From assembly GCA_020055645.1 (NCBI GenBank), contig CM034546.1, forward strand, positions 37,572,001 to 37,636,000: a stretch of DNA of 64,000 nucleotides. The letters are read 5' to 3'. This document shows, piece by piece, positions 1 through 64,000 of the stretch. The notes beneath the pieces were generated by a model that saw only the letters and a list, made by a program, of their open reading frames with translations, searched no databases and was not told where the DNA came from. Made by a program: the position numbers and the translations under genes. The stretch's first letter is position 1. The number at the start of each line of letters is the position of its first letter. This DNA is from Tomocerus qinae (Eukaryota > Arthropoda > Collembola > Entomobryomorpha > Tomoceridae).

Positions 1-31
1 GCCTGTGTGTGAATACACTTTCCATTACAAC

Positions 32-110
32 ATGAAATTAAAAATTTGTTTATATTTTATTATTACGCTGTATTAACATTTTAATTTTTGGGACGTAAAT
101 TTAGTTCAAA
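32..110 (+). pseudogene. Relic 5' end of an IR gene (subfamily A)
   Basis: This stretch matches the start of the IR gene at 1505, including the untranslated bases just before the ATG (GTGTGAA..ACTTTCCA). It reads MKLKICLYF then breaks, against MHLKICLYYY in the full gene. Similarity fades by about base 110 and nothing that follows resembles the rest of the receptor. It is best read as the stump of a tandem duplicate, decayed or truncated by the window edge and later deletion. Confidence 0.6.
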
Positions 111-1504
111 TGTTGTCTGTTACTCTACATATACATCTCAAAATATTGTGCATGGGATAAAAATCATTTAAACTCTCCGCTGTTGCACTTTTAAACTATT
201 TCAACATTATTAGTGTGTAAACGCTTATATTACTGTTTAGTACTAGCACAAGTGTTGTGGTATTCAACAGCCAAACTGTCATCTTCGTACCACGCACTTC
301 GCAATGAAAGTATCTTTTTACACAGCGAAATTTCAGAGTTTCAGTGGAACATAGGGTCATACACAGATCTAATCTCCCTCTGTCAAAAATACAACGAGAC
401 TCCATTTACAGCGACATAACTTGCTATGTAAAAAATTGGCGATTATATAATTAAATTCGATTAAATTGGCAATTCTTATTAACTAAACTAACGAATTTGG
501 CGTGGCGGTACTATAATAAAAAAATGGCGTTTAAATGAATATATAAGTTAAAACACAACATTACATATTACTTTAATCTGCCTTGTCTGTACTGTAAGTA
601 CTTACTAGTATCTATTAATTGTTGTAATTTACAAGTTTTCCATTTCGTACATTTTTATCACCTTGACTGTGCCTTAAAAGTGATAAATTTTATTATACAC
701 TTAATAATTCATTCGAGCTGTTGGGGTCAAAGCGTCTAATATAAAATATTAATTTAGTTGATTACCCAAATATCACACCATTAAAAACGTTTTTAACTGA
801 TTCGATTCGGTAAATCCACAATAATGATCTTGAAAGACGGTCAGGTCCAAGTTTGTGTTTCACTTCATAATGTAAAAATTTTGTTGTAATTTCCATATTA
901 CTTTTTACATTAATCATAAATATTATAAATTTTCTATTGCTTTGGATATTTTAGTTCCTATGTTAATAATTCTCATTTCTATGTTTTTAAGGCTCACAGT
1001 AATTTACTTGCGAATAGAAATTAACGGAGCAAGACGGAAATATTGGGTAATGCTTGTACGCAGTAACTCCGCTCAACATCCAAATTATTCAAACCAGACA
1101 GAAATCGATAATCACTATTTGTTTTGTTTCAATTTATCTTTGCTCGTACTAGTTTTATTCGTATATTCCAGGCTTCGACTACTTCCCAGTAGCCTCACAC
1201 ACGAACATTACAATAAGTGAGACTACATCACTCGATAAAAGAATTACAACAGTTAACTCTTTGGTTTGGACTTAATTTGTGCGCAAATTATTTTCCAAAG
1301 GGGCCTTGACATGGAATAGAAATGTTGTTATACTACTATGAACCAGAGCCCCTTTAACGTCAATTGTGTTAATTTCACACGATATAAATGGATCGGCAGA
1401 ATCACATTTGCGTTTTGTTACATATTGTGCTTGTGTAAAACATGCTTCAGTTGAAAATAAGATAAACAATTGGCCATTTGTGTGAAAATACTTTCCAATA
1501 AAAT
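111..1504. other. Intergenic, no gene seen
   Basis: AT-rich sequence. Short open frames on both strands have no recognisable domain, splice partners or repeats. Confidence 0.5.
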
Positions 1505-3592
1505 ATGCATTTGAAAATATGTTTATATTATTACGCTGCGTTAACCATTTTGAAATTTGGAAGATACGTAAATTGCATTCGAAATTTGTCTTCGTTCAAC
1601 AACTGCGATTTCAACTTGATTCGATTTCCAAATTCTAAATGGCTTGAATTGTTCTTGGAGAGAAATCAGAATGGTCAACCTTGGACAATCGCCACGTCGG
1701 AAAATAAAACTTTCAAAGAAGTTGACAAAATGACATTTAAGGATTTGTCGAAAAGTCTTTGCAGTGTGAATATCATTGCTGAACACGATAAAACATTTTG
1801 GAGTGTAGATCAATATTTTGGCCAAAAAGTTTCTCGTCCGAATTTCACAATTCTGTTCCTTTATGACGGGGGACCTGAAAATGTTTATACTAGGTGGCTT
1901 TTGAAACCCATTCAACAGCCAGCGGCAGACATTTACTACATCTTCATAGCAAACGAGTCTACATTCTCAATTTTTACAATATGCATTTATTGTAAAACGC
2001 ATCCCTTCAGTTTCTTTGAAGCGATTCAAATTGAATCTACGCTGAATGAAATTGAATGGAAACACATCTGGAATAGTTATGATACACAACTTTATGGAAA
2101 TAAGGTTGCAGTGTTTGAAACTCATGGGTTTAGAAATCAGTCTACCACATTGTTTAAGTGTAGAGCTTCGGCTTATGACCTGATTAGACATAAACTTTCT
2201 TGCTGGTCAACTCAAAAAGCAGTAGAGACAATGGCCAACCGATTTAACTTTTCTGCTGAATATGATGGAATGTATGGATGGTCTAAGACTTACTCGAAAT
2301 TGGCAACACCTTTATACGTTTCTGAAATATTGTTAATGAATGATAACACTTTTAATGGCTATTGGTTCGACAGGTACATTTTTGTGGATGATGTTGAATA
2401 TGTCCTAGTTTATTGTGAAGAAAAGGAATCATTCCACAATCTTCGTCTTAATGTTATAATTCAAAACACATTCGATCTATCCAGTTGGATTTTGATCATC
2501 ATTCTCTTAACTTCAGCGTATTGGATTTCATCTCACAAGATCGAAATACGTTCATTGTATGCCAGAGTGGAACAAGTGATAACATCAACTATTGCTATTG
2601 CGTTGGCCCAGTTTGACATCACGCGAGAAAAACGAAATTTCTGTCTGCTAATTGTTATTGTAGCGTTTGTCATCAGATGTCATTATGAAACTTACATAAC
2701 GGGGGAGTTAATTGTCCCGCTTGAAAAGAGAAGTTACAAAAATTTCGCAGAACTTATTGACAACAATTATAAACTTTTACATCAAATCGGATATCTTACT
2801 GGACTTGGGAATCACAATTACTCCGTCGATTTATTTTACAAATATAATTTAGACAGCAAAATTAGTACAAACTTGTATGTTTACAACTGGCACAACGAAA
2901 TATCTGCTACGGAATACAGAGCAAAAGGCTATTCTCAGTTTGATTTAAATGTCGAACTAATCATGAAACCGGGTGCTAAACTGTTTGTATTATTTTCTAA
3001 ATCTATGTTAGTAGGAATATTTTCTAAAATACTAAACAAAGACGAGAAGGCAATTTGCAAAACTGCAGATGAAAAAGTTGACAAAAAATTGTATTCTTAT
3101 ATTTTTCAATATGGTTTTCGAAATAAGTTTAAAACTTTTTTCGGTACGCTTTTTGAGTCGGGATATATGAAACTATGGAGAGACCTGGATGAAGTAAGGG
3201 ATTTCTATTCCTATTGGGAGAAGGAGAAACAATCAAAATATGAAAACAATCAAGTTGTACCAATTAGCCTTGGCATGAAAATTCACGTAATATTCTTTTG
3301 GTATTTATTTCTGCTTGCTGGCTCATCTGTTATCTTTCTGTTAGAATTGTGTTGTCGACGATTTCAATGCCTTTGTTTAGACATGGATAAACTGAAAAAT
3401 ATCGCTGGTCACTTTCTGTCTTGTTTCAAAAACCTAAAGAAAAAATTCAATTTGGTAGCATCACGAGGAATGTTCAGGAGACTGTTTCACAGGTCGCAGA
3501 CTAGGATTGTAGTATGGTTTACACATGTTTTCTCAAAACCATCAAAAATCACGTGTTTAAAACTCAGAAAATGCAGACAAGAATTTTCTTAG
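1505..3592 (+). CDS. Divergent ionotropic receptor (IR), intact single exon
   Basis: A 695-residue single-exon protein with the layout of the variant ionotropic glutamate receptor family, ligand-gated channels of chemosensory neurons. An N-terminal hydrophobic stretch (about 1-24) looks like a signal peptide. It is followed by an extracellular region with N-glycosylation sites, a first membrane segment at about 326-346 (WILIIILLTSAYW), a third at about 379-395 running into HYETYITGELIVP (the counterpart of the iGluR SYTANLAAFL region), a second ligand lobe, and a last membrane segment at about 588-613. Divergent IRs of this kind are expanded in springtails and insects and usually act as tuning subunits with a co-receptor; the ligand cannot be told. 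The ATG at 1505 is supported by the relic copy upstream and by the signal peptide. A polyadenylation-type AATAAA lies near 3743. The last 70 residues are a long basic cytoplasmic tail. Confidence 0.85.
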   Translation: MHLKICLYYYAALTILKFGRYVNCIRNLSSFNNCDFNLIRFPNSKWLELFLERNQNGQPWTIATSENKTFKEVDKMTFKDLSKSLCSVNIIAEHDKTFWSVDQYFGQKVSRPNFTILFLYDGGPENVYTRWLLKPIQQPAADIYYIFIANESTFSIFTICIYCKTHPFSFFEAIQIESTLNEIEWKHIWNSYDTQLYGNKVAVFETHGFRNQSTTLFKCRASAYDLIRHKLSCWSTQKAVETMANRFNFSAEYDGMYGWSKTYSKLATPLYVSEILLMNDNTFNGYWFDRYIFVDDVEYVLVYCEEKESFHNLRLNVIIQNTFDLSSWILIIILLTSAYWISSHKIEIRSLYARVEQVITSTIAIALAQFDITREKRNFCLLIVIVAFVIRCHYETYITGELIVPLEKRSYKNFAELIDNNYKLLHQIGYLTGLGNHNYSVDLFYKYNLDSKISTNLYVYNWHNEISATEYRAKGYSQFDLNVELIMKPGAKLFVLFSKSMLVGIFSKILNKDEKAICKTADEKVDKKLYSYIFQYGFRNKFKTFFGTLFESGYMKLWRDLDEVRDFYSYWEKEKQSKYENNQVVPISLGMKIHVIFFWYLFLLAGSSVIFLLELCCRRFQCLCLDMDKLKNIAGHFLSCFKNLKKKFNLVASRGMFRRLFHRSQTRIVVWFTHVFSKPSKITCLKLRKCRQEFS

Positions 3593-4275
3593 AATAGAAT
3601 TGTAGCTGATTAATCACTAAACAACAAAATATAAATGGATTAATGAACATTATAATTTTTTTAAGAAATGAAAAAAATATTTTTTTCTTATTGGTTATTC
3701 CTAGTTATAATTCAAAAGGTATTGTAAATATAATGATTGATCTAATAAAATGATTGAAAGGTAAAAAATCTACAATGCCAATTCATTAAATGTTTTATCA
3801 GTAATATTGCTTATTATCAATGCTATAGGTGGTAAATAGCAAATGAACATTGCCCCTGTGCCCTATATATGTTTATATTTATATGTTTGCCCTTCCACAT
3901 CAATCACAAGCTTATCGTGAATAAGCTACGAATAAAATGCACTGCATACTATATATTATACTATATTGCACTTTTATATACTATGACCATAATAATTTGA
4001 AATGCCATTAAATAGCAATTATACACTTGTGTTTTGTAAGTTATAATATCATGCATCGCATCGATGTCCTTCACAACTGATAAGTCAATCAACCGTAATG
4101 AATGTAATGTCTCTGTAACTGTTGTAATATAAATTAAATGTTTAAATAAAGCATTTATATGCATTTTAAAGTTGAATCCAATAATATTCCGCTCTCAATT
4201 TGTTGTTGACTATCTCATGCTATTAAATAACGTAACATCACACCAATTCAACAATTTATTAGATCATTATTGAAA
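3593..4275. other. Intergenic, no gene seen
   Basis: AT-rich spacer between the IR gene and the first CARD-kinase gene. It must hold the promoter of the latter, but no motif stands out. Confidence 0.5.
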
Positions 4276-6484
4276 ATGGACGAAATTCTAAATAAGAACA
4301 TTGTTTTCCTTGCGAAAAATTTGTCTAACATTATTTCGGTACTTCTACATTTGCTGGAAATGAAAATTATAAGTGAACATGAATCAGATTCCATTGTAAG
4401 TATATTTAATCAAAATTCATTAAACGTTAACCCTAATATAACTAATACATTAAATTGTAGAAAGCCCACAAAACTAGTCTCGAGCAAAATGAAAAGTTGA
4501 TATCAGTAATGAAGAAGAAAGACTATAATATATTTCCAAAATTTTTGGAAATCCTTCGAAATACCGGAAACACTCATTTGGCAGACAAGTTGGACGAAAC
4601 AGCCTCGGAATTTGAAGTGTTACAAAATATGCAAAATCTTAACATCGAAAATACCATGGCGAATGATTTGGCAGACAATCCAGGGCTATCTCCATCAGGT
4701 TAGTATTAAATTAAACAACAGCAACATTGTTTATTCTACTGTAATTTTTATAATAGACAAATATGCTCTGTACATGATTAAACATGGATATAATTTAATT
4801 CAGAAACTGAAGAAGGTACTACTGAAACCATACAGAATTTTGAAATATTGGACAATCTTGGCGAAGGAACATACGGTGCAGTGTTATTGGGAAGGAAGCT
4901 TGGAAACAAGAATGAATCGGGGACACTTTATGCCTTGAAGGTTTTGTAAGTATTATATCCTTTTGTTTATTGATCATAATATAAATTAATCTGATAAAAA
5001 AAAATTTTTTCAAAAGTTCATGTTTTAAAATAAAATGTTTTGGGTAATGGTATCAATTAAATAAATGGGTAGATGATTAACTTGTTTATGTAGTTGGTAT
5101 GGATAATATTAGTGAACTATTATGTAAAAACACAACTGTATTCTTATGATAGGAAAACAAAATATCCAGCATTTGACAGAGAGATTAAGAGCTTGGAAAT
5201 ATTAGGAGATCATGAAAACATCGTAAAGTTATGCAACTCTTGGACAGAACGACGAGAAAAATTACCCCAAATTATCAAAATTTTGATTCCCAATAGCATT
5301 GACAACGTTTGTGTTATTCAAATGGAACATTGCGCCGGAAATGACTTAGAAAACTGGCTGGTGCTAGAGCCATCTAAAAAGACGGTAACAGATGCACACA
5401 GTATCATTTTACAAATCTGCAACGGAATGATACATCTCCATTCGGGAAAAAGAGGGAACGGAAAAGAAATACTCCATCGAGATTTGAAACCTCAAAATAT
5501 ATTATTCTACAAAATGTATGAAATTGGACATGTCCACGTAAAAATTGGAGACTTTGGATTATGCAGAAAAAGCGTTCAATCATCAAGAACTGCGCCAACC
5601 AAAAAGACAACCCGTCTTGGAACCCCTTTCTATTACGTCCTGAACAGGTTAAACCAATTGCATTATTTAAAAAAATACTTTATAAGATTGACTCCCAAAG
5701 CATTACAACCAAAATTAAGTTTTTAAAATGCAAACCTTTTTTGTGGCGCTCTTCGTTTTTATATCTGCTGACTACTGGCTTATATAAACACAATATTCAC
5801 ATAAATCAGTTCACAATATTATGTCCTACTTTACTATCTTATATGAACATACTAGGTATTTATTATATTATGATATATTGACTTACAAATACAGTGCTTG
5901 CAATAACATTTAATCGAATACTTAAATACATGTTCATGTATGGTAAAATCAATCATCATTTATTTGCACTTCAATCTATATAGAAATATATAATAATATA
6001 GAATTGATCAATTAACAAGCCATCAATCTGTCCTAGTCCTATATTATTTTTAAAAAATGAAACGATGATGACAGTTTTATTTAAACTCTATATAGCAAGA
6101 AGCAGGTCGATCAGAATACACAACAAAAACCGACATTTATTCAATGGGATTAATATTTATAGAAGTCTTGACATCCACTGTTTCGGGAGTCAGTTTTAAA
6201 ATTCAAGAGGACATCAGAAACAAGGAATACGTATATCAAGAGAAATTTGAAATTGAGGTACTACATGCCAGTTTTCTTTTTACTTTTTTGCAAACGTTTT
6301 GAATTTCTCCATAAATTATTTTATTTTATCTAATTTTCAGCATCAGTTTTTGGAACGCCTTATAAATCAAGATCCTGGAGTTCGTCCTGATGCAGAGGAA
6401 ACTTTCAGCTATTTTCAAGAGCTATGGAACAAAGATAATGATGTTAAAAACAGACATATTATAGTGGCAGGGAAACTTACTTGA
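4276..6484 (+). CDS. CARD + eIF2-alpha-kinase-like protein kinase, copy 1 (one-base lesion)
   Basis: Six exons: 4276-4395, 4461-4698, 4804-4945, 5153-5647, 6096-6257 and 6341-6484, all with GT-AG junctions and phases 0, 1, 2, 0, 0. Exons 1-2 encode a CARD: helices 2-3 end at ESDSI, and the second half carries the hallmark FPKFLEILRNTGNTHLADKL. After a linker come a glycine loop GEGTYGAV, the ATP lysine in YALKV, an alpha-C glutamate in REIKSLE, HRDLKPQN and DFG. NSWTE, VIQMEHC..NDLENW and LGTPFY place it nearest the eIF2-alpha kinases (PERK, PKR, GCN2, HRI). It would be about 433 residues. The end of exon 4 is one base short: GTPFYY is in one frame and the expected PEQ just before the splice donor in the next, so the copy is damaged unless a weak donor at about 5637 is used. 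CARDs bind other CARDs, so the neighbouring CARD NB-ARC gene is the obvious partner. AATAAA near 6596. Substrate specificity is inferred. Confidence 0.78.
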
Positions 6485-7389
6485 TCTTTTGGAATTAATT
6501 TTAAAAACTGCACCTAGTGGTTGCCAACTTTTATAATTAAAACGTGACACTATTTGTTATATGTAAATATGCTAAAAACTAAAACACTGATATGAAAATA
6601 AAAGGCTTTAAGTTCCTATTTTCTCTGTATATAGTTATACTCGTATAATATAAAACTTTAATGAGTAACTATCCTTCAACTGTTCATACCCATTTGCATA
6701 GCATTCATTTAGACTGGCGACTTCATTAGTGAAGTTGCATGGATTTATTAGTTGAATTAAGATTTAATGCAATAAGCCTGTATGCTGTTAGCTGGAAAGT
6801 GGATCATTATTGCATAGTATGTAATATTGATACTTTAACAATCAATACGTTTTTGTTTAGAGAAAGCATTACCCTTTTATTAAAAACTGGTGAATAATTT
6901 CGGAAATAAGTAGCGTACCTAATGAGTGCATTTGAAATTATCTAAATCACGTGAGAATTATATTTAATGGTGACATAGTTTCCGCTTTACATTAATGCTA
7001 TTAAAAATTAGAAATACCAATATATGATATAATGTAATAATATATTGCATCTCACAGAAATCATTTTCAACTGCGTAAATGTAATAATCTAAGTTTTGAT
7101 TGTAAACACAAACATTATCAAGAAACATTTTATAGGTTGACTTTGACGTAAAGTAAATTATCCACACCTGCTAGTTCATTTCGGCGAACAACACCAAGCT
7201 GGGCGTATTTAAAAATTTAACTTAATCTCTAGAAATATTTCTGGTAAGGCAAGCCAAAACGTAGGCACAAATCTACAGCACAATGGCGCCCATAAATTCC
7301 GAGAAAAATGATTGGTGCTTTGGAATATTTCACCAGTGATCACATTTGTAAAAATTTTAGCCTGCCATCCCAGCGACCTGGAATTATAC
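6485..7389. other. Intergenic, no gene seen
   Basis: AT-rich spacer ending at a hAT-type insertion. Only short, unsupported open frames. Confidence 0.5.
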
Positions 7390-7397
7390 CACATAAT

Positions 7398-8422
7398 CAG
7401 TGGCGGCTCTAGGATTTGCGAGGCCCTGGGCAAAATGGTCTCGCGAGGCACAATAGTAATAATTCACAAAAATTCAATTTTTAAATATGTTCGGGAATCA
7501 AAATGCTAACCGTTTAATGTGTTTAAAATTACTGAAATCATCGTTGATACAGTTAAATATTCAAACAGTTGTTTTTTCATGCATTTCACTTATGGCTATT
7601 CAAAATCATTTTAGCCAGCTAAAAATGGTACCCGGTAGAGTATGATTTATAAATATTAGACCGTAGTTAAGTTTCACTTCCTTCTGAAAAGAAGACTTAT
7701 TCAGTAATTAATTTTGCAATTACGAAGGAAGTTTTTGCTGTGGAGTCCTTAAATATATTATATTATAATTTTTTTGCTGCAGTTCAATAGCCAAACGTTT
7801 TTTTACTATTATAATGTTTAAAACTATGGAACTTTCTCGAGCGAAGCGAGAAAAGTTTTTCGTTTTTAACTGAATTTGTTCATAAAAATAATATGAATGA
7901 TATAATGAAATAATTACTTCTAAAGATTAAAACTCTTCCAAAATAAGAGCTTGAACCTCTGTCAAAGAGCGTGGAAGCGCTATTGAGACATTTTAAGATT
8001 TGAATTTTTTTCGTTTAAACTTTATTCCTTTCCCGTTTAGAAACAGCGATTACTGAAACCTTAATTGTCTGCAACTACTGCAATCCTGTGGTTTTAGTAA
8101 ATTGCAAAATGCAACTTTCTTCAATGAAATCAGATTAAAACTTTCAGAGATTTACTTTTAATGTTTCAATTTATATAACTTTGGAGAAATAGTATACTTT
8201 TCTTCCTTGAATTATTACAAATTAGGCAGCGATAAAGCTGTAAGAACTTTAGTCTGTAAAAATATTTATCAAAACGTATAACTTAAACTAAAATCGGTGT
8301 TTCTGAAATGCAATCAACAGAAAGAACTTAAATTTTTTTCTTTGTCAAAGCTCTGCGCGAGGCCCTCAAAGCGCGAGGCCCTGGGCAACTGCCCAGTCCG
8401 CCCATTGGGAAAGCCGCCTCTG
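7398..8422. mobile_element. Non-autonomous hAT-type transposon, 1025 bp
   Basis: The ends are inverted repeats: CAGTGGCGGCTCTAGG on the left, and CAGAGGCGGCTTTCCC when the right end is read on the other strand. Both arms carry GCGAGGCCCTGGGCAA further in. It is flanked by the same 8-bp target duplication, CACATAAT, at 7390-7397 and 8423-8430, the length typical of hAT insertions. The interior has no transposase frame, so it depends on an enzyme made elsewhere. Confidence 0.9.
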
Positions 8423-8628
8423 CACATAATATTGATTATGCGAACATTTTACACACATGGTCGCTCGCTTGCTGGATAAGAGCGTCGAAAACGGCCCCAC
8501 AAAATGTAAAGTATAATTTATGGTTATTGTTGTATATTTTTCGACTTTTACAGCTTGGCTGGAGATATTTAGCCAATGAAACGGTATATAAGGAAATATT
8601 GGAGCGAACCGAACCAGGTTCCGTTAGC

Positions 8629-9357
8629 GGATCACCCCCAATTTGTCAACGTTAAAATGTCAACAGAGCAAAAAAAATCGAAAACACTTTTTGTCAACAC
8701 CATTTTATTTTTTGTCAACAGCTATTATCTTTTTTGTCAACACCAGTGTTATTGATATAAATAGTCAAAATTAAATACTTGTAGTAGATTAAACCAAATA
8801 GGCAATGAAAATAATGTGTAAGATTAATGGTTTAGTAACCGTAAAATAAATGAAGTCAAATTAAATACGTCATATAAGCAGTAAGAAAAGTATCATGAAT
8901 ATTTTAAGATGTTATAGTTTGCTAACAACGGTATAAATCCACTTCGAGAAAGACAGTTTGGATTTGTTTCGAATAATATTTTTAAAAGTTTTAGAATATT
9001 TTGCAGCCTGGCTAGTGACCATTTTTCGGTTAAACCGATGATGCCATCCTTCCACTTGGAACAAAGTAGCCGATCTCTAACATTCCACATCTCAATGTTA
9101 AATAGAGGGGGGTCCCAGGACGTTCCGATGTAATTTGAAAAAAAATATCTTGCTAATTCATGTTCTTAAATGAATAGAGTAGAGGTAAGGTAGTACAGTA
9201 TTTAACACACGTACATTTCATATTATTTCACATGCACATGTAGGTGCAACATTTGTTGACAAAAAGGTTACTACGTGTTGACAAAAACTGATTTCCAAAA
9301 AAAAGTTGTTGACAAAATGGTGTTGACAAAAAGGTGTTGACAAAAAGGGGTAGTCCC
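8629..9357. mobile_element. Non-autonomous hAT-type transposon, 729 bp, with TTTTTGTCAACA subterminal repeats
   Basis: Inverted ends GGATCACCCCCAATTTGTCAAC and, from the right, GGGACTACCCCTTTTTGTCAAC. Several copies of TTTTTGTCAACA occur inside each end, in opposite orientation at the two ends, as expected of transposase-binding subterminal repeats. The 8-bp target duplication CCGTTAGC sits at 8621-8628 and 9358-9365. No coding capacity. Confidence 0.88.
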
Positions 9358-9881
9358 CCGTTAGCTGTTTGAGTGAACCCAAAATTAGCGGAACACAAAC
9401 TATCAAGTGTTAAATCATTAAATGTAAATTGAACTCAAAAATTGTTGTATTAATTGGCATACTTTTTAGGTTATTATATGGCTGGTATTGCCTAGAGATT
9501 GATTGACAATGACAGCTTAATCTTATTGACAAAGTTGTAACCAATATAAAGTGGCACAACCATATCTACTTTAAATACACTTCGTTTGAAAGATTTTTAA
9601 AGTTTTGTAGTAATAATAATATTGTTATTGATAACAAACTTGATTGCCATTAAATAGAAGTTATTTAAACAGTAAATTTATTGCGCTTGTATTCGGGTTG
9701 ATTATATATGTGCATAATTTGCACACATTTAACTTATATTGAATGCAGTGCATAGTAGAATGTAGAATGATAAATAAGTATATAAAAGATAAAAGTAACT
9801 TTTTCACGCTCCAGATTCATTTTTATTATTCCGAGCATAGTTCGCAAGTAAAGAAGCTGTGATAACATCAAAAAATTGAAA

Positions 9882-12594
9882 ATGTCATCCATAAAAAGAA
9901 AATATTAGGGGAAATTTAGTGAAAATTAGTGAAAATTTGATCAATATTCAGAAAGTATTAATTCATCTCTTAGAAGCCAATGTATTGTCAGTGGTGGAAA
10001 TTCAAACAATTGTAAGTAAAATAAGTAGTAATAATTAGTATCTAATTGGTAGTGAATTTCCAGTAAATAAAATTTCATTGCATTTGATTTGTGGCTATCT
10101 TTTAAGAGAACCAAATTTGAGAAAGATCCGTTTGATAAGAATTCCGAACTTTTCTTAATCTTGCTGGAAAAGAATATGGATTTGATCTGGGAACCTTTGA
10201 AAAAAACTCTTCAATTAACTGGAAATGAATATATTCTTGGTCTTTTGGAACTAAACAAATCTACTCACGACGGTAATTTAATATAATATGATATACATAA
10301 TTACTACATTACGTATATAATTTAAATTTATTTATAGAAAATCTATGACACGCAAATGACTTGTGTGTGGGATAGTTAAAGATAGATAGTGTGTCTTTGT
10401 ATGGCGGTAATATGAATGTGTATGGCAAGATTAAATATGTATGGTAAGTTTTTTCATAAACTTTGGAACAGAGTAACAACTGATATTGGTAAGTAATGTT
10501 ACATTTTTATTTTGAATTCAATGTAGTAAATTAAGATTTGATTCAATGTCAGTAAGGAATTAAATCAAACAAAATTGCATTAATTGACCCCCGTGTACAA
10601 GAACCTGGTATCTCATATTTACTTCAAATAACAACTAAAAAAATAAATTTACCGTAGAAAACTCTTTGCATTGGTTGCCAATAATATACCATTTAAGTTT
10701 CAAAATTTCAGTTTACAGATACCACGTTCTTATACACGACCCTTCAATTATAAAATACAAATAAGAGAAACGCGATGTATGAATTCCGATCTACTTGCCC
10801 ACTATTCAAGTATTAGGTACAGAGTTGAAGAATTAACTTGAAATAATAGGTATATGATGATAATATGTATATTATTAAAAAATTGGTAAAAGTAATACAT
10901 TATTATAATGATATACATACCTACTATATATATAAAAGTACATGGTCTTTATTGGTCGAATTGCGAGATAACGTAATAACGTCAGAGCTCAGAGCATTGC
11001 ATTGACTTCCCTTTACTTGACACATATAGCTAACTATGCACTTTGCATGGCTATTATAACAGTTTCTACTTGGGTAGTATATAAATGATAAGACAAGTAG
11101 GAGAGTTATTATGTTATATACTTTCAAAGGATGATGCGGTTGTTGTTGTTATACAAAAACTATCAACATATTTAAATACCTATTCATTATTTCCAAACAC
11201 ATACAAGAAGTAGGTCAATTGAATATTTATGAACATATATGTTATTGATTTTAATGGCGTTTTAAATATTTTTACAGCTTCAGATAAACACATAACGTTT
11301 TTCGGTCCTCGATCAATACGTCTCAGTGATTTTGACAATTTTGAGGTCATTGGTTCCGGTGGTTTTGGTACAGTCATGAAAGCAAGATTTAAGAAGAATA
11401 GAATAAAATACGCCATTAAAATCACGTATGAATTACACATATTAAATAAAAACTTGGAAACAAAACATTTATAAAATTGCCATGTTTTTAATTGTTGATA
11501 ATTGCTTGATAATCTTCAACAATGTTAATTATCTTGATATTTTTGCTTTTCAAACTAGGAAAAAACATTCACACCGCGAGATTCATTCACTAGTTGAATC
11601 TAAGCATCCAAACATTATCAAATGTGAAAGTGCCTGGAGTGAAATCGTCAACAGCGAGTCATTGATGCTCCATTCACAGTTTGAAGATTACATTGGATTG
11701 ACCATTTATTGCATTCAGATGGAGTTATGCAGTGGTCGAAATTTAACTGCATGGATTTCTAAACCTCCAGAGCTGAAAACTAGAGAAGATGCAAAAATAA
11801 TCTGCTTTCAGATTTCATTGGGCGTGCAAAGTTTGCACGCTAACAAAATAATTCACAGGGATTTGAAGCCAGCAAATATTTTGTTACTAAACACCTATCA
11901 GAAGGGAAACATTTTTGTAAAAATCGGTGATTTGGGGTTGTCTAAACAAACTTATCTGGAATCTAAAGCACACAGACGAAGCCACATGACCAACTGTGGC
12001 ACAGAGTACTATAAAAGTCCTGAACAGGTAATCATCGTTTTATTCTCCTCTGAATGCATTTCTGACATGATTTTAATAAATGGCTTAAAATCGTTTGGGT
12101 TTTTAATGAGATCCCAGGTGGAATCTGATAATAAACCATTTTTTGCAAATATATCCCCAAAAAATCGACTATAGTCCCACAAAAATCTTGTCTAGCTTAA
12201 AAAGAATTAATTTAACTATAATTGGGTCATATTTATTTGAAAGGAATCCGAAAGGGATTACGATCTGTTAACTGACATATTTTCCATGGGAGTAATTTTC
12301 TTCGAAGTTCTTTACTCAACCGTGGAGAAGAAAGAAATTCTGATCACCAATGTACGAAATGGTGTATTTCCCAGCGGGTTCAATGATAACTTTCCTACTG
12401 AGGTATTTGAGTACTGAAATATTTAATTGCGTTAACATAAGGAATAAAGGAATGTATATAATCATGACTTTTTGGTTTTAAAGAGACGACTAATCAAAGC
12501 AATGCTGTCACGAATACCTAAAGATAGACCTAATGCAGACGCTGTGACAAATCATTTGAAAACCACCTGGGAAACAAACAGTACAATTCTTTAA
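9882..12594 (+). CDS. CARD + eIF2-alpha-kinase-like protein kinase, copy 2
   Basis: Paralogue of the gene at 4276, with exons 9882-10011, 10107-10272, 11278-11425, 11559-12027, 12244-12402 and 12484-12594 and the same intron phases (0, 1, 2, 0, 0). Exons 1-2 give a CARD (NLINIQKVLIHLLEANVL.. then LIWEPLKKTLQLTGNEYI). The kinase has GSGGFGTV, the lysine in YAIKI, HREIHSL, HPNIIKCESAWSE, IQMELCSGRNLTAW, HRDLKPANIL, a DLG in place of DFG, CGTEYYKSPEQ and TDIFSMGVIFFEVL, close to eIF2-alpha kinases such as PERK. Exons 2-6 stay open. Exon 1 does not: from the ATG at 9882 the CARD frame is reached only if one base of the A-rich tract at 9893-9902 is ignored. Either this copy lost its start, or an alternative first exon splices at about 9908. 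DLG instead of DFG still permits metal binding in many kinases. Confidence 0.8.
10273..11277. other. Enlarged intron of CARD-kinase copy 2
   Basis: A 1005-bp intron between the CARD and kinase exons; the same intron in copy 1 is 105 bp. AT-rich, no exon or clear transposon ends recognised. Confidence 0.6.
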
Positions 12595-12684
12595 ATAACA
12601 CCTTAAAGATACACTTAATTATTATAGTTTCATGTCCACAATTCCTATTTCCTTCAGAAAGACATTAGATCATATATAATCTAG

Positions 12685-12817
12685 CATTACAATAGGCTTA
12701 TTCTCAGCGAGAACTTGGAGTGGAGCATCAACGTGGAAAATCCAATACTTGCAGCTGAAGCTCCCACCTTGATTTTCTCGACTCAAAGCTTTCATTGAAT
12801 ATAAGCCTACTGTAATG
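12685..12817. mobile_element. Small hairpin-forming MITE-like element
   Basis: GCATTACAATAGGCTTA at 12685-12701 is matched by its near-perfect inverse at 12801-12817. The inner sequence is also imperfectly inverted (GCGAGAACTTGGAGTGG against the complement of CCCACCTTGATTTTCTCG), so almost the whole 133 bp can fold on itself. Lies between a kinase gene and the LRR-only gene. Confidence 0.65.
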
Positions 12818-12823
12818 CAACAT

Positions 12824-12935
12824 GTCGTCCCTTAGGGAACCATTTAGCCTAAATCCACTTTTCGTTTTGTGTACGGAATAGCCTATTTAGCCTATCTCCG
12901 CAGCCTAAATCCGTAAAACAGCAATTGTGGACGTG
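12824..12935. repeat. Partial copy of the CGTCCCTTAAGG element
   Basis: Shares CGTCCCTTAGGGAACCATTT and the following CCACTTTTCGTTTTGTGTAC with the ends of the larger element at 24648-25205, without the internal tandem array. Ends near GGACG. Confidence 0.65.
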
Positions 12936-12991
12936 AAATTATAATACTTCAAGCAGAAATATTTTTAATTTCACTCGTTGACTAATATATT

Positions 12992-14710
12992 ATGATTGAT
13001 TTAATTACAGTTACTAGAGAGCCTCCAGTAATTGACATCAATGGGAACACTATTTACAATACAACTGACCTGATGTCGCCCAAGCCGGGAACTAGTTATC
13101 CAATGGCCCGCAGACTCAGTATAAGTGAAAAGTCAGGTAGCAAAAGCAGTATAAATGATGGCTCTACGGGGGATGATTCTGTACAGCCGTATAGTAACTC
13201 ATTGGAAAAATATAGTACAGATAATGGAGTTTACTACCTGCGGAACAATCTGCTACTCAGTGTGGGATATAGCAATGATCAACTGCGAGAATTAGCAAAA
13301 GTCCTTCAAAATAATCTGGTGGCTTTAGAAATCGCTCAATTGACTCTAAACAAGCGTAGATGTAGCATAAAAGTTTATTTGGACAGGTTCAAACAAGCAA
13401 AACCTGTGAAGATAGATCAGGAATCGAATTCCATGCAAATTATTAAGTATTCATCATTATTTTTTTGGGAAATATTAGAATGCTTAGAACATCTTTCAGT
13501 TGCAAATTATTCTGCTCTGTGTAAAGATGGGCAAGTAATTTTGACAATTAACAACTCTCAGTCGTTAAACGAACTGAAAATTAGATTTCAACCTCGGGAC
13601 CAATTAGACACTTTGTTTTTCAAAAATATAGACGTCCCTAAAAATCTGGGGATTGTTAACATTGAAAATGCAATCGGTGATAGCCAAACACACACTCTTG
13701 AATTCCCAATTAAATTTCTGTCTTCCTCTGTTGAACAAATCACATTAACCCACTGCACTCTTATTGCAGAAGGTAAAATATGTCCAAAACAGGTAAAATT
13801 GGTTCATATAAAAATTGTTCAAGACAGAGAAGACCTCAAAAGCTTTAACATATGCGATTTGTTCGACTTTGAGGCAACTAGACATTTACTGATCCATGAC
13901 AATTTAGGCAAAACAAAATTGGCGTTTGACATAAGCAAACTAGTAGAATTAGACACCCTGGATTTAAATTGTTCACAGTTACTCAATTGGAGTAACTCAG
14001 TTGCCAAAATTAACAAATTCACTTTGGAGAATTTTAAATTGGAAGAAAAAACGCAAATGACAATCAGGGAACTTCGTACCTTGTCAGGAATTAATCCACA
14101 TTTTATTCCACAATCCATAGAAAAGTTGCACATTATAGATTGCATTTCCAATGGAAAGTTACGAAGTGTTAGGACCGATTTACCTAATTTAAAATATCTT
14201 AGCATTGGCTGTAATCAAATTGCTACATTTACTGACATGGTAAGATGCCCAAATCTGGAAATATTACTTGTTACTTTGGGCAAGTCCTGCACTAATTTGA
14301 CGACCCATACAGCAAAGTTTTTGGAGTTTGAGAAAGTCAGGAAAATTAGACTTGATACTGTCCCACTTTACTTTAATGGAATCCACAAACTAGATACACT
14401 CATACTTCATTCTTACGATTGGAAAAATGTCAATTTAATTTTAACGCATTTTTCGACTGACAACCTTGTCCTTTGGTTTGATCGACCTGTAAAATTGCAT
14501 CAATTGGATAACATTTTGCAATTATTCCAAAATTTCAACAAGCGTAAGACAACTGCGATCGGGGAATTTGATCTTAATGACGAAGAGTTTTCAGAGTCTA
14601 ATCTTAAGTTATATGTTGAAAGGAATGCCAGGTTTTACTTGTTCACAAATAATAGTAGTAAAGCAGCAGCTCTGGACAAGGATGAAATCGAAACTAGATG
14701 CCATCTGTAA
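12992..14710 (+). CDS. LRR-like protein with a remnant NB-ARC segment
   Basis: A 572-residue open frame. Roughly residues 95-140 (LRELAKVLQNNLVALEIA..LNK) match the GxPLAL segment of the NB-ARC protein encoded on the other strand at 15.4-18.9 kb (LKKLCRLLGNLPLALQLAVA). The P-loop, Walker B and winged helix are absent. The remainder is a series of short leucine-rich strands (IEKLHIIDC, DLPNLKYLSIGC, LDTLILHSYDW) that align with the LRR-like C-terminus of that same protein (IEKLHLYSA, DLPDLKYLTLKW, VDKLILEDFSF). So it looks like a family member that lost its ATPase core. The first codons overlap a good splice acceptor (TTTAATTACAG at about 13000-13010), so upstream exons are possible. A serine-rich stretch lies at about residues 40-65. 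AATAAA overlaps the stop codon. It may act as a sensor or decoy; function is inferred. Confidence 0.7.
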   Translation: MIDLITVTREPPVIDINGNTIYNTTDLMSPKPGTSYPMARRLSISEKSGSKSSINDGSTGDDSVQPYSNSLEKYSTDNGVYYLRNNLLLSVGYSNDQLRELAKVLQNNLVALEIAQLTLNKRRCSIKVYLDRFKQAKPVKIDQESNSMQIIKYSSLFFWEILECLEHLSVANYSALCKDGQVILTINNSQSLNELKIRFQPRDQLDTLFFKNIDVPKNLGIVNIENAIGDSQTHTLEFPIKFLSSSVEQITLTHCTLIAEGKICPKQVKLVHIKIVQDREDLKSFNICDLFDFEATRHLLIHDNLGKTKLAFDISKLVELDTLDLNCSQLLNWSNSVAKINKFTLENFKLEEKTQMTIRELRTLSGINPHFIPQSIEKLHIIDCISNGKLRSVRTDLPNLKYLSIGCNQIATFTDMVRCPNLEILLVTLGKSCTNLTTHTAKFLEFEKVRKIRLDTVPLYFNGIHKLDTLILHSYDWKNVNLILTHFSTDNLVLWFDRPVKLHQLDNILQLFQNFNKRKTTAIGEFDLNDEEFSESNLKLYVERNARFYLFTNNSSKAAALDKDEIETRCHL

Positions 14711-14963
14711 TAAAATTATTATGTTAATACTAGTTGTTGCCTGGCGTTTTACAATTGTAACCTAGGAATTTGATCTTAGTGACGAAAATATTTTAGAGTC
14801 TAATCTTCAATTATATGTTGAAAGGAATGCCAGGTTTTATTTGTTCAAAAATAATAGCAGTAAAGTATCGGCTTTGGACAAGGATGAATTCGAAACTAGA
14901 TGCCATCTGTAATAAAATTATTATCTTAATATTAGTTGTTGCCTTGTCTTTTTAGAATTGTAA
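14561..14963 (+). repeat. Tandem duplication of the 3' end of the LRR-only gene
   Basis: About 200 bp covering the last 50 codons, stop, AATAAA and 3' flank (14561-14763) is repeated directly at 14764-14963 with scattered substitutions. The second copy keeps the reading frame and the terminal TRCHL-stop, but it lies downstream of the gene's stop. Confidence 0.9.
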
Positions 14964-15443
14964 CCTGAAGATGTAATGTTAATTACGTAAGCAATTAAAT
15001 GTTGAGTTTTATGTATAGACTTTGTATACAAAATATTTATTAAGTGGAAATCATAATTCATTTATTGGATAAGCATAAAATATTAGATACGAATTTTTAA
15101 AAATTCAGAGTTGATTAGTAGACTTATAAGACCTACTTTAGTGCAATTAATATTATCCTACTACATTCTAGTTACATGCAAAGAACCCAATCGGAACTGC
15201 TGTGTTCCTAATTGAATCAACCGCATTTAAAATTAGTTCATAATAACTACAAAGTATGAGTGTAACATAATTAAAATTACAGATGCACGTAGAAGAACTG
15301 CAGAATATAAATTATTAATGAAAGTAACTTAGAGAGGAATTAAAATGCTACGCCCAAAGAAAACATTGATTTCTCTACGAGTTAATTCATCAAATCTTAA
15401 CTAACAACTCAAATGATAATTGCTATAGATTGCTGGAAATAGT
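14964..15443. other. Convergent spacer, no gene seen
   Basis: AT-rich gap between two genes that point towards each other. Confidence 0.5.
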
Positions 15444-18400
15444 TTAATACAATTTAATTAACTCCTCAAACTCTTTATCCTCCATTTCAATCTCTTTTCC
15501 TCCATCCGACAAATTAAAATATGCTTTTCTGGTGACCTGCCATTCTTTGTCCCAATATGGTATTCCGACTGCAACTTTCTTTATTTCTCTCTTCTTCAAA
15601 TCAGTAAACTCTTTTTGCGGTAAAGTCACAAAAGCTAACAACAAGTTCATCTGTCTGAAAATGACCCAAAAATTGTTTCACTTGTTTAAAAGAGAAGTCT
15701 TCTAGAATGAGTTTGTCCACTTTCCTCACTCCACCAACAACAATTGTGTCTCTATTGGTTATTTTGATGTAATTGAGGCTTTTAGGAAGTTGGTCCACAC
15801 TCACTTCTTTTATATGACAAAAGTGGACGTGGGTGGGATTGACAGATAGGAAAGATGACAAGGATGAAGTATCGGAGATCCATTTCAGTGTCAAATATTT
15901 TAAATCTGGAAGGTCAATTGGTTCATTACAAACAACTTCTGCTGAATACAAATGCAGTTTTTCAATTGTTGGTGGTAGACAAAAAACGTCTAAAGAAGAA
16001 TAATTAAATTCCATTTCTTTGATTTTCATTTTCGTCTTTTCCACAAATGGAATGTTCCACAATTCTAATTTTTGAATATCCCAATTGGCCTCATTCCAGT
16101 TATTCACTATTACATTCCACAAGTCAAGATATTCCATGGAGATTTCTTCCCTCATCTCGATTGACATTTTATCTCCAGAGAGGATCAATCTATTTATTTT
16201 TTCAAAGTCACAAAATTCGTTGACATTCGCCTCCTCCACTTCCCGCCCATTTCTATTGAATGAGACATTCCATAACCTCAACTCCTCTGGAGACAGTTGA
16301 TCGAAAGATGAAAGATCGACTGAACATTCTTGCAAGTAAATTTTGCTTGATTCTTCTCCCAATTCCAATTCGATTGTAGATAGAGAATCACACTTTACTA
16401 AAGAATAACTGGACTTTATGAGATCAGAATGAACTAATCGAATCAAAGTGCCAAGTGAATCTGTGGAATAAATGACCGTAAAACTTTGTCTGCATTCCAA
16501 AAGGTCTTTTATGCTTATTCTATTGTCCATTTTCCAATGAAGAATTAACAGATGACCCCAAATAAGATTTCTGGATAATTCTTCTTTCAATTCCAACATT
16601 CCCATCTCCATTGCATCTTTATAATACGATGTAGTTTCCATCATTTCTTCCATCTCCAAATCAATCAGGATATCCAAACTTTCTTTCATCTGCTTATTTT
16701 TGAAAAGACAAACTGCTAAATTAAATTTCGTTGTTTGAGTCTTTAACTCCTCACAAATGAACTTTGCTAATTCAACTGATTCTTCAAATCTCTCTTCTGA
16801 AATCAATTTCTTTAATTGTCGTTGATCGAGTAACTCGGCTCTTACTTTTGAAAACTGTTTTTTCAATTCTTCGTCAGCGTATTTCGTAAACGGAAGGAAT
16901 TTGTAGTCGATAAATCCAACGCAACCGAGAATCTTTTTCAGCGTCTCCATTTCAGTTTTTTGCCCGTTGTGACGAATAACTTGCTGCAGTAGTCGATGAA
17001 TGCTCAACAAATACATTTCAATCTTTATTTCATTCTTACGCAACAATTTATTCATTATTCCATCGCTATGGGGGTATTCACATACTTTTCTTGTTTTTGT
17101 AATTAAGGAATATTCTTCTAGCAAGTTTATCACTTCTTCCATTTTCTTAGAATCGATATTTAAAACTTTCATCAGAAATATTGATCTAATGTCATCTGGT
17201 CGAAAGTATCCAAATATCATTAAAATTTTATAGGCTAATTTCCCGTTTCTTTGTTGTAAAATTAAATCCAATGAAATGTTGATATTTTTATTGATCGTCT
17301 TTTCATAGTCATCAAATTTTTCTTCAAGGAATTCCAAATCCTTTGTCGAAGTTTGCTCAATGTAATTTTGCAGTTCAATCTTTCCGTTATTTAAAGCGGC
17401 GACAGCTAATTGAAGAGCCAGAGGAAGGTTTCCCAACAATCTACATAATTTTTTGAGCTCCAAATCTGTTCGTTTTATTGATTCAAGTAGCGTGGATTTC
17501 AAAAATTTCAGACTTTCTTCTTCGCTGAAAATGTCCAATTCCAGACTTGATATTTTCCCGAATCCAATCTTCTCCGTCCCCCAACCACGGCTTCGGGATG
17601 TAATGATGCAGTAAAAGTTTTTTCGTCTTTTGGAAGAACATTTATTATTCCATCTTCCCCTTTGTAATTTTCAGCATTGTCGTATATCCAAAGACATTTA
17701 AATGCAGACAACGCATCCAAACATTTCCCTGAATAATCTTGAACGTTGGCCAATTCATTTCTATTCGGTATTTCCAAATCTCTGGCTAGACTTTTGAAGG
17801 AGGTAAGTAAACTGCCTTCTCCACAATCGATCCAGATTATATGATCATATTCTTGCTCATAAGTATGTGCATACCATTTGGCGGTGAGAGTTTTACCGAC
17901 TCCGCCCATCCCAGAATATTTGGACGCATCTGGAGTCTCGCATATGACCAGCATTCGGTGCTCGTCTTTCGAAATTCGGTCATGTAACTCGTCAATTAAG
18001 AGTTTCGCCCCAATTTTTCTTTCCTGAAGAGATTTTATTAACAGCTTTTTTTCTTGCCACCACTTTTTATTTAATTTTGGATGAAGAAGAAAATTCTGGG
18101 TTTGAAATGGAAAGAAATCCTGCGGAAGACCAGGACGAAAATATCTGTGGGTCGTTTGTTGAATTTCATGTGCACAGCGCTCATTGCTTGTCTTCCGTAG
18201 TATTTCCAAAAATGAATTTCTGATTTCCAGCCAGTCCTTAGTTTGCAATGTGGAGAGCAGTTTGTAGTTTTTTCTGGTTCTTGTACTTTCTGCATCCTGT
18301 GAATAAAGTTTTAAAGCTGACAAATTATATACCCGGGAAAAGAGAAAACCGAGAGCATAGCACTATACTATGTAGGCAAATATTTGCATTTTAATTAATC

Positions 18401-18868
18401 CATATAATTGCCTTCGAGGGGTTTATTTTATAATGTAGATATTTCTAAGTTACAATTCTTAATTACAAATACTAACTAATACTGTTTAATTTTTTTATTT
18501 TCAATACATCAATTACCAATTCTGCTATTACCAATTTGGACAATAATGTAATCCTCCTCATTTCACAATATTGAAAAACCTTCGTTTTAACTACTTGTGA
18601 TATATTTGTACTCAAAATCCAATGAAAGTGTTGTACGGTACCCTAACTTTTAATGAAAATTAAAGCGTAGAAATGATCTTCTGGTTAACCTTTAATTGGG
18701 CATATGGAGTCATTAAATTCATGAAGTTTAGCAAATATTTTACTTACAATATCCTCGCTTTCAGCTATTGAAATGATGCCACACCGAATCAAATAGGTCC
18801 GCACTAATGTCAAATTGGATATGTTTTCTGTGAGGAAAACTTAGATTTTCTTTAATTTCTTCTTCCAT
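15444..18868 (-). CDS. CARD + NB-ARC + winged helix + LRR-like protein (NLR/Apaf-like), three one-base lesions
   Basis: Exon 1 (18868-18748) starts MEEEIKENLS and encodes CARD helices 1-3 (NISNLTLVRTYLIRCGIISI). After a phase-0 intron, exon 2 (from 18296) completes the CARD (IRNSFLEILRKTSNERCAHE). It is followed by an NB-ARC ATPase: P-loop GMGGVGKT (17889-17912), Walker B CLWIYDN (about 17680), TSRSRGWG (about 17590) and GNLPLAL (about 17420). A winged helix ends in SIHRLLQQVIRH (about 17000), and the leucine-rich C-terminus is homologous to the gene at 12992. Such STAND ATPases oligomerise on sensing a signal and recruit CARD partners. The frame changes three times by one base: in the A4 (+) at 18836-18839, the T6 (+) at 17618-17623 and the A4 (+) at 15630-15633. 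The conserved motifs continue in the new frame each time. About 990 residues if undamaged; as read it is probably a pseudogene or recently broken allele. Confidence 0.75.
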
Positions 18869-20310
18869 TCCATTGATTGGTATGATGATCAATGTGGAGT
18901 CATTCAAGTAGAAACAAATATAGCATGGTACCTATTGTATGTTGAGGAAAATCAAATAACACAATGAAACACAATAAAATGCTTGAGCTTATAAAACTAA
19001 ATATTGAATTACTTTTAGTTAAGATAATAATTGCTTCTCATTGAAGGAATGTCCAAACCCCTATCAAATATACACAGACTGTACCATACAGTGTACACTG
19101 TGCACTGCAATATTACTGAAATGAAAAAAGAACTAGACAACAATTATCACTACCATGAATTGACGAAACAATGACTCAGTCAGTGTCTTGTACTGTCAGT
19201 ACTTGATTTTACGCGTGAAGATACTGTTCAGGCGATGCGATGACGGCAATTACGAATCAAGTATTTTTATTTCAGCTATATACAAAGTTAGATAATATTT
19301 AATGAGAATCGACAGTGTATGAAACTTACCACATTATTACAGAGGCTCCAAAAGCAAGAAAATAAATAATTTTCAATATTTCAGTAAATGTTAGTAAATA
19401 TGGCATAAGAACAAGTTTCTTTTTAAATAACAATAACCAAATGGTATCAAAAACTGATGTACGGGTTAACTAATTATTCTGATTAATAGTATGATTTTCT
19501 GTATTAGTCATATCAAGTATGTTTTCTGCACTGCAGTGTTATAAATATTGTCCGGATAAAAAATTATTTTCTCCGCTTTTGTCCATACCTTCTTATGCGG
19601 ATACCACAACCTTGGTTTTGAGAGTACTGGGGCTTCAGCACCTAATCATTCCTTTAAATACCCTCTTGACCATTAGTAGTACCTACCATATGGTTACAAT
19701 ACAGACACACATTTTATATGGTCTGGATTTATTAAATTGCCTTATACCATAATGTTATTATTTCTGCTGTCGCATTTATACGTAGCATAGTCAAAGTTCT
19801 GTCTCCAATCTTAACCATACTTCGTGTTCTAATAATATGTTTTGCATAGCTTTTTGATAGGTTGTGTATATCCCTGATTGCTATTATCCCTTCCTTCGAA
19901 AGTCCATGAAACTAAAACCACTGGAATAAAATTATAAATGTAAAACAGCAGCAGATAGTAAAGTATATATTGTATTAGTTATTACAGTATGCCACATTAA
20001 AAAGTTATCATAGGAGTTTGTATGTAAAGCAATATATGGTGAATACATTTAGTGAACATAAAAATTGCCGTCTTTGCGAAATAAAAGTTTACCTTGTGTG
20101 ACATATTCAAGTGTCATGCATATCTGAGTGAATTACAAAAAATTAAGTGTTTTAAACTACTTTAAACTAGTATCTAAAATAAAAGCGAATCTAGCTCTAT
20201 TTCTTCAGAAATGTAAGGTTATCGTTCAGCGGACCACCCACAATATTGAACGTGCTGGATTCCGGTTTATCCCACTTCATCGCTTCACGGTATATATATC
20301 GTCACCAAGG
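18869..20310. other. Intergenic, no gene seen
   Basis: AT-rich region upstream of the minus-strand NB-ARC gene, presumably its promoter. No further CARD exon was recognised here. Confidence 0.45.
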
Positions 20311-21186
20311 TATCGAAAAACCCGGGTTTTTTAAGAAAAACCCCTCGACCCCGGGTTTTTTGGGTTTTTTGGGTTTAAGGGTTTATTATATAACTATAGG
20401 CAGAAATACAAGCCTAATAATTTTATTGGTATTTATTAGTATATATTATTATAGTAAAACTACAGCTGACAATAACAACAACCATGTAATCCTAAAACTA
20501 CCATTATTTACATTTATAAAATCAAAAATTAAGGCATAGAAATTTAATTTTTTAACATGTTTTAGTACAGTTAACACGCAGTATTTTTCGTGAGAATCTA
20601 TGTTAATTATTTTATTGTTTTGATAACAACTAGTGAAAAACTAAACATTATTATATTTTACTGATTAAATAGACTTTAAAAAATTCTTTCATTAATATGG
20701 AGCTTAAAGCAGTTCAGTAATAAATATTAAGGGATTAATTAAAATTCAGTATAATTAATGCTCCACTTATGTACCCCAAAGCATTCATTGGCGATTCGTA
20801 AGTATAAAAGTTAATTATATAAACCAATATATCTTCACAGCGATTAAAATATACATAAAGCAAATAATATATAGACATCATGATCGTGATTTCTATATAT
20901 TCATGTGATTCACGATATAAAATTACTGCAAGTATTAAAGTATAAAAGCTATATTATTATTTTGTTTCCACCTGATTATACATTTGTTTACATTTTCGAA
21001 TAGAAATATGATAAAGTTAGTAGTTTTGCTTATTATATAGATGGAGCTTTAGTGCACATTATTGTATATTTTGTAAAAAACCCAAAAAACCCAATAAACC
21101 CCGGGTTTTTTAAGTAAGGCGAGGTGGGTTTTTTGCCAAAAAACCCATAAAACCCCAACCCATAAAAAACCCGACCCACAACCCTG
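20311..21186. mobile_element. Inverted-repeat element with (G)GGTTTTTT subterminal repeats
   Basis: The left end carries CCCGGGTTTTTTAAG and GGGTTTTTTGGGTTTTTTGGG. The right end carries the inverted set (AAAAACCCAAAAAACCC, CCCGGGTTTTTTAAG, CCCATAAAAAACCCGACCC). The interior is AT-rich with no transposase. No matching target duplication was found, so the ends are approximate. Similar in design to the hAT-type elements elsewhere in the window. Confidence 0.65.
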
Positions 21187-21189
21187 ACC

Positions 21190-21790
21190 CACGAACCACA
21201 CTTACACCACACAACACTTTTTTTTTAATGCGTGTAGTTTTACACTACACTTACAATACACTTTTTTGAAAAATGAGTAGTTACACTGTGCAAGTGTATA
21301 TAGTGTATTGACACTGTGTCATTATACTACATAATATAATCTGAATTATACATCACTATCACGAAAATGTACACAAAAAATCTAAATCTTACAATAAAAT
21401 TACCTTATAGGTGATACTAATGTTCCATTTATTCAATTTATACAGGCTTAACGTTGTATGACTGTGAAATAAATTGTTTTAGGCTTTCTGAATGGCGTAC
21501 AGCAATCTTGTAGAAAGATAGGCTCCTTTGTCATTCTTACACTACACTTACAGTGCACTTTCTTTGAAGAATAATAACCCTTTCACTTCACTACACTACA
21601 ACTACACTTATCACCAGTATATATAGCTCTTGATTACACTACACTTACACTACACTTTGTATGACCATTAACCCTTACACTACACTTTGTATGGCCATTA
21701 ACCCTTACACTACACTTACACTATAGATAGGGTTAGAGCTTACGCTTTACACATTTTTTGCACTTACACTCAAATAAGTGTAGTGTACGC
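21190..21790. repeat. Repeats of ACACTACACTTAC, with a short minisatellite
   Basis: Many copies of TTACACTACACTT, including a roughly 31-bp unit ending in GGCCATTAACCC repeated around 21640-21720. The right boundary (AAGTGTAGTGTACGCCGGG) resembles an inverted copy of the left (CCCACGAACCACACTTACAC), so this may be another transposon rich in subterminal repeats. Confidence 0.55.
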
Positions 21791-22483
21791 CGGGCTATGA
21801 TGTTGTGGCAGTTAGTCAGTTGTAACCGGCAACAATTGCACTACGTACTTACATGCACCGCTGCGGTAGAGTAAAAACTGAGTTCATTCTTCAATTTCAC
21901 TCTGAAAACTATTAATACTTTTAAGCCTTTAGCCACCGCCTATACAGCAATTTTAGACATGACAGTCTCAGGTAGCTACCCCCAACAATGTTGCAGAAAT
22001 AGTTACACACAAATATGATTGTTAATTGCATCACATTCTGTGAAATTAGAAACTTTAGTTTGTTGTAATTTGAGTGTAATTGCAGTTGTTAAAACTTATC
22101 CATTGGGCACGTGTACAATTGTTTATAAAAGTTCTTGTCATGTTTTGTTTCTAAAGAATGTATAATGTATTTTATCTTTCGCGGAATAAAATAACAAAGA
22201 AAATTGGAATACTTAACTTTACCCTACTTTACCCGTTACAACTAAATCAATTATGTATTTTTACAGCACTACCTTCTGGTGGGTTGAAGTTTTGTAATTA
22301 TTTCCTTTCCATTGAATTCATACCGAAATCGACTCATTTCCCGAGATTATACAAAAAATTGAGTTCCGGTTATCATTACTTTGCTTTATAAAGCATAAGG
22401 ACCATTGCGTATCATTGCGACCAGGACCAATTCAATTGGCGTAATATATGTAAAACTAAACATTTATAATACTATAATAGTGA
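21791..22483. other. Intergenic, no gene seen
   Basis: No recognised feature; immediately upstream of an IR pseudogene. Confidence 0.45.
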
Positions 22484-24576
22484 TGCATCAATTAATATTA
22501 GGACGTTTATTTCTTCCTTTTGTGACTTGTGTATTGGCCTTCGAAAAAAACATGATGGAGGCTCAATCAATAAAACATCCTGTTTTGCAAATCTTGTTTC
22601 AGTTGAATTTGCAAAAATTTACTAAAATCAATGTTCCTTCTCAGAAAATAATAAAGATAAAGATTCTTGCCATCATCAAGGGAATATTTTTTGTGAAGAA
22701 CTGATTTCAAATGTCCATATAAAGTATTATATTCCAACTACTGCACAAAATGTTATTTCATTTTCTAAAAGTTCAACAATTCATAAATATTTTGGAAATA
22801 ATTTAAATTGTCATATCACTGTAGTGACAGCAAATAATATTATAAGCATCAATGACAATTTCAAGATTCCTGGGACATCGTTCATTTTTATTGTTTTGAC
22901 AAATATAAAGCTTACAGAAATCTTCAAGCCATTTCGATTGAAAACTAAGAAAATCAACGTCTTACTTAATTACGCATGATAATGTGTATAAAATGTGTTA
23001 TTTTTGTGCTGATTTTTGGAAAATCATTTTGGTTGAAAACAAAAACTGGCGATAGCATTCCGAATCTTCAACGGTCAATGAATTATCATCGGGCTTCATT
23101 TACAGGTGTTTCTGAGGCTCCAATGACAACAGAAAAATTGTTAAAACTGGAGAATTTTCATGATGCCTACACCAGAATTGAGTTTTAACCGTTCTGCACC
23201 AATTCCACTTCCACTGAATTTTATTTTCAGACAGATAGTGGATTCTTATAATTTATCAGTAAATATCTTCAAAATGGGGACATATCCTGGAAAGCCGCAT
23301 TTATACGTGTCTCTCAGCACTTATTTAAAAGTCATTAGAACTATGACAAAATATTACCACGTTTTGTACCTCCGGTATTACATGGGATCTGGCATTTGTC
23401 TCAAATAGTGGAAAATACATACACCAACAAAAAGGATTGAGAATTATATTTGAGCCTTTGGGAAAATGGACAGCATTGACAATTTTACCTTCCGTAGTAA
23501 CTGTTGTTTTAGTATTTTGGATATTTTCTATTTTCCAAGTTGGATACAAAAAGGCTGACTTAGGAGGATATTTTGGAGCTACAGGTCGTCCTCTTTTAGA
23601 CCAAGCACAAGAAAACAAGCTGCCGTCAAATAAAAATTCATTTCGAATTGTTTTTACAACGTGGCTATTTTACTGTCTATTAATCTCTGAATGCTATCGT
23701 GGAACATTGACAAGTTTTCTTATGGCGCAATTACCAACACAGAATCTGAAAAATTTTTTTGATTTAGTAGAAAACAATAAATCTGTATTTACAATTCCCA
23801 AATTACCAAACCCAAATTCAAGTAAGGTTGCATCTATCACTGAAGATGCCTTATTAGAAGAGGTTTCTAATCGAAACAATTCTGTTTTGAGTGATTTACG
23901 AATAAAACTTCAAAATCCATCTGCTTGGGTAACTGGCAACGGAAAAAATGTTTTAAATGGAGAAAATGATGAAATTTGGCTGGAAATCTACAAACGAATT
24001 GTTGGCAATAACGAAGTGTATATTGGGACAAGATCTATGATTGAAATAGCAGGGTTATTAATGGAGAAATTTATTTCAAGGGACACTTATGTTTTGTCTT
24101 CGGAAACTATAAAACGGGATCAACTGTTTGTATTGTCAAGAGATCCATACCCAGAAGTCAGGCAAATGTTTGAACAATTTCAAAGCAGTGGTCTTATTTG
24201 GAAGATAGCTAACATATATTTGTACTACCATAAGAGTAGAGCAATTTACTCAATAACATCTAACAAACAAAATAAAAATAAAGTTCTGGATATCCTTTCA
24301 ACAGCAACGATTGGAAATGGTAGACCCCGTCCAATGGCATTTAAACACATCAAAATTCCTCTGATTTGGTGGCTGCTTGGAATTGCTTTTTCAATATTGG
24401 TTTTCATAGTTGAAATAGTGAAGTCATTATTTCTAAATTGCATTACAATTTGTCACAAATATATTTTGAAATGTTATTTTTGCTTACTTTCTGTGACAAT
24501 ATTGTTAACAATGAATATTTATTGGATCATTTGCTCCTTCACGCGTGTTTTATTAAGACAACGAAAAAATGTGTAA
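22484..24576 (+). pseudogene. Ionotropic receptor pseudogene (subfamily B)
   Basis: Close relative of the intact IR at 34281. The start MHQLI, the AQSIKH..QLNL segment, and the LBD pieces (TIHKYFGNNLNCHITVV, PMTTEKLLKLENF, PLNFIFRQIVDSYNLSVNIF) are all recognisable but lie in different frames. Breaks fall between about 22690 and 22720, near 22975, near 23165 and near 23366. From about 23400 to the stop the frame is open and complete: membrane segment ALTILPSVVTVVLVFWIF, ECYRGTLTSFLMAQLPTQNL (the iGluR SYTANLAAFL region), second lobe and last membrane segment IPLIWWLLGIAFSILVF. The C-terminus is about 30 residues longer than in the intact paralogue. Several breaks make full function unlikely; a truncated protein from the 3' half is conceivable. 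Confidence 0.82.
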
Positions 24577-24647
24577 AAAATGTTAATAGGTCAAAGGGAT
24601 ATTATTTCCCAAAAATATTAGTTTAGACTACAATCAACAATATATCG

Positions 24648-25205
24648 TCCCTTAAGGAACCATTTAGCCTAAAACCACTTTTCGTTTTGTGTACCAAATA
24701 GCCTATCTCCATTTTCGTTTTGTGTAAAATAGCCTAAACGCCATGGCCTAAATGCTGCGCCATGTATGTAGAGAGTGTCTATGTCTAGGCTATGGAGATA
24801 GGCTATTTGGTACACTAAACGAAAAATGGAGATAGGCTATTTGGCACACAAAACGAAAAATGGAGATAGGCTATTTGGTACACTAAACGAAAAATGGAAT
24901 AGGCTATTTGGTACACTAAACGAAAAAATGGAGATAGGCTATTTGGTACACTAAACGAAAAATGGAGATAGGCTATTTGGTACATTAAACGAAAAATGGA
25001 GATAGGCTATTTGGTTCACTAAACGAAAAATGGAGATAGGCTATTTGGTACATTAAACGAAAAATGGATATAGGCTATTTGGTACACTAAACGAAAAATG
25101 GATTTAGGCTATTTCGTCCACAAAACGAAAAATGGATTTAGGCTATTTGGTACACCAAACGAAAAGTGGATTTAGGCTTAATGGTTCTTTAAGGGACGAT
25201 ATACT
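24648..25205. mobile_element. TIR element with internal 35-bp minisatellite
   Basis: The ends are inverted: CGTCCCTTAAGGAACCATTT at the left, and at the right GGTTCTTTAAGGGACG preceded by the complement of AGCCTAAATCCACTTTTCG. Flanking bases ATAT/ATAT suggest a short TA-rich target duplication. The inside is almost entirely a tandem array. A partial copy lies at 12824. No protein. Confidence 0.75.
24775..25170. repeat. Minisatellite, unit about 35 bp, about 11 copies
   Basis: Unit of the type GGAGATAGGCTATTTGGTAC followed by ACTAAACGAAAAAT, with small variants (ATTAAAC, TTCAC, GGATTTAGG). It appears to have grown from the element's own subterminal sequence, since each terminus contains one diverged unit. 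Confidence 0.9.
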
Positions 25206-25219
25206 CCTATATTAAATAT

Positions 25220-25926
25220 CAAGGCATGAAAAAGGTTGCCTTTTTGCTAGCAAAAAGGCAAAAAGCCACCTTTTTGCCTTTTTGCTACCTTTTTGCCTTT
25301 TTGTGCTTTTTGCCTTTTTGGAGTAGTCACCGCCATGCATCTGTGATACTTCATTAAAGCTAACTTTTATAGACTGTCCCGTCCTACACATTCAAATATT
25401 CAGATAAATTGCAGATGCTATAATTAGTTTTTTTGATTATTAAACTATTTATTACTAATACTACACAATTCAAAATAAACTATAATGTATTTGTGACAAA
25501 CCGTATAATAAAAAATGAGCCAGGTCGAACATCTGCGTATTGTGTACAATAAATATTATATGAGATATATCAGCTCAAGCAAAATATCCAGTATTTGACT
25601 GTCACTGGTTGGAACAGCTCTTGGTTCTTTTTTTTCTTCATGTTTTTTTAAAATTGCTTACAATTTTAGTTTGTTGTTTTCGATTGTTTTATTGTCTAAT
25701 GAATGACCGAATTATTGAAGATTAAGATAATTAAGAATGGCTGTTTTTTAAAATCGTATTTCTTGTTCACATCCTTGGTTGTCAACATGTCAATTGCTAA
25801 TTACCCCATTTAACAGCAAAAAGGCAAAAAGGCAAAAAGGTAGCTTTTTGCTGATTTTGCTAGGCAAAAAGGCAAGCAAAAAGGCAAAAAGGCAAAAAGG
25901 TAGCTTTTTGCCTTTTTCATGCCCTG
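25220..25926. mobile_element. Non-autonomous hAT-type transposon, 707 bp, with GGCAAAAA repeats
   Basis: Inverted ends CAAGGCATGAAAAAGG and, from the right, CAGGGCATGAAAAAGG. Dense GGCAAAAA/TTTTTGCC subterminal repeats in opposite orientation at the two ends. An 8-bp target duplication TTAAATAT lies at 25212-25219 and 25927-25934. It sits only 14 bp from the preceding element. No coding capacity; short open frames here are repeat translations. Confidence 0.9.
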
Positions 25927-25934
25927 TTAAATAT

Positions 25935-26787
25935 ATAAGTTCTGACGTCTTAAAAGTTCTTCATGGTTCGCTATAAGACTACTGTCAAAAATTTACTAAT
26001 TATGCGTGGCAATTTTCAAAATTATTTCATTCTGTCTCGAGCTGCCCCATCAAGGTATTTGGCTAGTCCAAGAAAGCTACCATATAGAACCATACAGTCT
26101 CTTTTCGTCTTTACATAGACGGATTTAGATTTTAGACAAAACTTAGTAAAAACCTTGCTCATTGGGGGGTGACGAACTGTAGGTATTAAATTTATCAAAT
26201 CAGTTGTATGGTTGTCAAATTATGTTAGCTTTCCCCTATTACCATACAGGGTAGTGGGTCTTGTCTTGAACCCCGTGTTTTTTAAACATGTATTTCTTGT
26301 TTTAAAAATTTAAAAGACAAGTTCATGCATCTACAAGTTTAAAAATATTGATTCAAATAAAATGAAACCATATTTAACAAAAATTTGGGATCAAAAATAC
26401 ATGGTTTTTCTCTGTTTCTGCCATGCAAACTGCAACAACAACTATATCCAAATTTAGAGGTATTTTTTACTTACATTTACGTGCCTCTTTGCTTTATTTA
26501 CATACGTTTAACTTAAATTAGCAATTAAGCGTACATATAGGTAGGCGAAATTATATCGATTATTACAGTAATGACAAATAGGTTATATAGTTTAACTTAA
26601 GCTCAATTGTTAAAGAAGTGTTATTTTCTTCGCCTAAAATAATGAAATTAACTGCCGTTATCATATTGAATAATTCAATTCATTCATTACTTTCCTGATC
26701 TATAGGCTTACCACGAGCTTGGTTTACGTTACTTTTAAAATTAAACCAAAATAAATGAACGTTGCTGAATATGCTTAAATGATAATA
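25935..26787. other. Intergenic, no gene seen
   Basis: Downstream of the minus-strand IR pseudogene. No recognised feature. Confidence 0.45.
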
Positions 26788-29724
26788 TTATGTCTTATGC
26801 AAGTCGATATTTACGCCAACCGCCGGAAACACACGATTTCCACTTCGAACATTGTTGACGATGACTTTTAATTTGATAACGTTCGTTTTCAGCGTCAATC
26901 TACAGTGCCAGGACCATTCTAGAAGAAGAGTGATGAACGATCCAATCAGAAAGTATCCACAAACGAAGAATATGGCATGGACTTTCATGTTCAGACTAAT
27001 AGACAATGTCTGAGATTCTTTGTGCTTCAGTTTCGAGTGGGATTTTATATCGTCCAAATCAGTAACCAAACCATATTGTTCCTTGAAATGTTTCAGAAAA
27101 CCTTTCTCTTGCATGATTTGGAAATATGATCGGAATTTATAACGGTATAGCAATCGCTGAACATATAAGACCATGGATCAGCAAGATCTGTTTCCTTTGC
27201 AGTCATGCAAATTCCGTCAGAAGATACTTTAGATGGTATTAAGGCAACATAGTATTGACTTGAATCTTTAAGACATAAATGAAATAGTTTTAATGGGAAA
27301 TTGGTCACCATTGTCAATACAAACCAGTGGTCCATAATGTGTTCAGAATTTGCATCGAATTGCCAGTCAAATCGGAAGACACTTGAATTCATCTTGTCTA
27401 GAATTCTGTATTTTTCAAAATATTCGATTCTCTCATCGTTTATATTCCGTAGTATATCTTTCTGCAATAACAACTTGTATCCATTTTGCACGAGATCTTT
27501 AAAGTCGACAAATTGCTTTCTGTCTGGTGGAGCAATAATCTCGCTTGTTATCCACGTTTCATATTGAGTAGCAATTATTACTGATTCGCTTTAACATCTA
27601 CCACAATGGATACAATGGAAACTAATGAAACACCATCGCTAATTGGATATTTTGTATTGTGTTGCTAATTGCTTTTAATTGCTTTTCCTCGACGCTCGGC
27701 GAAGCGAATGCAGTAGTGAATGTGTTGTAGACAGCAGCTCGATGGAGGGGGCAATAAAACTGGCGAAGTTGTATCTTCAATATACCGAACGGAGATTATA
27801 ATACACAATCTCACACACAAAGTACCAAATAGTAATAAATAACATATTAAGAAGCTTACCACGCATGCCTGCATAGTAACCACAACCAAATAGACCTTGC
27901 TAAATGCATGTTAAATAATGTTTTACATCTGGCTTTATTCCTCCCGAAGGATAAGTCCGATTTTTATGGAACTTAAATATTTGGAATCCTGAACTATCGA
28001 GAAACACTCGAGTGTTGCTGGATTTTTGATACCACTGTTTTAAATGTTTAAAAAATGTCAAATTCCAAAAAAAGTGGACCAGTTTTCGTTTTTATAGAAT
28101 GTTCACTTTTTGCACCATTTAAAGCAACGATATAAAAAATCCAGCAACCCTCGTGTGTTCCTCGATACTCCAGGATTCCAAATATTTAAGTTCCATAAAA
28201 ATCGGACTTATCCTTCGGGAGGAATAAAGCCAGATGTAAAACATTATTTAACATGCATTTAGCAAGGTCTATGTGGTTGTGGTTACTATGCAGGCATGCG
28301 TGGTAAGCTTTCTTAATATGTTATTTATTACTATTTGGTACTTTGTGTGTGAGATTGTGTATTATAATCTCCGTTCGGTATATTGAAGATACAACTTCGC
28401 CAGTTTTATTGCCCCCGCCATCGAGCTGCTGTCTACAACACATTCACTACTGCATTCGCTTCGCCGAGCGTCGAGGAAAGGCAATTAAAAAGCAATTAGC
28501 AACACAATACAAAATATCCAATTAGCGATGGTGTTTCATTGTTTCCATTGTATCCATTGTGGTAGATGTTAAAGCGAATCAGTAATACAAATCCCATGGA
28601 CACAATTACCAAGTACAAAATGTTTCTCCTTTTTATTGGAAACTTCCTGATTTAAAAGGACGGCTATTGTGGATACAAAAATAAACTCTAATTTCTTGTA
28701 GAAAGTAGAAATTCTAAAGCCTAAAGCATAAAATGAAATCGGGAATAGCGAAAATATCAGCCACCAGCAATAATCATCAAATGTATTTTGAATCAGAACT
28801 GACAAAGGAATGTCCACCAATCGAGGGTTGGCTTCACAGTAATATGGAATAATCTCTTGAAAGTACTCAGTGAAAATTGTTATATTCCATGCCTCAGCAT
28901 AAGTTTTCGTGTAAGATCCTAACATCCCAATAGTTCCACATGGAAAATATTCTTTTAGATCTTCATATCGCCTTACATATACCGCAGTGAAGTTCAATCT
29001 TTCAGCCATCAATGCAACAGCTCTCACTGAATTTCGACATTTTCGATTGACCCTATTAGTTTTTACTATTGAATAGAGCACCATTTTACACTCTGGCATT
29101 TCTATAAGACCATTGAACAAAAAGTAGCCTAATAGGCCACCAATTTGAATGCCATGAAGATTTCCGTTTAAAGTATTCCACTCTGTTTCCCATTCTTTTT
29201 CGGAGTTTTCTCTGTCAACTGGATAAATAGTTAAATGCGTACCAAACTGAAAAAATCCAAAAAATGAATTCTTGCGATTGTAGAGACTTGTCGAGTAAAT
29301 CCTATATTCGTTTCCAACTTTCATTCCAAATATAAACAGAGGAGCCACCAAATCTGTAATGAGTCTTGATATCCCCTCGTCTGTATCATTCATCCATATC
29401 AATTCATCTTTGATGACGATTATGAATCTCGAAACCCCAAGATTTATTTCTTTGCCAAAAAGAGCAACTAGATTTTCTTGAAAAGTGTCTGGCTCCATTA
29501 GAACATTTACAGTGCAGAAACTTCTAGAGATCCCGTGGATAATCTTGATGACGACCGAAGAGAGTTTTATTATAGTCTGATGTTGCCACGGTCCATGGTT
29601 GGCCATTTTGGTTGAACAGGATAAAATCTGTCTGCCATTCGGACTGATGGAAAGTAATCATGTTAAAATCACAATTACTATAGAACGACAAATTTCGAAA
29701 GCAGTTTATGTTGTTTGTAATCAC
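26788..29724 (-). pseudogene. Ionotropic receptor pseudogene (subfamily A) split by a transposon
   Basis: Relative of the IR at 1505: INCFRNLSFYSNCDFN..QNGQPWTVATS at its start against NCIRNLSSFNNCDFN..QNGQPWTIATS. The N-terminal piece shifts frame at about 29560, after which the ligand-binding region and first membrane segment (28569-29606) are open. A second shift lies near 28615. The gene is then interrupted at 28586 by a 1008-bp palindromic element. Past the insertion it resumes with ATQYETWITSEIIAP (counterpart of HYETYITGELIVP), a second lobe (27093-27491), another shift at about 27140, and a last membrane segment (HAIFFVCGYFLIGSFITLL) to a stop at 26788. Three frameshifts plus an insertion make it a dead gene. 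Confidence 0.85.
27578..28585. mobile_element. 1008-bp palindromic (foldback) transposon with TA target duplication
   Basis: Starts TTACTGATTCGCTTTAAC and ends with its exact inverse; TA lies at 27576-27577 and 28586-28587. The two arms (about 27578-28048 and 28116-28585) are near-perfect inverted copies around a central segment of about 70 bp, so nearly the whole element forms one hairpin. Both arms contain the same 60-74-codon open frame in opposite directions, which is a by-product of the palindrome. TA duplication suggests mobilisation by a Tc1/mariner-type enzyme (inference). Confidence 0.9.
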
Positions 29725-30373
29725 AATAATTAAAAATGGTTGGAGAAAGTTGGAGAAAGGGAATACATTTTAACACAAAGTTTGTTCCCAATGTTTTTAC
29801 CAATAAAGCAGCCGAGTAGAAGTAAAAGAATCGTCCAATTTTAAACAACGTCTCTCTTCATTTTGTATACCTACAGACAGCCAGTGAGACGCCAACGAAG
29901 TAGTTAAGGCTTGCAATTAATAACAAATAACACAGCAACCAGCGTTTGTGGGTGTCAACTGTAACCCCAAATTATAAATCATACCATACCATGAAATTCA
30001 AAATAGTTGCTAATTAGTATTTGTTACAGCCAATTATACTCGCTTTACTGGAACCAACGGTATTATTCCTGCGCAAAATAGTGTCTTCTTTCTTTCATAA
30101 ACTGGAAGGGCCAACCTTAAATAAATAATCGGACACCGTCTAAAGTTTTATTTCTATGAGCCCTTTCTATTTTAAATGTGGTACAGAATCAGGTGGAACT
30201 TCATTCACACAAATACCATCTCACCTTAATTTTTCACAAATTACTTTTAGAATATTTTGATGACAAAACATTTGTTGAAATAACGTAACGCTGAGAGAGA
30301 TGAATATTTTAATATTATTGTACCTGGATTAAGCATGGTACAGTTAGACCTGGATTGGGATACATGGCCCAAT
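29725..30373. other. Intergenic, no gene seen
   Basis: Upstream flank of the IR pseudogene. No recognised feature. Confidence 0.45.
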
Positions 30374-31378
30374 CGGATCCAGGAATTTTCACATCTAAAG
30401 TTTTACATCCTGGGGTTTAGTGAAGTTTTACAACCAGCCACTGCAGTTTTACAACTACAAACGGCAGTTTTACAACCTTGCAAATGTAATGAACTCAAAG
30501 TATGGTAAGATCTAAATAAATGCTTAATAATTATATTAAGACGAAGTTTGGTTAATAACCGATGGAATGGTGCATTATGTTAAATGCTCCCGTCAACTAC
30601 AAAAGGTAGGAAGAGATTATGATTGTATTTACACACAATGAAAGTAAACTTGTAGAAGAGAAATCGGAACTGAAGTGCAGAGTACAGTTTAGACATTTGA
30701 CGCAACGGTAGCAGTTTTGTATTGGCATCATGGCCAGTTTTGTAAAATCAGTTAGAGGAAAAGAAAAATTAGCTTTCCGTGGCTTCGTTTATTGTCATGT
30801 GAAGGATTATAAGCATGGTGGTTCTTATTGGGTTTGTGAGGAAACTCTAATTGTATGGGAAGTGTCAATTATTCGCAAGCAGGTGGAATAGAAGAAATCA
30901 TTTGCTGAAAAATCACCACAAAAACAGGAAAAAAAATTCCCAGCAACGAATTCTACAACTAATGAAATGTCCCCTGCTAAAGAGTCAGTCTACATATCGG
31001 AGAAAGAAAACATAAAACGTCGTAAATTACAAGATTGAATTAACGTTCACTTAACCTTATTTGACATGTTTTCATTTTTCATTGACTGCTTTCTTTACTT
31101 TAAGTGCATTAAGCAACCTTTCAGCAATATAACCGTATCACTTCGTCTTAATATAATTATTAAGCATTTATTTAAATGTTTTACCAAAGTTTGAGTTCAT
31201 TACATTTGTATGGTTGTAAAACTGCAGTTTGTGGTTGTAAAACCGCAGTGCTGGTCGTAAAACTTCTGTAGCTGGTTGTAAAACTGCAGTGCATGGTTGT
31301 AAAACTGCAGTGGCTGGTTGTAAAACTTTACTACCCCAGGATGTAAAACTTTAGATGTGAAAATTCCCAATACCGGAC
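30374..31378 (+). mobile_element. TIR element with GTTGTAAAACTGCAGT repeats and a FLYWCH frame
   Basis: Inverted ends share GGAATTTTCACATCTAAAG and TTTTACATCCTGGGG. Inside them are copies of GTTGTAAAACTGCAGT (five or six on the right, inverted and fewer on the left), then a second inverted block containing CTTAATAATTATATTAAGAC. No clear target duplication was found. It carries a small zinc-finger gene but no transposase; MULE-type elements often encode FLYWCH fingers, so that superfamily is possible. Confidence 0.75.
30730..30891 (+). CDS. Small FLYWCH-type zinc-finger protein, broken or read through
   Basis: A 53-codon frame inside the TIR element: KEKLAFRGFVYCHVKDYKHG then SYWVCEE, which fits the first part of a FLYWCH finger (hydrophobic FLY core, tryptophan and first cysteine). 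FLYWCH domains bind DNA and are common in transposon proteins. The frame stops at a TAG (30889-30891) and continues open in the same frame for another 49 codons to a TGA at about 31039, with a lysine-rich tail. The later zinc ligands are not evident in the extension, so it may be a partial finger. Confidence 0.5.
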   Translation: MASFVKSVRGKEKLAFRGFVYCHVKDYKHGGSYWVCEETLIVWEVSIIRKQVE

Positions 31379-31468
31379 CAATCATCTAAGCTATGGTATA
31401 TTCAGTCTTCGAAAATCTCGTGCAACCTTGCAACCCAGGTAAAAAGCCATAAGGATAGTGAGCTAAGA

Positions 31469-31590
31469 CAAATACCAATGAATGATTTTTTTGATTGTTT
31501 TTATTATAGAGATGGGTTTGCCTGCTGAATTTCTCTTGAGTGCTAGCAGGTTTATCCCTTTGCTGAATTCATCAGTTAAAATTTAAACAT
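31469..31590. repeat. Dispersed repeat, copy 1 of 2
   Basis: TACCAATGAATGATTTTTTT, then CCTGCTGAATTTCTCTTGAG and TGCTAGCAGG. The same string with changes is found at 45788-45905 in the same orientation. Family unknown. Confidence 0.6.
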
Positions 31591-33088
31591 GGAAAAGATT
31601 CCGTTATCGCATATACACGGAAACAATAAAAATTAAAGAATATTTGGATTGCTCATCTTTCTACTTTTTATAATTTTATTTTGCATAAAATATCCTCCGA
31701 TTTTCATGAAATTTTCTACAGCAGGAGATGCAATTACAAAAATGCACGAGGTTATAAGGCGGTAACAATGCAAAGTGAAAAATTCCATGTATGGAGGTCC
31801 GTATCCATTCCAGGATTAAAACTATGTCAACATGACAGTTTCTATGATGATATAATAGAAAAATTGTAAGAACATTTTGGTGGTCGACTACAGTTTCTTT
31901 TAAAAATATGTAATTTGTTTATAGGGAATAATCATGGAAAGAAGTAGATTTATAAATACAGAAGTGCAAAGCGATTTTGACATTTACGGTAATATTTGCC
32001 AGATAAAAGTCACGCAAAGAGTTGAACTATATACTTCATAACGTCTATATAGTTACAACAGACATTATGGATGGAACACAACTTAACTATGAAAATAAAT
32101 TCAGATCCGAACACTCACGAGATAATATATAACACAAAATCAGCGTTTATAAATCAGTGTCCAGCAAATAACAGCATCATTAATCGCCTTCATCAATAGT
32201 CCTTCCTTATAGTTAAGAACAAATTCTATAGACAATGTTTCTGACAGAAGTATATAGACTATAATCAAACATTCATGTCATCGTTATGTGTTTTGGCTCG
32301 GCAGGCAGGGTGTGGTCCTGAGAAATCGAGAGCTTTGCTGACGTCAATCAGTTTCTACTAATACAATGTGAGTCCTATTATACAGAATGACGTAAACGTA
32401 ATTCGGAAGAAAATAAGAGAAAAATTACAGAATATTGTACATACATTAGAGAACAACAATAGTTAAGTTAATTATTATTCAACCGCGGCTCCATTTTTCA
32501 ACCGATTCAATTATTTCAAACTATTGAACTCAGATAATTATGAGGTCAATCAGTTTTAAAAAAATAAGATATACTGCTTTACACAGTGACTATGATGAAA
32601 GAAATAATACTGATTAGAGTATAGTCGAGGCCAGCAGTATAGTATGGTGTACACTAGAATGTAGTAGATATCATACCTATACTAATATTAACCACTAACC
32701 TATGTAGTATGCCTTTATAGACAACAAAGTGCTGACCATCGCTTTCAAGGAAATTTTGGACGGTAAATACTGAGTATTAAATTCTTCCCTATCCGATCGA
32801 ACTTAATCAGCCCATCAGCAGTACTGTAACAATGCAATAACGAGCTAAGCCGCTCCTCATGTCGCCAGAAAAGTTGCTTTACTTTTGTCTGACAAACAAC
32901 TCCAAAATTCTTCTTATATGATAATCTGCTAAGTTCAATCAAACAGAAAAAGTACACAACTTACAGGAACGCATTGCATCGAATTGATTGAAATTATCCA
33001 AACAATACATCTTACATTTGATTGTGCTATCTCCTTCTCAATTTCGCTTTAGCATGTATCGTTCATAAGTATATACTAAAGTTTAAAA
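31591..33088. other. Intergenic, no gene seen
   Basis: AT-rich; short open frames on both strands lack domains. Confidence 0.45.
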
Positions 33089-33545
33089 CAGTGTTGGCCT
33101 ATGGTTTAAACCACACTGGTTATAGGTTATGTTATAACCGGTAATAATCATGGTTATAACCGGTTGACAATAACCTATAGTGGCAAAAACTGGTTAAAAG
33201 TGGCTGAAACTAACAAATGTGACAGAACACATTTCCCCACCATTTTGAAAGGTTCAAAGTTATTTTTATCTTGAAGCTACAAAACACCAGGTCATAACAT
33301 TCTTGCCGACTCCAAACTTGTTTCTACCAAATTTCCGATTTCGTGTTCTTCGCCATCCAACGTCCTGTGTCTAAGGAGTGAAGATTGAAATTTACAGTTT
33401 TGAGAATTTTAATTTCATTTCAGATTTTGATATTGAAATAGAATATTATGGTTTCAGCCACTTTTACCTGGTTATAACCTATTTGAAACCTTTTTCTGCC
33501 AGCCGGCTGGCAGAAATGAAAATTTGGTGGCAAAACCCATCCCTG
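33089..33545. mobile_element. Non-autonomous hAT-type transposon, 457 bp, with GGTTATAACC motifs
   Basis: Left end CAGTGTTGGCCTATGGTTT; the right end read inward is CAGGGATGGGTTTTGCCACC. The 8-bp target duplication GTTTAAAA lies at 33081-33088 and 33546-33553. Repeated GGTTATAACC palindromes occur near the ends. No coding capacity. Confidence 0.87.
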
Positions 33546-33553
33546 GTTTAAAA

Positions 33554-34280
33554 GTATGTTATTCTAAACCATAATAATAGGTGTATACCTATTATAGTAC
33601 ATTCACATTCGCATAAATACTTTTTACTTGCATCACAGTCTGTAAAAACTTTTAATGGTAGTAAAGGGTTCTAATTTGAGGCTTTTGTGTATAATTGCAG
33701 TTATTGCATCAGTGTACAATTATTTATTTAAAATTAAAAGTTGTTAGTAAAAAAGTATTATTTCGAAGAAATATTATAAACAATGCTTCCAAGGAATAAA
33801 ACATAAAAATAAATATGCTACATTGTTAGCAAGCATCGAACTTATTCTACTGTGCTTGTACATGGGCGACAAACGAATAGGCATTTAATTTTCTTTAATG
33901 TAAGTCTGTAAGGTATAAAATTTATTCAATACGAATGTGTGTCATAGTCCTTAGTATACGTAGAAATTCATTTTTCATAGAATAAAAGAAAACTTTCTTT
34001 TCTTGATACTTCCACTAGTTTATCTAGTTAAAACAAGTTTTTTTTATCATACAACCTTTCATTTAGTTGTAGTTTTCTCTATGCAAATTATAAATCTAAA
34101 AATTAATAAATTCTTCGAAAATTTTCCAAAATTTTGATATCTGGTTTTCATTGCATTGTTATTGTAAATTCCTGGACAAAGTTTCATTTATTAGTGAGTT
34201 AGTGAAATTTGTTACGTCAAAGTAGTAGTCGCGTGTTGTTGTTAGCAGGATTTTTTTTATTTTGTATAAGCCATCTAGTA
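33554..34280. other. 5' flank of the intact subfamily-B IR gene
   Basis: AT-rich, no gene. The open frame of the IR continues a little upstream of its ATG (to about 34209) without another start codon. Confidence 0.45.
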
Positions 34281-36242
34281 ATGCATTTATTAATACCTTT
34301 CCACCCAATTTTCCCTTTCCTCATTTATTTATGCCTATTTGTAAGTAACACTGCCAAAGCTCAATCAATAAAACATCTGAACATTTTAATCCAATTAAAT
34401 TTGCATCACATGAGCAACATTAATATTCCTCCTCAAGACATTAACAGTACAAGGAAAGATTTTCTGGAGTATCAAAGACATATTATCACATATGATAAAT
34501 TTATTTCATTTCTCCATACACAATATTACAGGCCAACCACTGCACAAAAGGTGATATCATTTTCTAAGCGTTCGACAATTCATAAGCACTTGGGAAATAA
34601 TCTAAATTGCCACATCACTGTAGTCAGTGTGAATGAAATCAGAAGCATTAATGACCAATTCAAAACTCCTGGGATATCATTTATTTTTGTTATTATACCA
34701 AAGGAAGTACCTACCGAAGTTCTACAGCCATTCAGGTTGAAAACTAGAAGATCAATGTCCTATTTAGTGACACATGAGATGGTTTATAAAATGTGTTATT
34801 TTTGTGCTGATTTTGGAAATTCATTCTGGTTGGCATCCAAGACTCACCTTCAAAGTCATCAACGGTCGATAAATTATCAACAAGCGTCATTTACTGTCAT
34901 TTCTGATGTTCCAATGACAACAAAGAAATTATTAGAAATGGATCCCTTTCCTCTTGCATATACCAAAATTAGTTCTGATTCAACTACTCCTTTGCCAGCT
35001 CCACTAAACTTTTTATTCAGGCAAATTGCGAAATCCTACAATTTATCAGTAAATATATTTACAATATTCAATTCCCCTGGCGAGGTACACTTTTACGTGC
35101 TTCTAACTACTTATCTGAAACTTATAAGACCAATGACAAAATATTACAATGTTTATCCCTCCGGGGTTACTTGGGATTTGGCGTTTGTCTCAAATAGTGG
35201 AAAATATATACACCAAGAACAAGGATTGGGAATTATATTTGAACCTTTGGGAAAATGGACAGCTTTGACAATTTTACCGTCGGTAATAATTATTGTGCTA
35301 GTACTTTGGATATTTTCTGTTTTTCGAATTGGATACAGAAGAGCTAATTTGGGAGAATATTTTGGAGCTACAGTTCGTCCTCTTCTTGACCAGGCACAAG
35401 AACATAAACTGCCATCACATAAAATATCATTTCGAATTGTTTTCACAGCCTGGCTATTTTACTGCCTATTAATCTCTGAATGTTATCGTGGGACATTGAC
35501 AAGTTTTCTTATGGCACAATTACCAACACAGAATCTGAAAACATTTGTGGATGTGGTAGAAAACAATAAATCTGTATTTACAATTCCCAAATTACCGAAC
35601 CCAAATGCAAGTAAAATTGCATCCATTTCTGAAGAAGCCTTAGACGAGGAGATTTCTAATCGAAACAATTCTGTTTTGAATTATATACGAATAAAACTTC
35701 AAAAGCCATCGGCTTGGGTAATTGGAAATGGCAATCCTGTGAGAAAAGGAGACAATGATGAAATTTGGTTTGAAATCTACAAACGAATTGTTTTTAATAA
35801 CGAAGTGTACATGGGGACGAGGTCAATTGTTGATATGGCAGGCTCATTAATAGAAAAATTTTTTTCCAAGGACGCATACGTTTTGTCTTCAGAAACTGTA
35901 AAACGGGATCAACTATTTGTATTGTCAAGGGATCCGTACCCAGAAGTCAGGCAAATGTTTGAACAATTTCAAAGTGCGGGAATAACTTGGAAGATAGCCG
36001 ACGTGTATTTGTATTACCATAAGAGTAGGGCAATATACTCCCTAACGTCTAATAAGAAAAATAAAGACAAAGTTCTGGATATCGTTTCAGCAGCAGTTAT
36101 TGGAAATGGACCCCGTCCAATGGTATTTAAGCACATTAAAATACCGCTAATTTGGTGGTTAATTGGGATTAATTTTTCTTTTCTCGTTTTTATTATTGAA
36201 AAAATTGTACCATTATTGTCACGCAGTATTACAATTTGTTAA
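34281..36242 (+). CDS. Ionotropic receptor (IR, subfamily B), intact single exon
   Basis: A 653-residue IR. The ATG at 34281 (MHLLIPFHPIFPFLIYLCLF, signal peptide) is chosen because the paralogue at 22484 starts at the same place. It has an extracellular ligand region, a first membrane segment at about 326-348 (TILPSVIIIVLVLWIF), and a pore region leading to ECYRGTLTSFL (about 400, the equivalent of SYTANLAAFL). A second lobe (IPKLPNPNASKIASI, SAWVIGNG, TRSIVDMAGSLIEKFF) and a last membrane segment at about 619-643 (IPLIWWLIGINFSFLVFII) follow. It is expected to be a chemosensory cation-channel subunit at the dendritic membrane; the ligand is unknown. AATAAA follows the stop at about 36256. 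About 80% identical by eye to the open 3' half of the pseudogene at 22484, so the duplication is moderately recent. Confidence 0.88.
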   Translation: MHLLIPFHPIFPFLIYLCLFVSNTAKAQSIKHLNILIQLNLHHMSNINIPPQDINSTRKDFLEYQRHIITYDKFISFLHTQYYRPTTAQKVISFSKRSTIHKHLGNNLNCHITVVSVNEIRSINDQFKTPGISFIFVIIPKEVPTEVLQPFRLKTRRSMSYLVTHEMVYKMCYFCADFGNSFWLASKTHLQSHQRSINYQQASFTVISDVPMTTKKLLEMDPFPLAYTKISSDSTTPLPAPLNFLFRQIAKSYNLSVNIFTIFNSPGEVHFYVLLTTYLKLIRPMTKYYNVYPSGVTWDLAFVSNSGKYIHQEQGLGIIFEPLGKWTALTILPSVIIIVLVLWIFSVFRIGYRRANLGEYFGATVRPLLDQAQEHKLPSHKISFRIVFTAWLFYCLLISECYRGTLTSFLMAQLPTQNLKTFVDVVENNKSVFTIPKLPNPNASKIASISEEALDEEISNRNNSVLNYIRIKLQKPSAWVIGNGNPVRKGDNDEIWFEIYKRIVFNNEVYMGTRSIVDMAGSLIEKFFSKDAYVLSSETVKRDQLFVLSRDPYPEVRQMFEQFQSAGITWKIADVYLYYHKSRAIYSLTSNKKNKDKVLDIVSAAVIGNGPRPMVFKHIKIPLIWWLIGINFSFLVFIIEKIVPLLSRSITIC

Positions 36243-36289
36243 CGTATTGAATATTCAATAAAGCTATACAGTTCCAAATAAATAAATTG

Positions 36290-36920
36290 CAAAGTGGATA
36301 TCCGTCAAATTGACAAAAGTCCATTTGGCAAACGACCTATGAACAGATTGGCAAAAGGCCAGTGGATAATTTGGCAAACCGCTGTGGATAAATTTGCAAA
36401 AGGAATTTTTTTGCAAAATTTTTTTATTAGGTGAGCAATACAATTGCATGTCATGTAAAACCGAAAGGGCAATGAACAAAATAAGTAATTCAAATCATTT
36501 CAAATTTATGGCAATAATTTTGATGAATTCAGAAAATGGCAATCGTTTCTTTTGGTAGTTTTTCTGCTATGCCAATATTTCCGGCTACAGTTTTTGTGGG
36601 TTATTATGCTTATTGTTTGGGAAACATACTTATGTGAAGACTCGGCCATTCTCTGAAGGTAACTGACAGCTGAACTCAAGTTTATTGAGTGATCCCAACT
36701 CACGATAAGACATCTAGGCGTTTACATTTGACTATTAGGGTTTCCATAGATTACTAAATAGATACATTACTACACTATACTACTGGAATACATAATCCAC
36801 GACATTAAGACTAAGAATTGTTTTGTTTCTAACTTTTGTCAAATTAACCGTACATACTTTTTGCCAAACTCTCCGAACGGTCACAAACAAAATTTGCCAA
36901 TCCAAAATTTATCCACAGGG
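36290..36920. mobile_element. Probable TIR element with TTGGCAAA repeats
   Basis: GTGGATA near the left end and TATCCAC near the right. Repeated TTTGGCAAAC/ATTTGGCAAA at the left are answered by TTTTTGCCAAACT/AATTTGCCAATCC at the right. No target duplication found, so the ends are approximate. It begins directly after the IR gene's polyadenylation region. Confidence 0.55.
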
Positions 36921-38612
36921 ATCATATTTGCTTACTCCTACCTTACTCCTACCTTTTTTATAAAAAAGGCAAAAAAATATATCCTTTTTGTTCCATGAGT
37001 GTCATAAATTGTTACGGGTATTACTCTGTCTGTCTAAACCGTGCAATGCCAACAGCAGAGCACAGAGTGAGAAGGACCACCAGTTTCAAATGATAACTCA
37101 ATGTGGTGGAACTCTCAGAAGGGAAAAACACCATGCCGAACGAAGAAGCAATTCAGTGAACATTCGGCCAGCAACCAGCAAGCAACTCGTGAGTCTCTAC
37201 TACTCCATCGGTCGGACTGACCTCACTCAATTCGAAATACTTCGGTCAATTAGTTTATTTCTGTTCCCGACATTCATCTCTTACAAATACTGTTGTAACT
37301 AAAATACCATGAATTAAAACTACATTCACAAACATACATTGGATTTTGCATACAATTTGGATCGTACTATCGGCACTGGCTTTATAGGGAATGGTAAGGC
37401 GAGGAACCACTCTCCGAATTAATTAATATAATAGCAAAACATAGTTTCATTTATGAAACTAAACATTAACATAATATTGGCATTTATTCATACTATTCTC
37501 ACATAATATACGTATGTTACATATTACTACTGTGATAAAATACAGTAATATTAATTTATTAACACTATTACCATAGTAATGATTAGTATTTAGTGCGTTA
37601 GACTAGAATCTAATGAAGCATAAAGGTATAAACCCCATTATTCCCTACAGTACTCTACGTCAAATTTCGTTAAGAACTTATTATATTTGTGAAAATACAA
37701 AAAAATTTATTTTACCATTTTATTAATTTGGATCGCTAATCCGATTATTTTCATTTATTTAATTTTCAGAAATTAGTAAATGCATATTGCAGTTTTAATT
37801 TCATTCCCTAATGGATTGATAATAGTTGTATTAAGCAATTCTAAGTATTTTCATTAATTCATTGACCTGTTACAGTGTTGTAATGATTGATAAGCGATTT
37901 GTTTTATTATTTATTATTTACAGGGAAAATTCTCTGACGAAATGCATGGTGGAATTGGTTTTATGTTAAAAAATGCATACGAAAGACGAAGTTAATGCTT
38001 TCATTTGCATGGATCATTTATTTACGACGTAAATAAAATGTTTGTGATCATTTATTGAATCAGAATAAAGGACCAAATCTGATTTCCGCGGTGACCCCGG
38101 CCCCACAGCCATAAACTTTGAATATAAATTAGATCAGGGGGACTCGGCCCCAGATATTTCAATAGTGACGTCATATTTTCAAAATTCTGGGCTATAGCAA
38201 CAGGGTTATTGTACTGATATTCGCGTATCGTACTAGTACTGTGCCAAAAGTGTTTAGATTAACCTTTACTTGAAAATCTCTATGGATATTATTTCAGGTT
38301 ATATAACCAACCCATTATTCAGAGCCTGTGTGTTGAACATTGTAGGATTGATTGGAATTCTCCGTATTACAAAAATTACACTCTGGTGCCTATATTTTCA
38401 TAAACTATGATACACTTACACTATGATACAGTCTCCATATTATTACATCTACAGTTTTGATACAGCAATAAACTGTGTGGGAGGGAGAGCCAAATCGCAC
38501 TAGATTCATAATATGTATGCAACAATATGCATGATTATGCTTAAAAACTAACATTCGAAATTGAGTCACTTATGCTGGGGCCTATACTAAACTAATTAAA
38601 TCACAGAGTTAT
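36921..38612. other. Intergenic, no gene seen
   Basis: No supported gene. Around 37610-37690 there is a repeat shared with 63715-63810. A short GC-rich inverted pair lies around 38085-38150. Confidence 0.45.
37610..37690. repeat. Dispersed repeat shared with 63715-63810
   Basis: CTAATGAAG, then TAGTACTCTAC-type sequence, TCAAATT and TAAGAACTTATTAT occur in the same order in both places. Too short to classify. Confidence 0.5.
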
Positions 38613-38872
38613 ATGAAAATAAATGAAATTGAAATGAGAATATATGCAATTGAAATGAGAATATATGCAATTGAAATGAAAATATATGCAATTGAAATGA
38701 AAATATATGCAATTGAAATGAGAATATATGCAATTGAAATGAAAATATATGCAATTGAAATGAGAATATATGCAATTGAAATGAGAATATATGCAATTTA
38801 AATGAGAATATATGCAATTGAAATGAGAATATATGCAATTGATATGAGAATATATGCAATTGAAATGAGAAT
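38613..38872. repeat. Minisatellite, 21-bp unit, about 12 copies
   Basis: Unit GAAATGAGAATATATGCAATT with rare A/G and T/A changes. As 21 is a multiple of 3, every frame without a stop stays open, giving artefactual repeat proteins on both strands (EMRIYAI one way, HIFSFQL the other). No start context or flanking exon supports a gene. Confidence 0.95.
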
Positions 38873-39240
38873 ATTCAAAAAACCTTAACAATTCTTAACA
38901 TCTTAATACTTATTATCAATTTATTATATTTCAAAAACGAATAGTCAATCAATTTTAATGCTACCTTTGCATTTAGCCATTATGTAACGAACGCCCGAAG
39001 TTTGTTACATATTGTTTCCAGGGCAGGCGAGGTAGTTCTGCAGTTTAAACATACAGTTATAACTACCCAGCGTGGACGCATGCAATAGGAGTTTCTGCCC
39101 CACCCCCCCACCCTTTATTTTCCCATTTTCCCAAGTCCCCTATTCGTCGCCCCGATACCCTCACGCCGCACTTCTGCAAACAAAAATCAATAATTAAAAC
39201 AACAATTAAAACAGATACTAAATCAATAATAAGAAGCATT

Positions 39241-41740
39241 CTAAGGTCTATCATACCAATCGTCCTGAGATCCATCGTTGACATTTACGTCGTCATTACC
39301 ACTTTCTTCTTCGATCTGTTGTTGAAGAATTTCTGCGGCATCCAGTATTGAATCTGATAAGGAATGTTTACTACTAATTATATCCTTGTCTTGATGTCTG
39401 GCATATCCTAAAAACCACAATATGGATGCCACATGGCCACAACAACCAATAGTTCTTGTCCCAATGCGGCATTTGCAGTACCATGCTGTAATGGATTGAG
39501 ATCTCTGTTTTTCGTTGTCGAACTCAATCCAAACCTGATACACTTTTGCCGAAACGTGCCTTGAATCTATTTTGCCTCGAATTAACCCCGGCATGTCTCT
39601 GTGGACATATATTGGAAAGGAGTCATCTTTTTTCAAGTGTCGTCTGCAATACAATGGTGCTTGATCTCTTTGATAACTTCCTAAAGTAATATCTTCCAGG
39701 TCCTCCTCACTGAGTTTAGGAAAGTTGGGTAAAGATGTTTAAGATCCCAACTCCCAACATACCTGCTTTTTCTCTAGACACCATACATTTTCGATATTGG
39801 ATTGCAATTCATTCTCACTATTTAGAAGCTCAAGTGCTCTATCTGCCATTTTCAGGTGCTTTTCGCTGTCCAAGTCATAGGTTTTATAAAATGCATTTAT
39901 GAACGAACAGATGATTCTGGTAAAGGACGGCAATTTAGAAATTGTATTTGCAGGAGTTACTTCTTTCAAGATCTTCCAATTTTTAAGATGGCCGTTCCGT
40001 GCTTCAACAACGTATCGAACCATAGTTATTATACGTGCACTGTTTGATTTTTCTGTTGGTAACTGTTTCTGCTTTTTATCAAGAAAAGCCGGAGAGTAAG
40101 CTCTGAATCCTTTAGCCTCCAAATCAGGAACTATATCCCTGAAGCCGCGATCAAGGATAAATACGTCATTTGGTTTAAAAAGCCGTTAAAACCATCTTCA
40201 GAATTGTCTTTAATCATTGATCTTAAAATATTTGCATCATTATTTGACCCATCAGAAAAGTAAGGCCCTGCACAATGGACAAAGTATCCATTTGTGTGAG
40301 TAATACACATTGGTTTTACTAAATTCTTCAACTTGTGACCTGAGTAGGTTTTCTTTTGGTCGTAATGATCAGAAGGTTTCTGTATGTCCAAATAAGTTCC
40401 ATCACAGATGACACATAGTGAATTGGGTTCGACATGAAACAATTTGTCAGCAAATTTTGACTTATGTTTTGCAACAGCAACATCTCGTGGCATATGCTTA
40501 TAACCAAGATATTCTGGAACAAAATATTTATCAAGGATGTTTCTAACACTTTCAATTGTATCACTGACCCGACTTTGGTTACTAAACCCGAACAATATGG
40601 CTAAAACCGCTTGGTTCATATTCGTTCTCATCTTCATCAAGAATAATGCCAAGGCGTTCCTTTTGGTTCGATTGCAACTGTTGTTTAGGTGCGAACTGAC
40701 AAAACTGAACAAATAGTCAAAATTTTCAGGAGTTAGCCCTATCAAATTTTTGTAATCAGATATCGTGTATGAAGAGCCTGTGTCAAAGTTAACGCACACT
40801 TTATTCTGTTTCTGAGCTGATAATGTTTGAAGCAATGACGATACTTCAATAGGCGTCATTTGAAAATAATCTTTTGTCGGTTCGATTAGCTGTAAAGCTT
40901 CTTGAGTAAACATTCCATTTTTAATATGATGAGAACAACATCTGTTGTTAAAAGGAATAAATACTCCCTTTCTGTAGAAACAATCTAAAATGGCATCTTT
41001 TGGTATACTTTTTCTCCCATTCCTATTCTTGCAAATGAAACAGCGTTTCATAGTACCAGAACAGGTAGGAAAATCTATTTTTACGAGAGGCTTAGGAACA
41101 TCAAAGCATGTCGAATCCGTGATTGAAATTGCTGATTCGTTAAGAGAACTTCCAGATACATTAGATGCACTATAAATTGACATTTGCGATTCATTTGCCC
41201 ATAATGATGAACTGCATGCAACATCACTGTTTGTGGAATACACTGTTGTGGCTTGGGAGTCTACTTTCTCTAAGTTACCCTTTGGATAAAATGTGAGTGG
41301 AAGTTCTTCAAATACTACATTTGGTTCCCATGCTGAACTGTATGCACCATCACTGTCTGTGGAATACACTGTTGTGGCTTGGGAGTCCACTTTCTCTAAG
41401 TTACCCTTCGGATAAAATGTGATTGGAAGTTCTTCACATACTCCATTTGGTTCCGATGCTGAACTGTAGGCATCGTCACACTCCATTGAATACACGGTTG
41501 AAGCCTGTGAGTCTAAGTTTGTTAGATGACTGTAATTGAATGGACGTAGGCTTAAGGACGATGGACGCTCGTTGTGATACACTTTCGAATGACAATCAGA
41601 ACATAATACATCATCTTTGTGGTATCTTTGATCCTGTCCCTCTAGCATAGAAATCTTCCCATTTTAATTTGAGGTATTCACTACGCACATAATGCTTTCT
41701 TTTATTGGATTCGACTCTTACATGACAAATTACACAGTTT
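39241..41740 (-). pseudogene. Decayed DDE transposase gene (PIF/Harbinger-like) with SWIM finger
   Basis: Read from 41740 down: a cysteine finger start (CVICH) that changes frame near 41645 into VLCSDCHSKVYH; three tandem repeats of about 42 residues containing VDSQATTVYST; a second cysteine cluster (CFICKNRNGRK..CCSHHIKNG); then a DDE_4-type catalytic core with ICDGTYLDIQKPSDHY, SGHKLKNLVKP, GPYFSDGSNNDANIL, LDRGFRD and VEARNGHLKNW; and a C-terminal SWIM finger CKCRIGTRTIGCCGHVASIL. There is a one-base break in the A5 tract (+) at about 40178 and an in-frame TAA at 39739-39741. It would cut and paste DNA in the nucleus. Terminal repeats were not recognised. Harbinger/IS4-like superfamily is by motif reading only. 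Confidence 0.75.
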
Positions 41741-41749
41741 GTGTGAGGC

Positions 41750-42458
41750 ATTGTTACGGCTGGGTTCTATAAAAAGTCTTTGGATTTACTACAGCACTAA
41801 CCTAAAATATCACTATATGTCCGCTCTACTTCTACAAACTAAGTCCTCTTTGGAATTGCTAGCAACTATTTCTTCTTTAAAATCAGTCCAACAAATTATC
41901 CAGAGGTTTGAGACTAGTTACTTGCAATATGATCTGCCTTCTCACTCTGTCACAAAAATAAATGACATTGAAAGGTTAATTTGATACAGTATAGATTGTT
42001 GGGATGAAAATAAATAATAATGTAATACCAGTTTAAAAGGTGTTCATAAAACCGCTACGTTTTTACAAGATTTATGTTTCCGAAATCAAGGTGGTCCATT
42101 TATGATAGGTTTATCAAACTGAATAAGATTAAAAAAATATTAGTTGAAATTATTATTGTTCCATATGATTTTGTCATTTTAAATTAGTAAATATCTTTCT
42201 ATTCCTAATTTCATTACGTTAGAAAATAATATAAATAATTATTGTTTTTTAAATATTCATTTAAATAGCCGTAGTCTTATCATTTTATCAAAATAAATAT
42301 CCGTATTCTTATCATTTTTTCAAAATAAATATCCGTATTCTTATTATTTTATCAAAATCAATATCCGTATTCTTATTATTTTATCAAAAAAATATCCGCT
42401 TCCTAATTTATCTATTTAAAAATCCCATAAAAAGGATGTTCTACCTAAATTCAAAAAA
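41750..42458. other. Intergenic, no gene seen
   Basis: AT-rich, with a small tandem repeat at 42268-42400 (unit about 32 bp, CCGTATTCTTATCATTTTAT then CAAAATAAATAT, four copies). Confidence 0.6.
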
Positions 42459-42960
42459 AAGAAAAAAACAGGCCTAAAGGCTGAATTTGGTGATTGAACG
42501 GTCCATCGGACCGTTCCTCCATGCACTAGCCTTTAAACCTTTCGAAGAATTTTCCCGAGACAGTATTCCTGAGTGACACCATGCTAATATGGTGCACAGT
42601 GGAGTACGGTTGATTCTACAGGCCGGGATAGTCCCAAGCCTACCGCACCCCACGGGGGAATACTGCGTGCTCGCGAGCTAAAGGGACGGGGCGACCAATA
42701 CCATAGTCATATATGGTACAACGCTACCCTGAGAGGATGGGAACACACGAGCAGGGACCATCCGGACTTGTTTAGGACCGGCTCTGCCGTGTCTTCAGTC
42801 CAAGCCGCTCGGCATCTTGACTTGTGGTGAAACTGGCAGCCCCCGATTTCACCAGAAGTCAATCTACCTAGATAGCCATCGTGTGCCCCATCCCCCTCCC
42901 TGACCCTACCTTTCAGCCCTTCTCTCCTAGATTGGGCAAAAATTTCTAAATTCATTTCCA
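42459..42960. other. GC-rich island of unknown origin, possibly a retroelement 3' part
   Basis: About 500 bp clearly richer in G and C than all its surroundings, with internal hairpins (CGGTCCATCGGACCG; ACCATGCTAATATGGT; CCGCACCCCACGGGGG). No open frame with a domain. Its end abuts a 66-bp perfect palindrome. The look is that of the 3' untranslated part of a non-LTR retrotransposon or a SINE, but I cannot name the family. Confidence 0.45.
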
Positions 42961-43026
42961 TAATTTTCTCTCTGTTGACATTTCAATAATTTAAAAAATT
43001 ATTGAAATGTCAACAGAGAGAAAATT
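42961..43026. repeat. Perfect 66-bp palindrome
   Basis: Two 32-base arms, TAATTTTCTCTCTGTTGACA.. and its exact inverse, separated by AA. It would extrude as a cruciform in DNA or form a stable hairpin in RNA. Confidence 0.95.
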
Positions 43027-46000
43027 ACCTTGTTCCCTGAAAACAGCAAAGCTGTGAATGAAAAGAAAAGTAAATTAGTTTGTGCTTTTCATTTCATTCT
43101 CATGCATGCATAGCTCAATATTGCGTTTTGTGTTATGAGCGCATTAATTTAAAATATTATTTTATCCGAGTGAATTGTTCTGTTGACATCAATAAATATA
43201 AAAAAGTTTACCTCTTCAATCTTAAAACCTAAATCACAATAATCATTTAATTCAAAACCTAATGTTTTTTCCTTATTTTAATTTTAATGATTTATTTTCA
43301 TTTATTTTAATGATGCATTTATTTAATGTTATACTGTGTTGTGTCGGCAAATGTCATATGTTTTTGACAGCACAGTGATAATATTATTATTATGCCAATG
43401 ACGAAATTATGTGCAAAAGAATTCGAAAGTTTGTTTGATTAAGTAGGCACTTTGGCTTGGGCAGCAGGTAGTGAGAAAATATAATAGATTTTTTGACATA
43501 TTCGCAATCTAGAGTGTGTGTACGTACGCTGTACGGCCATTTTAGGAGCTAAGACCTTAACCGTTCGACTGAAAATTGCTAAACGTATTTATACAATTTG
43601 GTCTTGTGCAATCTTGTATGCCCACTATTTTTACCTACTATAATTTAGAGCACCAGATACATTCACCTCTACGACTACGTGTCAAAATAAACCAAAAATG
43701 CAACTGCTCTTCTACGTGTGAAAACTATTTAACTCTTTGTTTACTTTTAGCTCACCTGCATGTAACGAAATCAAAAATAATAGCTGAAATTATTATAATT
43801 ATTATTATTTATTATTATTAGTTGTAAGAACGACGGGAATTAACGGACATAAATTGTTTTAAGTAATTGTGCACACTAGAAAGCATTTGGTCAAAGATTA
43901 AACTAAACGTAATGTGGTGCAATGGTAATGAATAATGAAGCAGTAATTGTTTTCACATGTCATTATTCTGTTACTGAAAATCGAACAGTTTTAATTTACT
44001 GTGTCGCACTCGCATGTAGCGCAGTTCAGGTACACATACTATAAAATCTATCGACTACAGCACATAATCTAGTGCCTTGTACAGCCATAGCTTATATTTA
44101 TGTCTTTGCAGCGTTAGGAATTTAAAAGATTAATTCGTATATATTTGAATCAATTCGTTTACGCAATGATTCGGAAAAATCTTTCAATGATTCAAGTTCA
44201 TTGTATGCTGAGAAAGGATTGTCACAATGTGCGGTGCTATATATTTGCTGTCAATAGAGGGGAAATTATGCAACTATACGTGTTGGTACCAATCCTCATT
44301 CCATCATTTCTATCGTCCATAACCTGACATAAACTGTCAACTGTGACTATTGTTATTGCACCTTATTGTTTTATTTTCTTAACATGGATTGATGCATAGA
44401 GAAAGACCATAGTTACCATCATAGAGAACCTTATCAGATATGACGTCATACTCTATGGTAGCAGGAAAAGTAGCATAAAAATCTAAAAACGTTCTTCCGG
44501 TTGCCGAAACGTAAAAAGTAGGAGGTGCAGCACGCTGGAATTTACATATGTTGTGCTCAAATATTTGATCAATTATGTCCCCGAATTTCATCTCTTTTGG
44601 AGTTTGCAGTATACCGTTTTTATATCAAATTCTGTAACAGATTTTTATTTCCCTATTAATTACATGCAAAAACCGTGCCTACAAAATAATTAATATCTCT
44701 CGTTTGGGAGGGTGCAGCACTCTGGTTCTTGCATGCTTTGAAAATAAGGAATTAAATCTAAACCTCAGCAAAATTTCAACTTCATATTCCTTTGCAGTCC
44801 CTATTTTAAGATAGGGCCGAATATTACACTAATATGTGGATTTCGTCCTTTGTTAATGTTTCAACATTCATTGGATCTATATTATAATATAATGTATAAT
44901 TTATAGAATAATTTTAACCGTCTATAATAAAACTAGGTTGGTGATTTATGATTTTCAGTTTTCAATTACATGCATTGTACTTGGTTAAAGATTAACTATT
45001 TATTGAAAAATTTGGAGTTTTTTGGTACTAAATATGTTTTAAACACACTTTATTTTTTATATAAGCGCACAAAATATATTGAGTTTCAAAGCAGTTGGAA
45101 TGCATTTTAAGCAAAGGACATGAAAAAACACTTCAGTGGTCAAAATGTAAGTCTAAGTAAATTATTCATTTTTGAATGAAACACAGCACACCGTTGTTGA
45201 TAATGTAATGTATCGGGTAGTTCAATTTTAATATATAACAACGTCTGAAATAATGCAATAAATTTACCAATCTATATACGTATCTACCTATCTATGTGTC
45301 TATGTTTGTCTGGTAGGAGAGCCTAGAGAACCTGTACATAATACGTGTAACGCAAAACCGCCTCCCCCATGTGTAACACAGGTGATGACTGTAACACTTT
45401 TGGGTATAGCCTCCTCCTCCCATCAACTGCACACGTAATATATGCACGCTCCTTAAAAGCAAAAACGCAAAATGTGCATGCTCATTTCCTCTAAAGCACC
45501 GAAATGAGTTGTTTCACAATATTATACCATCAAAGCAATAATAGTTTACATTACATAAGTTGATTATTGGTGATTAAATGAAAATTATTAGCGAAAGGGA
45601 CATTTTGTAATGATCGTAATGTGCACATTAATTGGCATTTCAAAACATCTAATACAAATTGGTGTTGCTATATCAACTAACTTATTTAGCATTTTTATTA
45701 GAGCTGATTTTACCTTTTACTGCCCCCTTGATATCTTTGTGCCACTTTGCACACCTTTTTAAGAATTAAATATAACAGTATTGGTTAATCTTAGTGAAGT
45801 ACCAATGATTTTTTTTGGAATTGTTTAGTTACTGTGATGGGTAGCCTGCTAAATTTCTCTTAAGTGCTAGGTCCCCCCTTAGCTGGGTTCACTAGTAGTT
45901 TAAGTAAGGTAAAGCATTAGGCCGTTCCAAATTCTTCTTTCTTGTTATTAGAATTACTTAAATTATTGCAAAATAGTTATACTTAAATTAGTTATTATGG

Positions 46001-46199
46001 TTAAGTAAACATATTTAAATGTAATTCGCTAACTACAGATATGAGCATATTAGGTAAGTGATAGATATGGGGTTAAACGATTTTGAATTAGTGAACAGCA
46101 TAGTTACTTCTTACAAACTGAAAATTACTTCGCGCTCCTTTCTTTCATTGAGGCCGTTAATTTAACATGGCTTCAATTTGAGAAAAAACCTGAAATATT
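43027..46199. other. Intergenic, no gene seen
   Basis: AT-rich. It contains the second copy of a dispersed repeat at 45788-45905. Short open frames have no support. Confidence 0.45.
45788..45905. repeat. Dispersed repeat, copy 2 of 2
   Basis: GTACCAATGATTTTTTTTGG, then CCTGCTAAATTTCTCTTAAG and TGCTAGG, matching 31469-31590. Confidence 0.6.
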
Positions 46200-49100
46200 T
46201 TAAGGATTTAGGTCCATATAAACGTCTTCCTGGTTTGGACAGTCGGATGACTCGCCGTTCAAATCTTCAATTTTCTATAATGAAAGAATTGTTTCTCCAA
46301 TTGAACACAATTAAAGTAAAATTTGTTGAATAATTGGTTTTTATCAATAAAAACTATTATAAGTTATTTTAGTTTAATACGAAAGACATCGTTCAAAGTT
46401 GATATTGGTTTATTTAAGGCTTACGTAATCCATAAAGAAATATCTCAAGGAACTGAAATCAGGTCGGTCCGTAGCATTTTTGTTCCAACAGGTGAGCATA
46501 ATCTTGTACCTGCACGACAGAGTGAAAAAGCTTGCAAGACGTTAAAAATTCTCGTTTTATCAGTATTTATTAGAGCTGATTTGATATACCATAATAAAAT
46601 AAAGATATCAATTTTGGTATATGAATTTCAATCTGCAGAGTGCTTCTTATTGACTTAAAAGGCAACATTGGAATAAAATCTTACACTTCATTGGAGGCAT
46701 ATTTTGGTTTCAGATTTCTGAGTCCCTGGTCCAACATCTCCACGAACTCAATAGTCCAGGTAATTCCAGGAAAGGGGACGTCTCCAAGAGAGAATATTTC
46801 CCAGATAGTGACGCCATAGGCCCAGACATCGGACTGAGTGGAGAAGGTCATTTCTCTAAGAGACTCGATAGCCATCCATTTCCACGGCAGAGGATTTGAT
46901 TTGTCCGTTTTCTTGTAGTCCACGTAATTATACATCCGACGACTTAATCCGAAATCCGATATTTTTACTACTTCCCTCTCTGTCAGCAGAATATTCCGGG
47001 CAGCCAGATCCGAGTGAATTACCTCAAAGCAGAAAATGGAAATCATTAAAACGATAATGTCTACCTACAAATTGCATTTCATTTAATATTTGTACAAACA
47101 TGTTTCAAGGATAGATAATCCATCCCGTTGGCAATTTCCTCTGACCATCTTGGACATTTTGTGTATGATTCCGATCTACAAATGAATTGCAATAATCAAA
47201 ATACTTCGATAAATCAAATCCCTTTCACATTTTTACCTAAGGAAATCCATGGTTTCCGAAATTTCTTGTTTCATGTTTCGTAGATGACTGTGTAAAGATC
47301 CCATCGAGCAAAGTTCAGTTGCAATGAACAATACACCTAAAATACACGGTAATATTATTTCATGGAATTAATTTATAAAATATACTGTTTTAAATACAAT
47401 ATCTAGTTGGATTTAATAAAAGCAGTTTTCACCTGTTTTAATCTCTTGTGTATAGGCTCCAACTAATTTGATTATATTTTCATGTCCACCGACGTAGATC
47501 ATTATTTTTAATTCGGAAAGCATTCCTTTTAGACCTTCAGATGAGCAGATATTTCTTGTCGTTTTAAATGCAAACTCCCCTCGAGTGTGAATGTTTCCCT
47601 TGTACACCGTTCCAAATTCTCCTGAGCCCAAAATTTGTTTTTTGTCTACAGCAATAAAGTAGTATCCAAAATGAAACCAATATATAATATTCCATGTTAA
47701 CAATTCCAAAGTATAATCTGACCTATTTCGAAAGAATCCTTAGCCATTTCGTACTGCATGTCATAGGGTAGTGCGAATGGATTTGATTGTGTGGACTGTA
47801 GACTTTCGTTCCCTTGAAAAAATTCATCTATCTCCGACTCAGTTAAATGGGTAATTATTCGCTGCATAACAATTTTTCCAATTGTAAAAACGCTTTGTGA
47901 CTCTGTAACTCTGGTTACTTATGAATTTTAAAATATAAATGCACTCACCTGCGAGGCTCTCAGGCGGCGTATCAAATACACAGTAAGCAATATGAATGTT
48001 AAAAGACAAATCAATATCGTCAGAATCAAAATCGAGGTAATCCCAAATACGGAATCTGTATCTAAAGTTTTAAATGCGCATAAAATTCTCTTTATTGCTT
48101 TTTGCTTAGTTTAAATCTATACAGTTAAAAGCGGCTGACCTGTTTTGGTCGATATTTTAAAAGATTTAGTAGCATTTCCAAATGTATTTGATGCTGTACA
48201 CACATATTCTCCATTCAACGTGTCATTGTAGTCCGAAAATATTAATTGTTTGAAGTTTTTCTGACCGAAGACGTTTGAAGCTTCAATGGGCTTTATCAGA
48301 AAAAAATGTAAATATATTTCTGATAAAATAATCTTTATAGCACATAAATCATTGTTATTAATACCGTCTACGTTTTCTATAGATTACTAAAATCATGTAA
48401 AAAAGTAGCATCAGAGATAATGAAATCTTATGTCGCTAAATTACAATCCGTTTGCCTAATAGTGTTGGGTAATATATTGTAGTCAAATGGCCGCCATCAA
48501 AACACACCCAAAAGGCGGTCAACAAGGTAAGAGTGTAAGAAGAGTCAAATCCCATAAACTATATCTTTGAATCGAATATTTAATTAAAAGTTTTAAAGTT
48601 GGTGTTTTTTCTTTTGAAATGAATAAAGCACATAATTTCTATCCAGATGGCGCAGTTTTCAGTTAGTGTTATACCATAATCACCTAAAATTAAACAGTTT
48701 ATTTATTTTTTGCCGTTTTGATGTTTAATTTTTTAACTGCGCCCATGCATATGCAGGGGTTTGGTCATTTTTATCACCCTGTCCCATGTTTGACCTCATT
48801 TTTCACTTCTAGATTAGGTACAGAAAGTTTGAAATGATTATCTCTTACCGTTATGGAGTTATCGGGCTAAAGGATAGTAGAGAAAAACAGATTGGACATT
48901 CCAATAAAACAGATCTGCTACTTAAAAAGCTTTCTTTAAAGGTATAGGAAATGGAAACAATAATGATACGAAAGTTCTATTGATACCATTCGCATTTGGG
49001 CAAGCCTTAATTGGGCACAAACATTTAAATAATTTGCATGTTGTGCATGTTGCATGTGCATGAGTTGTCCAAGTTTGTTATCTAATTAGATTATTATATT

Positions 49101-52100
49101 AAAAGCTGGACAGTGCTCTTGAATCCACGGTTAGATATAAAAGGTTTGATGGGTATATAAATCTAACAGAGCATTAATGTGTACATAAACTCACTCTCAC
49201 GCGGACAGAAATAATCTCAAACGGTCTATGGAAACATTCCATGAAAGCTGCAGATCCGGCAAGCTCTCTTTGAATAACTATCTCGAAAAATCTGTACTTT
49301 AATGTCGTGGTTGGCTATCGTCTATCTCTGCCTAACATGTCAAATAAACAGAAATTAGCCAGAATTAATGCTAAATGTGACTTTTATTATCTATAAAAGT
49401 CACGATCAATAATTAACAATTAATTCAATCAAATCAAATCTCCAAAAATCAATTATCCAAAATCAATCAAATATCGGAGCACTACTAATCTCGTCCTGTC
49501 TGGTCTCTCTCCAAAGCAAGTCTGTCCGTTGGTTCTTTTTTCTTCTCTCTTGTACGCGTCCAATTTCTCGCTCCTGATTCGTTCCCTATCAAGGAAGTCT
49601 CAAGTCCGCGCGAACATCCTTCCCCTCCGGATGGTGGCAAAGGCACATCCGCTTCCCCTCGTTTGGATTTGTCATCTGTATCCACATCCAAAACGCACAA
49701 CTTTACAACGGGGCGCTTGAAGATTCCTGTCTTCGTCTTCACGTCTACAACTCTAGTTATTCCATCTTGTCCAGGATAGAGTTTCACGATTTTTCCTTTA
49801 GGCCAATAGTTCCGTTCCAAGTTGTTGTCGACTATGACCACAAGATCTCCCTCCTTCACTGGCTTTAAATTTCGATGCCACTTAGTTCTTCGAATTAAAG
49901 TCGGAAGATACTCCTGCACCCATCTTCTCCAGAAATTGTCTGAGAGTCGCTGGGCTGTTCTCCATTGTTTTTTCAAGCACATGTCAGCATTCGTAAATAC
50001 TCCAGGTGTTCGGACCCCACTAGAACTGCCAATCAGAAAGTGATTGGGAGTTAAGCATTCATCGTCATTCGGGTCAACCGATAAATGAGTCAGTGGACGG
50101 CAGTTTACTGAATGTTCTGCTTCAGTTAAAACGGTCCGTAGCACTTCCTCCTTCGGAGCTTGTTCCTTCAATGTTATTTTCAGGGCAGTCTTCACAGAAC
50201 GCACCAATCTTTCCCAGCTTCCCCCCATATGGGGAGCTGCGGGGGGTATGAAATGCCAATCGATACCCCTGGTAGTCATTTCTCTCTTGAGTTTTTCTTG
50301 GTCAAAGTCTTGAAGAGCTTTCTTCAATTCCGCATCAGCTCCTCGGAAGTTGGTGCCATTATCCGAATAAATTGCTGTCGGATTTCCACGTCTTGAAATG
50401 AAACGGCGAATCGCCATAATGGCAGAGTCGGTAGCCAGCGACGAAGCCAATTCAAGGTGGACGGCTCTCGTGGACAAGCAAGTGAAGAGCGCACCATATC
50501 GCTTTTCACGTCTTCTTCCCACCGTAATTTCCATGGGCCCGAAATAATCAAGACCCGTCACTGAAAATGGTCTGTCATATTTCTGTAATCGGCAGTGCGG
50601 TAACTGTCCCATCTGTGGTTGGCATGGAGTAGCTCTTCCCAGTTTACATTTCTGGCATCTGCTCCAAACTCCTCTCACAGCGGCACGAATATCAATTATC
50701 CAAAAACGTCGTCGTAATTCATTTGCTACAGTTTCTTGTCCAATATGTCCAGCCCGGACATGGTAGTGGTGAATTAGAAGGCGAGTAAATGGATGTTTGG
50801 AGTCAAGAATAATGGGATTCTTCATCTCCACTGTCATCTCAATCGAATTTTGAGTTCGTCCTTTCAGTCGCAATAATTCTTGGTCATCCAGAAATGGTGA
50901 AAGCGTGAAAAGTCTGCTAGATTTCTCCACCTGATTTCTTTTCTTCAAGGCTTCAATGTCTCCAGAAAAACTTTCACTTTGAACTTGCTTGAACCATTTC
51001 ATTTCAGCTTCTAAAAATTCAGCAGGAGTCAATTCTGATTTGAGTCGCAGATTCTTCTTCAGTCTAATATTTTTCACGAATCTGCTAACCCAAGCTGTCG
51101 TTCTTATTAATTGCAAATAAGAAGCGAACTTTTCAATATCTGGAAGAGTGGCCCGGCTGCTAGCTTCAATTGTCACGCAAACCTGCTCTCGTTTCAGCTC
51201 CAACTCTTCCACGTCGTCAAAATCTTCAATTTTAATCTTCTCTTTTTCTTTCGCCTATTCTTCATTAGGGAGTTTCAGAAAGGATGGTCCGGTAAGCCAC
51301 CGACAGTTTTCTTCGAAGTCACACTGAGAGGAATCTCGTGTGGCCTCGTCCGCCACATTTTCCAAAGTCGGTACCCACTTCCAATCTGAAATGTCCGAAG
51401 TCTCCATAATTTCTCCGATTCTGTGGGCCACAAAGGGCTTGTAGTTGCGAGAATCCGAACGCAACCAACACAGAACTGTCTTGGAGTCACTCCAGTAAGT
51501 AGTAGTCTCAAATTTTATTTCATGTTCTTCCTTAATAGTCTGTGCCAATCTGCAAGCCATAACCGCTGCTTGCAATTCCAGTCTTGGGATTGACATCGGT
51601 TTCAAGGGTAAGACCCTCGTCCTGGCAGTAATCAGGGTAGTCATGATATTCGTATTATTGTCTACACGAATGTATGCAGCAGCGGCAAAGGCTTTCTCGC
51701 TGGCGTCACAGAAGATGTGCAGCTGGATATTCGTACTTTCAGGCACAACAAAATAACTTCTGGGGATATTCATCACGCGTATTTTCTGCAATTCCTCCAG
51801 CCATCGCATCCACTTCTCATTCAACATGTCAGTGAGATTATCATCCCATCCGATCGCAGATCTCCAAATATCTTGCAGCAAGATTTTCGCTTTAACTGTG
51901 AAATGGGCGACAAATCCCAGCGGGTCGAAAATGGACATCACAAGTTTCAAAACTTCTCTTTTCGACGGACGTCTGGTTCCATTCACAACGTCTGGATCTA
52001 CTTTATGGAAACTGCAATTAAATGTAAACTTATCAGTGTCAGGATTCCACCGTAGACCCAAAACTCGTTCCATTTGCACTACTTTGTCGCTATCCATATC

Positions 52101-55100
52101 TTTCACTTCCGATTCCAACTTGGAGAATAACTCAGGATACTTTTCCCGTAATTTCAGCAGAACTTTTCGGGAACTGCAAGTCCAATTCACGATTTGAAAT
52201 CCTCCTTGTTGGTGCACATAAATTACTTCTGAAATTCTCTTTTCAGCTTCTAATTCATTGTCGGTGCTGTCCAGGTAGTCGTCGACGTAGTGGCGCTTTA
52301 CTATCGCTTCTACTGCTTCAGGAAATGTATCTTGAAATTCCCTGGCGTTCCTATTCTTGATTTCTTGAGCCAAACATGGACTGCACGTGGCTCCAAACGT
52401 CATGACACACATTTCATATGTGTCAGGGGGCTTTTCTCTGTCCTTTCCCCTCCAGAGAAATCTCTGGGCACATCTATCTTCCTGTCGAACTAGGACGCGG
52501 TGAAACATATCAGCTATATCACCGCTGAAGGCTATTTTACGTTGCCTGAATTTCATGAGTACTCCCACAAGATTCGATAACTGATCAGGCCCTGCGAATA
52601 AATTTTCATTAAGACTTATACCTCGGCTCCGAGCAGCGGCATCAAATACGAGGCGGATCTTCCCAGGCTTATTGGGATTAGTCACGGCGAAATGAGGTAA
52701 ATACCAAGTTTTGTCAGTTTGAATGGCAGCCTCCTCTCGTGGTAATTTCTTCACGTATCCTTTCGAAATGTAATCTTCAATCTTCAAACAGTACTGTCTG
52801 GAATATTCGGGATCACGATCCATCTTTTTTTCTATGATCTTGAGTCTTGACAAAGCGTTGCACTTACTTTCAGGTAGACAGATATTGTCCGATTTCCACA
52901 ATAAACCTGTCTCCCAACGATTGTCACTTCGACTAATGGTCTTGTCCATTATTTCTCTGCAACGAATTTCTTCTTTCGATTTCGGGAGATTCATCACAGC
53001 TCTAACTCCAAAAGTTTCAGTCTTAAAGGACTACTTGACAAGGTGATGCAATGAATCCTCTTCCTCATCTTTAAAAACGTGCATAGTGAATTGCTTGTCA
53101 ACACGGCCTTTGAAATTATGCACATTACCGTGAGCTGACCATCCAAGTTTGGTTCTACTGAGACATGGTCCGTCGTCCGCTCCAGTAACAATTTCTCTTG
53201 CAATTATCAAAGTACCATGATCTTGTCCAATGAGAATTGTCGGCTTGGCACAATCCATAGAAGGGGCAAGTCCAGGGTTCATGTAACTCCACTTCTTCGC
53301 CAAGTCTCTCATCTTTACTGTCTGCAGCGGTAAATCCAAACTTTTCACTTTTTTCACATTCTGCAGCAAATATTCGGTGTCGGTATCTTTTCCAGAAACA
53401 TGCAACTCGATTTGTTGTGAAGGTTCACTCACGATCACTGAGTTTGTCCATTGTCGTCTGAACTGCACTGTAGGTCCACTGGCGCCTATTTTTTCAGCTA
53501 TGTGCGATTCAACCATAGTGCAGGTCGATGCATCATCCAGCATAGCATATTTCGAAACAGTTCCAGTAGGTCCCCTTAACTTCACAGGCAGAACTCGCAG
53601 TAGCACTGACTTTTCAAGAACAGTAGTATGATGTGACACATGTGATGTGTCAGTAGTTTCAGTTTCCTTTGGATTCTCTGTTTGCTGTGGTGTCGATCTT
53701 GTCTCCTCTGGGGTGGGATATTTCTTATGTAACGAACTATGATGTCTTCCTCGGCATCTGTTTGTTCCACAACCTTCTTCCTTACAGTTACGTGAATGAT
53801 GTCCAAACTTAAGGCATAAAAAACAGACCTTATTATCTGTCACCAGCTTCCACCGAGAGTCGATATCTTCTTTCCAGTAGCCACGACAATTTCTTACGTC
53901 ATGGTTTTTCTGACAAAACAAGCAGCACTGTTTTCCTGAATGGGAGGCATCTGATTTCGTATTGTCAGTCACAGTCAACACACGTTCTCCACGATCGGTA
54001 TTTCTTTTACCTTTCTTGTCAGTTTTCGGTTCCGAGTAGATTGTCGGTGTGGAGATGAGGCTGATTGCTTTCGCTTCAACTTTCAACCAATTTGAAAAGT
54101 CTTTAAGATTTATATTTTCAAAAATAACTGCTTGTCTTGCCCATTCTTTTCTGGATGTAGGCGGCAGCTTATTCACTAAATCTTCCATCAGCTGAGGATT
54201 ATCCAGATGACCCGCCGTTTTCAAAGTCTCCATCGTACTGATTAAATTTCGTACGGCGTTAGAAAATTCGATGATCATTTCAGGCTTGTCTTCTTTCGGG
54301 GAAGGTGTCTGCTTCGCTTTTTCAATCAAACTTTTGATAATGTAGGCAGGCCTACCAAATCCAGTCTCCAGAGTTTCCAAAACTTCTTCTAGGCTGTCCG
54401 GTATGGCCATCATTGCGAGAACTGCGTCTCTCGCCTTTCCTTTCAGGCACTTTCGAAGTCGAGCCATATTTTCTTGCTTGGTGAATCCACATGTCTCGGT
54501 CGATCCTCGAAACTCGGCAATAAAATTTGGCCACTCTGAAGGGTTTCCATCAAATGTCGGTAGATCCTTACTTACTGATTGTCGAGCCATCATTTTCTTC
54601 AGATTGTCTTCTTGAGGTTTCGTCGCACCTGAACATGACTTAACAGCTTGCAGAATAGCTTGAGCCAACTGATTCGTACTACTATCTGGCATTGGGTCGA
54701 CCAAGGGGTTTCCATCGGCATCAGCTTTGACAGACCAATCGCGAACTGCCCGCTGCCCTCTCGTAACGCTATCTACACTTACGTCATCGTCGTTGTCACT
54801 CAATTTTTGGTCGCTGTTTTCTTCATCATCGATTTCAGCTTGTTGCAATTTCAGTCGTTTCTGTGAGATCAGCTTCTCACGTTCCAATTTTTTCTTCAAA
54901 TGTTTCAGTTCAAGGGCTTCAACATTATTTTCTAATTCGGCTAATGCTTCAGCTTCTTCCAGGTCAGTTTTCAGCTTACGGGCAGCAGAACTTCTCGATG
55001 TCTTTCTACTTGCTCGATCAGCGGAAGTCCCAGTCTTTACTCTTGACGGTTGGCTTTTCAATTCTGACACATCGTCCTCGGAGTCATCGATGCTTATCGC

Positions 55101-58100
55101 CAGGTCTGGATTGTCTTGTATCATCGACTTCTTCAACCGTCGCATCAGTGCGTTAATGTCTTCTGACGGTTCTCGGGCGTTTTCTCCCCTTAATCTTTGA
55201 CTTTGTCTTGGGCCGTCCGCCATAGTCTGGATTTTCAAATGTCGCAAATATCACTTTAGGACTGTAAACACAGGACTGTCCAATTTGGCACTCGAAGGAC
55301 CACAATGAAAGCTGCAGATCCGGCAAGCTCTCTTTGAATAACTATCTCGAAAAATCTGTACTTTAATGTCGTGGTTGGCTATCGTCTATCTCTGCCTAAC
55401 ATGTCAAATAAACAGAAATTAGCCAGAATTAATGCTAAATGTGACTTTTATTATCTATAAAAGTCACGATCAATAATTAACAATTAATTCAATCAAATCA
55501 AATCTCCAAAAATCAATTATCCAAAATCAATCAAATATCGGAGCACTACTAATCTCGTCCTGTCTGGTCTCTCTCCAAAGCAAGTCTGTCCGTTGGTTCT
55601 TTTTTCTTCTCTCTTGTACGCGTCCAATTTCTCGCTCCTGATTCGTTCCCTATCAAGGAAGTCTCAAGTCCGCGCGAACATTCCATTTTATAGGATTGGT
55701 AATGCAATGTTTTAATACGACAAATAAAGAAATATCGTCTGCTTAACACTACAAATAAACCAAATTATCATGACTGTGACAATGTAAAAAATCTAATTTC
55801 TGATACAATGGTTTGTAACATTGTAGCAGCCATAATATTTTCGCTTGTTACTTTGTAACGTTAAGCAGACAGTATGCTATTCAATTTTAATGTAAAATTA
55901 CTATCAACATTTTGAATTGGAAATAGGATTTGTTGCCATTTGAATGTGTAAAATTTGTTCATACAATATCAAAATAGTCCACTTTTATGACGAGAACCCT
56001 TTATAAGTAAAACCAAAATTTAATGTGATCTAGTACGCATTAAAAAAACAATTTCGCGTATCGTATGTTAAATAATGTTCTATCGGAGATTGCGATTGCT
56101 GAATGCTTAAATGAAATTGAAAACCAAAAATGAATTCTTACGCCATTTTCCCGTGACCATTCGACATTGGGAGTTGGACGACCTTCGCTTACACAACTCA
56201 AACTTTGACCTTTCTCTCCAACGGTAAATGCTTTATCCGCTTCAATAGACAATATTCTGGGAGCCATTCCGTCTAAATTATGTTATTTTATAACAGATTC
56301 ACTTTCCACAAAATCAATCTGTAATCTTAATGAAATAAGAGTCACCTATAGATTGAATGTGTTCAGTGGCGTTGTGCCATTCTTTAGTATTTAATACTGG
56401 AACAGCACAAATGATGCTTTTCATGTCTCTAAACTTAAACCAGATGTCAACAACGCTCAAAGGATTATATTCGTCCTTTGTTGTTGGACGTTCTTTGTAC
56501 GTTATGATATCTGTGAACATAAGTATTGTTTTTAGAAATCTATTAATCTAAAAAAGCTTACTGTAGTCATGAGTATTAATAAATTAATAAATGCTATATC
56601 AATTTTTACCTTTCGGAATGGTGTGTATGGAGCCATTAGTAAAAATGACAAGCCATTGTATTCCATGGGCGTGGAAAAAGGAATGTCCTTCACAAGAACA
56701 GCTGATGTTTTGACCAAAGATAAAATAACCGTCTTCTTTCAAACATTTCAATTGCACAATTGCTTCCGTTTTGACATCGAGTTGTGTATCTTCAAATATA
56801 ATGAAATGGATAGTAATTGCTTAATACTTTGCATTGAAGTTTTGTATATATGACAAAGGAAATATGGAATCTGCTTTGTAGCTTATATGGCTTATATATA
56901 GCATAATTTGATTAAATGAAACTGGTACATTAGAAATCATTTAGGATATCTGATGCATTTAGTAAAGATTTGATATTCAATTGAGGAATCGAACTTGAGT
57001 ATTTTCGATATCCGCTCTACTTCTACTCATATCACTAAATCGGTATCCGACAGTACCGTATTTAGAAGTCGATTTTGGAGGGGGCAATGACGTCATACAC
57101 TTATATGTATTAAGCGCGAATTTTTTTGATATTTTGAGAAAAAATTTCCTCTTTTCTTGGATTTCGGGGGGGGGGCATTTGCCCCCAATGCCCCCCCTCA
57201 ATACAGCCTTGGTATCCGATAATTCAATTGTACAGTTAGTTTTTTTTTTACTTTACTTAAACAACTCCTCTGGCTCTACTGGCCTCAAGTTCGAACAATA
57301 CTAAAACAAAAGAAACCTATGCTTGCCATGACTCATGAGATATCTCCACACATGCAGGTAGTCTGAAGTCTGTGGTTATAATTATGAATTTCAATCATTG
57401 CAGTTCCACAAAACCACAATTACAAGTTATGCCCCCAGCAGGCCACTAAAGACGCAATTAGTGAATGACATTGTAATGTTTTAATATTATTGAAATACTA
57501 ATGTGTCTTGAAAACTCACATGTCTTTCCATCAAATCCTCTGAAATACAATTCCTTCAACATTAGGGGAATAATATTATTGTTCTCAAGAGAACATTGTA
57601 ATACTGCTCGTTTGGTTGGTGAAAGACATCTACAAGAAGAATCTGAACTTCCGTAGTTGCAATCACAATTATGACCCTTCATAAAACTTGTAAATTTCTC
57701 ACCACAAACGTCAAACCCGTTCTACAACAAAAAATAGCAATTAGTATCTTTTGTGTATCTTTACCAAAATCTACAAATAGATACGGCCATTCCAAAAAAT
57801 GAAATTGACAACCTTGTACTGTAGATATTTGTCCCACATGCGACATTGTGAAATGTCAAAGCATTCTATTTGCAGCATATTACTTTCGTGTGAAATAAAA
57901 CTCTTGCAAAAGAATTTCTCTATAGTAGAGTCATAGATAAGTTGGGGATTTTTCAACTGTGATATCCTCCAACTGTGTAACGTGTTGTTATTGTTGGAAG
58001 AGTTAGCACAGTGTATATAATCACCTTCCTCCAACTGAGAGTTTGATATTTCTATTTCGGTTACAAAACGATGCTCAGGTTTACTGACTTCATAGTGGTT

Positions 58101-61100
58101 TAGTGGAATATTATTAACGTTCTTCTCGGACCTGCATGTAATCATTACTTAATATCTCATATTACATCTTTACTTAGTTATTATCTCATACTCGAACATT
58201 CTTACTTATAAGTTATTGTAACATTTGTTTCCGCACTACTGCAAATCAAGCGCGTTTTGGATGTCGAAAGACGCGTTGGGGATTCAACCAACCAATAAGC
58301 ATGGTATAGTACATTGGTAGGTGGGAAAAATTGTAAACCTGGAAAAAAATAATTGGAAGTTATTTTGTTAGTAAGGCTGGAATGAGTCTTAGAGATCAGA
58401 CGCTAGACAAAATTAATACAAAGACCAAATTGTTTTTAACCCAATGTTTCGAAACAATTTGGAGATTTTCGAGTAAATTCTCGTCTGCTCAAAAATTTCA
58501 AGACAACAAATATTACTTTTTATTATTGTGGTGTAGTATTCTGTTGAAATAACATAAAGACAATAAAGACATTACCATATTGCAACACAACTTATAACAA
58601 CATTTTGCTTAAAAAGAAACTTTTCAACGAATTATTTGGCGATTTAGGATAAAATATTTGAAACAATTGAAGCAATTTACAGAAACATTTAGAACAAATT
58701 AAATGTTTTAAATAAAAGAAACGTTTTAATTGGAAATAATTTTAATAAATAATTTTTTAAAACCAAAAAGTTTTTGATCAGATTACGTTGTATTTGACTA
58801 AATCCAATGAAAACTAATTGTTTGAAAACTTGCATTTCGGTTTTAGCACAAAACCTACAGCAGGCCATAACAGATACTCTGTGATGCTCGCCTAAGTAAA
58901 GGGAACCTGTGCACATTTTTGGTGGAACACTAGTAGAAATATATCCATTTTGATTATTAAAATGAACAGTAATTCGTATTAGATCAGTATTGATCATAAC
59001 TCAAAAAAAAGAATGAATAAAAATTAAATACAGATCAACATTTTATATCAAAATTAACACAAAATCGAAATAAATTAATACTGAATATCAAAATCAAAAG
59101 AAGTTTTTAAAAAGTGATTTCATTTCTATAACCGGTACTTTCTGTAGTTACTTTACTATGCAATCTAATGTTCTTTAAAAGCGGTATGAAATATTTTATA
59201 CTATATAATTATAAGAAGTTACAATGTTGGCCAACGGTTGGACTGTTTGATTCGTTAAACTGCCTTACTCAGGCGAGCTTAAACAAATGAAATTATGAAA
59301 CTGTCCAATGACCTATCATAATTGATGTGAATTAAATAAATATAAGTATAGAAATACGATTTGACATTAAATTGCATACAATCATTAGAAATCGAATTTC
59401 ATTAAATATTGATTTTTAATTTTTTGTTAGAGTAACTTTATACGCCGGTCGTATTGTGCATGAAACATTGTTTCCAATGCAACAACCCATCAGATACAGC
59501 TGGTTATTAGAGCTCTAGAACTAATCTGACATCCCATCTCGCTTTTCTGGGACACCCTGTATACATCTCTCTATTTATCTGAAAATGGAATCTAAACATA
59601 CTTGGAGGAAATTGTAGTCCATATGAGAGACATGTCTTCCCTGGTTCCCACTTGCTTGGATCACTTTCAACGTCTCTATCGACGCACATCAAAATTCCTC
59701 TTCTATTCCATAAACTGCTCATGTTGACTCTGAAGAATCCTTCACGGTAATTCCGTTGTACCATAGAACCAGAACTATCACTACTTAGATTCAGTTTCGA
59801 CGGAGAATCCTAAATTTGAATCATAGGAGTGATTATACCTAAAGTTACTAAATAATTAGAATTAGAGCCACCGAAAGTTATTTACAGGACAAGTTCCATC
59901 AGCTTTGAATCCCTCCAAGAAATAAAGGGAATAATAGGCATGGGCATAGTAAGTGCAACTTGGAAGGTACACTACTTCCTCTGAGACTTCAATGTTTGTA
60001 AATCCTTTGGGTCTATCACGTGCACCTAGAATGCCAATGGGTAACTTATATTAAAAGATCCGCTTGTCGAACGAATAAAGTATTAAACTGAAATTAATAA
60101 AGATGATGGTATTGGAGATTTAAAAATGTGTCATTGAAAAAAGTTTTGGTAGGTTAAAATTTACATTGTCAGTCATGCCATTTCATTTAACGGTGACTAC
60201 ACAAAATTTTTCATATCAGATAATAAATTCTTTTAAATACGACATCAATTTATTATCTGATACATACAAAAAGCATGTACAGAGCAAGTGAAATTTAACT
60301 GTTGATTGAATTCACATTTACAATTTGTATGCTGTAACAGAATTTGCCTCACAAAATAATTAAATGATGGATTTAAGTAAAATGGAATCTAAAACGTCAA
60401 ATAATTTGTTTCCACTTGCATTAGATGCCACCTCGAGCAATTAATTAGAATGTAGTAATCACTTCAGGTCTTCAGGTACAGCATAATCAAAGGTTAATTA
60501 CCCAAAATGAAGAAACGTATTTCCGTATTTTGTATTTCCGTCGGCTGATTTTGGTTGAGTATTGTATAAGTGAACCGATAAAATTTATCACCTATTGACT
60601 GAACACGACGCCACATTGGTAGAATAAATAGATAAAAACTTCACGCGCTTTATTTTGATCAATTTGATTGTAAAACGGCTTGTTGGAGTCTAAAATGACA
60701 TTATAAAACGTTTTTATTTATTGGTTATTCCTTAAAGCCCGAATTCCGGTATTAAAATTGAAAGATAAATAACTCGGTCAAAGGTCAACATAGGGTGCTG
60801 AAATTTACTCGGCTTATAGACCTTATTAAAACCTTTCGAATGATATATATCTTGCCTGGGATTATTGCACATTGCTCTGAGAGATAATTAAAATATGAAA
60901 AATATTTTCAAAATTTGACCTTCAATATCTCCCAAGGTTGCAAAAAGTCGCAAAAGTTATTTGGCCCAAAATACTTCAAATGTATGCCTACACGTCCCCA
61001 CTAACAGCTAAACTCAGCACTGAACAGCACGGGAGAGTGTAGGCATACATTTGAAGTTTCTTTGGGCCAAATAACTTTTGCGACCTTCGGAGATATTGAA

Positions 61101-61854
61101 GGTCAAATTTTGAAAATATTTTTCATATTTTAAATATCTCTCACAGCAATGTGCAATAAATCCAGGCAATATATATATCATTCAAAAAGTTTTAATAAGT
61201 GGTTTAATAAGGTCTATAAGCCGTGCAAATTTCAGCACCCTACGTTGACCTTTGACCGAGTTATTCATCTTTCAATTTTAATACCCGAATTCGGGTTTTA
61301 AGGAATAACCAATAAATAAAAACGTTTTATAATGTCCTTTTAGACTCCAAAAAACCTTTTTACTATCAAATTGAAAAACATAAAGCCGTGGAGTTTTTTT
61401 CTGTTTATCTTACCAATGTGTGACGACGCATTTCAATGGGGACGATCATTTTTAATCTGAACTTGTAGGAACTCGAATTGGAGAAATCAGTTACGATCCG
61501 TTCCGTTTTGAATTTTGTAAATTTTGGCAATGGCTTTTGGTCTCCAAAGTCAAAATCAATTGTGATGGGATCGTCAGAGATGCACTCGAAAGACTTGAGT
61601 CTAGTTACCTTACTCAATACAACTTTTAGAATGTTGTCGTTATTATAGCAACCTCCTAAAGCTTTTTCTATCTTATAGTAACGAATGACGACCGTAATGT
61701 TGCAGTTGACTGATTTTATTTTATCAGTAAATTGGCATTTCAATATTGTATTTAGGTCAATTTTGTTTGTAGAAATTTTAAGGTCGCCAGTCACGTTTGT
61801 TAGGAACAAATATGGAATAACAAACAAACAAATTATTTTGGAAGTAATTTTCAT
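46200..61854 (-). CDS. Receptor tyrosine kinase with Ig domains, PVR/VEGFR/PDGFR-like, 17 exons
   Basis: Exons (minus order): 61854-61414, 60044-59886, 59809-about 59598, 58131-57813, 57721-57520, 56789-56610, 56510-56346, 56272-56142, 48290-48140, 48061-47949, 47861-47723, 47645-47433, 47336-47237, 47175-47100, 47022-46685, 46509-46425, 46274-46200. Phases agree and the total is 3099 nt (1032 residues). It starts with a signal peptide, then Ig-like modules with paired cysteines (LSCVSEGRPTPNVEW; EYVCTASNTFGNA) and a cysteine-rich insert (CDCNYGSSDSSCRC). One membrane span follows (ITSILILTILICLLTFILL), then juxtamembrane TESEIDEFFQGN. The kinase has GSGEFGTVYKG, FAFKTT, HSDLAARNILL, SDFGLSRR, WMAIESL, SDVWAYGVTIWEIFSLG and CWNKNATDRPDF; the tail ends VYMDLNP, an SH2-type site. 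HRD has become HSD, as in relatives with HGD. A BEL element sits in intron 8. Exon boundaries at 59598 and 57813 use weak donors and are least certain. Confidence 0.82.
49242..49616 (-). repeat. 3' LTR of the BEL element
   Basis: Same 375 bp as 55306-55680. The end of the pol frame runs about 45 codons into it before stopping at 49485. Confidence 0.95.
49485..51212 (-). CDS. BEL integrase part
   Basis: 575 residues, same phase again. HHCC finger (HHYHVRAGHIG..CQKCK), integrase core with LDYFGP, YSDNGTNF and SWERLVRSVK carrying the D, D, E triad, and a C-terminal DUF5641-type domain (KEGDLVVIVDNN). The last residues come from the 3' LTR. It inserts element cDNA into the host genome. Confidence 0.9.
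   Translation of the reverse strand: MEELELKREQVCVTIEASSRATLPDIEKFASYLQLIRTTAWVSRFVKNIRLKKNLRLKSELTPAEFLEAEMKWFKQVQSESFSGDIEALKKRNQVEKSSRLFTLSPFLDDQELLRLKGRTQNSIEMTVEMKNPIILDSKHPFTRLLIHHYHVRAGHIGQETVANELRRRFWIIDIRAAVRGVWSRCQKCKLGRATPCQPQMGQLPHCRLQKYDRPFSVTGLDYFGPMEITVGRRREKRYGALFTCLSTRAVHLELASSLATDSAIMAIRRFISRRGNPTAIYSDNGTNFRGADAELKKALQDFDQEKLKREMTTRGIDWHFIPPAAPHMGGSWERLVRSVKTALKITLKEQAPKEEVLRTVLTEAEHSVNCRPLTHLSVDPNDDECLTPNHFLIGSSSGVRTPGVFTNADMCLKKQWRTAQRLSDNFWRRWVQEYLPTLIRRTKWHRNLKPVKEGDLVVIVDNNLERNYWPKGKIVKLYPGQDGITRVVDVKTKTGIFKRPVVKLCVLDVDTDDKSKRGEADVPLPPSGGEGCSRGLETSLIGNESGARNWTRTREKKKEPTDRLALERDQTGRD
49617..49628 (-). promoter_or_regulatory. Polypurine tract of the BEL element
   Basis: GGAGGGGAAGGA directly abuts the 3' LTR, where plus-strand DNA synthesis is primed. 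It lies inside the pol reading frame. Confidence 0.8.
51255..52997 (-). CDS. BEL reverse transcriptase / RNase H part
   Basis: 580 residues in the same phase as the gag part. Reverse transcriptase with RLVFDAAARSRGISLNE and the catalytic YVDDYLDS, a Pao-type middle domain (Peptidase_A17 family), and RNase H starting IFCDASEKAFAAAAYI. It probably has no start of its own: residues that belong to the enzyme (ETFGVRAVMN) lie between the TAG at 53031 and the first ATG. Ends at a second TAG. Confidence 0.9.
   Translation of the reverse strand: MMNLPKSKEEIRCREIMDKTISRSDNRWETGLLWKSDNICLPESKCNALSRLKIIEKKMDRDPEYSRQYCLKIEDYISKGYVKKLPREEAAIQTDKTWYLPHFAVTNPNKPGKIRLVFDAAARSRGISLNENLFAGPDQLSNLVGVLMKFRQRKIAFSGDIADMFHRVLVRQEDRCAQRFLWRGKDREKPPDTYEMCVMTFGATCSPCLAQEIKNRNAREFQDTFPEAVEAIVKRHYVDDYLDSTDNELEAEKRISEVIYVHQQGGFQIVNWTCSSRKVLLKLREKYPELFSKLESEVKDMDSDKVVQMERVLGLRWNPDTDKFTFNCSFHKVDPDVVNGTRRPSKREVLKLVMSIFDPLGFVAHFTVKAKILLQDIWRSAIGWDDNLTDMLNEKWMRWLEELQKIRVMNIPRSYFVVPESTNIQLHIFCDASEKAFAAAAYIRVDNNTNIMTTLITARTRVLPLKPMSIPRLELQAAVMACRLAQTIKEEHEIKFETTTYWSDSKTVLCWLRSDSRNYKPFVAHRIGEIMETSDISDWKWVPTLENVADEATRDSSQCDFEENCRWLTGPSFLKLPNEE
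53031..55247 (-). CDS. BEL gag and aspartic protease part of the polyprotein
   Basis: 738 residues. Acidic/basic coiled N-terminus, then a DUF1759-type capsid region (LPTFDGNPSEWPNFIAEFR), two zinc knuckles (CLFCQKNHDVRNC and CFLCLKFGHHSRNC), and a protease segment (YAMLDDASTCTMV, DUF1758-type). It ends at a TAG; the frame continues in phase into the reverse transcriptase. The ATG at 55247 lies just inside the 5' LTR. Confidence 0.9.
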   Translation of the reverse strand: MRHLKIQTMADGPRQSQRLRGENAREPSEDINALMRRLKKSMIQDNPDLAISIDDSEDDVSELKSQPSRVKTGTSADRASRKTSRSSAARKLKTDLEEAEALAELENNVEALELKHLKKKLEREKLISQKRLKLQQAEIDDEENSDQKLSDNDDDVSVDSVTRGQRAVRDWSVKADADGNPLVDPMPDSSTNQLAQAILQAVKSCSGATKPQEDNLKKMMARQSVSKDLPTFDGNPSEWPNFIAEFRGSTETCGFTKQENMARLRKCLKGKARDAVLAMMAIPDSLEEVLETLETGFGRPAYIIKSLIEKAKQTPSPKEDKPEMIIEFSNAVRNLISTMETLKTAGHLDNPQLMEDLVNKLPPTSRKEWARQAVIFENINLKDFSNWLKVEAKAISLISTPTIYSEPKTDKKGKRNTDRGERVLTVTDNTKSDASHSGKQCCLFCQKNHDVRNCRGYWKEDIDSRWKLVTDNKVCFLCLKFGHHSRNCKEEGCGTNRCRGRHHSSLHKKYPTPEETRSTPQQTENPKETETTDTSHVSHHTTVLEKSVLLRVLPVKLRGPTGTVSKYAMLDDASTCTMVESHIAEKIGASGPTVQFRRQWTNSVIVSEPSQQIELHVSGKDTDTEYLLQNVKKVKSLDLPLQTVKMRDLAKKWSYMNPGLAPSMDCAKPTILIGQDHGTLIIAREIVTGADDGPCLSRTKLGWSAHGNVHNFKGRVDKQFTMHVFKDEEEDSLHHLVK
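55287..55302 (-). promoter_or_regulatory. Primer-binding site of the BEL element
   Basis: TGGTCCTTCGAGTGCC lies three bases inside the 5' LTR. It starts with TGG, as needed to pair with the CCA end of a tRNA. Primer identity not determined. Confidence 0.7.
55306..55680 (-). repeat. 5' LTR of the BEL element
   Basis: Begins TGTTCGCGCGGACTTGAG on the element strand and ends TTTCA. Holds the element's promoter. The short frame at 55549-55749 is only the LTR copy of the pol tail. Confidence 0.95.
57051..57211. mobile_element. Tiny hAT-type MITE, 161 bp, in an intron of the receptor kinase
   Basis: Ends CAGTACCGTATTTAG and, from the right, CAAGGCTGTATTGAG, each followed by G-rich strings (GGAGGGGGCAATG; GGGGGGGCATTGGGGGC). 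The 8-bp target duplication GTATCCGA lies at 57043-57050 and 57212-57219. Between exons 5 and 6 of the receptor gene. Confidence 0.85.
60637..61396. repeat. Long inverted repeat (about 760 bp) in intron 1 of the receptor kinase
   Basis: Arms of roughly 350 bp face each other around a short loop near 61010. Matched blocks include GGTTATTCCTTAAAGCCCGAATTCCGG, AAGATAAATAACTCGGTCAA and TTTTGAAAATATTTTTCATATT. Arms are about 90% alike, so an older palindromic transposon is likely. The right arm ends less than 20 bp from the splice donor of exon 1. Confidence 0.8.
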
Positions 61855-64000
61855 TTTATAATATTGCTTAGAAAACTACAAAATAAAACAATTATTACTT
61901 TGGTTATTACTTTTATCACTTTACTTTTGCTGTGATAACTGACTTTGATACTAGGAAAGTTTACTTGCTTTAATTAGCCCACTTGCATGCACATTTTATT
62001 ACTTCAAATAGAGCTACGAACATAAAAGCATAAATAGATTATCTATGACTTTAGCAATTTCCTGTTATTATGAGTTGAGGTCATTAAAAGTAAATTAATC
62101 AGTTGAGCTAAGCATTTAGAATGGGAATGTTTCAAGGAAATCAGTAAAAATAAATACATAGTTCTATCCTCGTATATTATTAACAATGTAGAAAGGAAAT
62201 CCGTGGTTTTGAAATAATAATAAACAACAGTAAATAAAAAATAATGAAACTATTATTTAACGTTTGATAGATATTCATGTGTGACAGATATGATACTTAT
62301 TAAATGGGCTTTCAAGCGAATTAATTTTTAAAATAAATATACTCATTAATAGTCATTAATATGCATAAACATGCATGTTTTTTCGAAATCTTCAGATAGA
62401 TCAATATTGATGTATTATTGTATTATATGACCCTTGAACTCTTTTAGAGGTCATTATTAGCCAAAATGCTTTTAGCGAACACGGGGTCCTCGTTAGCTTT
62501 CGATAAATACCTCAGACGGTGAAATTCTTCGTAATACCAAGGATTGACCTTTGACACCGGGCAGGTTTTACCGAAAGTGAAATACTTGATACGCCCTCAA
62601 AGTGTAGTTTGAAACGAGCAGATATTCGAAATAACTTTTTATTTCTAGTAAAAACCCGACCAACACCTCTTTTTGAAAGTCTGCCGGGTCTTTTGAAATC
62701 TAAAAATTGAAACGTTATAGCTCTTTCAAAAAATATCTGGAGATATACTTATGTTCATACCAACTTTCATCAAAATCGGTTCAGGGGTTCAAAAGTTATT
62801 TTGCTTTCCTTTTTAAGAGATTTTTTTTCATATAACTACTGACAGGGTCAAAAATGATTTTTTTCCCCAGAAAAATGTTTGTTCCTGATTCCCATTCCTC
62901 ACATGTACAGAAAGGAAAATGGAAGAAGCCATCGGGAAAAACATTTACCTATATCAAATAAAGTCTTTCAACAATGGAAAATTTTCATCCCTAAATATTA
63001 GAACACAATTTGTTAGCGTTCAAAGAAGTTAAAATAATAAATTTTTTTTCGCTGTGAGCGAATTTTAACGTTCGTTGTTGCCAGGGCAAAAGGGGTAAAA
63101 GTACCTGAAATTCAAAAATTATTGCCAATATTTACATCCTTTACTGTATTATTTAGCCCCATTTTGACTTTTGCCCACCAGCCACCTAGCAAATTACCCT
63201 ACTAGCCACTTTTGCCCCACTCTTTAACTATGTCACTTAACTGTTAAGCTAAATTACAAAAAAATCCTCAAATCATTATTGATAAATTTTGAAGTTTAAT
63301 TTTAAATTTTTCTATCACTTCGCGCGAATTTGTACCTTCTTTTGATTGTATACTCTCTTATTTCTGTATTAATATGCACGACTATTAATTTCAAAATAAG
63401 TTATTTACCTTATTTTTGTTTCATTTTCATAAAAAACGGTAAATTTGTTAGCTGGGCACATATAGTAGGGCTAAATGCGGACATATGTGCCAATGAGCCA
63501 AAATAAACAAAAGGAAAATCCTTAGCAAAATTGGCCGCGAACGGATATAAAAATAACCACCTTAAATCGTGTGTGAAACGTGCAATTCTGTTTTACAGCA
63601 AATATCAGCTTTGATATTTTCCTATATAATTCTGAGGATGCTATCATAGCTACCGTAGTATTAAACTACTAACATTGTATACAATATATATATTGATGAA
63701 TATATGTTAGACTTGATTATTCTAATGAAGTTGTAATTCCTATTATTATCAATAGCCTAGTACTCTACATCAAATTATCCTAAGAACTCATTATCTCTAT
63801 ATTATAATCACGCTCTTAAATTCTTATTAGATAAAAAGCAATAATTTTAGCTACCTATATATGCGTGATAGGGCGACCTCAGGCATGTATCCAGGTATTT
63901 AAATAGTCAAGAGAGACGCAACAAATGGCTGTGATATAAACTTAACATTTTCGTCTGACACAAAATTTTCGTGTTTGACGATTTAGTGATGTCGCCCAAC
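61855..64000. other. Upstream of the receptor kinase; no gene seen
   Basis: AT-rich flank that should hold the receptor promoter. Around 62740-62800 a string (CCAACTTTCATCAAAATCGG then TTCAGGGGTTCAAAAGTTAT) looks like a dispersed repeat of a type common in arthropod genomes. A short repeat at 63715-63810 matches 37610-37690. No coding region supported. Confidence 0.45.

Follow-up and report, generated by a model that had tools for sequence, protein, structure and literature searches.

Two kinases of the eIF2alpha-kinase (PEK) class, each fused to an N-terminal CARD, lie beside a gene that encodes a CARD, an NB-ARC ATPase, and an LRR-like tail at positions 4276-18868 of the window, the whole stretch of 64,000 nucleotides of Tomocerus qinae DNA that was analyzed. 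The three CARDs share one exon structure, and the genes are neighbors. The fusion of a CARD to an eIF2alpha-class kinase next to a CARD/NB-ARC/LRR-like gene is the strongest new point of the analysis. The best explanation of the locus is a small NLR-to-kinase signaling cluster in which the receptor encoded by gene C would act through the CARD kinases A and B on eIF2alpha, a reading to which we give slightly less than an even chance.

Organization of the locus

The preliminary description of this DNA placed four genes in 4276-18868, and translation of the window bears this out. Genes A and B are tandem genes on the plus strand, each with six exons that encode a CARD plus a kinase. Gene D starts ∼400 bases past B, and gene C lies tail to tail with D.

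4276..6484, plus strand: gene A, CARD-kinase 1; exons 4276-4395, 4461-4698, 4804-4945, 5153-5647, 6096-6257, 6341-6484
9882..12594, plus strand: gene B, CARD-kinase 2; exons 9882-10011, 10107-10272, 11278-11425, 11559-12027, 12244-12402, 12484-12594; start and stop codons present
12992..14710, plus strand: gene D, LRR-like, single open frame, 572 aa
14765..14966, plus strand: partial tandem copy of the gene D 3' end, matching 14563-14763 at 89.6% identity
15444..18868, minus strand: gene C, CARD / NB-ARC / helical / LRR-like tail; exon 1 18868-18748, exon 2 18296-15444

The ATG of gene C at 18868 agrees with the gene end described before, and its stop lies at 15444. All 11 introns of A, B, and C (five, five, and one, respectively) are GT-AG. 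Each of the five introns of A has its counterpart in B at the same position and, allowing for a frame break in exon 4 of A, in the same phase; the two proteins are 30% identical over 420 columns. Gene D had been said to share the LRR-like tail of C; the two tails align over 302 columns at 24.5% identity (E 7e-18 in a set of five sequences). Together, these identities point to two tandem kinase paralogues and two genes with a common tail. D has no CARD or NB-ARC match (Pfam), and as a tail-only protein it may act as a decoy or a co-receptor or be a relic. The idea that D is the spliced 3' part of B was ruled out by the stop codon of B at 12594.

The rest of the window contains several unrelated elements. 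A Pao-like LTR retrotransposon, read from its ORFs, occupies 49241-55681 with three long ORFs in succession in one frame; its two 377-base LTRs are 100% identical, suggesting a recent insertion. Ionotropic-receptor-like paralogues at 22461-24480 and 34206-36242 are 78% identical as DNA over 1900 columns. ORFs of this type would suit a protostome genome; of the two intact ones, however, one scores 30.3 bits for Lig_chan (cut-off 30.8) and the other has no Pfam match. A transposase of the DDE_Tnp_4 kind lies at 39241-41663 as overlapping ORFs in different frames, and long inverted repeats are present at 27576-28587 and 60612-61420 (self reverse-complement identity 94.2% and 84.5%, respectively).

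Reading-frame breaks and the question of decay

Five frame breaks that are absent from the preliminary description interrupt the coding sequences: one in A, one in B, and three in C. Their exact points were set from the reading frames.

Near 5632, plus strand: frame break in gene A, exon 4, in the activation segment just before PEQ
Near 9893-9897, plus strand: frame break in gene B, shortly past the start codon
Near 18836, 17619, and 15630, minus strand: frame breaks in gene C

Such breaks raise the alternative of a decaying cluster, in which the copies of A, B, and C found here would be pseudogenes from a formerly functional family, leaving the locus with little activity today. Gene D, two receptor-like ORFs, and 5.8 kb of the Pao-like element in the same window are without a frame shift, a contrast that favors decay but is biased because these ORFs were picked for being intact; the partial duplication of the 3' end of D points the same way. 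Nevertheless, decay appears unlikely, if still a serious contender. The frames followed in A, B, and C contain no nonsense codons, the introns all keep GT-AG borders, and the catalytic motifs are retained. Four of the five breaks fall at homopolymers of at least four bases; for comparison, 25% of 5458 coding bases are no more than three bases away from such a homopolymer. A similar picture is provided by the receptor-like copy at 22461-24480, which differs from its intact paralogue at 34206-36242 by five frame-shifting indels, although none of 658 codons is a nonsense codon. Single-change codons divide into 116 synonymous and 110 non-synonymous ones, and the pattern in this copy suggests consensus errors more than decay.

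A shared CARD in three genes

The CARDs were located as follows.

4276..4595, plus strand: CARD of A; intron after residue 40, phase 0
9895..10178, plus strand: CARD of B, residues 2-63 of the spliced piece; tblastn position 9895; intron at the place matching A and C
18141..18837, minus strand: CARD of C; intron 18747-18297 inside the CARD

A CARD encoded by exons 1-2 had been proposed for three of the genes, and the Pfam profile detects it in each of them above the gathering cut-off of 23.9 bits. The spliced exons score 50.7 bits for A (E 1.8e-13), 29.3 bits for B (E 9e-7), and 29.8 bits for C (E 6.1e-7), the query pieces of B and C beginning just past the first frame break of each gene. Inside the longer proteins, the scores are 47.5, 26.0, and 25.1 bits, respectively, all above the cut-off. 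When the exon halves of CARD A are scored separately, the first covers profile positions 2-43 at 13.3 bits, below the cut-off, and the second covers positions 41-83 at 26.4 bits.

In all three genes, a phase 0 intron interrupts the CARD after an Ile codon at an equal place, and over 93 residues CARD A shares 38% identity with CARD C. An intron at one common site suggests that a single CARD exon pair was duplicated, and common descent is the simplest reading of the three exon pairs. It is plausible from this similarity that the CARD of the receptor pairs with those of the kinases. All three CARDs are mildly acidic, and their net charges therefore do not point to complementary faces.

The same evidence can be read differently. 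A and B on the one hand and C on the other may serve separate pathways, for example apoptosis with a CED-3-like CARD caspase; their CARDs would be common through exon duplication and the genes neighbors by descent. Such a history fits the shared intron, and CED-3 is the best solved relative of CARD A, though only at E 0.017. Shared descent of the CARDs favors homotypic binding as well, however, and the presence of three CARD genes within 15 kb would fit a functional unit. Separate pathways are considered improbable.

NB-ARC domain and LRR-like tail of gene C

The two distal parts of gene C occupy the following positions.

17269..17918, minus strand: NB-ARC of C; P-loop GMGGVGKT, Walker-B region CLWIYDNAE, ITSRSRGWG, GNLPLAL; SIHRLLQ downstream
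15601..16350, minus strand: putative LRR-like beta solenoid of C

Gene C was described before as a STAND ATPase with a P-loop and a Walker B motif. This assignment is upheld by the Pfam NB-ARC profile, which scores 31.4 bits against a cut-off of 23.5 when X is placed at the frame breaks. The unbroken 5' piece of C alone reaches 17.1-17.3 bits for NB-ARC, below that cut-off, and 28.5 bits for AAA_22 (cut-off 27). The proposed winged-helix end has no Pfam match above cut-off; it is a putative feature, based on an HRLLQ stretch that C has in common with NB-ARC-TPR proteins. No NACHT match was found in C at E up to 1 (Pfam), so C falls outside the vertebrate NLRs as defined by NACHT.

The matches of this ATPase that name an organism are bacteria, fungi, and diatoms. 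A further relative, P0121 (source label lgn, E 1.1e-52), is a protein of 1039 aa with no frame breaks. Immediately ahead of its P-loop, C carries some 8 to 9 residues that P0121 lacks (about 17930-17960 of the window, minus strand), which is unusual for a P-loop ATPase. A PDB search with residues 1-646 of C returned three matches at E up to 1, none of them an NB-ARC structure. A search with profile A4, which is dominated by bacterial-type rows, gave AfsR as the best NB-ARC match, followed by a chain named "NB-ARC domain-containing protein" and by plant Roq1 and NRC1, among the best 60 of 153 matches listed.

The tail of C matches no Pfam family above cut-off, and the LRR_4 score of D, 22.6 bits, falls short of its cut-off (27). 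Foldseek returned nothing significant with the model of C; the LRR call therefore rests on VIA-align and sequence, and the fold evidence for an LRR-like tail is supportive only. The AlphaFold model of D is poor (mean pLDDT 45.8), and Foldseek found nothing with it at E 0.001. Among 7994 candidates scored, no homologue of the C-terminal ORF of C (15601-17670) reached E 0.001.

Kinase domains of genes A and B

The kinase domain of B is the better preserved of the two catalytic domains.

11278..12594, plus strand: PEK-class kinase domain of B; motifs GSGGFG, AIK, HRDLKPAN, DLG, SPEQ, TNVRNG

The Pfam Pkinase profile scores 126.8 bits in A (X at one break) and 143.4 bits in B. Whole B contains Pkinase, the CARD at 26.0 bits, and the related PK_Tyr_Ser-Thr above cut-off and nothing else, and only kinase and CARD families exceed the Pfam cut-off in A and B. 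The best PDB matches of B are PERK (126.6 bits), PKR (121.2), HRI (85.3), and GCN2 (81.5), with the next class represented by ULK1 (71.3); the 14 rows that precede ULK1 (126.6-76.1 bits) comprise 12 named eIF2alpha kinases and two entries with general names (1zxe, 9bf3). For A, the best matches are PERK (77.7 bits), PKR (74.9), and GCN2 (74.7), and 15 rows (77.7-64.9 bits) precede NEK2 at 61.6 bits, of which 14 are named eIF2alpha kinases and one (1zxe) has a general name. The assignment of both kinases to the eIF2alpha-kinase class, which goes beyond the preliminary description, is thus well supported, most of all for B. It also agrees with the earlier suggestion that the two CARD kinases are of another class than the kinase of NLR-RIPK2, given that their nearest relatives of solved structure belong to the eIF2alpha kinases.

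B retains a full set of catalytic motifs; DLG replaces DFG, and the alignment reveals the same replacement in a fish PKR and a Folsomia kinase. The TNVRNG motif of B aligns with LTDVRN of PERK and FTDLRDG of human PKR, and A has EDIRNK at this site. In PKR, this helix contacts eIF2alpha. The T of the motif is not diagnostic because it varies among PKR and HRI-like rows: the position is D in two fish PKRs, S in a shark PKR, and K in an HRI-like protein. Ser51 of eIF2alpha is the predicted substrate of B and perhaps of A. The kinase of A is divergent, with E in place of this T, an HRI score (56.6 bits) below that of NEK2, and a long branch (2.74) in a kinase tree of 20 rows.

In that tree, A and B group together at 94/96, just under the mark of the tool (95 and 80), and fall outside the fish PKR clade (99/96); the backbone is without resolution, and A and B are placed with no single eIF2alpha kinase type included. 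A protein search with B against 5.8 billion proteins gave 1153 matches at E 0.001 among 3999 candidates. Fish PKRs are the best of these, the top hit being 37% identical over 69% of the query. CARD (PF00619) is present in none of the 120 kinase matches listed, of 1153. Orthology of A and B to PKR is not supported, given their position outside the fish PKR clade (on an unsupported backbone) and the lack of a dsRBD by Pfam.

Some of the proteins matched by B carry other features. The Folsomia candida protein P0041 is named ribosomal protein S6 kinase alpha-5, but its kinase is PEK-like by eye, and the name may therefore be wrong; the tree does not group it firmly. B also matches kinases in the Oppiella nova proteins P0008, P0037, and P0053, and the precomputed domain list gives PF00415 (RCC1) in P0037 and P0053.

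The least probable alternative, for which very little room is left, is that the kinases are the arthropod equivalent of PKR, self-assemble by their CARDs, and answer another upstream signal (e.g. viral RNA via a helicase with a CARD), with C only a neighbor. Vertebrate PKR is the best database match of B, and PKR is marked absent in all 11 complete rows taken from a longer table of arthropod vectors (PMC7917218). Yet neither A nor B has a dsRNA- or Z-binding domain by Pfam, and nothing ties them to RNA.

Proposed mechanism and significance

A signaling cluster that runs from C through A and B to eIF2alpha remains the preferred explanation. C would be a STAND receptor in which the LRR-like tail senses, the NB-ARC switches, and the N-terminal CARD signals outward by recruitment. 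Oligomerization is typical of NB-ARC receptors, helical assembly of CARDs, and activation by dimerization of eIF2alpha kinases. A ligand may thus open C, which would then oligomerize, and the clustered CARDs of C would recruit the CARDs of A and B. The crowded kinase domains could then dimerize and autophosphorylate, after which B, and perhaps A, would phosphorylate eIF2alpha, lowering translation and launching the integrated stress response.

This explanation draws on the three CARDs above cut-off with one intron place and phase, the 38% identity of CARDs A and C, the NB-ARC above cut-off, and the scores and motifs of kinase B. The intron agreement of A and B, their grouping in the tree, and the frame-intact long relative of C (P0121) add to it. 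Counted against it are the five frame breaks, the lack of a called CARD in P0121, the divergence of kinase A, the A-B grouping just under the tree mark, the extra residues before the P-loop of C, and the uninformative charges of the CARDs.

No title among the literature matches listed concerns a CARD-eIF2alpha kinase or an NLR of Collembola. A CARD-driven eIF2alpha kinase would be of interest because PKR is marked absent in the 11 vector rows above (PMC7917218). A broader proposal, possible but rather doubtful, is that in some arthropods a CARD/NB-ARC/LRR NLR activates dedicated CARD-fused eIF2alpha kinases, giving animals believed to lack PKR a PKR-like shut-off against viruses or bacteria, with a receptor ATPase akin to that of NB-ARC-TPR proteins from prokaryotes and fungi. 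Should the pairing prove real, an NLR-type receptor of an invertebrate would lead to translational arrest directly, without interferon, RIPK, or caspase, providing an arthropod route to PKR-like defense. The role of NLR-like genes outside vertebrates and plants would then be testable with two short proteins.

Comparison with known systems

The closest relative of the receptor, P0121, is homologous to C over residues 119-552 (32% identity) and has an NB-ARC of 37.5 bits; its NACHT score is 26.6 bits against a cut-off of 26.7. No CARD is called in P0121, and the tails of the two proteins are not alignable by BLAST. NB-ARC-TPR proteins of bacteria, fungi, and diatoms (DUF7779 type, FxSxx-COOH system, AfsR) have LWIYDNAE, ITSR, LPLAL, and HRLLQ or close variants as in C, with E down to 2.7e-14. 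In contrast to C, which ends in an LRR-like tail, most of them end in TPRs, and their printed domain lists contain no CARD. The order of CARD plus NB-ARC in C is also that of Apaf-1 and CED-4; C has an LRR-like tail in place of WD40 or no tail. Neither protein is among the three PDB matches of C or the best 60 of 153 profile matches.

The kinase domains of PKR, PERK, HRI, and GCN2 are the best solved relatives of A and B, which consist of kinase and CARD only by Pfam, with none of the sensing parts of those four kinases above cut-off. The Folsomia candida protein P0041 is a springtail kinase 33% identical to B over the aligned part; unlike B, it has ZZ and LIM domains and no CARD.

NOD1/NOD2-RIPK2 is the vertebrate system in which a CARD NLR works with a CARD kinase, and RIPK2-type proteins have a RIPK-class kinase and a C-terminal CARD. 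The locus resembles this system in combining a CARD receptor, with a nucleotide-binding ATPase and an LRR (here a putative, LRR-like tail), and a CARD-bearing kinase. It differs in that the ATPase of C scores as NB-ARC and, at E up to 1, does not match NACHT, and in that A and B have the CARD N-terminal to a kinase whose closest relatives are the eIF2alpha kinases.
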